Positions 1 to 64,000 of a stretch of 64,000 bases of DNA are shown in pieces. Within the stretch, counting starts at the first letter, position 1. Each line of letters starts with the position of its first letter. The notes under the pieces are model-generated. The model was not told the DNA's origin, did no database searches, and worked only from the letters and a program-made list of their open reading frames with translations. Source of the stretch: Gordonia pseudamarae (GTDB lineage Bacteria; Actinomycetota; Actinomycetes; Mycobacteriales; Mycobacteriaceae); the NCBI RefSeq assembly GCF_025273675.1, contig NZ_CP045809.1:2604001-2668000 (forward strand), given 5' to 3'. The translations under genes were made by a program, and so were the position numbers.

Positions 1-531
1 CACCGATCCGAAGTACTCGCGGAACAGTTCCGGATGCTCACGCAGACCCGAGTCGGTGTCGAGGAAGATGACACCCTGCTGCTCGAGGTCCTCGCGGATC
101 TGGTGGTAAACCACCTCCGACTCGTACTGTGCGGCCACACCGGCCACCAGTCGCTGCTTCTCGGCCTCGGGGATACCGAGCCGATCGTAGGTGTTCTTGA
201 TGTCGGCGGGCAGCTCGTCCCAGGTGGTGGCCTGCTTCTCGGTGGACCGGACGAAATACTTGATGTTGTCGAAATCGATCTCGTCGAGTCCGGCGCCCCA
301 GTGCGGCATCGGCTTGCGGTCGAAGATCCGCAACGCCTTCAGCCGGGCCTCCAGCATCCAGGCGGGCTCGTCCTTCTTACCGGAGATGTCGGCGACGATC
401 GCCTCGGACAGACCGCGCTGGGCGACGGCGCCGGCGGCGTCGGAATCGACCCAGCCGTAACCGTAGTTACCCAGCGAGGCGATGGTCTCTTCCTGCGTCA
501 TCCCCGTCGGTGCGGGATCGGTGACTGTCAT
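1..531 (-). CDS. sufB: SufB, Fe-S cluster assembly scaffold protein (N-terminal part)
   Basis: This is the N-terminal 177 codons of SufB; the gene runs off the left edge. SufB is the core of the SufBCD complex that builds iron-sulfur clusters in the cytosol. The visible protein starts MTVTDPAPTGMTQEE and contains stretches typical of SufB such as PMPHWGAGLDEIDFD and FVRSTEKQATTWDELP. The ATG at 531-529 overlaps the sufR stop in an ATGA arrangement, so it is translationally coupled to sufR and shares its promoter. The order sufR-sufB matches the mycobacterial suf operon. Because the gene is cut, nothing can be said about its C-terminal half. Confidence 0.93.
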   Translation of the reverse strand, partial: MTVTDPAPTGMTQEETIASLGNYGYGWVDSDAAGAVAQRGLSEAIVADISGKKDEPAWMLEARLKALRIFDRKPMPHWGAGLDEIDFDNIKYFVRSTEKQATTWDELPADIKNTYDRLGIPEAEKQRLVAGVAAQYESEVVYHQIREDLEQQGVIFLDTDSGLREHPELFREYFGSV

Positions 532-1412
532 GACGTTGCCTTTCGAGGTGACGGGTGGTGAACGGCGGCCGCGGGCTGTGCGGTCGGTCGCTCGGCAGAA
601 CATGTCGTGGTCGGAGCGGAATGATCGGGTGGGTCTGCGGTGGACCCGCGGACGCCGGGGGTCCCCGGCGCTCCGGGCCCGCTGAGCGGTACATGGGTGG
701 TGCAGGCACAGTCACCGTTGGCGATGGTGGCCAACCGCTGCACATGCGTACCGAGTAGTTCGGAGAAGACCGCGGTCTCGGCCTCGCAGAGTTCGGGAAA
801 GTCCTCCGCGACGTGTGCCACCGGGCAATGATGCTGGCAGATCTGGATCCCGTTGCCCACCTTCCGGGTGTTCGCCGAGAAACCCGCACCGGTGAGCGCG
901 TCGGCGATCCCCTCGACGGTCCGGGCCACCGACCCGGAATCCGCGGCCGGTACCTCGGCGACGATGCGGGTGATGCGGTCGCGGGCGAAGTCCTCCACGG
1001 CCGTCTGTCCACCGACAGTGCGCAACGCCAGCAGAGCCGCACCCGCCAGATCGTCATAGGCGTGCCGGAGTTTGCCCCGACCGGTGGGGGTGAGCTGGAA
1101 CCACTTGGCCGGGCGGCCACGACCCCGGCGGCCGTAACCGGCCGACGAGGTCTCCACATCGCCCGCCGCCGACAACGCGTCCAGATGCCGACGCACCCCG
1201 GCCGCGCTGATGCCCAGGCGCTCGGCGATCTCACCGGCGGTCAACGGTCCGTCCTCGACGAGCAGCGACACCACCGCAGCACGGGTCTGCCCGTCGTGCG
1301 CGGTATGTGCGGCCAGATCGGCAGAAACCTCTTCGGAGTGCCCTGACCTGGTAGTACGGCGTCGACGGGCGTCGTTCACCGGCAGTTCGGTTCTCTCGCC
1401 CACGGTTTTCAC
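528..1412 (-). CDS. sufR: SufR, Fe-S cluster-sensing repressor of the suf operon
   Basis: DeoR/ArsR-like winged-helix regulator of about 294 aa. The N-terminal helix-turn-helix includes LTAGEIAERLGISAAGVRRH. The C-terminal half carries the cysteine pattern of SufR (CQHHC, then ELCEAE, then GDCACTTHVP), which in the family binds the 4Fe-4S cluster. SufR represses the suf operon when clusters are plentiful. GTG 1412 is chosen as the start; GTG 1403 is an alternative three codons later. The open frame extends further upstream, but that part lacks family-like sequence. The 1412 start lies inside the right arm of a SufR-type operator, so the gene is autoregulated and its leader must be very short. 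It overlaps sufB by 4 nt. Confidence 0.9.
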   Translation of the reverse strand: MKTVGERTELPVNDARRRRTTRSGHSEEVSADLAAHTAHDGQTRAAVVSLLVEDGPLTAGEIAERLGISAAGVRRHLDALSAAGDVETSSAGYGRRGRGRPAKWFQLTPTGRGKLRHAYDDLAGAALLALRTVGGQTAVEDFARDRITRIVAEVPAADSGSVARTVEGIADALTGAGFSANTRKVGNGIQICQHHCPVAHVAEDFPELCEAETAVFSELLGTHVQRLATIANGDCACTTHVPLSGPGAPGTPGVRGSTADPPDHSAPTTTCSAERPTAQPAAAVHHPSPRKATS

Positions 1413-1423
1413 AACACAAGTGT
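1409..1423 (-). promoter_or_regulatory. SufR operator, ACACT-N5-TGTGA
   Basis: Read on the minus strand the bases are ACACT TGTGT TGTGA. This fits exactly the inverted repeat ACACT-N5-TGTGA reported as the SufR site before the M. tuberculosis suf operon. It sits over the start codon of sufR and just downstream of a possible -10 (TACGAC, 1429-1424). Binding there would block transcription initiation. Confidence 0.8.
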
Positions 1424-1496
1424 GTCGTAATTGATTCCCATCTGCCAGCAAGGGTGGCCTTACCCGACCTGTGCCCGGACCCGCCGAAAGGCCAAC

Positions 1497-1502
1497 TAGA
1501 GT
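1497..1502 (+). promoter_or_regulatory. -10 element of the mptB operon, leaderless start
   Basis: TAGAGT fits the actinobacterial TANNNT -10 consensus. It ends 6 nt before the GTG start of mptB. That spacing puts the transcription start at or next to the start codon, the geometry of a leaderless mRNA. No Shine-Dalgarno sequence is visible, which agrees. Confidence 0.55.
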
Positions 1503-1508
1503 CAGACT

Positions 1509-3314
1509 GTGCACGCGACGCCCACCCCGGAGCCGACGCCGTCCCGGTCGTCGGCCGGACGGCGCCTGGCGACACATCTGGGGCTGACCCGCGACCGCGA
1601 ACAACCCGACGCCGACACGATCGGCGACTACGGCAAGGCGCTCGCGCGCCTGCACGACGACGAACGCGAGGTCGGACCGCTCAACGAGCGGGAGAACCTC
1701 CTGCTCAACCGCATCCGGATCTTCGGGGCGACCGGCTCGATCCTGCTGCTCATCGGCTCCCTCGGCACCGGGCAGATCCCGGTTCTGCAGAACCCGGTCG
1801 CCGGCACCCGCGTGCTGTCACTGCCGTCCCGGATGTGGAGTACATCACTGACGCTCACCGTCGCCGGGACCATCATCCTGGTCCTGGCCTGGTTGCTGAT
1901 CGGGCGATTCGCCGTCGGCCGGCTCAGCGTGGAGGTGCTGGCCGGGCGCAGCCCCGCCCGCCGCATGACCCGCAAGCAGGCCGACCGCACGCTGCTGCTG
2001 TGGAGCCTCCCGCTGGTGGTCGCACCGCCCATCATCAGCAAGGACGTCTATTCCTACCTGGCCCAGAGCGCCATCGCGCACCGCGGTATGGACCCCTACG
2101 TGGTGAGCCCGCTCCGCGGTCTGGGCGTCGATCACGTGCTCACCAGGTCCGTGCCCAACCTGTGGCGCGACACCCCCGCGCCGTACGGTCCGCTGTTCCT
2201 GTGGATCGGCGAGGGCATCAGCGAGATCACCGGCAACAACATCACCGCCGCGATATTCCTGCACCGGCTCGTCGCGCTGGCCGGTATCGCCCTGATCGTG
2301 TGGGCCCTGCCCCGGCTGGCCCGCAGGTGCGGGGTGTCCAGTGTCGCCGCGATCTGGCTCGGCGCGATGAATCCGCTGGTGATCATCCATCTGGTGGGCG
2401 GCATCCACAACGAGGCGCTGATGCTCGGGCTGATGCTCGTCGGTCTCGAACTGGGGTTCCGGGCCGTCTACAGTGCCCGGCGGCTGCGCCCGCCGGGGTC
2501 GTGGCTGCCCAGTCACCACGGGTGGTTGCTGATCGCCGGCGCCGCGCTCATCGCGGCCTCGTCCATGGTGAAGATCACATCTCTGCTGGCGATGGGATTC
2601 CTCGGTCTGGCGCTGGCCCAGCGGTGGGGCGCCACTCTACCCGCCCTGCGGCACGCGCCCGTCGGGCAATGGTGGCGACGATCACGCCGGTCGGTGATCG
2701 CCCTGGGCCTGTCGGCCGGTTTCCACACCATTGTGCTGGCCGTCGTGATGGCCGTGATCGGCGCCATCACCGGGCTCGGCTTCGGCTGGATCCACACCGT
2801 CACCACCGGCGGCGTGGTGCGGTCCTGGATGTCGCTGCCCACCGCGGTGTCGGTACTCACCGGAAGCATCGGCCAATCCCTCGGTCTCGGTGACCACACC
2901 CAGACCATCCTCGACACCGCGCGGCCATTGGCGCAGGTTGTGGCGGGTGTGTTCATCCTGCGCTGGATGCTGGCCACACTCAGCGGCCGGATCCATCCGC
3001 TCGGCGCTCTCGGGGTATCGATGGCCACGTTCATCGCCTTTTTCCCGTTCGTACAGCCCTGGTATCTGCTGTGGGCGGTGCTCCCGCTGGCGGCCTGGGC
3101 CACCGGCCCGTGGTTCCGGTCGCTCACCATCCTGATCAGCGCGCTGATCGGCGTGGTGGTGTTGCCGACCGGCGCCAACACCGGCGCCGTGTTCATCGCA
3201 TCCGGGGTGCTGTCCGGGGTCATCGTGGTCGGCGTGCTCACCGCCGTCTTCTTCGAGAACGACCACCTCTGGCGCCGGGGTCGCTTTTTGTCCCGGAGCC
3301 GCACCGGGGAATAG
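1509..3314 (+). CDS. mptB: MptB-type alpha-(1->6)-mannopyranosyltransferase, polytopic membrane protein
   Basis: 601-aa integral membrane GT-C glycosyltransferase. Known MptB enzymes extend the alpha-1,6-mannan core of lipomannan/lipoarabinomannan on the outer face of the membrane, using polyprenyl-phosphate mannose. About 12 hydrophobic segments follow a hydrophilic N-terminus of about 70 residues. The loop SKDVYSYLAQSAIAHRGMDP and the C-terminal FVQPWYLLW are family hallmarks. Position next to sufR and before an ABC transporter and ctaA is the same as for Rv1459c. The GTG start is supported by the -10 box 6 nt upstream. The exact linkage made cannot be told from sequence alone. Confidence 0.85.
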   Translation: MHATPTPEPTPSRSSAGRRLATHLGLTRDREQPDADTIGDYGKALARLHDDEREVGPLNERENLLLNRIRIFGATGSILLLIGSLGTGQIPVLQNPVAGTRVLSLPSRMWSTSLTLTVAGTIILVLAWLLIGRFAVGRLSVEVLAGRSPARRMTRKQADRTLLLWSLPLVVAPPIISKDVYSYLAQSAIAHRGMDPYVVSPLRGLGVDHVLTRSVPNLWRDTPAPYGPLFLWIGEGISEITGNNITAAIFLHRLVALAGIALIVWALPRLARRCGVSSVAAIWLGAMNPLVIIHLVGGIHNEALMLGLMLVGLELGFRAVYSARRLRPPGSWLPSHHGWLLIAGAALIAASSMVKITSLLAMGFLGLALAQRWGATLPALRHAPVGQWWRRSRRSVIALGLSAGFHTIVLAVVMAVIGAITGLGFGWIHTVTTGGVVRSWMSLPTAVSVLTGSIGQSLGLGDHTQTILDTARPLAQVVAGVFILRWMLATLSGRIHPLGALGVSMATFIAFFPFVQPWYLLWAVLPLAAWATGPWFRSLTILISALIGVVVLPTGANTGAVFIASGVLSGVIVVGVLTAVFFENDHLWRRGRFLSRSRTGE

Positions 3315-3324
3315 GCTGAGGGCC

Positions 3325-4313
<989 letters not shown>

Positions 4314-4317
<4 letters not shown>

Positions 4318-5174
4318 CCACACCAGAGTCGATAAACACACCAGAGCAGACCAGCACGCCAGAGCGGACCAACGCACCAGGGACCGACTCGGCCAACCGA
4401 TTCCCGGCCGGCGCGTTCGCCCCCGCACCACGGCCCGCACCCATCACCACCATCCTGACCGCCCAGGCTTGGCTCGAACTCAAGCTGCTGCTGCGCAACG
4501 GCGAGCAACTGCTACTGACCATGTTCATCCCGATCACCGTGCTGATCGGGCTGTGCCTGCTGCCCATCGACGCCGGACTCGGCGCCACCGTGGGCGAACG
4601 CGCCCACGTGATGGTCCCGGCCATCATGACGGTGGCGATCATGTCGACGGCCTTCACCGGCCAGGCCATCGCGGTGGGCTTCGACCGTCGCTACGGCGCG
4701 CTCAAACGGCTCGGTGCCACTCCGATCCCCCGATGGGGCATCATCGCGGGCAAGGCGATCGCCGTCGCCCTCGTCGTCGCCCTGCAGGCAGTGATCCTGG
4801 GCGGAATCGGACTGGCCCTGGGCTGGCGGCCGGATATCGCCGGACTGGCACTGGGCGCGGTGATCATCATGGTGGGCACCGTGACGTTCGCGGCGCTGGG
4901 TCTGCTGCTCGGCGGCACCCTCAAAGCCGAGGTCGTGCTGGCGCTGGCCAATCTGTTGTGGTTCGTGCTGATCGGCATCGGAAGCCTCACCATCGTCGAC
5001 TCCGGCGTGCCCGAGACGGTGCGCCTGGCGGCCCGCTGCGTCCCGTCCGGTGCGCTCACCGAAGCCCTCAGCCGGGCGGCGTCCGGTGGTTTCGACGCCT
5101 TCGGAATCTGTGTATTGCTGATCTGGGCGGCCGTGGCCGCCGCACTCGCCGTAAGGTGGTTCAAGTTCGAATGA
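4314..5174 (+). CDS. ABC-2 type transporter permease (Rv1457c-like)
   Basis: 286-aa permease. A Thr/Pro/Glu-rich N-terminal tail of about 45 residues is followed by six hydrophobic helices, starting near LLLTMFIPITVLIGLCLLP. The layout and the RRYGALKRLGATPIPRW loop are typical of ABC-2 exporters. The ATG overlaps the ATPase stop codon (ATGA at 4314-4317) and its own stop overlaps the ctaA start (5171-5174), so the three genes are tightly coupled. The tail TPESINTPEQTSTPERTNAPG contains near-repeats of a TPE motif and is probably disordered. Substrate unknown. Confidence 0.88.
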
Positions 5175-6193
5175 GTTCCGTCACAGCCCACAACTCACCC
5201 GACACCGACACCTCCGCAGCCTCGCTACCGGCCGGACCGCCCGGCGGCAAACCGTCGATCTTCGACCGGATCCCCGGCTTCGCCCGTCCCACCGACCGGT
5301 TCGTCACCGGCTGGGCGATCGCGCTGCTCGTGTCCAACATCGGAATCGTCGCCACCGGCGGTGCGGTGCGCCTGACCAAATCCGGTCTCGGCTGCCCGAC
5401 CTGGCCACGCTGCACCGCCGAATCGGTGGTCCCGCACGCGGAACTGGGCATCCATGGCGTCATCGAGTTCGGCAACCGGATGCTCACCTGGGTCCTCACG
5501 GTGATCGCCATCGCCACCGTCGTCGCAGTCTGGCGCCACCGCCCGGTCGTCGGCTTCGACCGCAGGCTGTCGGTGCTGCTCGCCCTCGGCATCCCGTTCC
5601 AGGGTGTGATCGGCGGTATCACCGTGCTCACCGATCTCAACCCGTGGATCGTGGCCCTGCACTTCCTGCTGTCGATGGCGCTGGTCTCCGGTGCGACCTG
5701 GCTGGTCTACCGGCTGCGTCACCCGCACCCCTCGGGCGAGGCCACGGGCCCCGACACCAGCGGCTCCCCCGCCCTGATCGCCCGGCTGGGCCGCGACCTG
5801 TCCTGGCTCGTGTACGTGGTGACCTGGGCGGCGACCTACCTGGGCACCGTGGTCACGGGCTCGGGGCCGCACGCCGGCGACGAGGACGCACCCCGCAACG
5901 GGCTCGACCCGGCCAACGCCACCCAACTGCACGCCGACGCCGTGTTCATCCTCCTCGGCGTCGCCCTGGCGCTGGTGATCGGTGCGCGCGCAGCCCGTCT
6001 GGAGCAGTTCCGTGTCACCGCGGTGTTTTTCGGTCTGCTGCTGCTGCAGGGGTTGATCGGTGTGATCCAATACGTCACCGACCTGCCGATCGCACTGGTG
6101 ATCGCACACATGACCGGCAGCGCACTGCTCATCGTCGGAGCCACCTGGCTCGTCATCTCGTTCACCCGCGCCGCCCGCGAACCGGCCCACTGA
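5171..6193 (+). CDS. ctaA: Haem a synthase CtaA (COX15 family)
   Basis: 340-aa membrane protein with eight predicted helices in two four-helix halves. It oxidises the methyl group of haem o to give haem a for aa3-type cytochrome oxidase. The conserved cysteine pair of the first extracellular loop is C75 and C81 in GLGCPTWPRC. The haem-ligand histidines are in the helices around HGVIEFGNRM, ALHFLLSM, QLHADAVF and IAHMTGSAL. It pairs functionally with ctaB, 1.5 kb downstream, which makes haem o. The start overlaps the permease stop by 4 nt. A strong hairpin follows it. Confidence 0.93.
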   Translation: MSSVTAHNSPDTDTSAASLPAGPPGGKPSIFDRIPGFARPTDRFVTGWAIALLVSNIGIVATGGAVRLTKSGLGCPTWPRCTAESVVPHAELGIHGVIEFGNRMLTWVLTVIAIATVVAVWRHRPVVGFDRRLSVLLALGIPFQGVIGGITVLTDLNPWIVALHFLLSMALVSGATWLVYRLRHPHPSGEATGPDTSGSPALIARLGRDLSWLVYVVTWAATYLGTVVTGSGPHAGDEDAPRNGLDPANATQLHADAVFILLGVALALVIGARAARLEQFRVTAVFFGLLLLQGLIGVIQYVTDLPIALVIAHMTGSALLIVGATWLVISFTRAAREPAH

Positions 6194-6223
6194 CCGCAGA
6201 GCCCGGGCCACCGCCGTCGGAGA

Positions 6224-6254
6224 ATGGCCGCATCCCCGACGAGGATGCGGCCAT
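6224..6254. terminator. Hairpin between convergent ctaA and hypothetical gene
   Basis: A perfect 12-bp stem (6224-6235 paired with 6243-6254) closes a 7-nt loop. It lies 30 nt after ctaA on the plus strand and 18 nt after the end of the minus-strand gene at 6273, so it can serve both directions. There is no long T-run on either side, so it is a bidirectional stem-type terminator at best. Confidence 0.65.
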
Positions 6255-6272
6255 ATCGCGTTACCGGAGCCG

Positions 6273-6689
6273 TCAGCCCAGGCCGGGGTCGCGGTACCGG
6301 GGGTTGACGATCGCGGTGTTGCGGGCCTTCGGGAATCGCTTCTGACCGGCCACCCAGCCGGCCATCTTGGCGTAGTGACCCTTCTGCGGGGTGACCGTGG
6401 AGATGAGCTCACGATCCCACTCCTCGGCCGCCTCCAGGCCGTCCACGGCGTCGACGACGGCCTGGGCCGCGGCGACGTCGTCCACCACCCGATCACCGAG
6501 AATGCCGCCGGACTCACCGACGAGGGTGATCCGGACCCCCGCCGCCCCGATCGGCTGCAGCACGGCCTTGGCCGAGCCGCCCTCACGGGCCACGAAACCA
6601 CGCACGGCCGCGAGCAGGTTCTTGGGCACGGTCACCTTCGGCGTGGTCTGCTGTGGGGCTTCGCTGTCGGTGGCGGGCGCGTCAGTCAT
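6273..6689 (-). CDS. Conserved hypothetical protein (Rv1455-like)
   Basis: 138-aa soluble protein without signal peptide or membrane segment. An N-terminal disordered stretch (about 20 residues, rich in Ala, Pro, Thr) precedes an alpha/beta-looking core with GAAGVRITLVGESGGILGDR and a C-terminal RNTAIVNPRYRDPGLG. Position between ctaA and a quinone oxidoreductase matches Rv1455 of M. tuberculosis, a gene of unknown function. ATG 6689 is chosen because the protein becomes family-like from here; an ATG six codons upstream is possible. No function can be assigned. Confidence 0.75.
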   Translation of the reverse strand: MTDAPATDSEAPQQTTPKVTVPKNLLAAVRGFVAREGGSAKAVLQPIGAAGVRITLVGESGGILGDRVVDDVAAAQAVVDAVDGLEAAEEWDRELISTVTPQKGHYAKMAGWVAGQKRFPKARNTAIVNPRYRDPGLG

Positions 6690-6737
6690 GCGGGTCAGCA
6701 TACCGGCAGCCATCGGGGGGCCGTGTACAACAGTGGT

Positions 6738-7703
6738 ATGCGTGCGATACAGGTCACGGCCCACGGCGGCCCCGACGTCCTCATCCCGGCCACCGTCGAC
6801 GATCCGGTGCCCGCACCCGACGAGGTGCTGGTGCGCACGGGTGCGGCGGGGGTCAACTTCATCGACACCTACCTGCGCCGCGGTCTGTACCCGTCGACAC
6901 CGCCGTACATCCCGGGATCGGAGATCGCCGGCACCGTGGTGGCCGTCGGTGCGGCGGTCACCGACCGCCGCGTCGGCGAGCGGGTGGCATCGGTGACGGC
7001 GCCGGGCGGCTACGCCGAACTGGTGTCCGTCCCGGCCGGACGCACCGTCGTCCTGCCTGGCGAGGTGCCCGACGACGTCGCGGGTTCGTCCATGTTGCGG
7101 GGTCTGACCGCGCACTATCTTCTCGACGGCAGTGCGCACCCGCGCGAAGGCGACTCGGTGCTCGTACACGCCGGTGCCGGCGGTGTCGGATTGATCCTCA
7201 CCCAACTCGCCAAGTTGCGTGGGCTGCGGGTCATCACGACCGTCTCCTCCGATGAGAAGGAGACACTGTCGCGGGAGGCGGGGGCCGATCATGTCCTGCG
7301 CTACGATGCAGAACTGACCGCCCGGGTGCGTGAGCTCACCGACGGCCGAGGTGTGGCGGTGACCTACGACGGCGTCGGTGCCGACACCTTCGAGCAGTCC
7401 CTGACCTCGACTGCGGTCCGGGGCACCGTGGTGCTCTACGGCGCGGCGAGCGGTCCGGTACCGCCATTCGACCTGCAACGGCTCAACGGACTGGGTTCGC
7501 TGTCGGTGACCAGGCCGACGTTGGCGCATTTCACCGCGCAGCCGGAGGAATTGTCCTGGCGGGCAGGCGAATTGTTCGGGGCGATCGCCGACGGCAAGGT
7601 CAGTGTGCGGGTGGGCCAACGGTACCCGCTCGCCGACGCCGCTCAGGCTCATCGGGACCTGGAAGCCCGGATCACCACCGGAAGCACCGTATTGATCCCT
7701 TGA
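6738..7703 (+). CDS. qor: NADPH:quinone oxidoreductase, zeta-crystallin-like MDR protein
   Basis: 321-aa medium-chain dehydrogenase/reductase without the catalytic zinc cysteines, as in the quinone oxidoreductase branch. The N-terminal GroES-like domain contains AAGVNFIDTYLRRGLYP. The Rossmann domain carries the nucleotide-binding motif HAGAGGVGLILTQLAK near residue 150 and the late YGAASGPVPPFDL. It reduces quinones with NADPH in the cytosol. The ATG at 6738 follows TACAAC (6726-6731) by 6 nt, suggesting another short-leader or leaderless message. It is the counterpart of Rv1454c. Confidence 0.88.
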   Translation: MRAIQVTAHGGPDVLIPATVDDPVPAPDEVLVRTGAAGVNFIDTYLRRGLYPSTPPYIPGSEIAGTVVAVGAAVTDRRVGERVASVTAPGGYAELVSVPAGRTVVLPGEVPDDVAGSSMLRGLTAHYLLDGSAHPREGDSVLVHAGAGGVGLILTQLAKLRGLRVITTVSSDEKETLSREAGADHVLRYDAELTARVRELTDGRGVAVTYDGVGADTFEQSLTSTAVRGTVVLYGAASGPVPPFDLQRLNGLGSLSVTRPTLAHFTAQPEELSWRAGELFGAIADGKVSVRVGQRYPLADAAQAHRDLEARITTGSTVLIP

Positions 7704-7716
7704 TTCGACGTGTGAA

Positions 7717-8703
7717 TTAGAAGAAGTCGGCGATGGTCTTCATGTTGACGACGGCGTCGATCGCGAGACCGCAGAACAGGACCGCCAGGTACTCGTTGGA
7801 CTGCAGGAACACCTTCAGCGGTGCGACCTCGGCCCCGGCGCGGGTTTCGCTGTACAGCTTGTGCACCCGGCTCAGGAACCAGCCGCCCCCGAGAACCGAC
7901 ACGGCCAGATAGATCCAGCTGGTCGCGGGGATCAGCACCAGCGAGGTGATAACGGTGGCCCACGTGTAGAACAACATCTGGCGGGTGACGCGCTCTTCGG
8001 TCGCGATGACCGGCAGCATCGGCACCCCGGCCGCCTTGTAGTCCTCCTTGTAGCGCATGGCGAGCGCCCAGGTGTGCGGCGGTGTCCAGAAGAAGATCAC
8101 CAGGAACAGCACGATCGGTTCCCAGCTGAGCGAGCCGGTGACCGCGGCCCAGCCGACGAGCGTCGGCATACATCCGGCCGCACCGCCCCACACCACGTTC
8201 TGCCAGGTGCGGCGTTTGAGGATCATCGTATAGACACCGACGTAGAACGCGATGGTGGCCAGCACAAGCAAAGCGCTGAGCAGGTTGGCCGCGAGGGACA
8301 GCACCGCGAACGAGGCGAAACCCAACACGATGCCGAAGATGAGGGCGGCCCGCGTGGACACCGCGTGCCGGGCGATCGGCCTGCGCGCGGTGCGCTTCAT
8401 CTTCTGGTCGATGTCGGCGTCGGCCACCATGTTCAGGGTGTTGGCGCTGCCGGCGCCGAGCCAGCCACCGATCAGGGTGAACACGATCAGCGGGAGTTCG
8501 ACCTCGCCGCGATCGGCCTGCAGCATCACCGGGATCGTCGCCACCAGAAGCAGTTCGATCACGCGGGGCTTGGTGAGCGCGATATAGGCGAGCACGGTGT
8601 CGCGCACGCGCCTCGGCAACGATGGCCGGTCCGAACCCTGCGGTACCGAGGCATCTGTGGGGGCGGCGGAGGACGATCCGCTCACATGTTCCCCAATCCT
8701 CAC
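7717..8703 (-). CDS. ctaB: Protohaem IX farnesyltransferase (haem o synthase)
   Basis: About 328 aa, UbiA-type polyprenyltransferase with eight to nine helices. It adds the farnesyl chain to haem b, giving haem o for CtaA. The first Asp-rich motif is [19 protein letters not shown] and the second is [15 protein letters not shown]. The N-terminal signature is [20 protein letters not shown] 8703 is preferred since GAGGAG lies 5 nt upstream; GTG 8685 and the far upstream codon at 8730 are alternatives. The gene diverges from tkt across a 315-bp gap, as ctaB and tkt do in mycobacteria. Confidence 0.92.
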
Positions 8704-8882
8704 TGGCACTCCTCGTCTGCCTGCGGACACCGATGTCCCGGGGCCGACTGCTCGGCCGACTACTACAGGGAATGGTAGACCGTGCGATCTCGAATCACGG
8801 AATCGCCTGGACCTCGCGATGCCCGACCGGTGCGTTCGGCGTGGTCACCGGGCACCGTGGACTAGAGGAATTGGTCACCTCA

Positions 8883-8915
8883 CCCACGTGCCCCACGTCG
8901 TTAGGTCCACGTGGG
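8883..8915. promoter_or_regulatory. Cluster of CACGT motifs upstream of the tkt promoter
   Basis: CCCACGTG (8883-8890) and CACGTGGG (8908-8915) are inverted copies 17 bp apart, with a third CCCACGT (8892-8898) between them. The cluster ends 24 bp before the tkt -10 box, where an activator or repressor would bind. The protein is unknown. Confidence 0.4.
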
Positions 8916-8939
8916 CGAACCGTCACGCGGCCCGGCGTT

Positions 8940-8945
8940 TAGTCT
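8940..8945 (+). promoter_or_regulatory. -10 element of the tkt operon
   Basis: TAGTCT fits TANNNT. Transcription would begin near 8952, giving a leader of about 67 nt that contains the AGGAG before tkt. A clear -35 is not seen. Confidence 0.45.
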
Positions 8946-9018
8946 GGACTTCAGCAACTGCCCGCAGTTCCTCGTACCAGTGCCGTCGCAGCCCACTCAC
9001 CACAGGAGACACCGCATC

Positions 9019-11142
9019 GTGGCCAGCACCTCAAACAGTCCCGCCGTCATCACCGACGAGATCCGCGCGCTGACCGTCGCCGCTCATCCGGACGACTGGA
9101 CCGACGTCGACACGCGGGCCGTCGACACCGCGCGCCTGCTGGCCGCCGACGCGGTGCAGAAGTGCGGCAGCGGCCACCCCGGCACCGCGATGAGCCTGGC
9201 ACCTCTGGCGTACACGCTGTTCCAGCGCACCCTGAGGCACGATCCCGCCGACCCGGCATGGGTGGGCCGGGATCGTTTCGTCTTGTCCTGCGGACATTCG
9301 AGCCTGACCCTGTACGTCCAGCTGTACCTGGGCGGTTTCGGTCTCGAACTGGGCGACCTGCAAGCGCTGCGCACCTGGGATTCACTGACCCCCGGCCACC
9401 CCGAGTACCGGCACACCAAGGGCGTGGAGATCACCACCGGCCCGCTCGGCCAGGGTCTGGCGTCGGCGGTCGGCATGAGCATGGCCTCGCGGTACGAGCG
9501 CGGCCTCTTCGATCCGCAGGCAGCACCTGGCACCAGCCCGTTCGATCACTTCATCTATGTCATCGCCTCCGACGGCGACATCGAAGAGGGTGTGACCTCC
9601 GAGGCCAGTTCGCTCGCCGGAACCCAGCAACTGGGCAACCTGATCGTCTTCTACGACCAGAACCAGATCTCCATCGAGGACGACACCGATATCGCCCTGT
9701 CGGAGGATGTGGCCAGGCGGTACGAGGCCTACGGCTGGCATGTGCAAACCGTCGAAGGCGGTGAGAACGTCGCCGGTATCGAGGCCGCGATCGAGGCGGC
9801 CAAGGCCGTCACCGACAAGCCCTCGATCATCTGCCTGCGCACGGTCATCGCGTTCCCGGCCCCCACCAAGATGAATACCGGCGCCTCGCACGGTTCGGCA
9901 CTGGGTGCCGACGAGATCGCCGCCACCAAGACCATCCTCGGTTTCGATCCGGAGAAGTCCTTCGAGGTGTCCGACGAGGTCATCGGTCACACCCGCGCGC
10001 TGCTCACCCGCGGCGCCGCCGCCAAGGCGGAGTGGACCACCGGGTTCGATGCGTGGGCCGCGGCCAACCCCGAGGCCAAGTCGCTGTTCGATCGGCTGCA
10101 CGCCGGTGAGCTGCCCGAGGGCTGGACCGACGCGCTGCCCACCTGGACGCCCGGCGACAAGGCGGTGGCGACCCGATCGGCCTCGGGCAAGGTGCTCTCG
10201 GCACTCGGTCCGGTGCTGCCGGAACTGTGGGGTGGTTCGGCCGACCTGGCCGGCTCCAACAACACCACCATCGACGGCGCGAAGTCGTTCGGTCCGGCGT
10301 CGATCTCGACATCCACCTGGACCGCCGACCCGTACGGACGCACCCTGCACTTCGGTATCCGTGAGCATGCGATGGGCTCGATCCTGTCGGGCATCGTCCT
10401 GCACGGGCCGACCCGCGCCTACGGCGGCACCTTCCTGCAGTTCGCCGACTACATGCGTCCGGCCGTCCGGCTCGCGGCGCTGATGGAGATCGCCCCGGTC
10501 TACGTGTGGACGCACGATTCGATCGGCCTCGGTGAGGACGGACCCACCCACCAGCCGATCGAACATCTGGCCGCACTGCGTGCGATTCCGAATCTGGACG
10601 TGGTGCGTCCGGCCGATGCCAACGAGACCGCCTACGCGTGGGCCCACATCCTGACCCGCCACAACAACCCGGCCGGACTGGCCCTGACCCGGCAGAACGT
10701 CGCCGTTCTGGAGGGCACGTCCGCCGAGGGCGTCGCCGCCGGCGGCTATGTGCTCAGCGACGCCGACGGCGAGGCCGCGGTGGTGCTGATCGCGACCGGT
10801 TCAGAGGTGGAGCTGGCGGTGGCAGCCCAGCAGACGCTCAAGGACAAGGGCATCGCCGCCCGCGTCGTGTCGATGCCCAGCATCGAATGGTTCGACGAGC
10901 AGACCCAGGAGTACCGCGATTCGGTGCTCCCCCCGGCCACCCCGCGCGTGGTGGTCGAGGCCGGTATCGCGATGCCGTGGTTCCGGTTCGTACCCTCCGC
11001 CGATCAGATCGTCTCGCTCGAGCACTATGGCGCGTCGGCCGGGTACAAGGTGCTCTACGAGGAGTTCGGTATCACCGCCGGGGCCGTCGTCGCGGCCGCG
11101 GAACGCGCAATAGGCACAGCGGAACGCGCAGCCGCCAAGTAA
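9019..11142 (+). CDS. tkt: Transketolase
   Basis: 707-aa thiamine diphosphate enzyme that moves two-carbon units between sugar phosphates in the non-oxidative pentose phosphate pathway. The N-terminal domain has [18 protein letters not shown] and the cofactor loop [15 protein letters not shown], with NQIS beyond. The middle domain has [15 protein letters not shown] and [15 protein letters not shown]. Length is normal for the family. GTG 9019 is chosen because the protein then starts [15 protein letters not shown] and AGGAG lies 10 nt upstream; the frame is open for a further 36 codons without family similarity. First gene of the operon tkt-tal-zwf-opcA-pgl. Confidence 0.95.
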
Positions 11143-11167
11143 CCACTCGACACCAGGGAGAACCGTC

Positions 11168-12283
11168 GTGACCCAGAACGAGAAGCTCGCAGAACTGTCC
11201 GCCGCAGGGGTATCGGTGTGGCTCGATGACCTGTCCCGGGATCTGATCTCCTCCGGCGACCTGGCCACCCTCGTCGACACCAAGTCGGTGACCGGTGTCA
11301 CCACCAACCCGTCGATCTTCCAGGCGGCGCTGTCGGCCGGCACCAGCTATGATGCCCAGGTGGGCGAGCTGGCCGCGCGCGGAGCCGACGTGGACGCCAC
11401 CATCCGCACCGTCACCACCGACGACGTCCGCAATGCCTGTGACGTGCTCGCCCCGGTGTACGAGGCCACTGACGGGGTCGACGGCCGGGTGTCGATCGAG
11501 GTCGATCCGCGTCTGGCGCACGATACCGACGGCACCATCGCCCAGGCGATCGAACTGTGGAAGATCGTCGACCGGCCCAACCTGCTGATCAAGATCCCCG
11601 CGACCGTCGCCGGTCTGCCCGCGATCAGCAAGGTGATCGCCGAGGGCATCAGCGTCAACGTGACACTGATCTTCTCGGTGGAGCGCTACCTCGGGGTGAT
11701 GAACGCCTACCTCGACGGTCTGGAGGCCGCCGCCACCGCCGGACACGATCTGTCGACGATCCATTCGGTGGCCTCGTTCTTCGTCTCCCGCGTCGACACC
11801 GAGGTGGACAAGCGGCTGGCCGCCATCGGCTCGTCCGAGGCGAAGGAGTTGCAGGGCAAGGCCGCGCTGGCCAATGCCCGCCTGGCCTACGCCGCCTACG
11901 AGGATGTGTTCGGCGGCGACCGCTTCGCCGCGCTGGTGGCCGAGGGCGGACGGTCGCAGCGTCCGCTGTGGGCGTCGACGGGTGTGAAGAACCCCGACTA
12001 CCCCGACACCCTCTACGTCAGCGAGCTGGTCGCGCCCAACACCGTGAACACGATGCCGGGCAAGACGATGGACGCCTTCGCCGACCACGGCTGGGTCAAC
12101 ACCTCCTCGATCATCGGTCTGGGCGACGCCTCGCGGGAGGTTTTCGACAAGATCGCCGCACTCGGAATCGATTTCACCGATGTCTTCGAGGTGCTCGAAA
12201 GCGAAGGAGTGAGTAAGTTCGAAGACGCATGGAACGAACTGCTCATCGCGACCGCGGAGCAGCTGCGCGCAGCGAAAGGCTGA
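11168..12283 (+). CDS. tal: Transaldolase
   Basis: 371 aa, the long actinobacterial/cyanobacterial type of transaldolase. It transfers a dihydroxyacetone unit between sedoheptulose-7-phosphate and glyceraldehyde-3-phosphate. The Schiff-base lysine is in [26 protein letters not shown] sequence near residue 45 and [14 protein letters not shown] are further signatures. GTG start with GGGAG 9 nt upstream, 25 nt after tkt. The downstream zwf starts 6 nt after the stop, so the genes are co-transcribed. Confidence 0.95.
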
Positions 12284-12289
12284 AACCTG

Positions 12290-13843
12290 GTGACATCCCG
12301 GAACGCACAGCACGACGGCACCGACTGGACCAATCCGCTGCGCGATCCCCGGGATAAGAGGTTGGCCCGGATCGCCGGTCCCTGCAGTCTGATCATCTTC
12401 GGGGTCACCGGCGACCTCGCCCGCAAGAAGCTCATGCCCGCCGTGTACGACCTGGCCAACCGGGGTCTGCTACCGCCCTCGTTCGCGCTGGTCGGGTTCG
12501 CCCGGCGCGACTGGGATCACGAGGAGTTCGCCAAGATCGTCCATGACGCGGTCCGCGACCACGCCCGAACCGGTTTCCGGGAAGAGGTGTGGGAGCGGCT
12601 CAGCGAGGGCTTCCGTTTCGTGCGGGGCTCGTTCGACGACGACGCCGCCTTCGACCGGCTCAGGGATACCCTGCTGCGTCTGGATACCGAACGCGGCACC
12701 GACGGCAATCACGCGTTCTACCTGTCGATCCCGCCGAAGGCCTTCCCCACCGTGCTCGAACAGCTGAACCGGGTGGGTCTGGCCTCCGGGGGCGACGAGC
12801 ACTGGCGGCGGGTGGTGATCGAGAAGCCGTTCGGTCACGATCTGCAGTCCGCGAAAGAACTCAACGGCATCGTCAACCGGGTGTTTCCGGAGTCGTCGGT
12901 GTTCCGGATCGATCACTATCTCGGCAAGGAGACGGTCCAGAACATCCTGGCGCTGCGGTTTGCCAACCAGTTGTTCGATCCGCTGTGGAGTTCGCACTAC
13001 ATCGACCATGTGCAGATCACGATGGCCGAGGACATCGGCCTCGGTGGCCGGGCCGGCTATTACGACGGGATCGGTGCGGCCCGCGACGTCATCCAGAATC
13101 ATCTGCTGCAGCTGATGGCGCTGGTGGCGATGGAGGAGCCGATCTCGTTCGAGCCCAAGCAGTTGCAGGCCGAGAAGATCAAGGTCCTGGCCGCCACCCG
13201 CAATATCGAACCGCTCGCGCAGAACTCGGCGCGCGGACAGTATGGTCCGGGCTGGCAGGGCAGCGAGAAAGTGCCGGGCCTGATCGACGAGGACGGTTTT
13301 GCCGCCGATTCGATCACCGAGACGTACGCGGCGATCGCGCTCGAGGTCGATTCACGGCGCTGGGCCGGTGTGCCGTTCTATCTGCGCACCGGAAAGCGCC
13401 TGGGCCGCAGGGTCACCGAGATCGCTTTGGTGTTCAAACGGGCGCCGCATCTGCCGTTCGACAAGACCATGACCGAGGAACTGAGCCAGAACGCGCTGGT
13501 CATCCGGGTGCAGCCGGATGAGGGCATCACGTTGCGGTTCGGCTCCAAGGTGCCCGCATCGAGCATGGAGGTGCGCGATGTGAATATGGACTTCAGCTAC
13601 GGCACCGCCTTCACCGAGGCGTCCCCGGAGGCCTACGAGCGGCTGATCCTGGACGTGCTGCTCGGTGAGCCGTCGCTCTTCCCGGTCAACGAGGAAGTCG
13701 AATTGTCGTGGCAGATCCTCGATCCGGTCCTGGCCCAGTGGGCCTCGGACGGCAAGCCGGATACCTACGAGTCGGGCACCTGGGGCCCGGCCTCGGCCGA
13801 AGAGATGATGAACCGCACCGGCCGTAGCTGGCGCCGACCGTGA
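12290..13843 (+). CDS. zwf: Glucose-6-phosphate 1-dehydrogenase
   Basis: 517-aa NADP-dependent enzyme, first step of the oxidative pentose phosphate pathway. The dinucleotide-binding motif is FGVTGDLARKKLMPAVYDL near residue 40. The active-site signature RIDHYLGKE with the catalytic His is near residue 207. EKPFGHDL supplies another conserved lysine. GTG start 6 nt after tal. In actinobacteria Zwf needs OpcA, encoded next, for full activity. Confidence 0.95.
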   Translation: MTSRNAQHDGTDWTNPLRDPRDKRLARIAGPCSLIIFGVTGDLARKKLMPAVYDLANRGLLPPSFALVGFARRDWDHEEFAKIVHDAVRDHARTGFREEVWERLSEGFRFVRGSFDDDAAFDRLRDTLLRLDTERGTDGNHAFYLSIPPKAFPTVLEQLNRVGLASGGDEHWRRVVIEKPFGHDLQSAKELNGIVNRVFPESSVFRIDHYLGKETVQNILALRFANQLFDPLWSSHYIDHVQITMAEDIGLGGRAGYYDGIGAARDVIQNHLLQLMALVAMEEPISFEPKQLQAEKIKVLAATRNIEPLAQNSARGQYGPGWQGSEKVPGLIDEDGFAADSITETYAAIALEVDSRRWAGVPFYLRTGKRLGRRVTEIALVFKRAPHLPFDKTMTEELSQNALVIRVQPDEGITLRFGSKVPASSMEVRDVNMDFSYGTAFTEASPEAYERLILDVLLGEPSLFPVNEEVELSWQILDPVLAQWASDGKPDTYESGTWGPASAEEMMNRTGRSWRRP

Positions 13844-13853
13844 GGAGCTTGCG

Positions 13854-14774
13854 ATGATCGTCGACCTTCCGGACACGTCCACCGGCGTCGTCGCCAAACG
13901 GATCGTGGAGGTCCGTGAATCCGGCGGCGCCATCAGCCTGGGCCGGGTGCTCACCCTGGTGGTGGTCGCCGAACGCGGCGAACCGACCGAGGGCGCCATC
14001 TCGGCGGCGATCGACGCGAGCCGCGAACATCCGAGCCGGGTCATCGTGGTCTCGCGTGGCGACGAGAACCACACCACCCGGCTGGACGCGCAGATCCGGG
14101 TCGGCGGCGACGCGGGCGCCTCCGAGGTGGTGGTGCTGACGTTGCACGGCGAACTGGCCGCCCACCCGGATTCGGTGGTGATTCCGTTCCTGCTGCCCGA
14201 CACCCCGGTGGTCACCTGGTGGCCGGGTACCGCACCGGCCCTGCCGTCGGCCGATCCGATGGGCAGGCTCGGCACCCGCCGGATTCTCGACGCGACCAAG
14301 GATCCCGACCCCGAGACGGTGCTGGCGCGCCGCCTGTCCAGCTATGGCGCCGGTGACTCCGATATCGCGTGGACCCAGATCACGCCGTGGCGCGGGATTC
14401 TGGCCTCGGCCGTCGACAGGCCGCCGCACGAGGCGATCACCGCCGTCGATGTGTCCGGTCCGTCTCATTCACCGGCGATCGATCTGCTCGCCGGCTGGTT
14501 GCGGACCGCGCTGAAGGTTCCCACCCGGCGCAGTATCGGCAGTTTCGAGGTCCGGCTGCACCGCAAGAGCGGGCCGACGGTTCTGGCCATCGACGAGAAC
14601 AGCAACGCGGTGCTGACGGCGCCGGGCAAACCGGACGGCCGGATCGCGCTGGTGCGGCGCAACCTGCCGATGTGTCTGGCCGAGGAGCTGCGTAGGCTCG
14701 ATGCCGACAAGATCTACGAGATGGCACTTGCCGGTGTCGGCGAGGTGGAGACGGTGGAAAGGGTTTCGGCGTGA
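13854..14774 (+). CDS. opcA: OpcA, glucose-6-phosphate dehydrogenase assembly/allosteric protein
   Basis: 306-aa protein of the OpcA family, which associates with Zwf and activates it. Recognisable stretches are VTWWPGTAPALPSADPMG, the TQITPWRG region and DLLAGWLRTALK. No membrane segments. The ATG has GAGGAG 6 nt upstream, itself overlapping the zwf stop region. The stop overlaps the pgl GTG (GTGA, 14771-14774). Confidence 0.92.
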   Translation: MIVDLPDTSTGVVAKRIVEVRESGGAISLGRVLTLVVVAERGEPTEGAISAAIDASREHPSRVIVVSRGDENHTTRLDAQIRVGGDAGASEVVVLTLHGELAAHPDSVVIPFLLPDTPVVTWWPGTAPALPSADPMGRLGTRRILDATKDPDPETVLARRLSSYGAGDSDIAWTQITPWRGILASAVDRPPHEAITAVDVSGPSHSPAIDLLAGWLRTALKVPTRRSIGSFEVRLHRKSGPTVLAIDENSNAVLTAPGKPDGRIALVRRNLPMCLAEELRRLDADKIYEMALAGVGEVETVERVSA

Positions 14775-15553
14775 TCGCAGCAGACAATCCGCATGTGGAG
14801 CCGGTGACCGAGACACTGGTCTTCGACGACAAAACCGAGCTCGTTTCCACTGCCGCGCAACGCTTTGTGGATGTGGTGACCGCGGCGCAGCGCGAACGCG
14901 GGGTGGCGCACGTCGTGCTCACCGGCGGCAGCAACGGTATCGCGATCCTGGCGGCGCTTGCCACCGGGGCGGGCGTTACGGCCGACGGACTCGACTGGAC
15001 GAATATCGAAATCTATTGGGGCGATGACCGTTTCGTTCCCGACGGCGATCCCGATCGCAATGCGGGGCAGGCCCGGGATGCGTTGCTCGCCCATGTCCCT
15101 GTCGATCCGGCCAAGGTGCACCCGATGGCCCCGTCGGACGGCCCGTTCGGTGACGACATCGCCGCCGCCGCCGCCGACTATGCCCGCCTGCTGGCGTCGT
15201 TGTCCGCCGACGGGGTGGCTCCCGAGTTCGATCTGCATCTGCTCGGCATGGGCGGTGAAGGGCACATCAACTCCCTGTTCCCCCACGCCGAGGCCACTGC
15301 CGAGACATCGAAAACCGTCGTTGCCGTCACAGACTCCCCCAAGCCTCCGTCACGCCGTATCACCCTGACGCTGCCGGTGGTCAACCGCAGCCGCGCCGTG
15401 TGGTTCCTGGTCGCCGGCGCCGACAAGGCGGAGGCCGTGGCGGCGGCCCGCGATGGTGCCGATGCCGCCGACTGGCCGTGCGCCGGTGCCCACGGCACCG
15501 CCGAAACGGTCTGGTTCCTCGACACCGCGGCGGCCTCCCACCTCACCGCCTAG
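14771..15553 (+). CDS. pgl: 6-phosphogluconolactonase
   Basis: 260-aa enzyme that hydrolyses 6-phosphogluconolactone, the product of Zwf. NagB-like fold with HVVLTGGSNGIAIL near residue 50, WGDDRFVPDGDPDRN near residue 90 and GMGGEGHINSLFP near residue 160. GTG start overlapping opcA by 4 nt. Last gene of the pentose phosphate operon. Confidence 0.93.
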   Translation: MIAADNPHVEPVTETLVFDDKTELVSTAAQRFVDVVTAAQRERGVAHVVLTGGSNGIAILAALATGAGVTADGLDWTNIEIYWGDDRFVPDGDPDRNAGQARDALLAHVPVDPAKVHPMAPSDGPFGDDIAAAAADYARLLASLSADGVAPEFDLHLLGMGGEGHINSLFPHAEATAETSKTVVAVTDSPKPPSRRITLTLPVVNRSRAVWFLVAGADKAEAVAAARDGADAADWPCAGAHGTAETVWFLDTAAASHLTA

Positions 15554-15619
15554 CAACCTCACCGCTTAGCCACCCCGCCATTTCCCATCAATTCGCGCAC
15601 CCGCCATCCCCTGGCTTGC

Positions 15620-15625
15620 TAGCGT
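15620..15625 (+). promoter_or_regulatory. -10 element of the lipase gene, leaderless geometry
   Basis: TAGCGT fits TANNNT and ends 6 nt before the ATG at 15632, with no Shine-Dalgarno between. A leaderless transcript is therefore likely. Confidence 0.5.
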
Positions 15626-15631
15626 CCGACC

Positions 15632-16543
15632 ATGATTCGATCCGCTGTCCGCCCGGTGATCGCAACGGTCACCGCGGTGGCCGCTGTGCTGCTGACTGTT
15701 GTCGCCCCGGCTTCGGCCGCTCCGAAACCGTATCCGGTGAGCTACGACGCCCTCGGATCGTTCATCGCCGGTTCCCTCGTGGCCGATGTCCCGCCGCCCG
15801 GGGCGAATATCCGAACGTGCCACAGCGCGACGCACCCGACGCCGGTAATTCTGGTGCACGGTTTTTCAGCGAACCAGAACGGTAGCTGGCGGGCGATCGC
15901 GCCGATCCTCGCCAATGACGGGTACTGCGTGTTCACGCTCAATATGGGGCAGACCTCGTTAAGTCGGCCGCTCGGCATAGGGCATATCGAGAGCCTGTCG
16001 ACGTCGGCGACACAGTTGTCGACGTTCGCCGACCAGGTCCGAGTATGGACGGGCGCACAGAAGGTCGATCTGATCACCCATTCCGCGGGCGGTGCGGTCG
16101 CCAACATTCTGCTGCACGATCTGAACGGTGCGACAAAGGTGCGACACGTGATCAATGTCGGCGGGGTGCTGTCCGGGTTCCCGGAGGTCCACGGCATGGC
16201 GATGATCGATATTCCCGCGCTCAAGGCACCGCTGTTGGAAATCTGTCCCGGCTGTGGCGATCTCGACGACCGCGACCGGTACCAGTCGCTGAAAGCGCCG
16301 ATACCACATGTTCGGTACACCAATATCGCCACGATGAACGATGAGTTGGTGACTCCGTACCGCAACGCCCATCTGCCTGCTGCGCCGAACGTCGCCAACA
16401 TCACGGTGCAGAAGGTGTGCCCGGGCTCGATCGTCGGACATATCGGTCTGCTGTATGACCGTGGTGTCATCACGATGATCCGCAACAGCCTCGATCCCGA
16501 CCGCAGACGCCCGGTCAGGTGCGAGCCGGGTTTCCCGCTGTAG
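15632..16543 (+). CDS. Secreted alpha/beta-hydrolase, lipase class 2 / EstA-like
   Basis: 303 aa with a Sec signal peptide: basic start MIRSAVRP, hydrophobic core to about residue 25 and an Ala-X-Ala cleavage site near residue 29-30. The oxyanion motif is PVILVHGFSANQNGSW (residues 71-86). The nucleophile is Ser151 in ITHSAGGAVAN, where Thr replaces the first Gly of GxSxG. A late GHIGLLYD supplies the likely catalytic His, and Asp is probably in the DLDDRD region or nearby. Several cysteines (C63, C99, CPGCGD) suggest disulfides. Substrate probably esters or lipids outside the cell. It is not part of the pentose phosphate operon by promoter evidence. Confidence 0.82.
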   Translation: MIRSAVRPVIATVTAVAAVLLTVVAPASAAPKPYPVSYDALGSFIAGSLVADVPPPGANIRTCHSATHPTPVILVHGFSANQNGSWRAIAPILANDGYCVFTLNMGQTSLSRPLGIGHIESLSTSATQLSTFADQVRVWTGAQKVDLITHSAGGAVANILLHDLNGATKVRHVINVGGVLSGFPEVHGMAMIDIPALKAPLLEICPGCGDLDDRDRYQSLKAPIPHVRYTNIATMNDELVTPYRNAHLPAAPNVANITVQKVCPGSIVGHIGLLYDRGVITMIRNSLDPDRRRPVRCEPGFPL

Positions 16544-16691
16544 ATCCGTTGGCGAGCCGGTCTGGGACGCCGCCTACGCCGAATCACATCTCATCGCCGC
16601 CGCACCGAGACCCCGCGCTCACCGAGGAGTCCCGCGGCCCGATATCGCTGTGCGGCATCGGGAACATCGGCGACGCCGATGCGAGCAGACG

Positions 16692-16988
16692 TCAGGCGAC
16701 ACCTTTGAACGGATCATGCTCTGCGATCAGCTTTTCCACACGTGCCTCGTCCAGGCGTGAACGGATCGACGTCTGTTCCTGCCGGTCGCGCACCACCTTC
16801 GCGAGGGTGAACGTGCTCGACACCAGGAACAGCAGGGTGACGCCGAAGTAGCCACGCTGCCAGGAGTCGAGTGGGAGGTTCCACACACCGATCACCGATG
16901 CGCTCAGGCTGACCGCGAATGCGATGATCGCCTGAATCTGAAACGCCGACGTGGTCGCGGACTGCGGGATGTCTTTACTCTGTGCCAT
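16692..16988 (-). CDS. YiaA/YiaB-type two-helix inner membrane protein
   Basis: 98 aa with two hydrophobic segments, IIAFAVSLSASVIGVWNL and GYFGVTLLFLVSSTFTL. These are followed by KVVRDRQEQ, the pattern of the yiaAB two-helix domain. The C-terminal 30 residues are charged and helical. Function of the family is unknown. It faces the lipase gene across 148 bp in which I see no strong terminator. Confidence 0.75.
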   Translation of the reverse strand: MAQSKDIPQSATTSAFQIQAIIAFAVSLSASVIGVWNLPLDSWQRGYFGVTLLFLVSSTFTLAKVVRDRQEQTSIRSRLDEARVEKLIAEHDPFKGVA

Positions 16989-17136
16989 GCCTCGACGCTA
17001 GATCGTCCCGGATGAGCGAACATGCGTAGCGCTACTCACATCTCCACACATATCGGAATAAAATAATGTCTTGGCATTGCACCGGACGTACCCTATTCTC
17101 ATATCTCACCGACACCGCGACCGAAGGGAGACGACC

Positions 17137-17208
17137 ATGCGCGGCAGCATCTGTGACGCTGTGTGCGACGGCTTCTCGTATCCCGGTTCGCCCATGACAA
17201 GCGCCTGA
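17137..17208 (+). CDS. Possible 23-aa peptide or leader frame
   Basis: ATG with AGGGAG 7 nt upstream opens a 23-codon frame (starting MRGSICDAVCDGFSYPG). It ends 68 nt before the tRNA-like gene. The peptide resembles nothing I recognise and contains two cysteines. It could be a leader peptide, the truncated head of a lost gene, or chance. Confidence 0.25.
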   Translation: MRGSICDAVCDGFSYPGSPMTSA

Positions 17209-17276
17209 GGACTCTGCCGGCTCCTTGCCCGTGGACAGGTGTCGCCACGGCCGATCAGCATCGTGCCGATATACCT

Positions 17277-17358
17277 GTGCCGGTCGGATCGCGGCTATTC
17301 CAGCGGACTGTAAATTCGTGGCTTTCGAGCATCGCAGGTTCGAGTCCTGCCCGGCACA
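17277..17358 (+). tRNA. Divergent tRNA-Tyr(GTA)-like gene, long variable arm, no encoded CCA
   Basis: 82 nt fold as a type II tRNA. The acceptor stem is a perfect 7 bp (GTGCCGG with CCGGCAC). The D stem has 3 bp with GG in the loop. The anticodon arm is GCGGA-CTGTAAA-TTCGT with anticodon GTA at 17310-17312 and two G-T pairs. The variable arm is 14 nt, as expected for bacterial tRNA-Tyr. The T arm GCAGG-TTCGAGT-CCTGC is perfect. Odd points: conserved A14 is missing, the D loop is short, CCA is not encoded and the gene sits alone 97 bp before an RNA-repair nucleotidyltransferase. It may be a tRNA-like RNA acted on by that system rather than the housekeeping tRNA-Tyr. Confidence 0.75.
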
Positions 17359-17455
17359 CTCTCCGTCACGTCATTTCAACCCAGCAGGCAACCCGGCCGG
17401 CCTGTCATCGCACCCCGCATACGGCCACCTGATCATTTCCGGAAGGACAATTCCG

Positions 17456-17845
17456 ATGGATGCCTCACCCCAACGTCCCAATGTCGAATACGGCGATCCC
17501 GCGGTCGCCCTGCCGAACGAGATCCTGCGTTCGGTGGTGGGCAGCGGCGTGCACGGTATCGCGATCCCCGGTACCGACGACCACGACGAGATGGGTGTCT
17601 ACGTCGAACCGCCCGAGTACATCCTCGGCATCATCGAGCATCGTCAGGACTACATCTGGCGGACGCAACCAGAGGGCGTACGCAGCGGCCACGGCGACAC
17701 CGACCTGGTGCTGTATTCGCTGCGGAAGTACCTGCGGCTGGCCACCAAGGGCAATCCGACAGCGTTGCTGCCGTTGTTCGCACCGGAGAGGTCTCTGGTC
17801 GTGCGCACGCCACTGGGTGACGAACTGCGTGCACTGCGGACGGCG
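17456..17845 (+). pseudogene. RlaP-type RNA-repair nucleotidyltransferase, 5' part (split by IS)
   Basis: First 130 codons of a polymerase-beta-superfamily nucleotidyltransferase of the RlaP (YcgL/COG3541) type. The catalytic motif is GSGVHGIAIPGTDDHDEMGV near residue 34, giving the GS and D-x-D signature. The third acidic region DTDLVLYSLRKYLRLA and the family motif KGNPTALLPLFAPE follow. The start is ATG 17456 with GGAAGG 10 nt upstream. The frame is interrupted after ...LRALRTA by an IS256-family element. Joining to 19287 through one copy of the 9-bp duplication gives an intact protein of 266 aa, so inactivation looks recent. RlaP proteins are known from predicted RNA repair operons. Confidence 0.85.
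17837..17845 (+). repeat. Left copy of 9-bp target-site duplication
   Basis: CGGACGGCG, repeated exactly at 19278-19286. It flanks the IS and codes for part of LRTA in the nucleotidyltransferase. Confidence 0.85.
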
Positions 17846-19277
17846 AGTAGTGCCCCATAGAGTGGTGTAACTCGGTGACCAGGACCGTGGCCGGCAGCGT
17901 GTGGCTGTCGGGCAGGGAAGCGGTCACCGTGTGATCCTTCGAGTCAACCTCTCACAGAATCCTCGAATGGAGTCATCACGATGACCGCACCCCACATTGT
18001 CGACCCGGCCGGCCTGTTGAGCCAAGCTCTGACCGACGCGTCACCGGATCTGATGCGCGAGCTGCTGCAGACAGTGATTAACGCCCTGCTGTCTGCGGAT
18101 GCCGACGCCGTGTGCGGCGCCGAATGGGGCCGCCGGTCCGAAGAGCGCACCAACTACCGCAACGGCTACCGCCACCGACCCTCGATACCCGCGTAGGCAC
18201 CATCGACGTCGCCGTGCCCAAGCTCCGGTCGGGCACCTACTTCCCGAGTGGTTGCTCGAACGCCGCAAACGCGCCGAGTCCGCGCTGATCACCGTGGTCG
18301 CTGACTGCTATCTCGCCGGGGTCTCGACCCGCCGGATGGACAAGCTGGTCAAGACCCTGGGCATCGATTCGTTGTCGAAGTCGCAGGTCTCCCGCATGGC
18401 CGAAGACCTCGACGAACAGGTTGCCGCGTTTCGTCACCGCCGACTGGACGAGGCCGGCCCGTTCACGTTCGTCACCGCGGATGCGTTGACGATCAAGGTC
18501 CGGGAGAACAAGCAGGTCGTCAAAGCCGTCGTGCTGCTGGCTACCGGAGTCAACGGTGACGGTCATCGTGAGGTGCTCGGCATGCAGGTCGCCACCAGTG
18601 AGACCACAGCCTCGTGGAACACCTTCTTCGCCGACCTCGTGGCCCGCGGCCTGGGCGGAGTTCGCCTGGTGACTTCCGATGCCCATGCCGGGCTCATCGA
18701 GGCGATCGCAGCGAACCTACCGGGAGCGGCCTGGCAACGCTGCCGCACCCATTACGCGGCGAATCTGATGGCGGTGTGTCCGAAGTCGATGTGGCCAGCA
18801 GTCAAGGCCATGCTGCACAGCGTCTATGACCAACCCACTGCTGGTGCGGTCAATGCCCAGTTCGACCGACTCATCGAATACACCGAAGACCGCCTACCCG
18901 ACGTCGCCGAACACCTCGGCGACGCCCGTGAAGACCTGCTGGCATTCGCCGCGTTTCCTGATGACGTGTGGCGCCAGATCTGGTCCAACAACCCCACAGA
19001 ACGACTCAACCGCGAGATCCGGCGCCGCACCGACGTCGTAGGCATCTTCCCGAACCGCGATGCCATCGTCCGGCTCATCGGAGCAGTGCTCGCCGAGCAG
19101 ACCGACGAATGGGCCGAAGGCCGCCGCTACCTCGGCCTCGAAGTGCTCAGCCGCTGCCGGCTGACCGTCACCGACACCGACCACACACCGGAGGTGAACA
19201 CCGACCCACTGATCCAACTACCCGCCTGACCACCTACGAAGGACCACAACCAGTTACACCACTACGCGGGACTTGAC
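17846..19277 (+). mobile_element. IS256-family insertion sequence, 1432 bp
   Basis: Bounded by the 9-bp duplications at 17837-17845 and 19278-19286. Near the ends are inverted copies of AGTGGTGTAACT (17861-17872, and complementary at 19252-19263), about 15 bp inside each edge. The outermost 15 bp match only in part (common CCC and GT positions). Length and an 8-9 bp duplication fit IS256. It carries one transposase gene, disabled by frameshifts. Confidence 0.85.
17981..19229 (+). pseudogene. IS256-family transposase with two frameshifts
   Basis: The protein would be about 415 aa. It reads in one frame from ATG 17981 to about 18182 (RTNYRNGYRHRP), in a second from 18184 to about 18242 (DTRVGTIDVAVPKLRSGTYF) and in a third from there to the stop at 19229 (PEWLLERRKRAE onward). 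Each switch equals loss of one base. The DDE motifs are intact in the last part: VTADALTIKV, VTSDAHAGL and NNPTERLNREIRRRT. The two lesions within 65 bp stop production of full-length transposase. They may be real or a local sequencing error. Confidence 0.85.
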
Positions 19278-19286
19278 CGGACGGCG
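19278..19286 (+). repeat. Right copy of 9-bp target-site duplication
   Basis: CGGACGGCG, identical to 17837-17845. Confidence 0.85.
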
Positions 19287-19697
19287 TTCCTGTCACGGGT
19301 CGCCGTCGAACGGTTCCTCGGCTACATGCACTCGCAGCACGAACGGATGCTCGGCCAGGCCGGACGCAAGGTGCCGAACCGGCCCGAACTGATCGAACGG
19401 TTCGGCTGGGACGTCAAGTACGGCTCGCACGCGCTGCGGCTGGCGTACCAGGGTCACGAACTGGCGAGCACGGGCCACCTCACGTTGCCGATGCCCGCCG
19501 ACCAACGTGAACGGGTGCTCTCGGTCAAGCGTGGCGAGGTGCCGCGAGCTGAGGTGTCGGCCCAGATCACCGACCTGGAGTCGCGGGTGCGGGCGCTGCT
19601 CGATGAGGATCGCTCACCACTTCCCGGGCACGCCGACGCCGACCGCATCAGTACGTGGGCCGTCGACGCCCAGCGCAGGCACTGGGGCTGGGCATAG
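19278..19697 (+). pseudogene. RlaP-type nucleotidyltransferase, 3' part (after the IS)
   Basis: From the second copy of the duplication the frame continues RTAFLSRVAVERFLGYMHSQ. It goes on through VPNRPELIERFGWDVKYGSH, which is typical of the helical C-terminal half of RlaP proteins, and AYQGHELASTGHLTLPMP to the stop at 19697. It has no start of its own near the junction. A strong hairpin follows 7 nt after the stop. Confidence 0.85.
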
Positions 19698-19703
19698 GTT
19701 TGT

Positions 19704-19734
19704 GGTTGTGGCGGGATCATCCCCCGCCACAACC
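19704..19734 (+). terminator. Hairpin terminator after the RlaP gene
   Basis: Perfect 12-bp stem (19704-19715 with 19723-19734) and a 7-nt loop. It begins 7 nt after the nucleotidyltransferase stop. No T-run follows on the plus strand, so termination would rely on the stem alone. Confidence 0.6.
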
Positions 19735-19788
19735 ATGATCGGCCACCGGTCACCGCGTGGGTACGGCGAGAATCAGCGGCACGGGAAG

Positions 19789-20106
19789 CTATCCGCTCGC
19801 CCTGGAATCCCACGCACGCCAGAGTTCGGCGTACCGCCCTTGTACCGCGACAAGTTCTGTGCGCGTTCCGGACTCGACGACCACTCCGTGATCGAGTACG
19901 ACGATCCGGTCGCCGCCAGCGGCCTGGGTGAGTCGATGCGCGACGACCAGGGCAGTGTTGACGCCGGACGCAACCAGCCGGTCAGGGCTGAGACTCCCAC
20001 CCCGCGGCGGGCTGCCCACTGACGGGCGCAACTGATACGCCAACTCCTCCCACGCTCTGGCTTGGCTTCCCTCGTGAGACCGGATCTCACTCAAACGAAT
20101 CGACAT
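19789..20106 (-). pseudogene. Remnant joining two gene fragments: P-loop NTPase start and ABC transporter end
   Basis: A 105-codon frame with two unrelated ends. Residues 1-28 (MSIRLSEIRSHEGSQARAW and on) resemble the conserved start of large defence-associated NTPases, where a GSQ-x-FEEL-like motif is common. Residues from about 49 (NTALVVAHRLTQAAGGDRIV and on, to YAELWRAW) are the H-loop and C-terminus of an ABC exporter ATPase of the CydC/MsbA type. The piece between is low-complexity. The simplest reading is a deletion that fused the head of one gene to the tail of another. It should not be active. Confidence 0.6.
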
Positions 20107-20155
20107 ACGCTGAGAGCTCTCAATCTGTGCATGGTGGGCGCCGCCGCATGGCTGC

Positions 20156-20830
20156 TCATGGCTTGGATGTCAGGGCTGAGGGGATGGCCGACTTCTCGGC
20201 GATCCAAGATCCGGCTTCTGGATGAACCCAGCGCGCGAGCTCGACTGCGATGCCGAGGTCGCGGGCAAGGTTTCGACGATGGATCGGCTCATGATGAGCA
20301 GCTCTGTTGCGCACAAGCATGAGATCGGCCATGTGACGTTCGACTTTGCGGCGCCGGTCACGTAGATCGACGTCGCCTCCAGGGAACGCGTTGTGCAGCG
20401 CCGGGACCCAGAGGCTTGCGTGGTAACGCTGGGCGGTGAGGTATCGCCAGAAGCCGAAGCTGAGCTCGGCGACCACCTTGCCATGTGCGAGCGCTGCCCG
20501 TCCGTAACTCGTGGCGCGGTTGCGGGCCTTGTCGATGTCAGCTCGCCCGCGCGAGTCGAGTGGGCAGACATCCAGCCACGACCGCATGCCACGGCCGCTC
20601 GCCCAAGCGACGAGTTGGGCGTCGAGAGCGTTGCAGATGACTACCTCAACCATGGCAGTGGTCTGCATGATGGCGGCGGACGCTGTCAGGTTCCATTCGT
20701 AGAGACCGAGCGCGCAACCGAGATCCTGATCGCAACTGGCGAGATAGGAGCGCAGGCGGTCGGCCGTCAGGAGATCACGGATGGTCTCGGGTCGCCATGC
20801 CCGGCCACTGTCCGCCGCGATGTTTGACAT
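20156..20830 (-). CDS. Abi-like protein (Abi_2 / AbiD-AbiF family, HEPN)
   Basis: 224 aa. ADRLRSYLASCDQDLGCALG, the helical middle, FWRYLTAQRYHASLWVPAL and LMLVRNRAAHHEPIH follow the order of the Abi_2 family (AbiD, AbiF), known for phage abortive infection. R174-x4-H179 in RNRAAH is the HEPN ribonuclease motif, so RNA cleavage is the likely activity. AGGGAG stands 9 nt before the ATG at 20830. It is a single gene without a visible antitoxin, next to remnants and upstream of tRNA-fMet, in a region with RNA repair genes. Whether it is active in defence is inference. Confidence 0.78.
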   Translation of the reverse strand: MSNIAADSGRAWRPETIRDLLTADRLRSYLASCDQDLGCALGLYEWNLTASAAIMQTTAMVEVVICNALDAQLVAWASGRGMRSWLDVCPLDSRGRADIDKARNRATSYGRAALAHGKVVAELSFGFWRYLTAQRYHASLWVPALHNAFPGGDVDLRDRRRKVERHMADLMLVRNRAAHHEPIHRRNLARDLGIAVELARWVHPEAGSWIAEKSAIPSALTSKP

Positions 20831-21235
20831 TCCCTAGATTCTCCCTAAAGTTGTCAACGAAGACCCCGGAACGATCCCTGGCCTTGGCCACATCGCCGGG
20901 GTTACGCCTTTCCCGGCCCCGCGAAACCCGGCGCTTAGGCTCAACAGGCCTTCGGGGGTAAGTGCTGGCGCGCACCCGCTGAGCCTAACCACCGGGTCCG
21001 ACAAGAGCGCAGCACCACTCCGTATCACAAGTACCTGAGTTACATGCCAAGGGTCGCGACTGGTCGTGATCATCATGGCCTCGGCCGGTCGGACGTAGTG
21101 GTTGAGCAACGTGTCACGACCCCGGGGTCGTGTTTGCGCGGCGATCCTGTCGATCGGTGCCCCGTTGACGGCGACGGTGGCGGCATGTCCGTCAACAACG
21201 TCCTGACCCGCAACAGCTAACCCACCTACCGTGGG
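20831..21235. other. Gene-poor stretch between the Abi gene and tRNA-fMet
   Basis: No convincing gene. A plus-strand frame ends at 21220 (about 60 codons, ending NNVLTRNS). It has no recognisable similarity and no clear start, and could be the tail of a lost gene. Palindromic GC-rich pieces are present (20908-20990 area), but no repeat of the tRNA 3' end is seen. Confidence 0.5.
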
Positions 21236-21272
21236 AAAAAGAAAGAACCACGGCCCCTGAGGACCGTGGTTC
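21236..21272 (-). terminator. Rho-independent terminator of tRNA-fMet
   Basis: On the minus strand a 9-bp stem (21272-21264 with 21253-21245) and 10-nt loop are followed directly by TTTCTTTTT. It lies 14 nt after the tRNA. This is the clearest intrinsic terminator in the window. Confidence 0.85.
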
Positions 21273-21286
21273 CAACAATCTAACTT

Positions 21287-21363
21287 TGGTAGCGGGGACA
21301 GGATTTGAACCTGCGACCTCTGGGTTATGAGCCCAGCGAGCTACCGAGCTGCTCCACCCCGCG
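21287..21363 (-). tRNA. Initiator tRNA-fMet (CAT)
   Basis: 77 nt including encoded CCA. Initiator features are all present: unpaired 1-72 (C against T), A11-T24 in the D stem and three G-C pairs at the base of the anticodon loop (CTGGG-CTCATAA-CCCAG). The T arm is GCAGG-TTCAAAT-CCTGT. It lies 50 bp after the Pnkp stop on the same strand. Its 3' end points toward the region of remnants, as is usual for tRNA genes used as integration sites. Confidence 0.95.
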
Positions 21364-21413
21364 TTGACGTGAAGAACCTTACGGGGGTGGGGTGGCAAAA
21401 CACAAATCGGCTG

Positions 21414-23978
21414 CTAGAGGCGTGAATCCACCGGCTCGGACTCGAGGGCGAGGACCGCGAAGACGCACTCGTGGACCTGCCAGAGCGGGGCGCCGTCGAC
21501 GTGCCGGGACAGCGCTTCGCGGCCGAGCTGGTATTCACGCATCGCCATCGACCGTTTGTGTTTGAGTTCCCGCTTGCGCAGGCGGCCGAGGTCATCGAGA
21601 TAGGACTGGCCGTAGATGATCCGCAGGTACTCGCGGCCGCGCACCTTGACGCCAGGTGGAACGAGGTGGTTCTTGTCGTCACGGGTCAGGTTGGCGGACG
21701 GCTTGACCACCATGCCTTCCCCTCCCGCCGCGGTGAGGTCCGCCCACCAGCGGGCACCCGCGGCGCACGAGGACGCATCGCCGGTCGACACCGGCAGCCA
21801 CTGCGTTGGCGTGAAGACGTCCGGTCCGGCGGCGGCGAGGGCTTCGGCGATGTCGAGGTGCCAGGTGTGCGGACGGTCTGCGAATGTCTGCGCGCCGTCG
21901 GCGTTTCCGGCGGCCAGAACCTCGAACGGTGCGATCCGCACATCGTCGATACTCGCACCGGCATCGACGTATTGCGCGTATGCGGCGGTGAACGCGGCCC
22001 GGTCCCGACGGTCGCGTTCACACCGGTCCGAGAGCGCACCGACGTCCAGGCCGCGGGCGGTGGCCCGGGCCAGCTCCGCCGCCAGCACATCGGCCTGCGA
22101 CTGTCCCGCCGCCGCGACCTCGGCGAACTGTTCGCGGATCAGCTGCTCGCCCTTGATGTTCCACGGCAACAGCTCGGCGTCCAGGATCAGCCAGTCCGAT
22201 CCCAACAGGTCCAGAACACCGTGCGCCGCGTCGAGTGCCCGGGAAATGATTCCCGCGGTGGTGGCGGCATCGAAGAACGGGCGGCCGGTGCGTGTGTACA
22301 GGGCGCCGCACGTGCCGTCGGTCACCCCGAACACCCGCCGGGCCGCATCGCCCCGGGTGAGGACCAGCACCGCCCGCGAACCCATGTGCTTGCGTTCGCA
22401 GATCACCTCGGCCACACCGAGATCGGCGTAGTACCTGAACGCGCCCGCCGGGTCCTCCAGCAGATTCTCGTCCAGCGCACCGACCGGGCTCATCGTCGGC
22501 GGCAGATAGCGCACCCAGCGCGGGTCGATCGCGAAGCGTGACACAATCTCCAGCGCCGACGCCGAGACCTCCTCCCGCACAGTCAGTGCCGGTCCGAACC
22601 TGGTGTGTACGATCCGCTTGCCGGCCACATCGTCAAGATGCAGTTCGGCACGCATCAGCAGGTCGATGTCGGTCTCTCCGTAGCCCATCGGCCGCCCGCC
22701 CGGCCAGTGCACCGCGGTGGCCGGCACGTCGACGACCGCCAGCTCCGGATACCGCAACGCCGTCAACCGTCCGCCGAACACACACCCGGTGTCGATGCAC
22801 AGGGTGTTGTTGACCCACCCGACATCGGTGACCGGGGTGTGGCCGTACACCACGCGCGCCGGGCCGCGATAGTCACGGGCCCAGTTGCCGCGCACCGGGT
22901 AACCCCAGCGGTCCTTCTCCCCCGTCGTCTCCCCGTACATGGCGAGGCTGCGCACCCGCCCGGACGACCGATTGTGGTAGCGCTGCGCCAAACCGGCGTG
23001 CGCCACGACGAGTTTCCCGTCATCGAAGACATAGTGGGAGACCAGCGAATCGAGGAAGGCGATCACCTCGTCGACGAACTCCGGTGACTGCGCCCGCAAC
23101 TGGGCGACGGACTCGGCAAGCCCGTGCGTCAGCGCGGGTGAGTCGGGCGAGACGGAATCGGTACCGCGCGCGCGGCCGGGTCTTCGCGCACCACCGCTCC
23201 GCTGCAGCACCTTGATCAGCTTCTCCTCGTGGTTGCCACGCACACACCACGCATTGCCCGCCGCAACCAGATCCATCACCCGCCGCAACACTCCCGGCGT
23301 ATCCGGGCCGCGGTCGACGAGGTCGCCGACGAAGATCAGCTTCCTTCCGTCCGGGTGGGCGTTGCCGACCCAGCCGAGCCGGTCGAGCAGGGTGTCGAGT
23401 TCGGCACGACAGCCGTGGATGTCGCCGATCAGATCGAACGGGCCACGCACATCGCCTACGTCACTGAACAGCGCGGTGCGGGTGATCCGGGTGGCGTCGA
23501 TCGTCTCGACACCATCGAGTACGTGTACGAACCGAAACCCTTCCTTGCGCAGGTTCCGTGCGTGCTGTTTGAGCAGTTTGTGCTGCCGCACAACAACACC
23601 GGCATCGATACCGGCACGATCCTGCGAGCGATGCCTCAGCTCCGCGAGCGGCACGTCGAGCACGACGGCCACGGCGAACACATCGTGTTCCTTCGCCAGA
23701 TCCAGCAGGCCGCGCCGGTCCTCGGGACGCAGCGAAGTGGCGTCGACCACCGTCAGCAGCCCACGGCGAAGGCGCCGCCCGGCGACGTCGTAGAGGGCGT
23801 CGAACGCATCGACGGTCGCCGCCTGGTCGGTCGGGTCGTCGGACACCATCGCCCGGAAGGTATCGGACGAGAGCACCTCGGTGCCCCGGAAATGTGCACG
23901 GGCGAAGGTCGATTTGCCCGACCCGGTCACGCCGACCAACACCACCAGGCACAGTTGCGGCATCTCGATGGTCGTCAT
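21414..23978 (-). CDS. pnkp: Pnkp, polynucleotide kinase-phosphatase-ligase of bacterial RNA repair
   Basis: 854-aa three-domain enzyme. Kinase domain: P-loop GVTGSGKST at residues 16-24 and LSSDTFRAMVSD. Phosphatase domain (binuclear metallophosphoesterase): GDIHGC near residue 188, GDLVDRGPDTPG, RGNHEEKL, and later VYGHTPV and DTGCVFGG. Ligase domain (nucleotidyltransferase): ERKHMGSRAVLVL with the adenylated Lys, and GEGMVVKP with the metal/adenylate Lys. This matches Clostridium thermocellum Pnkp in order and length. The enzyme heals and seals RNA cut by ribotoxins. The ATG overlaps the hen1 stop by 4 nt, so it is the second gene of the operon. Confidence 0.95.
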   Translation of the reverse strand: MTTIEMPQLCLVVLVGVTGSGKSTFARAHFRGTEVLSSDTFRAMVSDDPTDQAATVDAFDALYDVAGRRLRRGLLTVVDATSLRPEDRRGLLDLAKEHDVFAVAVVLDVPLAELRHRSQDRAGIDAGVVVRQHKLLKQHARNLRKEGFRFVHVLDGVETIDATRITRTALFSDVGDVRGPFDLIGDIHGCRAELDTLLDRLGWVGNAHPDGRKLIFVGDLVDRGPDTPGVLRRVMDLVAAGNAWCVRGNHEEKLIKVLQRSGGARRPGRARGTDSVSPDSPALTHGLAESVAQLRAQSPEFVDEVIAFLDSLVSHYVFDDGKLVVAHAGLAQRYHNRSSGRVRSLAMYGETTGEKDRWGYPVRGNWARDYRGPARVVYGHTPVTDVGWVNNTLCIDTGCVFGGRLTALRYPELAVVDVPATAVHWPGGRPMGYGETDIDLLMRAELHLDDVAGKRIVHTRFGPALTVREEVSASALEIVSRFAIDPRWVRYLPPTMSPVGALDENLLEDPAGAFRYYADLGVAEVICERKHMGSRAVLVLTRGDAARRVFGVTDGTCGALYTRTGRPFFDAATTAGIISRALDAAHGVLDLLGSDWLILDAELLPWNIKGEQLIREQFAEVAAAGQSQADVLAAELARATARGLDVGALSDRCERDRRDRAAFTAAYAQYVDAGASIDDVRIAPFEVLAAGNADGAQTFADRPHTWHLDIAEALAAAGPDVFTPTQWLPVSTGDASSCAAGARWWADLTAAGGEGMVVKPSANLTRDDKNHLVPPGVKVRGREYLRIIYGQSYLDDLGRLRKRELKHKRSMAMREYQLGREALSRHVDGAPLWQVHECVFAVLALESEPVDSRL

Positions 23979-25333
23979 GGCTTGTCTTCCTTGTCGATTC
24001 GGGTGAACACGGCGGTCTGTGTCGGCGGCCCCACCTTTGGGTCGTCGTCGCCGACACCCCCTAACTCCACCGCGTATCGGTACCGTTCGGCGACACCGGC
24101 GGCCCAGCCGGCGAACTCGTCACGGGTGAACTCGAAACGGTGGTCGCGATGGCGCAATTCGCCGTCGGCGAGCCCGAACACGATGTTGTGTTCGCGGTTC
24201 GGAGTGGTGACGACGACGGTGCGCGGCGCCATCGCGTCGAACACCGAATACTCGGCCACCGCCAGACGGTCGGTGTCGATGTGCTCGATCACCTCCATCA
24301 ACACGACAGCGTCGAAACCGCGACAGCGTGGATCGGTATACATCAATGACGATTGCCACACGGCCACCTCACGCAGACGGGCCAGCCGCGCCGATGCTCT
24401 GTTCAGCTCCGTCACCGACACATCGACACCGGCGAGACGGCCGGCAAAACCGTCGGACACCAAACCCGCCAACAGCTTTCCCTCACCACAACCGACGTCG
24501 AGAACCGAGCGCGCACCCGACCGGAGAACCAGCTCCGTGACCGCGTTCCGGCGTTGCCGGGCCAGTGGCTCACGGTAGGGCCGCGACCGGTCGTCGTCGG
24601 CTGCCGCCGCACCGGGATCCGCGGCGTCGCCGAAACGCAACGCGGCCCGCTCGGTCAGCGGACGGATTCGTTTGAGGTATCCGCGGACGATCTCACCACG
24701 GCGGGGATGATCACCGAGCCAGCCGTCGCCGAGCCGGTCGAGCTTGTCCACCTCGTCGTCGTCGACGAAATAGTGTTTGTCGTCGGCCAGTACCGGCAGC
24801 AGCACCGCCAGCTGCCGCAACGCATCACGCAGCGTCGACCGCCCGCGCAAGGTGATGGTGCCGTGCGCCGAATCACCCCATGGCACCGGACTCAGCGGCT
24901 GCCGCGCGACACCGACATCCCAGCCGATCGGGCCGAACAGATCCGCGGGCGAGGACGCACTGCGCAACGGCACCGCCGCGATAGTGATCGTCACCTCCCA
25001 CACATGGCTCACCAGATCGGGCCTGGTGACGGCCCGCCCGGCGATCGTGTCGCCGAACACCTTCCCCAATGCCACCACGAACCGCGACGACGCCTCGTCG
25101 GCGAGCGCGTTCACATACGGGCTGACGCCGCTCGACTTGTCCGGCCGCACACCGGCACCGTCGACATGCAGCACCACCCGGCACCGCTGCGCCGTCGCCT
25201 CCGAATAGAACACGGTCGCCGTACCCTGCGTTGTCGCAAACGTCTGCACCCGGTCCGGATGCTTGTGCAGCAGGAATCCCAGATCGGTGGCGGGCCGTGC
25301 ATCGTCTCCGGTGACTTCGATAGTGGCAATCAC
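23975..25333 (-). CDS. hen1: Hen1, RNA 3'-terminal 2'-O-methyltransferase
   Basis: 452 aa. The N-terminal half (residues 1-230) is the bacterial Hen1-specific domain that also activates the Pnkp ligase in characterised systems. The C-terminal half is the methyltransferase. SAM binding is at SVLDVGCGEGKLLAGL near residue 285. The metal site is EVIEH with the later HRDHRFEFTRDEF, giving the family's Glu/His ligands, and TTPNREHN lies between. It marks the 3' end at a break with a 2'-O-methyl group before sealing, so repaired RNA resists a second cut. GTG start. Operon hen1-pnkp. Confidence 0.95.
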   Translation of the reverse strand: MIATIEVTGDDARPATDLGFLLHKHPDRVQTFATTQGTATVFYSEATAQRCRVVLHVDGAGVRPDKSSGVSPYVNALADEASSRFVVALGKVFGDTIAGRAVTRPDLVSHVWEVTITIAAVPLRSASSPADLFGPIGWDVGVARQPLSPVPWGDSAHGTITLRGRSTLRDALRQLAVLLPVLADDKHYFVDDDEVDKLDRLGDGWLGDHPRRGEIVRGYLKRIRPLTERAALRFGDAADPGAAAADDDRSRPYREPLARQRRNAVTELVLRSGARSVLDVGCGEGKLLAGLVSDGFAGRLAGVDVSVTELNRASARLARLREVAVWQSSLMYTDPRCRGFDAVVLMEVIEHIDTDRLAVAEYSVFDAMAPRTVVVTTPNREHNIVFGLADGELRHRDHRFEFTRDEFAGWAAGVAERYRYAVELGGVGDDDPKVGPPTQTAVFTRIDKEDKP

Positions 25334-25475
25334 TTCGCAACTGTACGACGCTGTGCAACTGATTTGCCTGCGACTACAGCGCAGCTGTCAGCCGACCGCG
25401 GCATCGGTGTGCGAGCCACGTCGTCGTTGACCGGACCGACGATCGTGGGGTCGGCCCGGCCTCCGGGAGCGGCCG

Positions 25476-28307
25476 CTACCCGCTGTTGCGCAGCGCGGTG
25501 GCCAGACCGTTCATGGTGAGCTGGATGCCACGGCGGATACGGGGAGAATCCTCGCCGGCACGGAACTGGCGCAACAATTCGATCTGCAGGAGGTTGAGCG
25601 GCTCCAGGTACGGGAAACGATTGTAGACCGACCGTTTCAGGGCCGCGTTGTCGGCGAGCAGATCGTCGGTACCGGTGATCCTGAAGTACATGTCGATGGT
25701 GCGTTCGTGCTCATCGACGATCATCCCGAACACCTTCTCGCGCAACTGCTCATCGGGCACCAGCTGGGCGTACCGGTGCGCCAGTCCCATATCGGATTTG
25801 GCCATCACCTGCGCCATGTTCGACATCACCGAGGTGAAGAACGGCCACTCCTCGTAGTAGCGGCGCAGCGTGGCGAGCTTGGTGTCGTCACCGTCGATCC
25901 ACCGCTCGAACGCCGACCCGGTGCCGTACCAGCCGGGCAGCATCACCCGCGACTGCGACCAGCTCAGCACCCACGGGATGGCCCGCAGGTCCGAGATCGC
26001 CGTCGTCTGCTTGCGGGCCGACGGGCGTGATCCGATATTCAGTGCGCCGATCTCCGACAGCGGTGTGGAGGTGGTGAAGTACTCCACAAAACCCGGCGTG
26101 TCGTGCACCAGCGTGGAGTACGCCGACCGGGCCAGCGCGGCGATCTCGTCCATGTCGCGATATGCGGACTCCGAATCATCGCCCAGCCCTTCGATATCCA
26201 GCAACGACGACTCGATGGTGGCGGCCAGCAGCGTTTCCAGGTTGCGGGCCGCCTTGACCGGCTCGGAGTACTTGGCGGCGATCACCTCACCCTGCTCGGT
26301 GATCCGCAACGAACCCTGTACCGCGCCCGGCGGCTGCGCCAGGATCGCGTCATAGCTCGGTCCGCCGCCGCGACCGACGGTGCCGCCGCGGCCATGGAAC
26401 AGCCGCAGCCGGATACCGGCCTTCTTCGCCGCCTCGACCAGATCGAGCTCACCCCGGTACAGCGCCCAGTTGGCGGCCATGTAGCCGCCGTCCTTGTTGG
26501 AGTCGGAGTAGCCGAGCATGATCTCCTGAATCCCCTGCTGCGACTCCACCAGCTTGCGGTAGAACGGAACCTCCAGCGCCGCCAGGATCGTCGTCGCGCC
26601 CTGCTGCAGATCCTCGATCGTCTCGAACAGCGGCACCACCCGTACCGTCGAGCGCGGTGCCCCGTTGTTCGGGTCGAACAGTCCCGCCTCCTTGAGCAGG
26701 ATCATCGCCTCCAACATGTCGCTGACCGAGGTACACATGCTGATGATGTAGTTGGGCACCGCTTCGGGGCCGTACAGTTCAACGGCTTTCGCCGCGGCGC
26801 GCACGATGGCCAGTTCCTTGGCGGCCAATTCACTCAGCTCTGCGTCCGGACCGATCAGCGGCCGGCGCGAGGTGAGTTCGGCGGACAGCAGCGCTACCCG
26901 CTGATCCTCGTCGAGCGAGGCATAGGTGGGGTGCACTCCCGCCCAGGCGATCAGCTCAGCCACGACCTCCTCGTGCACGTCCGAGTTCTGCCGCATGTCG
27001 AGGCCGTACAGGTTGAATCCGAAACTCCGCACACCTTCCCGCAGAGTGCGCAGACGGTCGTCGGCGATGATCTCGTCGTTGTTGGCACGCAACGCGGCAT
27101 CCACGACATCGAGGTCGGCGAGCAACTCGTCGGCCGTCTCGTACGGCTGCGATCCGCCCACCAGATACAGATCCGAGGTACGCATCACGTCCTCGCCGAA
27201 CATCGCGGTCGCCTTGGCGGCCAACCGGGAACGAATGTGGCGCAACGATACCCGGAACGGCTCGTCCACTGCCGGATCATCCGGCTCCGACCCGGTCAGC
27301 GCGTACAGCGGCTCGTAGGGCACCGTGAGCCTGGTCGACAGGCTCAGTTCCTGCCCCAGCACCTCCAACTGCTCGAGATAGTGCCCGATCGCGGTGCGAG
27401 CGGCCATCGTGGTGGAGAACGCGACGACCTCGTCGGTGACGTACGGATTGCCATCGCGGTCACCACCGATCCACGATCCCATCCGGATCATCGGATCGTC
27501 GGCGATACCCGCATCCGGATACGCCTCACGCAGCGCCTCGCGCACCTGGGTGTTGATCTTGGGCACCACCTCGAAGAAGGCCGCATCGTAATAGCGCAGA
27601 CCGGTGCGGATCTCGTCCTCGATGCGGGGCCGCTCCAACCGGATCAGCGCCGTCTGCCACAGGGTCAGGATCTGCCGGCGAATACCCTCGACAACCGCCT
27701 TGCCCTCATCCGGTGTCAGATCCTGACGCAGATGGTCCCGCAACAGATCGGTGATGCGATGCTGAGCCTCGAACACCGACCGGCGGCGGGTCTCGGTGGG
27801 GTGGGCCGTGATCACCGGCACCACCAGCGCATCTGCCAGAGCCCGGGACACCGCCGCGTCATCGAGACCCGCGGCGGCGAGTTTGGCATAGGTGGCCGCC
27901 AGGCTGCTGGCCTGCGGCGGATCGCCCGCCCGGACATGGATGCGGCGACGGCGCTCGCGGTGAATGTCCTCGGCCAGATTGGACAGCAACGCGAAATGGC
28001 TGAACGCGCGGATGATCGGCATCGCCACGGCGATGTCGATGTCGGTGTAACGATCGGCGAGATTGTCGCGGTCGAGCTCGCCGCGGCGGATGCGGAAGGC
28101 GTCCTTGCGGGAACCTTCGACGAGATCGAAGATGTCGTCGCCGGAATGGGTGCGAACGACGTCACCCAGAATCGTGCCCAGGAGCCGGATGTCGTTGCGG
28201 AGCGGCTCGGTGAGCGCACGCCCCGCGTCGTCGACGTGGATGTGGTCGACGATCGAAATCGATGGCCGCCAGGTCGCTGCACCCCGTGAGGGACTCGAAT
28301 CGCTCAT
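25476..28307 (-). CDS. ppc: Phosphoenolpyruvate carboxylase
   Basis: 943-aa enzyme making oxaloacetate from PEP and bicarbonate. The catalytic His is in [13 protein letters not shown] near residue 175. [29 protein letters not shown] and [20 protein letters not shown] are further active-site motifs. The C-terminal ATALRNSG matches the conserved end (usually ...NTG). ATG 28307 is used. It lies 208 bp after secG and may have its own promoter. Together with the gap-pgk-tpiA cluster it places central carbon genes side by side, as in corynebacteria. Confidence 0.96.
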
Positions 28308-28515
28308 GGCGACCAGTATTGCGCCAAATGGGATTCACGGCAGTGCGACCGGCGCAACTGACGGCGTCGATGGTCGACCGGGGGTCAGCGGTTCCGGGGC
28401 ATGAGGGGATGACGGTGTCGGCGTACGTGGTTTCGAGGCTCGTCGCCGGCGCTCCTCGCACCTCAACCGGCGACGCGGGTGGCTGCCCGCACCTCAACCG
28501 GCAACGGGGTGGGTG

Positions 28516-28749
28516 TCAGGAGAGCTTGATGTCGATGCCGATACCGATGATGAAGATGAACCAGATCAGGCCGACGAAGATGGTGAGGCGGTCGAGGTTG
28601 CGCTCGACGACGCTGGACCCGGACAGGCTGGACTGCACGCCACCACCGAACAGCGACGACAGACCGCCGCCCTTGCCACGGTGCAACAGCACCAGCACGA
28701 TCATCAGGATGCTGGTGATGATCAGTCCGATGTCGAGTGCGAGCTTCAC
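28516..28749 (-). CDS. secG: SecG, protein translocase subunit
   Basis: 77-aa membrane protein with two hydrophobic helices, LDIGLIITSILMIVLVLLH and LTIFVGLIWFIFIIGIGI. They are joined by the conserved glycine-rich loop GKGGGLSSLFGGG. It assists the SecYEG channel. Position after gap-pgk-tpiA is conserved in actinobacteria. A hairpin separates it from tpiA. Confidence 0.93.
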   Translation of the reverse strand: MKLALDIGLIITSILMIVLVLLHRGKGGGLSSLFGGGVQSSLSGSSVVERNLDRLTIFVGLIWFIFIIGIGIDIKLS

Positions 28750-28786
28750 GGGTGGTGGTGTCCTGTCGGTCTCGGGTGCATAAACA

Positions 28787-28824
28787 TGTGGCGGACCGGT
28801 CCCATGAAGAACCGATCCGCCACA
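28787..28824 (-). terminator. Hairpin between tpiA and secG
   Basis: 14-bp stem with one mismatch (28811-28824 with 28787-28800) around a 10-nt loop, in the 93-bp tpiA-secG gap. No strong T-run follows, so it may reduce rather than stop read-through into secG. Confidence 0.55.
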
Positions 28825-28842
28825 GTCTACGCTAACGCCGTG

Positions 28843-29631
<789 letters not shown>

Positions 29632-29634
29632 GTA

Positions 29635-30845
29635 TCAGCTCTCCAAAACCTTGAGGCCCGGCAGTTCCTTACCCTCCAAATATTCCAGCGACGCACCGCC
29701 GCCGGTGGAGATATGCGAGAAATCCGAGTCGGGCAGGCCCAGCGTGCGTACCGCTGCCGCCGAGTCACCGCCGCCGACGACGGTGAACGCACCACCGGCG
29801 GTGGTCGCGGCGATCGCCTCGGCCACACCACGGGTACCGGCGGCGAACTTCTCGAACTCGAACACACCCGACGGACCGTTCCAGAAGATCGTCTTGGCAC
29901 CCGAGAGCACCGCGGTGAACCGCTTGACCGATTCGGGTCCGATGTCGAGCCCCATCCAGCCGTCTGGAATCTCCTCGGCGGCGACCGTCTGCGACTGCGC
30001 GTCGGCGGCGAACGAGTCCGCAACCACCACGTCGACGGGTAGGTGGATGACGTCACCGAAGCGTTCGAGCAGATCCTTGCACACGCCGATCTGATCCTCC
30101 TGAAGCAGCGAGGTTCCCACCGAAAGGCCTTGCGCGGCAAGGAAAGTGAACGCCATACCGCCGCCGATGACCAGCGTGTCGACCTTGGGGGCCAGCGATT
30201 CGATGACACCGAGCTTGTCGGACACCTTCGATCCGCCGAGCACCACCGCGTACGGGCGCTCCACCTCGTCGGTCAGCTTGGCCAGCACCTCGACCTCGGC
30301 GGCCACCAGGTTGCCCGCGTAATGCGGCAGCAGCTTGGCGACGTCGTAGACCGAGGCCTGCTTGCGATGCACCACGCCGAAACCATCGGAGACGAACGCT
30401 CCGTCGTCGCCGACGAGTTCAACCAGGGCCTTGGCCAGCGACTCGCGCTCGGCCTCGTCCTTGGAGGTCTCACGCGGGTCGAAACGGATGTTCTCCAGCA
30501 GCAGCACGTCGCCGTCGGTGAGACCCTCGGCGCGGGCCAGTGCGTCCGAACCGACCACATCACCGGCGAGCTGCACGTTGCGGCCGAGTTCCTCGGACAG
30601 TCGTGCGGCCACCGGGGCCAGGGAGAACTTCGGATCGGGCTCACCCTTGGGCCGGCCGAGGTGCGCGGTGATGATCACCTTGGCACCGGCGTCGATCAGC
30701 GCGTTGAGGGTGGGCAGTGACGCCAGGATGCGGCCCGGGTCGGTGATCGTCGACCCGTCGAGCGGGACGTTGAAATCCGACCGGACGAGCACGCCGCGAC
30801 CCGAAACACCTTCTTCAAGAAGGTCTTTCAGAGTGGCTACGGGCA

Positions 30846-30846
<1 letters not shown>
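29635..30846 (-). CDS. pgk: Phosphoglycerate kinase
   Basis: 403 aa. [20 protein letters not shown] and RIL begin the substrate-binding domain. The nucleotide-binding part has [17 protein letters not shown] and [15 protein letters not shown] 30846 is chosen because [13 protein letters not shown] is the family start and it overlaps the gap stop by one base (TGATG). Upstream in-frame sequence belongs to gap. Confidence 0.96.
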
Positions 30847-31886
<1,040 letters not shown>

Positions 31887-32011
31887 TCATCGACGGGCCG
31901 TGCGGCCCGGGGGTATGCCCTCGGCGGCGGTGCGTGGATGCCACCGAGTGACGTTGCCGCATCTCAGCCTAGTAGGAGTCGGCCATCGGAGCAGCAGGTG
32001 GCACCGAAAAC

Positions 32012-32995
32012 TCACGCCTCGTCGAGCAGGTCGGCGGTGACCGCCGCCTCGGTGTCCGGAATACCTTCCGCCCGAGCCTTTTTGTCGGCCATCGACAGCA
32101 GGCGGCGAATCCGGCCCGCGACGGCGTCCTTGGTCATCGGTGGGTCGGCGAGCTGGCCGAGCTCCTCGAGCGAGGCCTGGCGATGGGTGACACGCAGTTG
32201 TCCGGCCGCCAGCAGGTGGTCGGGGATCTCGTCGCCGAGGATCTCCATGGCGCGTTCGACGCGGGCCGCGGCGGCCACCGCCGCACGGGCCGAACGCCGC
32301 AGGTTGGCGTCGTCGAAGTTGGCCAGGCGGTTGGCGGTGGCGCGCACCTCGCGGCGCATCCGCCGCTCCTCCCACACCAGCCGGGTGTCGTGGGCACCCA
32401 TCCGGGTGAGCAGCGCGCCGATGGCCTCACCGTCGCGGATCACCACCCGATCGGCCCCGCGCACCTCGCGTGCCTTGGCGGCGACGCCGAGCCTGCGCGC
32501 GGCGCCGACGAGGGCGAGCGCGGCCTCGGGGCCGGGGCAGCTGACCTCCAGCGCCGACGAACGGCCCGGTTCGGTGAGCGACCCGTGCGCCAGGAAGGCA
32601 CCGCGCCAGGCGGCCTCGGCGTCGGCGATGCTGCCGCCGACCACCTGTGCGGGCAAGCCGCGAACGGGTCGTCCGCGCATGTCGAGCAGGCCGGTCTGCC
32701 GGGCCAGACCCTCACCGTCCTTGGTGACCCGGACGATAAATCGCGAGCTCTTACGGATACCGCCGCTGCGCAGCACGTGCACCTCGGAGTTGTATCCGTA
32801 CAGGTCGTGAATCTCGCCGCGCAGCCTGCGCGCGACGTTGCCCACGTCGAGTTCGGCCTCGACCACGACACGACCGGCGACGATGTGCAGTCCACCGGCG
32901 AACCGCAGCAGCGCGGACACCTCCGCCTTCCGCGAGCTCACCGTTGCCACCGACAGACGACTCAGCTCGTCCTTGACCGCCGCTGTCATCGCCAC
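32012..32995 (-). CDS. whiA: WhiA, sporulation/cell-division regulator
   Basis: 327 aa, DNA-binding protein with an N-terminal LAGLIDADG-homing-endonuclease-like fold and a C-terminal helix-turn-helix. Recognisable are [47 protein letters not shown] and [23 protein letters not shown] 32995 is chosen because it gives the same length as the M. tuberculosis protein and has GGAGG 10 nt upstream. ATG 32989 and ATG 33016 are alternatives. In sporulating relatives WhiA activates ftsZ and division genes with WhiB. Here it probably helps cell division. Neighbours yvcK, rapZ and uvrC are conserved. Confidence 0.93.
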
Positions 32996-33168
32996 CAGTA
33001 TCTGGCCTCCTGTCATAGACCCATACCCCCTGTTTGCCGTGCTGCGTCCGCGGGAGACGCCCCCGCATCGTCGCGGGCCGCACCGGCGGTGATCTGCATC
33101 ACCGGCAAGGCAGCCCGCGGAGGGCCATTATCCCAGAACCGTAACCACGCGTGCGGCATGCTCTGACA

Positions 33169-34182
33169 TCATGGCGAAGTTTTAGATAGCAAATTCCATG
33201 TGCCTTCATACAGGGAATCGATCAGTTGCGCCAATTTCTCCGGATCGTGCACATGCTTGCCCGGTACCGCGAGGTCACCCACATGCAGCGTCGCACCGAA
33301 CAGCGCGGCGGCCCGCTCAAGGTACTCGCGTTCGCGGCCGGCGGGCACCGACGCCGAATCGACCACCACATGATCGACACGGAAGGCATCGGCATGCGCA
33401 TGCAACACATGCAGGTGACGCTCCACCGAAAACCCCGGCGTCTCACCCGGTTCCGGCGCCAGATTGACCACCAGTACCTTGGCTGCCCGGCTGCGCCGCA
33501 ACGCCGCGAGCTGTTCGGGCACCAATACGTGCGGGATCACGCTGGAGAACCACGACCCGGGACCGAGCACCACCAGATCGGCCTCCGTGATCGCGGTGAG
33601 CGCCTGCTCGCACGACGGTGGACGCTCGGGCAGCAGCCGCACCCGGCGCACCTTGCCCGGCGTCGTCGCCACCGCCACCTGGCCACGGATGCACCTGCTG
33701 ATCCGCGGGTCACTCTCCAGTCCCGACACGTCGGCCTCGATGTCGAGCGGCACCAGCGACATCGGCAGGACCCGGCCGTCGACGTCGAATATCTCGCGCA
33801 ACTCGTCGAGCGCCGCGACCGGATCGCCCACCAGCTCCGACAGACCGGCCAACAGCAGGTTGCCCACCGGATGCCCGGCGAGCGCCCCCCTGCCCCGGAA
33901 CCGGTGCTGCAGGGCCTCGGCCCACAACACCCGCCGCGCACGGTCGCGGTCGTCGGCCAGATCCGCCACCGCTGCCGGTGCGGTCATCAACGCCGCCAGC
34001 GCCATCCGCAGGTCACCGGGCGGGATCACATCGAGTTCGGCCCGCATCCTGCCCGACGATCCGCCGTCGTCGGCGACGGTGACCACCGCCGTCACATCGC
34101 GGGTCAGATACCGCATCGCGGTCAGGGTCGCATACAGCCCGTGGCCCCCGCCCAGTGCCACGATCTTGCGTTCACCCATCAT
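33169..34182 (-). CDS. yvcK: YvcK/CofD-like protein (gluconeogenesis factor)
   Basis: 337 aa. The nucleotide-sugar-binding start KIVALGGGHGLYATLTAMRY and VVTVADDGGSSGRMRAEL define the family. VLGPGSWFSSVIPHVLVPE is also conserved. YvcK/CuvA proteins bind UDP-GlcNAc and link carbon source to peptidoglycan synthesis and cell shape. ATG 34182 overlaps the rapZ stop (ATGA). The stop precedes whiA by 152 bp with no gene between. Confidence 0.92.
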   Translation of the reverse strand: MMGERKIVALGGGHGLYATLTAMRYLTRDVTAVVTVADDGGSSGRMRAELDVIPPGDLRMALAALMTAPAAVADLADDRDRARRVLWAEALQHRFRGRGALAGHPVGNLLLAGLSELVGDPVAALDELREIFDVDGRVLPMSLVPLDIEADVSGLESDPRISRCIRGQVAVATTPGKVRRVRLLPERPPSCEQALTAITEADLVVLGPGSWFSSVIPHVLVPEQLAALRRSRAAKVLVVNLAPEPGETPGFSVERHLHVLHAHADAFRVDHVVVDSASVPAGREREYLERAAALFGATLHVGDLAVPGKHVHDPEKLAQLIDSLYEGTWNLLSKTSP

Positions 34183-35087
34183 TCGCGTCCCAGGTCCCGG
34201 TGCAGCACCCGGATGTCGTAGTGCGCGTCGCCGGCGGCGGCCACCGCCGCAAGCCTGCGCGCCAGTTCCTCGGTCATCGCCACGCTGCGGTGCTTGCCGC
34301 CCGTGCATCCGACACTGATCGTCATGTACCGCTTGCCCTCCCGCAGATAGCCGGGCGCCACCAGCGCCACCAGGTCCACATAGGTGGCCGCGAATGTCGC
34401 CGCCTCCGGCTGCCCCAGCACGTAGTCACGCACCGGTTCGTCCCGGCCGTTGTGCTCGCGCAGTTCGGGAACCCAGTACGGGTTGGGCAGAAAGCGCACG
34501 TCGGCCACCAGATCGGAGTCGATCGGCACCCCGTACTTGAAGCCGAACGACTGCACGGCGATGCTCAGCGTGTCGTCCCCGGCGTTCGGGTACAGCCCCT
34601 CCACCACCGAGCGCAGCTTGGCGACGCTCAGGGTGGAGGTATCCACCACCAGATCGGCCCCGTCCTGAATCGGCGCGAGCACCGCCCGCTCCCGCGCGAT
34701 GCCCTCGATCAGCGTCTCCCCGCCCTGCATGGGATGGCGCCTGCGCACCTGCTCGAAACGCCGGACCAGGATCTGATCGCTGGCGTCGAGAAACAACACC
34801 CGCGTGGCCACGCCCGCCTGCGCCAACTGATCGCGTACCTGCGCCAGCTCATCGTCGATGGCACTGTCGGTGGCGCGCACCACGATCGCCATCCGCGCGA
34901 TCGCGGGACTGTCGGTGTGCACGAAATCAACCAGCTTGGCAACCAGTGTCGGCGGCACATTGTCGGCCACGTACCAGCCGTCGTCCTCCAGGATGTTGGC
35001 CACGCTCGACCGGCCCGCACCCGACATGCCGGCCACGAACAACACGGTCAGATCGATCGACTCACCCAGCGCTCTGCCCTCACTCAT
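34179..35087 (-). CDS. rapZ: RapZ-like nucleotide-binding protein
   Basis: 302 aa P-loop protein. Walker A is [15 protein letters not shown], with Arg in place of the usual Lys, as in actinobacterial members. [34 protein letters not shown] and the C-terminal [19 protein letters not shown] follow. In E. coli RapZ guides GlmZ RNA to RNase E; the actinobacterial role is not known. ATG 35087 has GGAGGTG upstream and overlaps uvrC by 8 nt. Confidence 0.93.
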
Positions 35088-37053
35088 CCACCACACCTCC
35101 TCCGGCGGCCCGGGCGAGATCCGCCTGCGGCCTGTGCCCGCGTTCATCGTGCCCGTTTCCGGCGGCCAGCGCGTCGCGAACCGCCGTCGCGGTGGCCACT
35201 CCGATGCCGGGTACCGCCGAAATCTCCTCGACCGAGGCCTCCCGCAGCTTGGCCACCGACCCGAAATGGCTCACCAGTGCGGTACGCCGCACCTGCCCCA
35301 GCCCCGGTATCGCGTCGAGTACCGACGCCGTCATCCGCTTGCTGCGTTTGCTGCGATGAAAGGTGATCGCGAACCGGTGCGCCTCGTCGCGCACCCGCTG
35401 CAGCAGGAACAGGGCCTCACTGCTGCGCGGCAGGATCACCGGATCGTCGTCGTCGGGCAGCCAGATCTCCTCCAGACGTTTGGCCAGCCCGACCACCGCC
35501 ACATCGGTGATGCCGAGTTCGTCGAAGACCGCGGCCGCCGCCTGCACCTGGGGCTGACCACCGTCGACCACGAACAGATTGGGCGGATAGGCGAACCGGC
35601 GCGCCTTGCCCGATTCGGGGTCGACCACCGGTTCCCGGTCGGCGCGGTGCCGCAGGAAGCGGCGCCTGGTGACCTCCGCGATCGACCCGACATCGTCCGA
35701 ATGACCTTCTCCGGCAGCTTCTTTGATCGAGTAGTGACGGTAGTCCGATTTGCGGGGCAATCCGTCTTCGAACACCACCAGTGAGGCCACCACATCGGTG
35801 CCCTGCACGTGCGAGATGTCGACGCACTCGATGCGCAGCGGCGCCTCGTCCAGCCCGAGGGCCTGTTGGATCTCTGTCAGTGCCGCCGACCGGGTGGTCA
35901 GATCACCGGCCCGCCTCAACTTGTGCTGGGCCAATGACTCGGAGGCATTGCGGGCCACCGTCTCCATCAGGGCGCGCTTGTCACCACGCTGGGGTACGCG
36001 CACCGCCACCCGGCTGCCGCGCAGATCGGTGAGCCAGTCGGTCACCTTGCCCACGTCGCCGGGTACCGCGGGCACCAGGACCTCACGCGGAATCGACTCG
36101 CCGGTCTCCATATCGGCCTGCCCGCCGTAGAACTGGGTCAGGAACTGCCCGATGACCTCGCCGTCGTCGTCGGAATCAAAACGCTCGACGACCCAGCCGC
36201 GCTGGCCCCGCACCCGTCCGCCGCGCACATGGAACACCTGCACCGACATCTCCAGGTCGTCGGAGTCGACGGCGATGACATCGGCGTCGGTGCCGTCGCC
36301 GAACACCACCGCCTGCTTTTCCATCGCCCGCCGCAGTGCGGTGGCGTCATCACGCAGCCTGGCAGCCTTCTCGAAATCCAATTCCTCAGCGGCCGAGGAC
36401 ATCTCGCGTTCGATCTGGTTGATCAGCTGGTCGGTGCGGCCGGCAAGGAAGTCGCAGAAGTCGTCGACGATGCGCCGATGCTCGCCGGCCGAAACCCGGC
36501 CCACGCACGGCGCCGAACACTTGTCGATATAGCCCAGCAGACACGGCCGGTCCATCTGACGGTGGCGTTTGAACACCCCGTTGGTGCAGGTGCGGGCGGG
36601 AAATACGCGCGTGAGCAGATCGACCGTCTCGCGGATGGCCCAGGCATGGGAGTACGGCCCGAAATACCGCACACCGCGTGTGCGGTGACCTCGATAGACC
36701 GCCAGCCGCGGGTACTCCTCGTTCAGCGTGACGGCCAGCACCGGATAGGTCTTGTCGTCGCGGTAGCGGACGTTGAACCGCGGGTCGAACTCCTTGATCC
36801 AGTTGTATTCGAGCTGCAGCGCCTCCACCTCGGTGCCGACGACCGTCCACTCCACCGACGCCGCCGAGGTGACCATCTGCCGGGTCCGCGGATGCAGCGA
36901 GGCTACATCGGCGAAGTAGGACGTCAGCCGGGACCGCAGATTCTTGGCCTTGCCCACGTAGATGACACGCCGGTGTGCGTCACGGAACTTGTACACACCC
37001 GGATCGGTCGGGATCGTCCCCGGTGCGGGGCGATAGGTAGACGGGTCAGCCAC
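35080..37053 (-). CDS. uvrC: UvrC, excinuclease ABC subunit C
   Basis: 657 aa nucleotide excision repair nuclease that makes both incisions around UvrB-bound damage. N-terminal GIY-YIG domain: [20 protein letters not shown]. Cys-rich [20 protein letters not shown] and KCSAPC region. UVR domain with [12 protein letters not shown]-terminal RNase H-like nuclease with [16 protein letters not shown] and [11 protein letters not shown] helix-hairpin-helix pair at the end reads [19 protein letters not shown] and [11 protein letters not shown]. First gene of the block uvrC-rapZ-yvcK-whiA. Confidence 0.96.
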
Positions 37054-37065
37054 CGCTCCAGGCTA

Positions 37066-37101
37066 GTACGTGATCCCATGGTCGTACGTGATCCCATGGT
37101 C
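37066..37101. repeat. 18-bp tandem duplication upstream of uvrC
   Basis: GTACGTGATCCCATGGTC is present twice without a gap (37066-37083 and 37084-37101), 12 bp before the uvrC start. It occupies the space where the uvrC promoter or leader should be. Confidence 0.9.
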
Positions 37102-37132
37102 GGGTCCCGGCCGGCCCCTCGATACCCGGCCT

Positions 37133-39437
<2,305 letters not shown>

Positions 39438-39466
39438 TTCGCTTCATTCTGCTCACTATGGAAGTT

Positions 39467-40069
39467 TTACTCGCCTCGGGTTGCCTGGCTGTGCAGGCGT
39501 TCCACATATTTGGCGATCACGTCGACCTCAAGGTTGACGGTGCGGCCCGGTTCGGCGATCCCCAGGTTTGTCTCGGCCAGTGTGGTGGGAATCAGCGAAA
39601 TCTCGAACCAGTCGTCGCCGACCGCCGAAACTGTCAGCGACACACCGTCAACCGTGATCGACCCCTTCTCTACAACATAGCGCGAGAGTGCCGCGGGCAG
39701 TGCGATGCGGATCACCGTCCAGTTGTCGGACGGACTGACCGAGACCACCTCACCGACGCCGTCGACATGTCCCTGCACGATGTGGCCACCGAATCGGCCG
39801 CCTGCGGCCATCGCCCGTTCGAGGTTGACTCGGCTGCCCGGTTCGAGTCCGCCCAACGAACTGCGGTGCAGGGTCTCGGCCATGACGTCGACGGTGAACC
39901 GGCCCTCGCCGTAGTCGACGACCGTCAGGCACACCCCGTTGACCGCGATCGAATCACCGTGTCCGGCGTCGGAAATGACCAGCGGCCCGGCGACGGTGAT
40001 CCGGGCCGAATCGCTGAGATCGTCACGGGCGACTATGGTGCCGAGTTCTTCGACGATGCCGGTAAACAA
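39467..40069 (-). CDS. ribE: Riboflavin synthase alpha chain, TTG start
   Basis: 200 aa made of two lumazine-binding repeats: FTGIVEELGTIV with NGVCLTVV in the first, and FGGHIVQGHVDGVGEV with VDGVSLTV in the second. It converts two lumazines into riboflavin. The family starts MFTGIVEE. Here the matching codon is TTG (40069), with GTGAGGAG 7 nt upstream, so TTG is taken as the start. The longer frame to 40114 has no ribosome site. First gene after the FMN riboswitch. Also called ribC in mycobacteria. Confidence 0.93.
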   Translation of the reverse strand: MFTGIVEELGTIVARDDLSDSARITVAGPLVISDAGHGDSIAVNGVCLTVVDYGEGRFTVDVMAETLHRSSLGGLEPGSRVNLERAMAAGGRFGGHIVQGHVDGVGEVVSVSPSDNWTVIRIALPAALSRYVVEKGSITVDGVSLTVSAVGDDWFEISLIPTTLAETNLGIAEPGRTVNLEVDVIAKYVERLHSQATRGE

Positions 40070-40121
40070 CTCCGCGCTCCTCACCTCACCCGGAGCGGAC
40101 GCAGACGGCACCATGTCGCCT

Positions 40122-40279
40122 GTTCTCTCGCATCCGGACTCTCACCGTCGGCTCCGGAATCACACCGGATCTGCTGACCTGCCCGCCCGGTACCCGGACG
40201 GGCAGCGCTCGCGGGCTTCGCCGGACCGTGTGGTCGCGCGCGTCACCGCCGGTGGGGAGTTTCACCCCGCCCCGAGAAC
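40122..40279 (-). promoter_or_regulatory. FMN riboswitch (RFN element)
   Basis: On the minus strand the hallmark pieces are in order: GGGGCGGGGTGAAACTCCCC, ACCGGCGGT, AGCCCGCGAGCG, CAGCAGATCCGGTG, GATTCCGGAGCCGACGGT and GAGAGTCCGGATGCGAGAGA. The element ends about 52 nt before the ribE TTG. Its position directly before the ribosome site and the absence of a terminator hairpin suggest control of translation by FMN. Confidence 0.95.
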
Positions 40280-40440
40280 TTCTGGCCACGACGCTAGCAC
40301 GTGGACTCATCAGCACGTCCTCTCCGAATCACCCAGCGGGAAACTCCGGCCCGGACACGCACCCGATACCCGCGTCGGGCCGACGCCACGGGGCTAATCT
40401 CGAGAGGTACGCGCAGTGCCCCGAGAATTCCGCCACATGC
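40280..40440. other. Upstream region of the riboflavin operon
   Basis: 161 bp between the riboswitch and the period-18 repeat. It should hold the riboflavin promoter reading leftward. I see no gene, and no -10 strong enough to name. Confidence 0.4.
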
Positions 40441-40494
40441 TGGACAACACCCCCGTCTTGTCCAATACCCCCGTCTTGGACAAGACCCCCTGTC
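40441..40494. repeat. Three 18-bp units with alternating palindromic arms
   Basis: Units 40441-40458, 40459-40476 and 40477-40494. Each has a 7-8 bp arm (TGGACAA, TTGTCCAA, TTGGACAAG) alternating in orientation, and a spacer ending ACCCCCGTC (third unit altered). Two exclusive hairpins can form: 40441-40447 with 40458-40464, or 40457-40465 with 40476-40484. Each has a 10-nt loop. Confidence 0.9.
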
Positions 40495-40500
40495 AAGGAG

Positions 40501-42000
40501 AATCTCAATGAAGTTGTCAAGCCCCAGAGGGGGTGAGAATCGGAGGGTGTTGTCAGGCGGCCGCGCCGTGGACGTGGGTTGCGGAATCGGTTGTGGTGTA
40601 GGGCTTCTGGTCGCGGAGCATGGCCCATTGAACGTTGAGACGACGGCGTGCGAGCGCGATGACTGCTTGCACGTGTGTCTTGCCCTCGCGGCGTTTGCGT
40701 TGGTAGTAGACCTGCGAGACGGGATCGCGGTGTACTGCAACCTGCGCGGAGAGATAACAGGAACGCAGCAGTCGGCGGCTGTAGTGCCGCGGCCGGTGCA
40801 GGTTGCCGCTGATCCGGCCGGAGTCGCGGGGAACTGGTGCCAGGCCCGCGACGCCAGCGAGGCGGTCGACGGTGCCGAAGACGGTCATGTCGCCGCCGGT
40901 GGCGGCGAGGAACTCTGCGGCCAGGATGGTCCCGAAGCCGGGCATGCTGGTCAGGATTTCGGCGTGCGGGTGGCGGCGAAATCGGTCCTCGATCAGCGCT
41001 TCGGTGTCGCTGATTTCGCTGTTGAGGGTCATCACCTCCTTGGCCAACCGAGCCACGATCTGCGCGGCGACCTGCTGACCGCGGACCGTGACGTGCTGCT
41101 GATGCGCCGCGTCCATGGCGGTCTGCGCGACCGCGGCTGCATTGCGCACCTTGCGGTTACGCAACCAGGCCTCCAGTCGTGCGTGGCCCATACGGCGAAT
41201 CGAATCGGGGGTCTGGTAGCCGGTCAACAAGGTCAACCCGGCCTTGGAACTGCTGTAGTCGATGGCTCGCTCGAGCGCAGGGAAGAACTCCAGCAAGGTG
41301 GCGCGCATCCGGTTGATTGCACGGGTGCGGTCGGCGACCAGGTCTGCCCGGCGGGCGGTCAGGATCCTGAGGTCGACCGCGATGTCGTCACCCGGGCGCA
41401 GGGGTTGCAGGTCGCGGCGCATCCGCGCCTGATCGGCGATGACTGCCGCATCCTTAGCGTCGGACTTACCGTCACCTCGGTAGCCCTTCGATGCGTGGTG
41501 CACGGTCCTGCCGGGCAGATAAAGCAGCCTCTGTTGCGCGTCGATCAGCAAAGCGATCAGCAGTGCCCCGCCGCCGGCGTTGAGGTCCATCGCCCAGGTG
41601 ACCTCGCCACCGGCGGCAATGTCGCCGACCGTGGCGATCAGGTCAGTCAAGGCGGGTTCGTCGTTGTCGATCCGCCGCGACAAAAGTTGCTCCCCATCGG
41701 TATCGATTACAACGCAGTGATGCGCGGTCTTACCGGCGTCGACACCGGCCCATACTTGTCTCGCCATTCGTGCCTACCTCCGGAGTCGTTGGTGAACAGT
41801 AGGAATCCCTGCAGACGACATCCCCGGCGTGTCCTTACACAGCGATCGCATCGCGTCTCTCAATCAGCGGTCGAGTCGTCGCAGGACACCGGGCGGCCAT
41901 TCTCCTTCAGCTGTACCCACCAGCAACACGATGACAGCCATACCCGGAGCCCCAGGGCAACTCACAGCCTACGAAACCACAGGTCTCCGGTCACCCCATC
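40501..42000 (-). mobile_element. IS110-family element, ends approximate
   Basis: The transposase plus non-coding flanks. Since IS110 elements lack terminal inverted repeats and target duplications, the exact ends cannot be read here. They must lie between the period-18 repeat (ends 40494) and the lapA-like gene (starts 42019). The 250 bp upstream of the transposase start (41768-42018) is where the IS110 group encodes its bridge RNA. The element sits between the riboflavin operon and the lapA-like gene and interrupts no gene that I can recognise. Confidence 0.6.
40553..41767 (-). CDS. IS110-family transposase (DEDD recombinase)
   Basis: 404 aa, complete. The N-terminal DEDD (RuvC-like) domain starts VWAGVDAGKTAHHCVVIDTD and includes GDGKSDAKDAAVIADQ near residue 100. 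The C-terminal Tnp20 domain has ILTSMPGFGTILAAEFLAAT and FGTVDRLAGVAGLAPVPRDS, with the catalytic Ser region after it. No frameshift, so it may be active. IS110 elements leave no target duplication and use a non-coding RNA from the element's end. The frame on the opposite strand (starting at 40508) is a shadow. Confidence 0.93.
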   Translation of the reverse strand: MARQVWAGVDAGKTAHHCVVIDTDGEQLLSRRIDNDEPALTDLIATVGDIAAGGEVTWAMDLNAGGGALLIALLIDAQQRLLYLPGRTVHHASKGYRGDGKSDAKDAAVIADQARMRRDLQPLRPGDDIAVDLRILTARRADLVADRTRAINRMRATLLEFFPALERAIDYSSSKAGLTLLTGYQTPDSIRRMGHARLEAWLRNRKVRNAAAVAQTAMDAAHQQHVTVRGQQVAAQIVARLAKEVMTLNSEISDTEALIEDRFRRHPHAEILTSMPGFGTILAAEFLAATGGDMTVFGTVDRLAGVAGLAPVPRDSGRISGNLHRPRHYSRRLLRSCYLSAQVAVHRDPVSQVYYQRKRREGKTHVQAVIALARRRLNVQWAMLRDQKPYTTTDSATHVHGAAA

Positions 42001-42018
42001 TAGAAAGGTAAGGATCCG

Positions 42019-42288
42019 ATGACCAAGGATGTCGGCGCCTATCCGGCCGAACAGAACACTCCGGCAAACCCCGCGGTCGAGTTGGTGAAGCAGTACTGGC
42101 TGCCCATCATCCTGACGGTGGTGGCTGTCGTCTTCATCGCCCAGAACCGCAACAGGTTCAACTTCAACTTCCTGTGGATCGACTGGTCGATGCCGCAGTG
42201 GCTGGCGCTGACCGTCGTGGTGCTGATCGGTGTCGCGGTGGGCTGGTTCCTGGGCGTACGCCGGTACAAGCGCAAGGCCGGGGCGTAA
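42019..42288 (+). CDS. LapA-domain (DUF1049) membrane protein
   Basis: 89 aa with two helices, YWLPIILTVVAVVFIAQNRN and WLALTVVVLIGVAVGWFLG. They flank the short conserved stretch RFNFNFLWIDWSMP and end in the basic RRYKRKAGA. This is the LapA/YciS pattern of lipopolysaccharide-assembly-type proteins; in actinobacteria the role is unknown. ATG with AAGGA upstream. Convergent with ribD. Confidence 0.85.
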   Translation: MTKDVGAYPAEQNTPANPAVELVKQYWLPIILTVVAVVFIAQNRNRFNFNFLWIDWSMPQWLALTVVVLIGVAVGWFLGVRRYKRKAGA

Positions 42289-42296
42289 CCTGCCTC

Positions 42297-43298
42297 TCAG
42301 CTTCGCCGGCGATAGCGCACGTAGAGATCGTCGCCGAGTTCGGTGATCTCCTCTCGCCGCAGCAGCAGCCGATCACCGAGCGTGCTCACCCGGTGCGCGC
42401 TCACCGACGCCGCACCGGCGCCGAGCACGGCGGGTGCCAGATAGTGGTCGATCTCATCGATCAGGCCGGCATCGGCGAACGCCCCGATGATCGACGGTCC
42501 GCCCTCCACCAGCACCCACAGTGCCTCGGGCAACGCGGCGAGCACATCGGCCGGGTCGTGGCTGTGCACATGCAGGTATCCCGGGCCGGTGCGCAGCGCC
42601 GCACCGGTCGGCAGATCACGCTGCCCCAGGACTACGCGCACCGGCTGATGCGCATATCCGGTGCCGTCGGAGTGCCGGGCGGTCAGTGACGGATCATCCC
42701 GCAGGGCGGTGCCGCTGCCCACGACGATCGCGTCGATCCGGGACCGGGTCCGGTGTGCGTGGGCGCGTGCGTCGGGCCCGGTGATCCATTGGCTGGTGCC
42801 GTCGGGTGCGGCGATCCGCCCGTCGATGGTGGAGGCGATCTTGGCGGTGACCATCGGGCGGCCGTGACGTTGCCGGAACAGCCATGCTTTCAGCGGCCCC
42901 GCCGCGGCGGCGTCCGCGCCCACACCGTCGTGGACCCTCACCCCCGCCGCGCGCAGCGTCCGCGCACCGCCGGCCGCCGCCGGGTTGGGGTCGGCGACGG
43001 CAAAGGCGACCTCCGCGATCCCGGCGTCGAGAAGCGCTTGCGCGCACGGCCCGGTGCGGCCGGTGTGATTGCACGGTTCGAGGGTTACCACCGCGGTGGC
43101 CCCGCGCGCCGACTCCCCCGCCGCACGCAGCGCCACCACCTCGGCGTGCGGTCCGCCGGGCGGCGCGGTCGCACCCACCCCGACCACGGTCCCGTCGGGT
43201 GCGACGATGACCGCACCCACCGGCGGGTTCGGTGAGCTGACGCCCTGAGCGGCGTGGGAGGCCTCGATCGCCTGGCGCATCGCGCCGTCGAAATCCAT
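42297..43298 (-). CDS. ribD: RibD, bifunctional deaminase/reductase of riboflavin synthesis
   Basis: 333 aa. N-terminal deaminase with zinc ligands in PHAEVVAL and EPCNHTGRTGPC near residue 80. C-terminal reductase with TAKIASTIDGRIAAPDGTSQ, and VLVEGGPSIIGAFADAGLID. It performs the second and third steps after GTP cyclohydrolase II. In this genome it is separated from ribE-ribBA-ribH by the IS110 element and the lapA-like gene, so it is not under the riboswitch. Next to rpe, as in mycobacteria. Confidence 0.95.
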   Translation of the reverse strand: MDFDGAMRQAIEASHAAQGVSSPNPPVGAVIVAPDGTVVGVGATAPPGGPHAEVVALRAAGESARGATAVVTLEPCNHTGRTGPCAQALLDAGIAEVAFAVADPNPAAAGGARTLRAAGVRVHDGVGADAAAAGPLKAWLFRQRHGRPMVTAKIASTIDGRIAAPDGTSQWITGPDARAHAHRTRSRIDAIVVGSGTALRDDPSLTARHSDGTGYAHQPVRVVLGQRDLPTGAALRTGPGYLHVHSHDPADVLAALPEALWVLVEGGPSIIGAFADAGLIDEIDHYLAPAVLGAGAASVSAHRVSTLGDRLLLRREEITELGDDLYVRYRRRS

Positions 43299-43303
43299 AA
43301 CGG

Positions 43304-43993
43304 TCAGCGGGCCGCGGCAGCCTGTGCCCGCAGCGCCGCCACCGCGGCACCGGGGTCGTCCTTGCCGTAGACGGCCGAACCGGCGACGAAACAGTCGATA
43401 CCGGCCTCGGCGGCCTGCTCGATGGTGTCGGCATTGATGCCACCGTCGATTTCGACGAGCAGCGTGAGGTCGCCCGAATCGATCACCTTGCGGATGGCGC
43501 GCGCCTTGGCCAGCACCTCGGGAATGAAGCTCTGCCCGCCGAATCCGGGTTCGACGCTCATGATCAGCAGCGTGTCAAAGCTTTTCAGGACCTCCAGGTA
43601 CGGCTCCAGCGGCGTCCCGGGTTTGAGTGAGAGCCCGGCCTTGGCACCCGCCTTGCGGATATCGCGGGCCACCGGCACCGGATCGTCGGTGGCCTCGGCG
43701 TGGAAGGTCACGTTGTAGGCGCCCGCCTCCGCGTACGGCGGCGCCCAGCGTGCCGGATCCTCGATCATCAGGTGGCAGTCGATCGGGATGTCGGTGGACT
43801 TGAGAATCGACTCCACCACCGGCAGCCCCAACGTCAGGTTCGGGACAAAATGGCCGTCCATGACGTCGACGTGCAGCCAGTCGGCGCGGTTCGAACCCTC
43901 CCCGGCCACGGCGGCGGCCTCGGCGGCGAGGTTGGCGAAGTCGGCGGACAGGATGGACGGAGCGATCATCGGGCTCTTACCGGCGGTGCACAT
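43304..43993 (-). CDS. rpe: Ribulose-phosphate 3-epimerase
   Basis: 229-aa TIM-barrel. [44 protein letters not shown] and [18 protein letters not shown] are the family signatures, including the metal-binding His and Asp residues. ATG 43993 gives the usual length; the frame upstream of it is not family-like. It ends 5 nt before the ribD start, so the two are co-transcribed. Confidence 0.95.
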
Positions 43994-44046
43994 GTGCGCA
44001 GATTCTAATCGGTCCGGCGGCGTGGTCCTGCCACCCTCACACGCCG

Positions 44047-44097
44047 GTTTGAGTTTGCTGGTAGACCCGGTTTCCGGGTCTACCAGCAAACTCAAAC
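44047..44097. repeat. Long perfect hairpin, copy 1 of a palindromic repeat
   Basis: Perfect 24-bp stem (44047-44070 with 44074-44097) and a TTT loop. The core GAGTTTGCTG is shared with 63793-63802. It lies between rpe (ATG at 43993) and the end of the CAP-domain gene at 44159, both on the minus strand, so it could end transcription of the latter. See copy 2 at 63790. Confidence 0.92.
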
Positions 44098-44158
44098 GGG
44101 CACGACTGAGCGCAGCGCGGGGCCGAATCCGCACGCCGAACGTACGGCTGCCACTGGT

Positions 44159-44620
44159 TCAGATCTGACCGAACACCTGGGTGTAGTACGGGCGGCCGGA
44201 CGTGGAGTAGGCGACACCGACGCCCAGACGGTTGAATCCGCGTTTGAGGATGTTCGCCCGATGCCCGGGCGAATTCATCCAGCCGACCATGACGGCGCGT
44301 GCGGTGGGGTATCCGTAGGCGACGTTCTCGCCGACCGACCGCACACCACAGGCATTCAGGATGGGCCGTAGCTGCTGGTGGTACATGCGGTTCTCGCGGG
44401 CCTGCCGCTGGGAGTGGGACTGGGCGTAGCGCTTGAGGCAGGCGTTGGTGCCCACCTTGCCCAGGTTCCGTGTGGTGCGCTCGGTATTGGTCAGCCCGTG
44501 GATGCTGTTCGCCAGCGACGTCGTGCTGGGCGCGGCCTCGGCCGGGGCCGGCGCCACGAACACGCCGAGACCGACGACGAGTGCCAACACGGCACCGAGA
44601 ACAACAGGAATTCTTCTCAT
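44159..44620 (-). CDS. Secreted CAP-domain (SCP/PR1-like) protein
   Basis: 153 aa with a signal peptide: RRIPVVLGAVLALVVGLGVF, then VAPAPAEAA as the cleavage region. The CAP domain follows with NSIHGLTNTERTTRNLGKVG, the VGENVAYGYPTARAVMVGWM helix, NSPGHRANIL and YTQVFG. These are the conserved CAP motifs, including His and Glu. The two cysteines of the mature protein may form a disulfide. ATG 44620 is used; a TTG seven codons earlier would spoil the signal peptide. Role outside the cell is unknown. Confidence 0.85.
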   Translation of the reverse strand: MRRIPVVLGAVLALVVGLGVFVAPAPAEAAPSTTSLANSIHGLTNTERTTRNLGKVGTNACLKRYAQSHSQRQARENRMYHQQLRPILNACGVRSVGENVAYGYPTARAVMVGWMNSPGHRANILKRGFNRLGVGVAYSTSGRPYYTQVFGQI

Positions 44621-44705
44621 CGAACACGACCTTTCCGACAAACGACACCGCTAATACCTCGACGCTAGCAGTGCGGCGCATTTCAGGTATCCCCCGAAGG
44701 GGCGA

Positions 44706-46175
44706 CTACTGTCCGTCCCGGGTGACCGCGGCGAGGAACATGGCGTCCGTGCCGTGCAGGTGCGGCCAGAGTTGGACGTGGGGGCCGGCACCCAGGAGAG
44801 GTCCGGTGAGTTCACCGACGGTGACCAGGGGGCGCGCGTCGAGTTGCCGGGCACCCGGCACCACCGCCACCACCGCGTCGACAACCTCGACGGTCTCGGC
44901 CGGATGCGGCGAGCACGTCGAGTAGACCACCACACCACCGGGTTTGACCAGACGCAAGGCCTCGGTGAGGAGTTCGGTCTGCAGCACGACGAGTTCGGCG
45001 ACGTCGCCCGGAGTGCGGCGCCACCGCGCCTCGGGCCGACGGCGGAGCGAACCCAGCCCCGAACACGGCGCGTCGAGCAGGATGCGGTCGTAACCGGGTT
45101 CGAGCCCGGAGTCTCGCGCATCGGCGACGCGCACGTCCACCGGCAGATCGCCGGTGATCTTGCGGATCAGTTCGGCTCGATGCCCGGACACCTCCAGCGC
45201 ATCGATCCGGGCGCCGTCGATGTCGGCGATCGACCCCATCAGAGCGGCCTTGCCGCCGGGACCGGCGCACATGTCGAGCCAGCGGCCGCCGTCCTGGTCC
45301 ACGTCGGCGACGGTGACCGCGCGCGCCACCAACTGGCTGCCCTCGTCCTGCACACCGGCGAATCCGTCACGGACGGCGTCGATGCCGCCCGGATCACCAC
45401 CCGGCAGATACACGCAATACGGCGAGAACCTGCCCACATCGCCCCCGCTGGTGAGTGCCAGTTCCTCGGCGGTGATCATGCCCGGCCGGGCCACCAGATG
45501 CACCGGCGGCCGCTCGTCGTCGGCCGCCAGCGCCGCCTGCAGCTGACCCGCCGAACCGCCGAGCGCGGCGAAGAAGACCTCGGCGATCCACCGCGGGTGC
45601 GCGTAGCGGAACGCGAGATTGCCGATCATGTCCTCGGCCATCGGCGGTGCGAGCTGATCGATCCACAGACCCTCATCGCGCTGAGAGATCTTGCGCAGCA
45701 CCGCGTTGACGAAACCCGCGGGGCCCATTCCCGACTCGGACCGGACCAGGTCCACCGACGTGGACACCGCCGCATGCGGGGACGTTCTGGTCCGCAACAG
45801 CTGATAGGCGCCCAGCCGCAGAACGTCGAGGACATCGCCGTCTATCTCGTCGATACCGCGTCCGGCGGCCGAGGCGATCACCGCATCGAGGAGTCCCTGG
45901 GCGCGGGCGGAACCGTACGTCAGTTCGGTGGCGAACGCCGCGTCCCGGCCGGTGATGCGGCGCTCCCGCAACAGCCTCGGCAGCAGCAGGTTGGCGTACG
46001 CTGACTGTTCTCGCACGGCCCGCAACACGTCGCGGGCGGCTTCGCGGGCGACGTCGACGTCCTTGTCACGCAGCTTCGCATCGCGCGGGCGCTGATCGCG
46101 GGGCCGCGAACCCCTGGGGCCGCGGCGATCCCCGTCCCCGCGCCCCTGCCTGCGATTACCCGGAGCCCCGCTCAT
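44706..46175 (-). CDS. rsmB: RsmB, 16S rRNA (cytosine-5) methyltransferase
   Basis: 489 aa. A charged Arg/Asp/Gly-rich N-terminus of about 40 residues is followed by a NusB-like RNA-binding domain (about residues 45-170). The SAM methyltransferase comes next. SAM motif: [18 protein letters not shown]. Catalytic cysteines: [19 protein letters not shown] and [20 protein letters not shown] 46175 overlaps the fmt stop (ATGA). The longer open frame upstream lies inside fmt. Confidence 0.94.
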
Positions 46176-47110
46176 CCCAATACCTGCCCGTCGGTCAGTC
46201 TGGCTCCGCGTGCCCAATCGGCGGCGGGCATCGGCTTCTTGCCCGGCGGCTGAACCGTGCCGAGCCGCAACGGTCTGCCCGCCGTTCCGACGAACACGTC
46301 GCGTTTGGTGACGCGCAGTTCGCCGGGTGACAGCGTCGGCCGGTCGTCGTCGGGTTCGGCGATCTCCCGGGGTGGACCCAGCTTGACACGGACCTCGTCC
46401 AGAGTGGTCCACGCGCCGGGCGCCGGAGTGTGGGCGCGGATGAGCCTGTCGACGATGTGCGCGGGCCGGTCCCACCGGATCCGGGCGTCGTCGACGGTCA
46501 CCTTCGGCGCATGGGACACCCCGTCGAGCGACTGCTCGGCCGGTATGAGTACGCCCGCGGCGAGCCCGTCGAGCGTGGTGACGACCAGCGCAGAGCCCGC
46601 ATCGGCGAGCCTGGACAGCAGGTCGCCACTGGTGTCGGTGGGCTTGATGCGTTCGGTGATCACCCCGAACACCGGTCCGGTGTCGAGCCCCTCTTCGAGG
46701 AGAAAGGTTGTGGCCCCGGCAAATTCGTCACCGGCGGCGATCGACGCCTGCACGGGTGCGGCGCCGCGCCAGGCCGGCAGGACCGAGAAGTGCAGGTTGA
46801 TCCAGCCGTGTTCGGGCAGCTGTAGCAAGGCCGGCGGCACCAGACCGCCATAGGCGACGACCACTGCCACGTCCGGATTCCACTCACCGAGTTTGTCGGC
46901 GACTCCGTCGTCGGACAGTCTCCGGGGCTGGAACACCTCGACACCGGCCTCATCGGCGGACAGTGCGACCGGAGACCGCGACACCTTACGTCCCCGGCCC
47001 GAGACGGCGTCGGGACGTGAGATCACCCCGACGACCTCGTGTTCGGACTCCAGCAGCCGACGCAATGTGGGCACGGCCACCTCCGGCGTACCGGCGAACA
47101 CAACTCTCAT
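46172..47110 (-). CDS. fmt: Methionyl-tRNA formyltransferase
   Basis: 312 aa. N-terminal [20 protein letters not shown]; catalytic region [31 protein letters not shown] sequence is [13 protein letters not shown] here. The C-terminal domain binds tRNA. It formylates the initiator tRNA-fMet encoded at 21.3 kb. Coupled with rsmB. 236 bp separate it from priA; that gap has no feature I can name. Confidence 0.95.
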
Positions 47111-47346
47111 GAGGACCTTTCAGCAGGCTCGTGGCGCGGCCCCCGGCCGGGCCGGGAGTCCCTGGAGGACTGGAAGAAAACAAGCCACCACCTGTCTGTG
47201 GTGACCGGGCTGCGATCACCGTACCCCGTCGCGGTCGTTCGCCAGGCTGTTCGACATGGGACGGGTGGTGCAGGTCGGGCTGCCGGCTCCGGCGGCCGGT
47301 CAGGCCGTTGCGGCCACACCCGGCCGATGAGGCCCGGTGGTCGGCG

Positions 47347-49470
47347 CTATCCGATGGCCTGCGGGTCGACCTGCACCCGGATCGGTCCGTCCTCGTGTCG
47401 GGTGTTGCGCCGCTTCTGCGCCTCGGTGAGCGCGGTCGCCAATGCGCGCCCGTCGCGGCGATCGACCCGCACCAGCACCCGCTCGATCGCCGCCGATTCG
47501 TCATCGAACGCGCCCGCGGCACCGGTGTCGGCCAGACCCGCCGGCGGCCGCACGCCCGGGGGCAGCGGGACCGGTCCCAGCAGATCGGCGCCGGCGGGCA
47601 TGTCGATCAGATCGGTGAATCGGGTGACGTCGGCGGCAAGACCATCGACCGACGCCATCGTCACCGCCGGCGGAAAACCCAGCTCGGCACGCTGCCCGAG
47701 TTCGAGCGCCGCGAAGCCCACCGGGTCCCAGCGCACCACCGCCTGCACCGCCCGGATGCCCGCATCGGCCACCAGGACCAGTTCCCCGCCCTCACCGTGC
47801 GGCCGGACCAGGGCCCCGATCGCCAGCCACCTGCGCACCGCGATCTCCGCCGCGCGCAGGTCGGCGCGGTCAAGGTATGCCCAGGTGTCCAGGATCACGG
47901 CCGCGCCGTAGCCGCCGGGCGCCACCGGTTCCACCCCCGGCGTCGACACCACCACCCGCGGGCCCGGCTCGATGACATCGACCGTCGCGCTGCCGCCCGA
48001 GGTGACCACCGGCACCCCGGCGAAGGCTCGGCCGAGTTCTTCGGCGGTCCGCCGGGCACCGGTGACCAGTGCCCGCACCCGCCGCCCGCCGCATTCGACG
48101 CACCGGAACGCGCGTTCGGCCCGCCCGCACCAACGGCAGGTCAGGACCTCACCGGGACCGTAGCCGTGCTGATCGAGCTGGACCGGGCCATGACAGGCGC
48201 GGCACCGCACATGTGTCCGGCACTGCGCGCACGCCAGTGACGGCAGGTAGCCGCGCCGCGGCACACTGAACAGCACCGGCAGGTCCGCGGCGATCGCGCG
48301 GCGGGCCGAGACGAAGGCGAGTTCGGGGATACGGGCCGAATGTGCCAGCGGGTCCCGCATCACGCGGGAGTCCGAATCCGAGAGCGCCTGTACCCGCGGC
48401 ATCCTCGACCGCACCGCCGGACGGTCGGCGAACAGGTCATGCGCCCAGCCCGAGTCGACCAGTGCCTGGGCCTCGGCGGTACGGGCGAAGCCACCGACCA
48501 GGAAACCGCACCGCTGTTGATGGGCCCGCAGAACCGCCACCTCGCGCGGATGCGGATACGGTGCGCGTGGTTCGGCCAGACTGTCGTCGCCGTCGTCCCA
48601 CACCACCACCAGGCCCAGGTTCGGCACCGGCGCGAACACCGCACTGCGGGTGCCGATGACCACCGGCGCCGTGCCCCGCAGCGCGGCCAGCCAACGGCGG
48701 TATCGGGTCGAGGGACCCAGCCCCGCGGCGAGGCTGACACACCGCTCACCCAACAGCGGTTCACACGCCGCCACCAGCCGGTCGAGATCACGCTGGTCGG
48801 GAACCACGACGATCGCGCCGCGCCCGGCGGCGGCGACGGCCGCGACGAGTTCGGCTATCCGTTGGGCCGCATGCTCCCCCGGCAGCGCCTGCCACACGGC
48901 GTGAGGCCGGCTGCCGGCGCCGGCGGTCAGCGCCGCGATGAACGAGTCGGCATGCTGATAGGGCGACCACCCCGCCAGGTCCGGCGGATCGGGCGGGGCG
49001 GGGACGTCATCGGCCGCACGCGCCTCGGTACGCGCGTGTCGCGGTGGGATCGCCAACCGCACCACGTCCGACATCGTTCCGGCGTACCGGTCGGCCACCG
49101 CCCGCGTGAGCGCCGCCAGGTCGGGGGTCAGCACGGGTTCGGCCGAGACCACCCGATCCAGGTACGACAACGTCCCCACGTGGTCGCTGTCGGCCCGGCG
49201 CTCGAGGATGAAACCGTCGACCAGTCTGCCCGCGAACCGGATTCGCACCCGCGCCCCGACCACAGCGGTCCCGTCGTCGACGGCGTCGACCAGATAGTCG
49301 AAAGGCCGGTCCAGATGTGCCAGGCCCAACATGGGCAACACCCGCGCCACCGGAGACGGTGACGCGGGTGTGTGAGCCCCGGAGGCGCCGCGTGGCGCCG
49401 TGGAGGTGGCGGCCAGCTTTACAGCCCCGCTGCGGCGCGCAGCTTTTCGGCGCGGTCGGTGCTCTCCCAC
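47347..49470 (-). CDS. priA: PriA-like primosomal protein N', helicase motifs degenerate
   Basis: 707 aa from the GTG at 49470. The DNA-binding N-terminal domain has [20 protein letters not shown]. Eight cysteines of the zinc module are kept ([15 protein letters not shown] and [17 protein letters not shown]). The ATPase motifs are not: where Walker A is expected the sequence reads [13 protein letters not shown], and the DEAH box reads VWDDGDDS. This is known for actinobacterial PriA, thought to lack helicase activity. The 49470 start overlaps metK by 52 nt; GTG 49350 would give 667 aa without overlap and starts VARVLPML, but it loses the N-terminal extension seen in relatives. Confidence 0.88.
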
Positions 49471-50627
49471 GGAAGCTCGACGTCGGTGCGGCCGAAGTGG
49501 CCGTAGGCGGCGGTGGGTCCGTAGATGGGGCGCAGCAGGTCCAGATCGCGGATGATCGCGAGCGGACGCAGATCGAACACCTCCCCGATGGCCTTCTGGA
49601 TCAGTTCCTCATCGACGGTGTGGGTACCGAAGGTCTCCACGAACAGACCCACCGGGGCGGCCTTGCCGATGGCGTAGGCAACCTGCACCTCGATGCGCTT
49701 GGCCAGTCCCGCCGCGACGGCGTTCTTGGCGACCCAGCGCATCGCGTAGGCGGCGCTGCGGTCGACCTTTGAGGGATCCTTGCCGGAGAAGGCACCGCCG
49801 CCGTGACGGGCCATGCCGCCGTAGGTGTCGACGATGATCTTGCGGCCGGTCAGGCCCGCATCGCCCATCGGCCCGCCGAGCACGAACTTGCCGGTCGGGT
49901 TGACCAGCAGCCGCACGTCGGAGGTGTCGAGATCGGGCAGATCGCCGGCGGCGAGCACCACGTCCACGACCTCCCGCTTAATGTCGGGGCTCAGCATGTT
50001 GTCGAGGTGGATGTCGGCGGCGTGCTGGGTGGAGAGCACCACGGTGTCGAGGCGGACCGGCTTGTCGCCGTCGTACTCGATGGTGACCTGGGTCTTGCCG
50101 TCGGGACGCAGGTACGGCAGCACGCCGGTCTTGCGCACCTCGGTGAGGCGGCGGGACAGACGATGGGCCAGCGCGATCGGCAGCGGCATCAGCTCGGGGG
50201 TCTCGTCGGTGGCGTAACCGAACATCAGGCCCTGGTCACCGGCGCCCTGACTGTCGATCTCGTCCTCGGAGATCCCGGTCCGGCTCTCGTGCGAGTTGAA
50301 CACACCGCCGGCGATGTCGGGTGACTGTGCGCCGATGGCGACATTCACCCCGCACGAGGCACCGTCAAAGCCCTTGGTGGACGAGTCGTAGCCGATGTCG
50401 AGGATCTTGGCCCGCACGATGCCCGGGATGTCGACGTAGGCGTCGGTGGTGACCTCGCCGGCGACGTGCACCTGGCCGGTGGTCACGAGCGTTTCCACCG
50501 CCACGCGGGCCTTGGGATCCTCGGCGAGGATGGCATCGAGGATCGAGTCGCTGATCGCGTCACAGATCTTGTCGGGGTGCCCTTCGGTGACGGACTCACT
50601 GGTGAACAGGCGCGACGATGTGGTCAT
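49419..50627 (-). CDS. metK: S-adenosylmethionine synthetase
   Basis: 402 aa. Motifs: [20 protein letters not shown] near residue 12, [17 protein letters not shown], and [20 protein letters not shown]. It makes the methyl donor used by Hen1, RsmB and others. No SAM riboswitch is visible in the 108-bp gap to coaBC. Confidence 0.96.
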
Positions 50628-50735
50628 CGGATCCTCTCAAGCACTTCATTTCAGGGAAATAAGAACGTGTTCCCACGGTACACTGCACAAACTTAGGGTG
50701 CCCTCATAGGGGCGGGGACGCACGCCCCCGAACGG

Positions 50736-51983
50736 TCAACCATCAGATACGAGGGTGCGCACCTCGTCAAGTATTCGACTCGCCATGAGCGATTTGGAAC
50801 CCAGCGGCAGCGCGGTCTCGCTGCCGTCGGAGGAGAGCAGCCAGCCCGTGTTGTCCTCGGTGCCGAAGGCCTTGCCGTCGCCGACCGCGTTGACCACGAG
50901 CAGGTCACAGCCCTTGCGGCGCAGCTTGGCGCGGCCGTGGTCCAGCACACCGCCGGTCTCATCGCCGGTCTCGGCGGCAAAACCGACGATCACCGTGGAC
51001 GAGTGGATGTGGCCATTGTCACGCGCCTGCACCAATGACCGCAGGATGTCGGGGTTGGTGGTCAGCTCGATCGGGGCCGGACCCTGCGCCCCCTTCTTGA
51101 TCTTCGAACCCGACACCGCCACGGGACGGAAATCGGCGACCGCGGCCGACATGATCACCACGTCGGCGTCGGCGGCACGTGTGGTCATCTCCTCGGCGAG
51201 CTGGGTGGCCTGCGCGATGCGGACGATCTCGACACCGGCCGGATCACCCGGTTCTGCGGTGGCACCGGCCACGACGGTGACCTGCGCACCGCGCTGCGAT
51301 GCGACGCGGGCCAGCGCGTAGCCCTGCTTGCCGGAACTGAGGTTGCCGAGGTAGCGGACCGGGTCGAGCGGTTCGCGGGTGCCTCCGGCGCTGATGAGCA
51401 TCCGCACCCCGTGCAGGTCGTACGGCAGGGCACCGGGGCTGTCGAGAAGCAGTTCGCCGACGAGGGCGATCTCCTGAGGGTCGGGCAGCCGGCCCGCCCC
51501 CGAGTCGCGGCCGGTGAGCCTGCCGGAGGCCGGGCGCATCACCGTCGAGCCGAACGATCGCAGCGCGGCCACGTTGTTCCGGGTGGCCGGATGCTGCCAC
51601 ATCTCGGTGTGCATCGCGGGTACGAACAGCACCGGACACCGGGCGGTGAGCAACGACGCGGTGAGCAGGTCGTCGGCGCGGCCGGCCGCCGCACGCGCCA
51701 TCAGGTCGGCGGTGGCGGGCGCGATGATCACCAGATCGGCCTGCTGCCCCAGCTTGACGTGCGCCACCTGATCGACGTCCTCGAACACCTCGGTACGCAC
51801 GGGATTGCCGCTGAGCGCCTCGAAGGTGGCCGCGCCGACGAAATTGAGCGCGGCGCGGGTGGGCACGACGTGAACGTCATCGCCGGCTTCGGTGAAGTGC
51901 CGGATGACCGAACACACCTTGTATGCGGCAATGCCGCCGCCCACACCGACAAGGATGCGGCGGCGGCCAGTCGATGCGGTCAT
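50736..51983 (-). CDS. coaBC: CoaBC, phosphopantothenoylcysteine synthase/decarboxylase
   Basis: 415 aa bifunctional coenzyme A enzyme. N-terminal flavin-binding decarboxylase: VGVGGGIAAYKVCSVIRHF and FVPAMHTEMWQHPATRNN, the latter with the catalytic motif. C-terminal synthase: ISAGGTREPLDPVRYLGNLS, MSAAVADFRPV and KIKKGAQGPAPIELTTNPDI. Also known as dfp. Lies after rpoZ with a 58-bp gap. Confidence 0.95.
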   Translation of the reverse strand: MTASTGRRRILVGVGGGIAAYKVCSVIRHFTEAGDDVHVVPTRAALNFVGAATFEALSGNPVRTEVFEDVDQVAHVKLGQQADLVIIAPATADLMARAAAGRADDLLTASLLTARCPVLFVPAMHTEMWQHPATRNNVAALRSFGSTVMRPASGRLTGRDSGAGRLPDPQEIALVGELLLDSPGALPYDLHGVRMLISAGGTREPLDPVRYLGNLSSGKQGYALARVASQRGAQVTVVAGATAEPGDPAGVEIVRIAQATQLAEEMTTRAADADVVIMSAAVADFRPVAVSGSKIKKGAQGPAPIELTTNPDILRSLVQARDNGHIHSSTVIVGFAAETGDETGGVLDHGRAKLRRKGCDLLVVNAVGDGKAFGTEDNTGWLLSSDGSETALPLGSKSLMASRILDEVRTLVSDG

Positions 51984-52041
51984 CGAATATCCGAAACCTC
52001 TGCTTCAGAGCCGTTGGGGATCACCACCGGCCGGCGATGGT

Positions 52042-52951
<910 letters not shown>

Positions 52952-52955
<4 letters not shown>

Positions 52956-53266
52956 GAGCTGAACCTCTCCAGCAGCGCCTTGCGCTGGCGATCACCCAGG
53001 CCGCGCAGGCGGCGGGTGGGGGCGATCTCCAGTTCGGTCATGATCTCCTGCGCCTTGACCTTGCCGACCTTCGGCAGAGCCTCGAGCAGGGCAGAGACCT
53101 TCATCTTGCCCAGGATCTCGTCGGTCTCGGCGTCCTTGAGTACCTGCTGCAGGTCGGTGCCACCGCGCTTGAGGCGCTCCTTGAGCTCGGCGCGGGCCTT
53201 GCGGGCAGCAGCAGCCTTCTCCAACGCAGCAGCGCGCTGCTCAGGGGTCAACTGGGGAAGGGCCAC
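52952..53266 (-). CDS. mihF: Mycobacterial-type integration host factor mIHF
   Basis: 104 aa nucleoid protein. Basic helical N-terminus ([20 protein letters not shown]) and the S13-like helix-two-turn-helix ending with [20 protein letters not shown] and [23 protein letters not shown] 53266 has GGAGG 5 nt upstream. A longer frame includes ATG 53293 and more, but family members of this length are the functional form. Conserved neighbour of gmk. Confidence 0.92.
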
Positions 53267-53776
53267 GGGTTCCTCCGTCTTTCGTGTCTTCATGTGGACT
53301 GTCACCACCGGCCTGACTGCGGGCGATGGTGATGGTGGTCGCCCGATGCGGGACCCCCGATCTTTACCTGACCTGCGGGTCTCGCCAATGGTGCGGCGAA
53401 TGCGACCGTACCCACGTGAGCTGGCATTTGCGAGTGCCACCCCCGCAAAACCCCAGGAACCCGATGATGTAAGGACGTTCGACCCCACCCTCGGCCGGAC
53501 GCCGCCCGAACCGCCCGGATCTGGGCACCGGCCCCGACAGGTCCACCGTTTTCGCAGGTCACATGGTTTCCATCGCGAGCCGGCCGACGACCTTTCCCCG
53601 ATCGCCGCCGACTCGCGAAGTGTCGGATGTGGTGCATGTGACGACGGCGAAAATGATCGCATCCGATCCGGCGTTTGCGCGTGTCGCGGCCCTGCGCGTG
53701 GCGTGGACCGGCGCAGCGAGGCCGGCGCCGGGCAAGGTACCCGACGCGATCACACCCGTTCCGGCCATGACCTGAC
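53267..53776. other. Divergent promoter region, mihF / thioesterase
   Basis: About 510 bp without a gene I can support. It must hold the mihF promoter on the minus strand. Several open frames are present on both strands, but they are GC-rich shadows without ribosome sites. The only strong signal is the palindrome at its right edge (53777-53805). Confidence 0.5.
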
Positions 53777-53805
53777 GGTCATACGGTAATTATTACCGTA
53801 TGACC
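53777..53805. promoter_or_regulatory. Perfect 29-bp palindrome over the thioesterase start codon
   Basis: Two 14-bp arms, GGTCATACGGTAAT (53777-53790) and its exact complement (53792-53805), around a single T. The ATG of the thioesterase gene (53800) is inside the right arm. Size and symmetry fit the operator of a dimeric TetR- or GntR-like repressor. No regulator gene lies next to it. Confidence 0.8.
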
Positions 53806-54612
53806 TCCGCGTACTATGCACTCACCGACACCGACGCCACGCTCGGCGAACGATTCACCGCTTCGACATACACCACGAGCACGTGGGCGCCGACGATGCA
53901 GAACGCCGCCCCGGTGTCGGGTCTGCTGGTGCGGGCGATCGAGCGTTGCGCACCGAGGCAGCAGACCCGACTGGCCCGGGTGACCGTGGACATGCTGGGC
54001 CCGGTACCGCTCGGCGACGACATCTGGGTGAGCGCGCGGACCCTGCGGCCCGGTCGCAACATCGAACTCGTGGAGGCCGAGATGCGCGCACCCGACGACG
54101 TCGGCGCGTTGCGTCCGGTCGCCCGGGCCACCGCGTGGCGATTCACCACCATCGACACCGAGGAGATCGCGTTCGCCGCCGAACCGCCGTTGCGTCCCAA
54201 AGAGGAGTCTCCGCAGCGCGAACCCTTCCAGGGCTGGGACGGCACCTACATCGCGAGCCTGGAATGGCGCATGCTCAACGACACCCAGAACTCCGAACAG
54301 GGCGAATGCTGGGTGCGGCCGCTGGTCGATCTGGTCGCGGGCGAGGAGATGACTCCCGCCGAGCGGCTCCTGTCGGTGGCCGACATCGCCAACGGGATGG
54401 GGAGCGGGCTGCCCATGGACAGGTGGCGATTCCTCAACACCGACCTGGTGGTGCACATGCATCGTCCACTGGTCGGCGAATGGGTCGGCGTACGGGCGGA
54501 GTCACTGTACGGCTCCGACGGCATCGGGCTGTCCCGGGCCACCCTTTTCGGCGAGGACGGCCCGGTCGGCGGAATCCAGCAGGCTCAGCTGATCCGCCGC
54601 ACCGACGTCTGA
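53800..54612 (+). CDS. Acyl-CoA thioesterase, TesB-like double hotdog
   Basis: 270 aa. N-terminal hotdog with AAPVSGLLVRAIERCAP and a second hotdog with SLEWRMLNDTQNSEQGECWV, ADIANGMGSGLP, FLNTDLVVHMHRPLVGEWV and the late GIGLSRATLFGEDGPVGG. This is the 4HBT_3/TesB-like class found in mycolate-producing bacteria. It probably hydrolyses acyl-CoA; chain length unknown. It has no ribosome binding site and its start codon is inside a palindrome, so the message may be leaderless and repressed by an unknown factor. Isolated between two minus-strand operons. Confidence 0.8.
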   Translation: MTSAYYALTDTDATLGERFTASTYTTSTWAPTMQNAAPVSGLLVRAIERCAPRQQTRLARVTVDMLGPVPLGDDIWVSARTLRPGRNIELVEAEMRAPDDVGALRPVARATAWRFTTIDTEEIAFAAEPPLRPKEESPQREPFQGWDGTYIASLEWRMLNDTQNSEQGECWVRPLVDLVAGEEMTPAERLLSVADIANGMGSGLPMDRWRFLNTDLVVHMHRPLVGEWVGVRAESLYGSDGIGLSRATLFGEDGPVGGIQQAQLIRRTDV

Positions 54613-54737
54613 GCGCCGCAGTTTCCTTCCACCGGGCAACACCAGTCACCACGGCTGAATAGTCCATGGTTTTCGTGTGTGGACAGTCGCCCGAACGAGC
54701 CCGTGTACCGGAGGCACCGAAAGTCGGCGGGAAAGGG

Positions 54738-55644
54738 TCACGACAGCGGTGTCAGCGCCGCCTCGACCTCGTCACGGGCCGATGCGCACGCGGCGCGCAG
54801 AGCGGCCACATCCGGCCCCGCCGCCAGCACGCCACGCGAACTGGCCGGCAGTACCCAGCGCACATCGGCCCCGGCGAACACCTCCGGGATGTCGGCGGCG
54901 GTGGCCCCCTGCGCACCGAGACCCGGTGACAGGATCGGCCCGTTGAGCGCACCCAGATCGAGTCCGTGTGACCGGGTTGCCCCGACCACCAGCCCGACCG
55001 CCCCGGCGCCGGAGGCGTTCTCGGCGGCGGCGGCGTCGACGACGGACTGGGCGACGATCCGGCCGTCGGGCACAAGCGCGGTCTGCACCCGGCCGCCCTC
55101 CGGATTGGAGGTGCGGGCCAGGACGAACACTCCCCTGTCCCCGGCGCGCGCGGCGTCGATCGCCGGACGCAACGACTCGAACCCGAGGTACGGCGAGATG
55201 GTGACCGCATCCGAACACAGCGGCGACGAGTCATCGAGCCAGGCGGTACCGTAGGCGGCCATCGTGGAGCCGATGTCACCGCGTTTGGCGTCGGCCAGGA
55301 CCAGCGCACCCTGCTCGCGACATCCGGCGATGACCCGCTCGAGTACCGCGAATCCGGCCGCACCGAACGGTTCGAAGAACGCCACCTGCGGCTTGATCAC
55401 CGCGGCTACGGGCCCGAGCGCCTCGATGCAGATGTCGGCGAACCGGGACAGACCGTCGGCATCGACGGCCAGTCCCCAATCGGTGAGCAGGCCGGCATGC
55501 GGATCGATCCCGGCGCAGAATCGTCCGCGCCGGGCCACCGACTCCAGATAGCGGGTACCGAAACCCGCCTCACCGAAGCCCACCGCACCGGAGGCCACCG
55601 CTCCGGCGCCAGCGGTGGCCGAATCCGGTGTCGCGGCCCCGGTG

Positions 55645-55655
<11 letters not shown>
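54738..55655 (-). CDS. pyrF: Orotidine 5'-phosphate decarboxylase
   Basis: 305 aa, long subfamily of OMP decarboxylase found in actinobacteria. An Ala/Gly-rich N-terminus of about 25 residues precedes [32 protein letters not shown] and the catalytic [16 protein letters not shown]-terminal [16 protein letters not shown] 55655 overlaps carB by 11 nt. Last gene of the pyrimidine operon. Confidence 0.95.
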
Positions 55656-58979
<3,324 letters not shown>

Positions 58980-58980
<1 letters not shown>

Positions 58981-60101
58981 CAGGCCCTCGTTCCTTCCAG
59001 CAGGGTCGCGAATTTGTCGAACAGGTAGCCGGCGTCGTGCGGTCCGGCCGCGGCCTCCGGGTGGTACTGCACCGAGAATGCCTGCCCGGACACCAATTCC
59101 ACGCCTTCGACGGTGTTGTCATTGGCGCAGACGTGGCTGATGCGGGCCCGGCCGAAGTCGGTGTCGAACTCCTCGCCCGCCTCCCCGTCGAGGGCGAAGC
59201 CGTGATTTTGGGCGGTGATCGACACCTTGCCGGTGGCCACGTCGATCACCGGGATGTTGATGCCGCGGTGGCCGAACTTCATCTTGTAGGTGCCCCGGCC
59301 CAGCGCCCGGCCCAGGATCTGATTGCCGAAGCAGATCCCGAACAACGGAATCCCCTCCCCCAGAACCTGTTTGGTCAGATCGACGGTGGCATCGGCGGTG
59401 GCCGGGTCGCCCGGACCGTTGGACAGGAACACCCCGTCGGCCTTGAGTTCCCTGATCACGTCCAGGCTTGTCGACGACGGCAGCACGTGTACGCGGATGC
59501 CGCGTTGGGCGAACATGCGCGGGGTGTTGGTCTTGATACCCAGGTCGAGAGCCGCGACGGTGAAGCGGGCGGGCCCGTCGGGTTCGATCACGTACCCGGT
59601 GTCGGTGGATACCTCCCCGGCCAGATCGGCTCCCGCCATCGACGGCTGCGACTTCACGCGGGTCAGTAGCGTGTCGGTGTCGGCGAGCGCATCACCGGAG
59701 AACACCCCTGCCCGCATCGACCCATGATCGCGCAGCACCCGGACCAGTGCACGGGTGTCGATTCCGGCGATACCGACCACGCCCTGCTCCACCAGCTTGT
59801 CCGCCAGGCCGGTGCTGGCGCGCCAGTTGGACACCCGGCGGGTGGGGTTGCGCACCGCATAGCCGGCGACCCAGATCTTGCCGCCGTGCGACTCGTCGTC
59901 CTCGGTGTTCCAGCCGGTGTTGCCGATCTGCGGTGCGGTCGCGACCACGATCTGGCGGTGATAACTCGGGTCGGTGAGGGTTTCCTGATACCCGGTCATG
60001 GCGGTGCAGAACACCGCCTCCCCGAGTGTTTGCCCGACGGCGCCGAAAGACTGCCCGGTGAAGACCTGGCCGTTCTCCAGAACCAGTACCGCTCTACTCA
60101 T
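58980..60101 (-). CDS. carA: Carbamoyl-phosphate synthase small chain
   Basis: 373 aa glutamine amidotransferase subunit. N-terminal [16 protein letters not shown] and [13 protein letters not shown]; class I amidotransferase with the nucleophile Cys in [16 protein letters not shown] and the partner His in VQYHPEA. Overlaps the preceding PH-like gene by 4 nt. Confidence 0.96.
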
Positions 60102-60721
60102 TGATCACTTTCTGTTGCTGCGAAATCGGCGACCCAGCCGCTGTACACGGCCTTGTCGTCAGCTCTGATACCGGAGTCCACCTCGGTTCCGCCGGGCAAC
60201 ACCCACCGGACCACGAGCACTCCGCCGTCCCCCATGACCTTGCCCCCGAAACCGCTCTCGGTGCGGACCACCGTCACACACCCGCGCGGGATCCAGATGT
60301 CATCGGCGCCCTGCCGGGCGATCTCGATGCCATCGGTGAACTCGGTGATGTTGGCCGCCGAACGGTCGCTCAGGCCACCGACGGTGATCTTGTTCTGCCA
60401 GCTCGGCGCGAACGTGGTGCCCAGATACAGCCCGGAATCGGGCCCGCGTACCGGTTCGCCCGGATTGTCCGGCAGAACCGGGATCTCACCCACCGCCTCC
60501 ACCTGCTCGCGCGCCTTGATCGCCGCACCGGTGGCCACCATGTACACCACGCGGCCGAGCCCGGCCAGTACGGCGAGCGTGCCCCCGATGATCACCACGT
60601 TCACCACGGACTTGCCCCACGACCAGCCGGGGCCGATGTGCAACACCACAACCGCCAGGACAACCACCAGCACCACCGCGACCGGCACCACCGCGCCCGA
60701 CCGGATGCCTGCGCGCCTCAT
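60098..60721 (-). CDS. Membrane protein with PH-like domain (Rv1382-like)
   Basis: 207 aa. Two helices, [20 protein letters not shown] and [20 protein letters not shown], are followed by a soluble PH-like domain beginning near [20 protein letters not shown]. It sits in the pyrimidine operon between pyrC and carA with ATGA overlaps on both sides. The same place is taken by Rv1382 in M. tuberculosis. No role in pyrimidine synthesis is known. ATG 60721 is chosen; upstream frame lies inside pyrC. Confidence 0.85.
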
Positions 60722-62022
60722 CGGCGCACCGCTCCCTCGTGTGCGGTGACGGCTCCTCGCAGAACTGTTGCCCGGATCGTCGCGGGCAACGTCATGTCGG
60801 CGTACGGGGTGTTGCCCGACAGGCTGGCCAGGTCGGCAGCCCTGACCGTCCACGACGCCGCCGCGTCGACGAGGGTCAGGTTGGCGGGCTCGCCCACCGC
60901 GATCGGGCGGCCCTGATCGGTGAGCCCGACGATCTGCGCGGGCCGCTCGCTCATCACCTTCGCCACCCCACGCCAGTCGAGCAGGCCCGGGGTGACCATC
61001 GTCTCCACGACGATCGATAGCGCCGTCTCCAGGCCCAGCATGCCCGGCCGGGCGACGGAGAACTCGCAGCACTTCTCCTGTGCCGCGTGTGGGGCGTGGT
61101 CGGTGGCGACACAGTCGATGGTGCCGTCGGCCAGTCCGCGGCGCAGCGCCGCGGTGTCGCGTTCCTCCCGCAGCGGCGGGTTCACCTTGTTGACCGGATC
61201 GTAGGACTCCAGGCGCGCGTCGGTGAGCAGCAGATGATGCGGAGTCACCTCGGCGGTGATCGAGATGCCCTGCGCCTTGGCCCATTTCACCAACTCGACG
61301 GTTCCCTCGGTGGAGGCGTGACAGATGTGAACGCGGGTACCGGCGTCGCGGGCCAGCAGCGCGTCACGGACCACGATCGACTCCTCGGCGGCACGCGGCC
61401 AACCGGCCAGACCCAGCCGCGAGGCCGTCGGCCCCTCGTGCGCCACGGCGCCGACGGTGAGCCGCGGCTCCTCCGCGTGCTGGGCGATCAGGACGTCGAG
61501 GCCTTTGGCGTATTCCAGAGCCCGCCGCATCAGCAGCGGGTCGTCGACGCATTTGCCGTCGTCGCTGAACATTTTCACCTTGGCCGCACCCGCCGCCATC
61601 ATGCCCATCTCGGCGAGTTGTTTACCGCCCAGTCCGACGGTGACCGCACCCACCGGGTGCACATCGACGAGTCCGACCTCGCGGCCGGTGCGGTACACAT
61701 TGTCGGTAACCGTCGAATTGTCGGCGACCGGGTCGGTGTTGGCCATCGCGAACACCGCGGTGTACCCGCCGAGGGCGGCGGCGGCCGAACCGGAGGCGAT
61801 GGTCTCGGTGTCCTCCCGGCCCGGTTCCCGCAGATGGGTGTGCAAGTCGACGAAACCGGGCAACAGCACCGCGTCGCCGCCGGCGATCCGCTCCGCCTCG
61901 GCCGGCGCGGTCAGATCGGGCCCGATCTCGGCGATCACGCCGTCGACGATCAGAATGTCGACCGGGTCACCCTCGCCGTACGGTCGGACATCGGTGATCA
62001 GCAACGATCCGGGCGCGCTCAC
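60718..62022 (-). CDS. pyrC: Dihydroorotase
   Basis: 434 aa class I dihydroorotase. Metal site [19 protein letters not shown] near residue 60, the carboxylated Lys region [12 protein letters not shown], and TPHHLLLTD and [17 protein letters not shown] start with GTGA overlap on pyrB. Confidence 0.96.
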
Positions 62023-62981
62023 TGGTGGTACTCCCCTGTCGTGGTTTCGGGATCTGTGCCGACGAGCAACCCGAACAGCACCGCCATCCGGACATGCACG
62101 CCGTTGCGGACCTGTTCGAGCACCGTCGCGCGCGGCGAGTCGGCCACCGAGTAACCGATCTCCATGCCGCGCAGCATCGGACCGGGGTGCAGCACCACCG
62201 CGTCGTCGGCCATCAACGCCAGCCGACGGTCATTGAGTCCGTAGCGGACCGAGTACTCGCGGGAACTCGGGAAGAAGCCGCCGTTCATGCGTTCGGCCTG
62301 TACCCGCAGCATCATCACCGCGTCGACGGCGGCCAGTTCGGCGTCGAGGTCGGTGGACACCGTCACCGGCCACTGCTCGACCCCGGTCGGCAGCAGGGTG
62401 GGCGGTGCGACGAGCACCACCTCGGCGCCGAGAGTGGACAGCAGGAACGCGTTGGAACGGGCGACCCGCGAATGCAGGACGTCGCCGACGATCGCGACCC
62501 GCCTGCCGTCGAGGGTTCCCAGCCGCTGACGCAGCGTGAGCGCATCGAGCAGGGCCTGCGTCGGATGTTCGTGCATACCGTCGCCCGCGTTGATGATCGA
62601 CGGTCCGCCGCCGTCCGCGGCGGTGGTCCAGTCGGCGATCTGCCGCGCCGCACCCGAGGCCGGGTGCCGCACGATCAGCGCGTCGGCGCCCGCCGCGTAC
62701 AGGGTCTTCGCGGTGTCGCGCAGCGACTCGCCCTTGCCCGCCGACGAACTCGACGCGCTGACGTTGATGACATCGGCGCTCATCCACTTGCCGGCCACCT
62801 CGAACGAGACGCGGGTGCGGGTGGAGTTCTCGTAGAACACCGTCATCACGGTGCGCCCGCGCAGCGTGGGCAGCTTCTTGACCTCACGCCCGGTGAGTGC
62901 CTGCTCGAACCGTTCGGCCTCGTCGAGGATGGCGGTGGCCTGCTCGCGGGTCAGATCCTGTGTGCTGAGCAGATGACGCAT
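62019..62981 (-). CDS. pyrB: Aspartate carbamoyltransferase catalytic subunit
   Basis: 320 aa from ATG 62981 (GTG one codon earlier is also possible). Carbamoyl-phosphate motif [20 protein letters not shown] near residue 50; [34 protein letters not shown]. No regulatory subunit gene is present, as usual in actinobacteria. The ATG overlaps the pyrR stop by one base. Confidence 0.96.
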
Positions 62982-63568
62982 CACGCACCCGCATCCGAAC
63001 CGGTGCGGGCACCGAGAACCACCTCGTCGACACCGTCGTGTTCGGTGAGATGCACCGCGACGTTCTCCTCGCGTGCGGTGGGGATGTTCTTGCCGACGTA
63101 GTCCGCACGCAACGGCAGTTCGCGGTGGCCGCGATCGACGAGCACCGCCAGCTGCACCGCGGCCGGTCGGCCGAGGTCGCGCAGCGCGTCGAGAGCCGCC
63201 CGGACGGTGCGCCCCGAGTACAGGACGTCGTCGACGAGGATCACGATCGCGCCGTCGACACCGCCGGCGGGCACCATTGTGCGCTCGAGTGGGCGATGCG
63301 GTTTGTCGCGCAGATCGTCGCGGTAGAGGGTGATGTCGAGATACCCGACCGGGATGTCGGTACCGGCGAACTCGGAAATCTTGGCGCCCAGCCGTTTCGC
63401 AAGAGCCGTTCCGCGGGTGGGGATGCCGATGAGTACTACATGAGGTGCGTCCGGGGCATCGAGAGCCGTCTTCTCGATCACCTGATGGGCGACACGAGCG
63501 ATGGTCCGGGACACATCCGCCGCGTCGAGCAGCACCCGATGGGTTGATCCATCGTTTACGTCAGTCAA
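62981..63568 (-). CDS. pyrR: PyrR, bifunctional pyrimidine regulator/UPRTase, TTG start
   Basis: 195 aa. PRPP-binding loop [20 protein letters not shown] near residue 105, and [15 protein letters not shown]. The protein binds pyr leader RNA when UMP is high and also has uracil phosphoribosyltransferase activity. TTG 63568 is chosen because AGGAGG lies 5-6 nt upstream and the product has the usual length. The longer frame to 63622 would run through the PyrR-binding loop. Confidence 0.93.
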
Positions 63569-63583
63569 CGTGACCTCCTTCTC

Positions 63584-63597
63584 CGCCTCACGGGACG
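63584..63597 (-). promoter_or_regulatory. PyrR-binding loop in the pyrR leader
   Basis: On the minus strand CGTCCCGTGAGGCG matches the PyrR-binding consensus ARUCCNGNGAGGYU at 12 of 14 positions, including the whole core UCCNGNGAGG. It ends 6 nt before the AGGAGG of pyrR. Binding could hide the ribosome site, in line with the translational repression reported for PyrR in Mycobacterium smegmatis. Confidence 0.75.
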
Positions 63598-63624
63598 GTC
63601 CGTTAAAGGATGCCTGCCGCAAAC

Positions 63625-63630
63625 ACTGTA
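63625..63630 (-). promoter_or_regulatory. -10 element of the pyr operon
   Basis: TACAGT on the minus strand fits TANNNT. Transcription from about 63618 gives a leader near 50 nt that contains the PyrR loop and the Shine-Dalgarno. No convincing -35. Confidence 0.5.
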
Positions 63631-63661
63631 CACGCTCGTGACGCGCCGACGCCCTGCGGAG

Positions 63662-63763
63662 CTACAGCTCAGTAACCGCCAGGACGGGTTTGAGGCCGCG
63701 AAAATCTCCGATGTTGCGGGTCGCGAGCTCAGCGCCATCGGACACCACGACAGCAGCGACCAT
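63662..63763 (-). pseudogene. VapC-type PIN toxin, C-terminal remnant
   Basis: A 33-codon frame reads MVAAVVVSDGAELATRNIGD and then FRGLKPVLAVTEL. This is the last part of a PIN-domain toxin, where D-x-x-IAA and LATRN-x-x-DF are typical. An in-frame TAG lies three codons upstream, after which the similarity is lost. Only about a quarter of a VapC is left and no VapB antitoxin is seen. It is the first thing upstream of pyrR. Confidence 0.65.
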
Positions 63764-63789
63764 CAGATCCTATCGATGCGAATGACGAA

Positions 63790-63836
63790 CTGAGTTTGCT
63801 GTTGAACCCGGATTCCGGGTTCAACAGCAAACTCAG
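63790..63836. repeat. Long perfect hairpin, copy 2 of a palindromic repeat
   Basis: 22-bp stem (63790-63811 with 63815-63836) and ATT loop. It shares GAGTTTGCTG and the CCCGG end of the stem with the hairpin at 44047. Where the stems differ both arms change together, so pairing is kept. It lies 13 nt after the nusB stop and can act as its terminator. Confidence 0.92.
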
Positions 63837-63849
63837 ATGGCGAACAGGA

Positions 63850-64000
63850 TCAGGCGTCGTTGCGGGGTTCTGCCGCGGCGGCGGCGCGCACCTGGGGTGC
63901 GAGATCGGCGATTGTGGCGAGGACGCCGTTGACGAAGGCGGGCGAATCGTCGGTGGACAGTTCCTTGGCCAGCTGGACGGCCTCGTCGACGATCACCACC
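63850..64000 (-). CDS. nusB: NusB, transcription antitermination factor (C-terminal part)
   Basis: The last 49 codons of NusB, running off the right edge: [20 protein letters not shown], then [15 protein letters not shown], matching the conserved end of the family (NEAVELAK...FVNGVLD). An Ala-rich tail [11 protein letters not shown] follows. NusB acts with NusE in rRNA antitermination. nusB upstream of pyrR is common in this order. Confidence 0.9.

Follow-up and report, generated by a model that had tools for sequence, protein, structure and literature searches.

Bacterial RNA repair has been described for the Pnkp-Hen1 system (PMC4411300), and RlaP, when found alongside RNA ligases, is predicted to put back, ahead of ligation, the nucleotides that cleaved RNA ends have lost (PMC7824862). 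T5-like phages are rescued from the tRNA-Tyr-depleting retron-Eco7 by an abundant tRNA-Tyr of their own; changing the anticodon abolished the rescue, and the host's own tRNA-Tyr expressed from a strong phage promoter also rescued (PMC11555353). A change in the anticodon loop has been proposed as a route to resistance for phage tRNAs (PMC10264068). The Y RNA YrlA, which mimics a tRNA and is found with Ro60 beside the rtcBA repair genes, has a tRNA-like domain suggested to inhibit a nuclease by competition (PMC7790460), and the MenT nucleotidyltransferase toxins extend the acceptor ends of tRNAs (PMC10435456, PMC11541572). A tRNA gene paired with RlaP was not described among the literature matches listed, Burroughs and Aravind 2016 being outside the search.

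The 64,000-nt stretch of Gordonia DNA analysed here (the window) carries such a pair, a tRNA-Tyr gene directly before rlaP, and the Pnkp and Hen1 genes lie close by (Table 1). This repair-locus setting was absent from the initial annotation, which proposed from the pair itself a specialised tRNA-like RNA dedicated to RlaP.

Table 1. Features of the tRNA-Tyr-RlaP and Pnkp-Hen1 region, in window coordinates.
Feature	Position	Strand	Basis
Promoter-like site TTGGCA-17-TATTCT, candidate promoter of the tRNA-RlaP unit	17071..17099	+	Consensus scan
23-codon reading frame with ribosome-binding-like site	17137..17208	+	Read from sequence
Accessory tRNA-Tyr(GUA), type II	17277..17359	+	ARAGORN; Rfam RF00005; conserved in G. 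amarae
RlaP (PF10127), N-terminal part of the gene broken by the IS element	17456..17860	+	Pfam
IS256-family element inside rlaP; transposase 18099-19229	17861..19263	+	Inverted repeats; PF00872; NF033543
RlaP C-terminal part, after the IS element	19269..19697	+	PF10127; tblastn relatives
Initiator tRNA-Met (fMet), neighbour	21287..21363	-	ARAGORN; same site in G314
Pnkp, RNA end-healing and ligation enzyme	21414..23978	-	PF16542; TIGR04075
Hen1, 3' terminal RNA 2'-O-methyltransferase	23975..25333	-	PF12623; TIGR04074

The gene was called as tRNA-Tyr(GTA) by ARAGORN and matched the Rfam tRNA model with 44.2 bits (gathering score 29), and it ends 96 nt before the RlaP start codon (17456) on the same strand, bearing out the type II tRNA-Tyr first read there. 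The sole other tRNA found in the window was the initiator tRNA. Bacterial tRNA-Tyr is marked by a GUA anticodon, the discriminator base A73, a G1-C72 pair and a long variable arm, and all of these are present. The canonical tRNA-Tyr of the genome lies elsewhere, at C1:4225755-4225836, adjoining tRNA-Thr, and is 100% identical over 82 nt in the window genome, Gordonia amarae and a further Gordonia genome, G314; the comparison suggested by the initial annotation thus showed that the window copy is not the only tRNA-Tyr. The Rfam model gave 55 tRNA matches in the 5.15 Mb genome, and anticodons were read in 19 fetched stretches (21 tRNAs; one stretch held none) that included all eight other matches of at least 81 bases. 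A further tRNA-Tyr among the shorter, unread matches is unlikely. The window gene is a genuine extra, second tRNA-Tyr(GUA) of the genome.

Several peculiarities had been attributed to this tRNA. The loss of A14 was confirmed, with C14 in its place and the U8-A14 tertiary pair consequently missing; the G. amarae copy has A14. The wobble pairs of the anticodon stem proved unusual in part, as G30-U40 is confined to the window copy (position 40 is C in G. amarae) but G27-U43 also occurs in the canonical gene. The CCA end is indeed missing, but from the canonical gene as well, and since the canonical tRNA-Tyr has both, the lack of CCA and G27-U43 are ordinary features. The D loop is hardly short, because the alignments give it 10 nt compared with 11 in the canonical tRNA-Tyr. 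In the Rfam alignment the window tRNA has a single non-standard pair, in the D stem. The YrlA covariance model found no match in window positions 15500-25500 at E values up to 1; the RNA is a complete tRNA, and its identification as a Y RNA was rejected.

The consensus scan found two promoter-like sites upstream of the tRNA, where 0.1 were expected; both are candidates, and the second, at 17035-17064, looks weaker than the one in Table 1. In G. amarae a single promoter-like site was found, differently placed, immediately before the tRNA. No terminator-like site was found between the tRNA and RlaP in the window or in G. amarae. The 23-codon frame and its ribosome-binding-like site also occur at the same place upstream of the G. 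amarae tRNA-Tyr, and an F-x-YPGS stretch is common to both, with about 43% of nucleotides differing in this region (31/72, counted at an offset of one base). A reading frame running through the tRNA-Tyr stays open into RlaP in both species.

Conservation was examined by comparison with G. amarae (locus L068, RlaP 87% identical), which likewise has a tRNA-Tyr immediately upstream of RlaP, together with the same fMet tRNA, Pnkp and Hen1. Across 79 nt the tRNAs at this place share 96% identity. Over all 83 positions the two accessory tRNAs show five differences (78/83 match), two of which make up a compensatory change in the acceptor stem, at pair 2-71 (T-A to C-G), while another swaps C-G for U-G. 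In the aligned flanks 105 of 235 positions differ (tRNA versus flanks, Fisher p 9e-12); at four-fold sites the differences amount to 18/56 in the N-terminal part of RlaP and 175/456 in Pnkp. The disparity between 5/83 and 105/235 indicates that selection has maintained the accessory tRNA, for at least a large part of the period since the two species diverged. The Rfam scores are 44.2 bits for the window copy, 52.5 for the G. amarae copy and 56.3 for the canonical tRNA-Tyr. By these scores the copy next to the interrupted RlaP is the most worn, and it appears to be drifting. The anticodon arm of the G. amarae accessory tRNA is identical to that of the canonical tRNA-Tyr.

Near-full-length DNA relatives of the tRNA were found only in the window genome and G. 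amarae among 301 family genomes and, among the matches listed from a search of 396 phylum genomes, only in the window genome; both searches scored two to three candidates per genome, and lower-ranked copies could be missed. A phage or plasmid source was rejected, as the viral contigs held no exact match to the tRNA core, the plasmids held no match to the window tRNA-Tyr, and the phage matches were only partial (84-89%, in 9 records).

The polymerase-beta-type RlaP gene named in the initial annotation is genuine, its N-terminal part matching PF10127 with 67.9 bits (cutoff 23), but it is broken by an IS256-family element bounded by inverted repeats of 17 nt (88% complementary; 17861-17877 and 19247-19263). 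The coding sequence resumes at about 19269, where the C-terminal part scores 23.6 bits against the cutoff of 23. The G. amarae homologue is uninterrupted (265 aa, 103.5 bits). No credible relative of solved structure was found for RlaP by sequence, the best E value being 0.29. In the RlaP tree the window groups with G. amarae (98/91); Gordonia spumicola RlaP does not group with them, and its placement is unsettled. Compared with two Nocardioides loci (L069 and L070), the window RlaP is 85-86% identical in its N-terminal and 75% in its C-terminal part, whereas Pnkp is 51-52% and Hen1 44-45% identical. As RlaP is far closer to Nocardioides than Pnkp and Hen1 are, we infer that it moved separately from them.

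RlaP has a patchy distribution. It is present in 17 of 151 family genomes (one of them that of the window), in none of the nine other genus members of that draw, and in 25 of 396 phylum genomes. Relatives occur in 399 of 50,697 phage records, mostly of mycobacteriophages, and in 15 plasmid records; none was found with the RlaP query in the viral_contigs collection. In Microbacterium phage A3Wally an RNA ligase adjoins RlaP, and in two Nevillevirus records a Ro-like protein is encoded near it.

On the other side of the initiator tRNA, Pnkp (TIGR04075, 1162.9 bits, cutoff 750) and Hen1 (TIGR04074, 498.2 bits, cutoff 340) are adjacent and both above the curated cut-offs for the Pnkp-Hen1 RNA repair system. 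Between RlaP and the tRNA-fMet, a protein encoded at 20156-20830 (minus strand) matches the defence family PD-T4-5 in PADLOC (E 3.8e-10) and, weakly, HEPN_Swt1 (E 0.07), and could be a nuclease; the G. amarae stretch gave no match to it. Among the subset of window frames scanned, neither a tRNA-cleaving toxin directed at tRNA-Tyr nor an integrase gene was found. TROVE has its sole match in the genome outside the window, at C1:4156941, and none at the locus. That TROVE/Ro60 protein (in locus L249, C1:4155441-4158665) is 51% identical to the one in L070, and a sub-threshold YrlA match lies 3' of it, at 2771-2837 of the locus. Elsewhere in the window an FMN riboswitch is present (40118-40283, minus strand; RF00050, 92.6 bits).

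The cassette is situated between pgl and ppc, which were found in 40 and 41, respectively, of the 41 genus genomes drawn. Eighteen pgl-ppc intervals of varied size were fetched, and the cassette was present in one, that of G. amarae; the 17 others, G314 included, are empty sites, as expected for an inserted island. These 17 intervals also lack a tRNA-Tyr, so the site is not a native tRNA-Tyr locus. By ppc identity to the window, G. amarae (94%) is followed by G314 (91%), whose site holds YiaAB and the fMet tRNA, 5' flank included, followed by ppc, with no tRNA-Tyr, RlaP, Pnkp or Hen1. The initiator tRNA was therefore rejected as a part of the cassette. It appears to predate the cassette at this site, Pnkp-Hen1 having been added on one side of it and tRNA-Tyr-RlaP on the other; loss of the cassette in G314 is a less simple alternative. 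The genome has two identical initiator tRNA genes, that of the window and one at C1:3675982, and the alignment shows a terminator-like hairpin after the window gene.

To see how general the pairing is, the N-terminal part of RlaP was used as a query on named genomes, and the best 80 of 113 relatives were taken as loci. All 28 close loci (L068-L095, 58-87% identity) were scanned for tRNAs, with inspection of the 260 nt before each match, and a tRNA lies directly upstream in one of them, that of G. amarae; Pnkp and Hen1 were found at 8 of the 28, within the stretches fetched. A same-strand tRNA no more than about 300 nt upstream was found at two of the best 80 loci, L068 and L131, the latter from Streptomyces actuosus with a tRNA-Leu(GAG) 273 nt before the nearest RlaP start. 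Sixteen RlaP loci of the family, three of which coincide with loci of the 80, have no same-strand tRNA within that distance. Three of 27 phylum loci have one directly upstream, all from the genus g145 and all a tRNA-Leu(UAA). Among the 12 phage and plasmid loci opened (10 and 2, from 399 and 15 matching records), none has a tRNA within 1 kb. RlaP homologues without the tRNA, which the initial annotation held would count against its proposal, are thus largely the rule.

The chance of a same-strand tRNA ending at most 300 nt upstream of a random gene is about 0.16% (55 tRNAs, 5.15 Mb), which gives about 0.2 expected pairs in roughly 120 loci; pairs were seen in three lineages, a number that falls to two without Gordonia, the case that had prompted the search. 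A tRNA upstream of RlaP is more frequent than chance, although the figure is rough because the loci are related and the genomes differ. The pair is a lineage-specific accessory tRNA in an RNA-repair island and not a general tRNA-RlaP system. The idea that the pairing is meaningful holds insofar as the pair is conserved in two Gordonia species, its tRNA is under selection and it belongs to a locus with Pnkp and Hen1, but does not extend to RlaP at large.

Our preferred reading, which we judge to have an even chance of being right, is that this is a functional accessory tRNA-Tyr that arrived with RlaP in the pgl-ppc hot spot and adds to the supply of tRNA-Tyr beside tRNA-repair enzymes. A spare tRNA in an RNA-repair island is more likely than a new kind of RNA partner. 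The tRNA-Tyr next to RlaP would have entered the ancestor of the window strain and G. amarae at this hot spot, where Pnkp and Hen1 are located as well. It would be co-transcribed with RlaP, as no terminator was found between them, excised by the normal tRNA-processing enzymes, provided with CCA and charged with tyrosine, and would then read UAU and UAC codons. Pnkp would heal and ligate cleaved tRNAs and Hen1 would methylate the mend, with RlaP predicted to restore lost nucleotides, while the accessory tRNA would furnish extra tRNA-Tyr, by analogy with phage-carried tRNAs that replace cleaved host tRNAs. Given that the anticodon arm in G. amarae is the same as that of the host's canonical tRNA, the accessory tRNA would not be immune to a nuclease reading only that arm; resistance by a changed anticodon loop is not the route here, and a reserve would have to act by quantity. 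In the window strain RlaP has been lost to the IS element and the decay of the tRNA would have begun, and the window copy, with A14 lost, G30-U40 and 44.2 bits, may work poorly here. Against a reserve stands the fact that only two species, and one descent event, carry the pair.

A possible, though less probable, explanation is that the mobile islands which carry RlaP insert at tRNA genes and that the tRNA-Tyr is a piece of a former insertion site that came along with them, so that the adjacency is functionless and the tRNA has been kept only because it is usable. Other islands point in this direction. In a Nocardioides MAG (L070), 35-nt direct repeats of the 3' end of tRNA-fMet, neither copy being a whole tRNA, flank a segment with Pnkp, Hen1, TROVE/Ro60, RlaP and a tyrosine recombinase. 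The integrative element spans 3425-13133 and also carries a PDC-S54 candidate defence protein. In genus g145 (9 genomes), the tRNA-Leu(UAA) is directly before RlaP in all three RlaP-bearing genomes and is followed by an RlaP-like remnant in a fourth (G594); a tRNA-Leu with similar upstream sequence lies beside an integrase gene (PF00589) in G522 and is found with no RlaP in G543. This tRNA-Leu looks native and like an integration site. The tRNA-Leu(GAG) before RlaP in S. actuosus also speaks for this explanation. On the other hand, the 17 other pgl-ppc intervals show that the tRNA-Tyr is not native to the site in Gordonia, and a search for further exact 15-mers of the tRNA-Tyr or tRNA-fMet found none in the rest of the 64 kb window, where a copy of the tRNA end would be expected at the other island border, or in 20 kb of G. 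amarae sequence. The stretches examined around the tRNA-Leu genes likewise held no exact repeats.

Further arrangements of tRNA genes were observed. In G563, L240, L243 and L244, a tRNA-Leu(UAA) cut off after 31 nt is followed by an HNH-like frame (weak Pfam match) and a complete type II tRNA-Leu(UAA), and the same tRNA-Leu(UAA) occurs on another contig end, followed by RlaP. The g145 tRNA-Leu genes with similar upstream sequence have variable arms that are short or long. In L087 (11056-13136), a 3' piece of tRNA-Arg is repeated about 2 kb from the whole tRNA-Arg and bounds two frames near RlaP.

It is improbable that the tRNA-Tyr serves RlaP, or a linked nuclease, as its specific substrate, decoy or target, the proposal with which this locus was first annotated. 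The unit is conserved in two species, the tRNA strongly so; the PD-T4-5-like protein could be the nuclease, and the tRNA-mimicking Y RNA with Ro60 beside rtcBA offers a precedent (PMC7790460). In L070, moreover, a sub-threshold YrlA match (39.1 bits, gathering 69) lies between TROVE and RlaP, and tRNA mimics may accompany some such repair islands, the window island not among them. However, 27 of the 28 close RlaP loci have no tRNA directly upstream, and RlaP therefore does not need one. The accessory tRNA also has the ordinary features of a tRNA-Tyr, with a score in G. amarae close to the canonical one (52.5 against 56.3 bits), and YrlA was unmatched; the PD-T4-5-like protein was unmatched in the G. 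amarae stretch, and the window RlaP is broken.

Very unlikely, in our view, is a role as a 5' element in which tRNA-processing cuts release the rlaP mRNA and set its stability. The tRNA precedes the RlaP start codon on the same strand, by 96 nt in the window and about 39 nt in G. amarae, with no terminator-like site between, and the short frame precedes the tRNA in both species, but the promoter-like sites are differently placed in the two, and the Tyr-type features that have been kept are unneeded for a mere processing signal. The least likely reading is that the tRNA of the window strain is a pseudo-tRNA in decay, with no function at present: the window copy has the lowest of the three scores, has lost A14, carries G30-U40 and stands beside a broken RlaP, but it matches G. 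amarae at 78 of 83 bases, far above the flanks, which places any decay early, it has one non-standard pair in the Rfam alignment, and the reading concerns the window copy and not the origin of the pair.

The accessory-supply reading can be taken further to a speculative suggestion, which we regard as rather doubtful, that some chromosomal repair islands include a tRNA gene of their own to serve as reserve or bait. tRNA-Tyr would be hit by a nuclease, Pnkp, Hen1 and RlaP would repair as much as possible, and the island tRNA-Tyr, made on the same transcript as RlaP, would sustain translation or occupy the nuclease; the tRNA-Leu-RlaP pairs of g145 would then be further cases with other tRNAs. If the tRNA is a reserve, bacteria would be combining the repair of tRNAs with their replacement from a gene in their own chromosome, a trick described from phages. 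tRNA-Tyr would then be indicated as a damaged RNA in these cells, and the accessory tRNA would provide a natural substrate for testing RlaP, whose nucleotide-adding repair role is a prediction in the source cited (PMC7824862). Should the tRNA be no more than a hitchhiker, the locus is still a further indication that repair islands with RlaP spread by way of sites linked to tRNA genes.

Set beside the described systems, the locus shares with MenT toxins a nucleotidyltransferase acting, in the case of RlaP by prediction, on tRNA, but the window protein matches PF10127, the RlaP family. With Ro60 and YrlA it shares a tRNA-related RNA encoded beside RNA-repair genes, although the window RNA is a complete tRNA and not a Y RNA, and the locus is without TROVE. 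Its Pnkp and Hen1, adjacent and above the curated cut-offs, resemble the Pnkp-Hen1 RNA repair system of PMC4411300, a description that never uses the word RlaP and that, in the passages considered, mentions no accessory tRNA gene; in the window, a tRNA-fMet separates RlaP and the tRNA from Pnkp and Hen1. Compared with the reserve tRNA-Tyr of T5-like phages (PMC11555353), the window tRNA is chromosomal, single and beside RNA-repair genes, and its promoter is a candidate only. Like that phage tRNA, it is an extra tRNA-Tyr(GUA) with an intact anticodon in a mobile or defence-related region, an additional isoacceptor beside the host's own canonical tRNA-Tyr.
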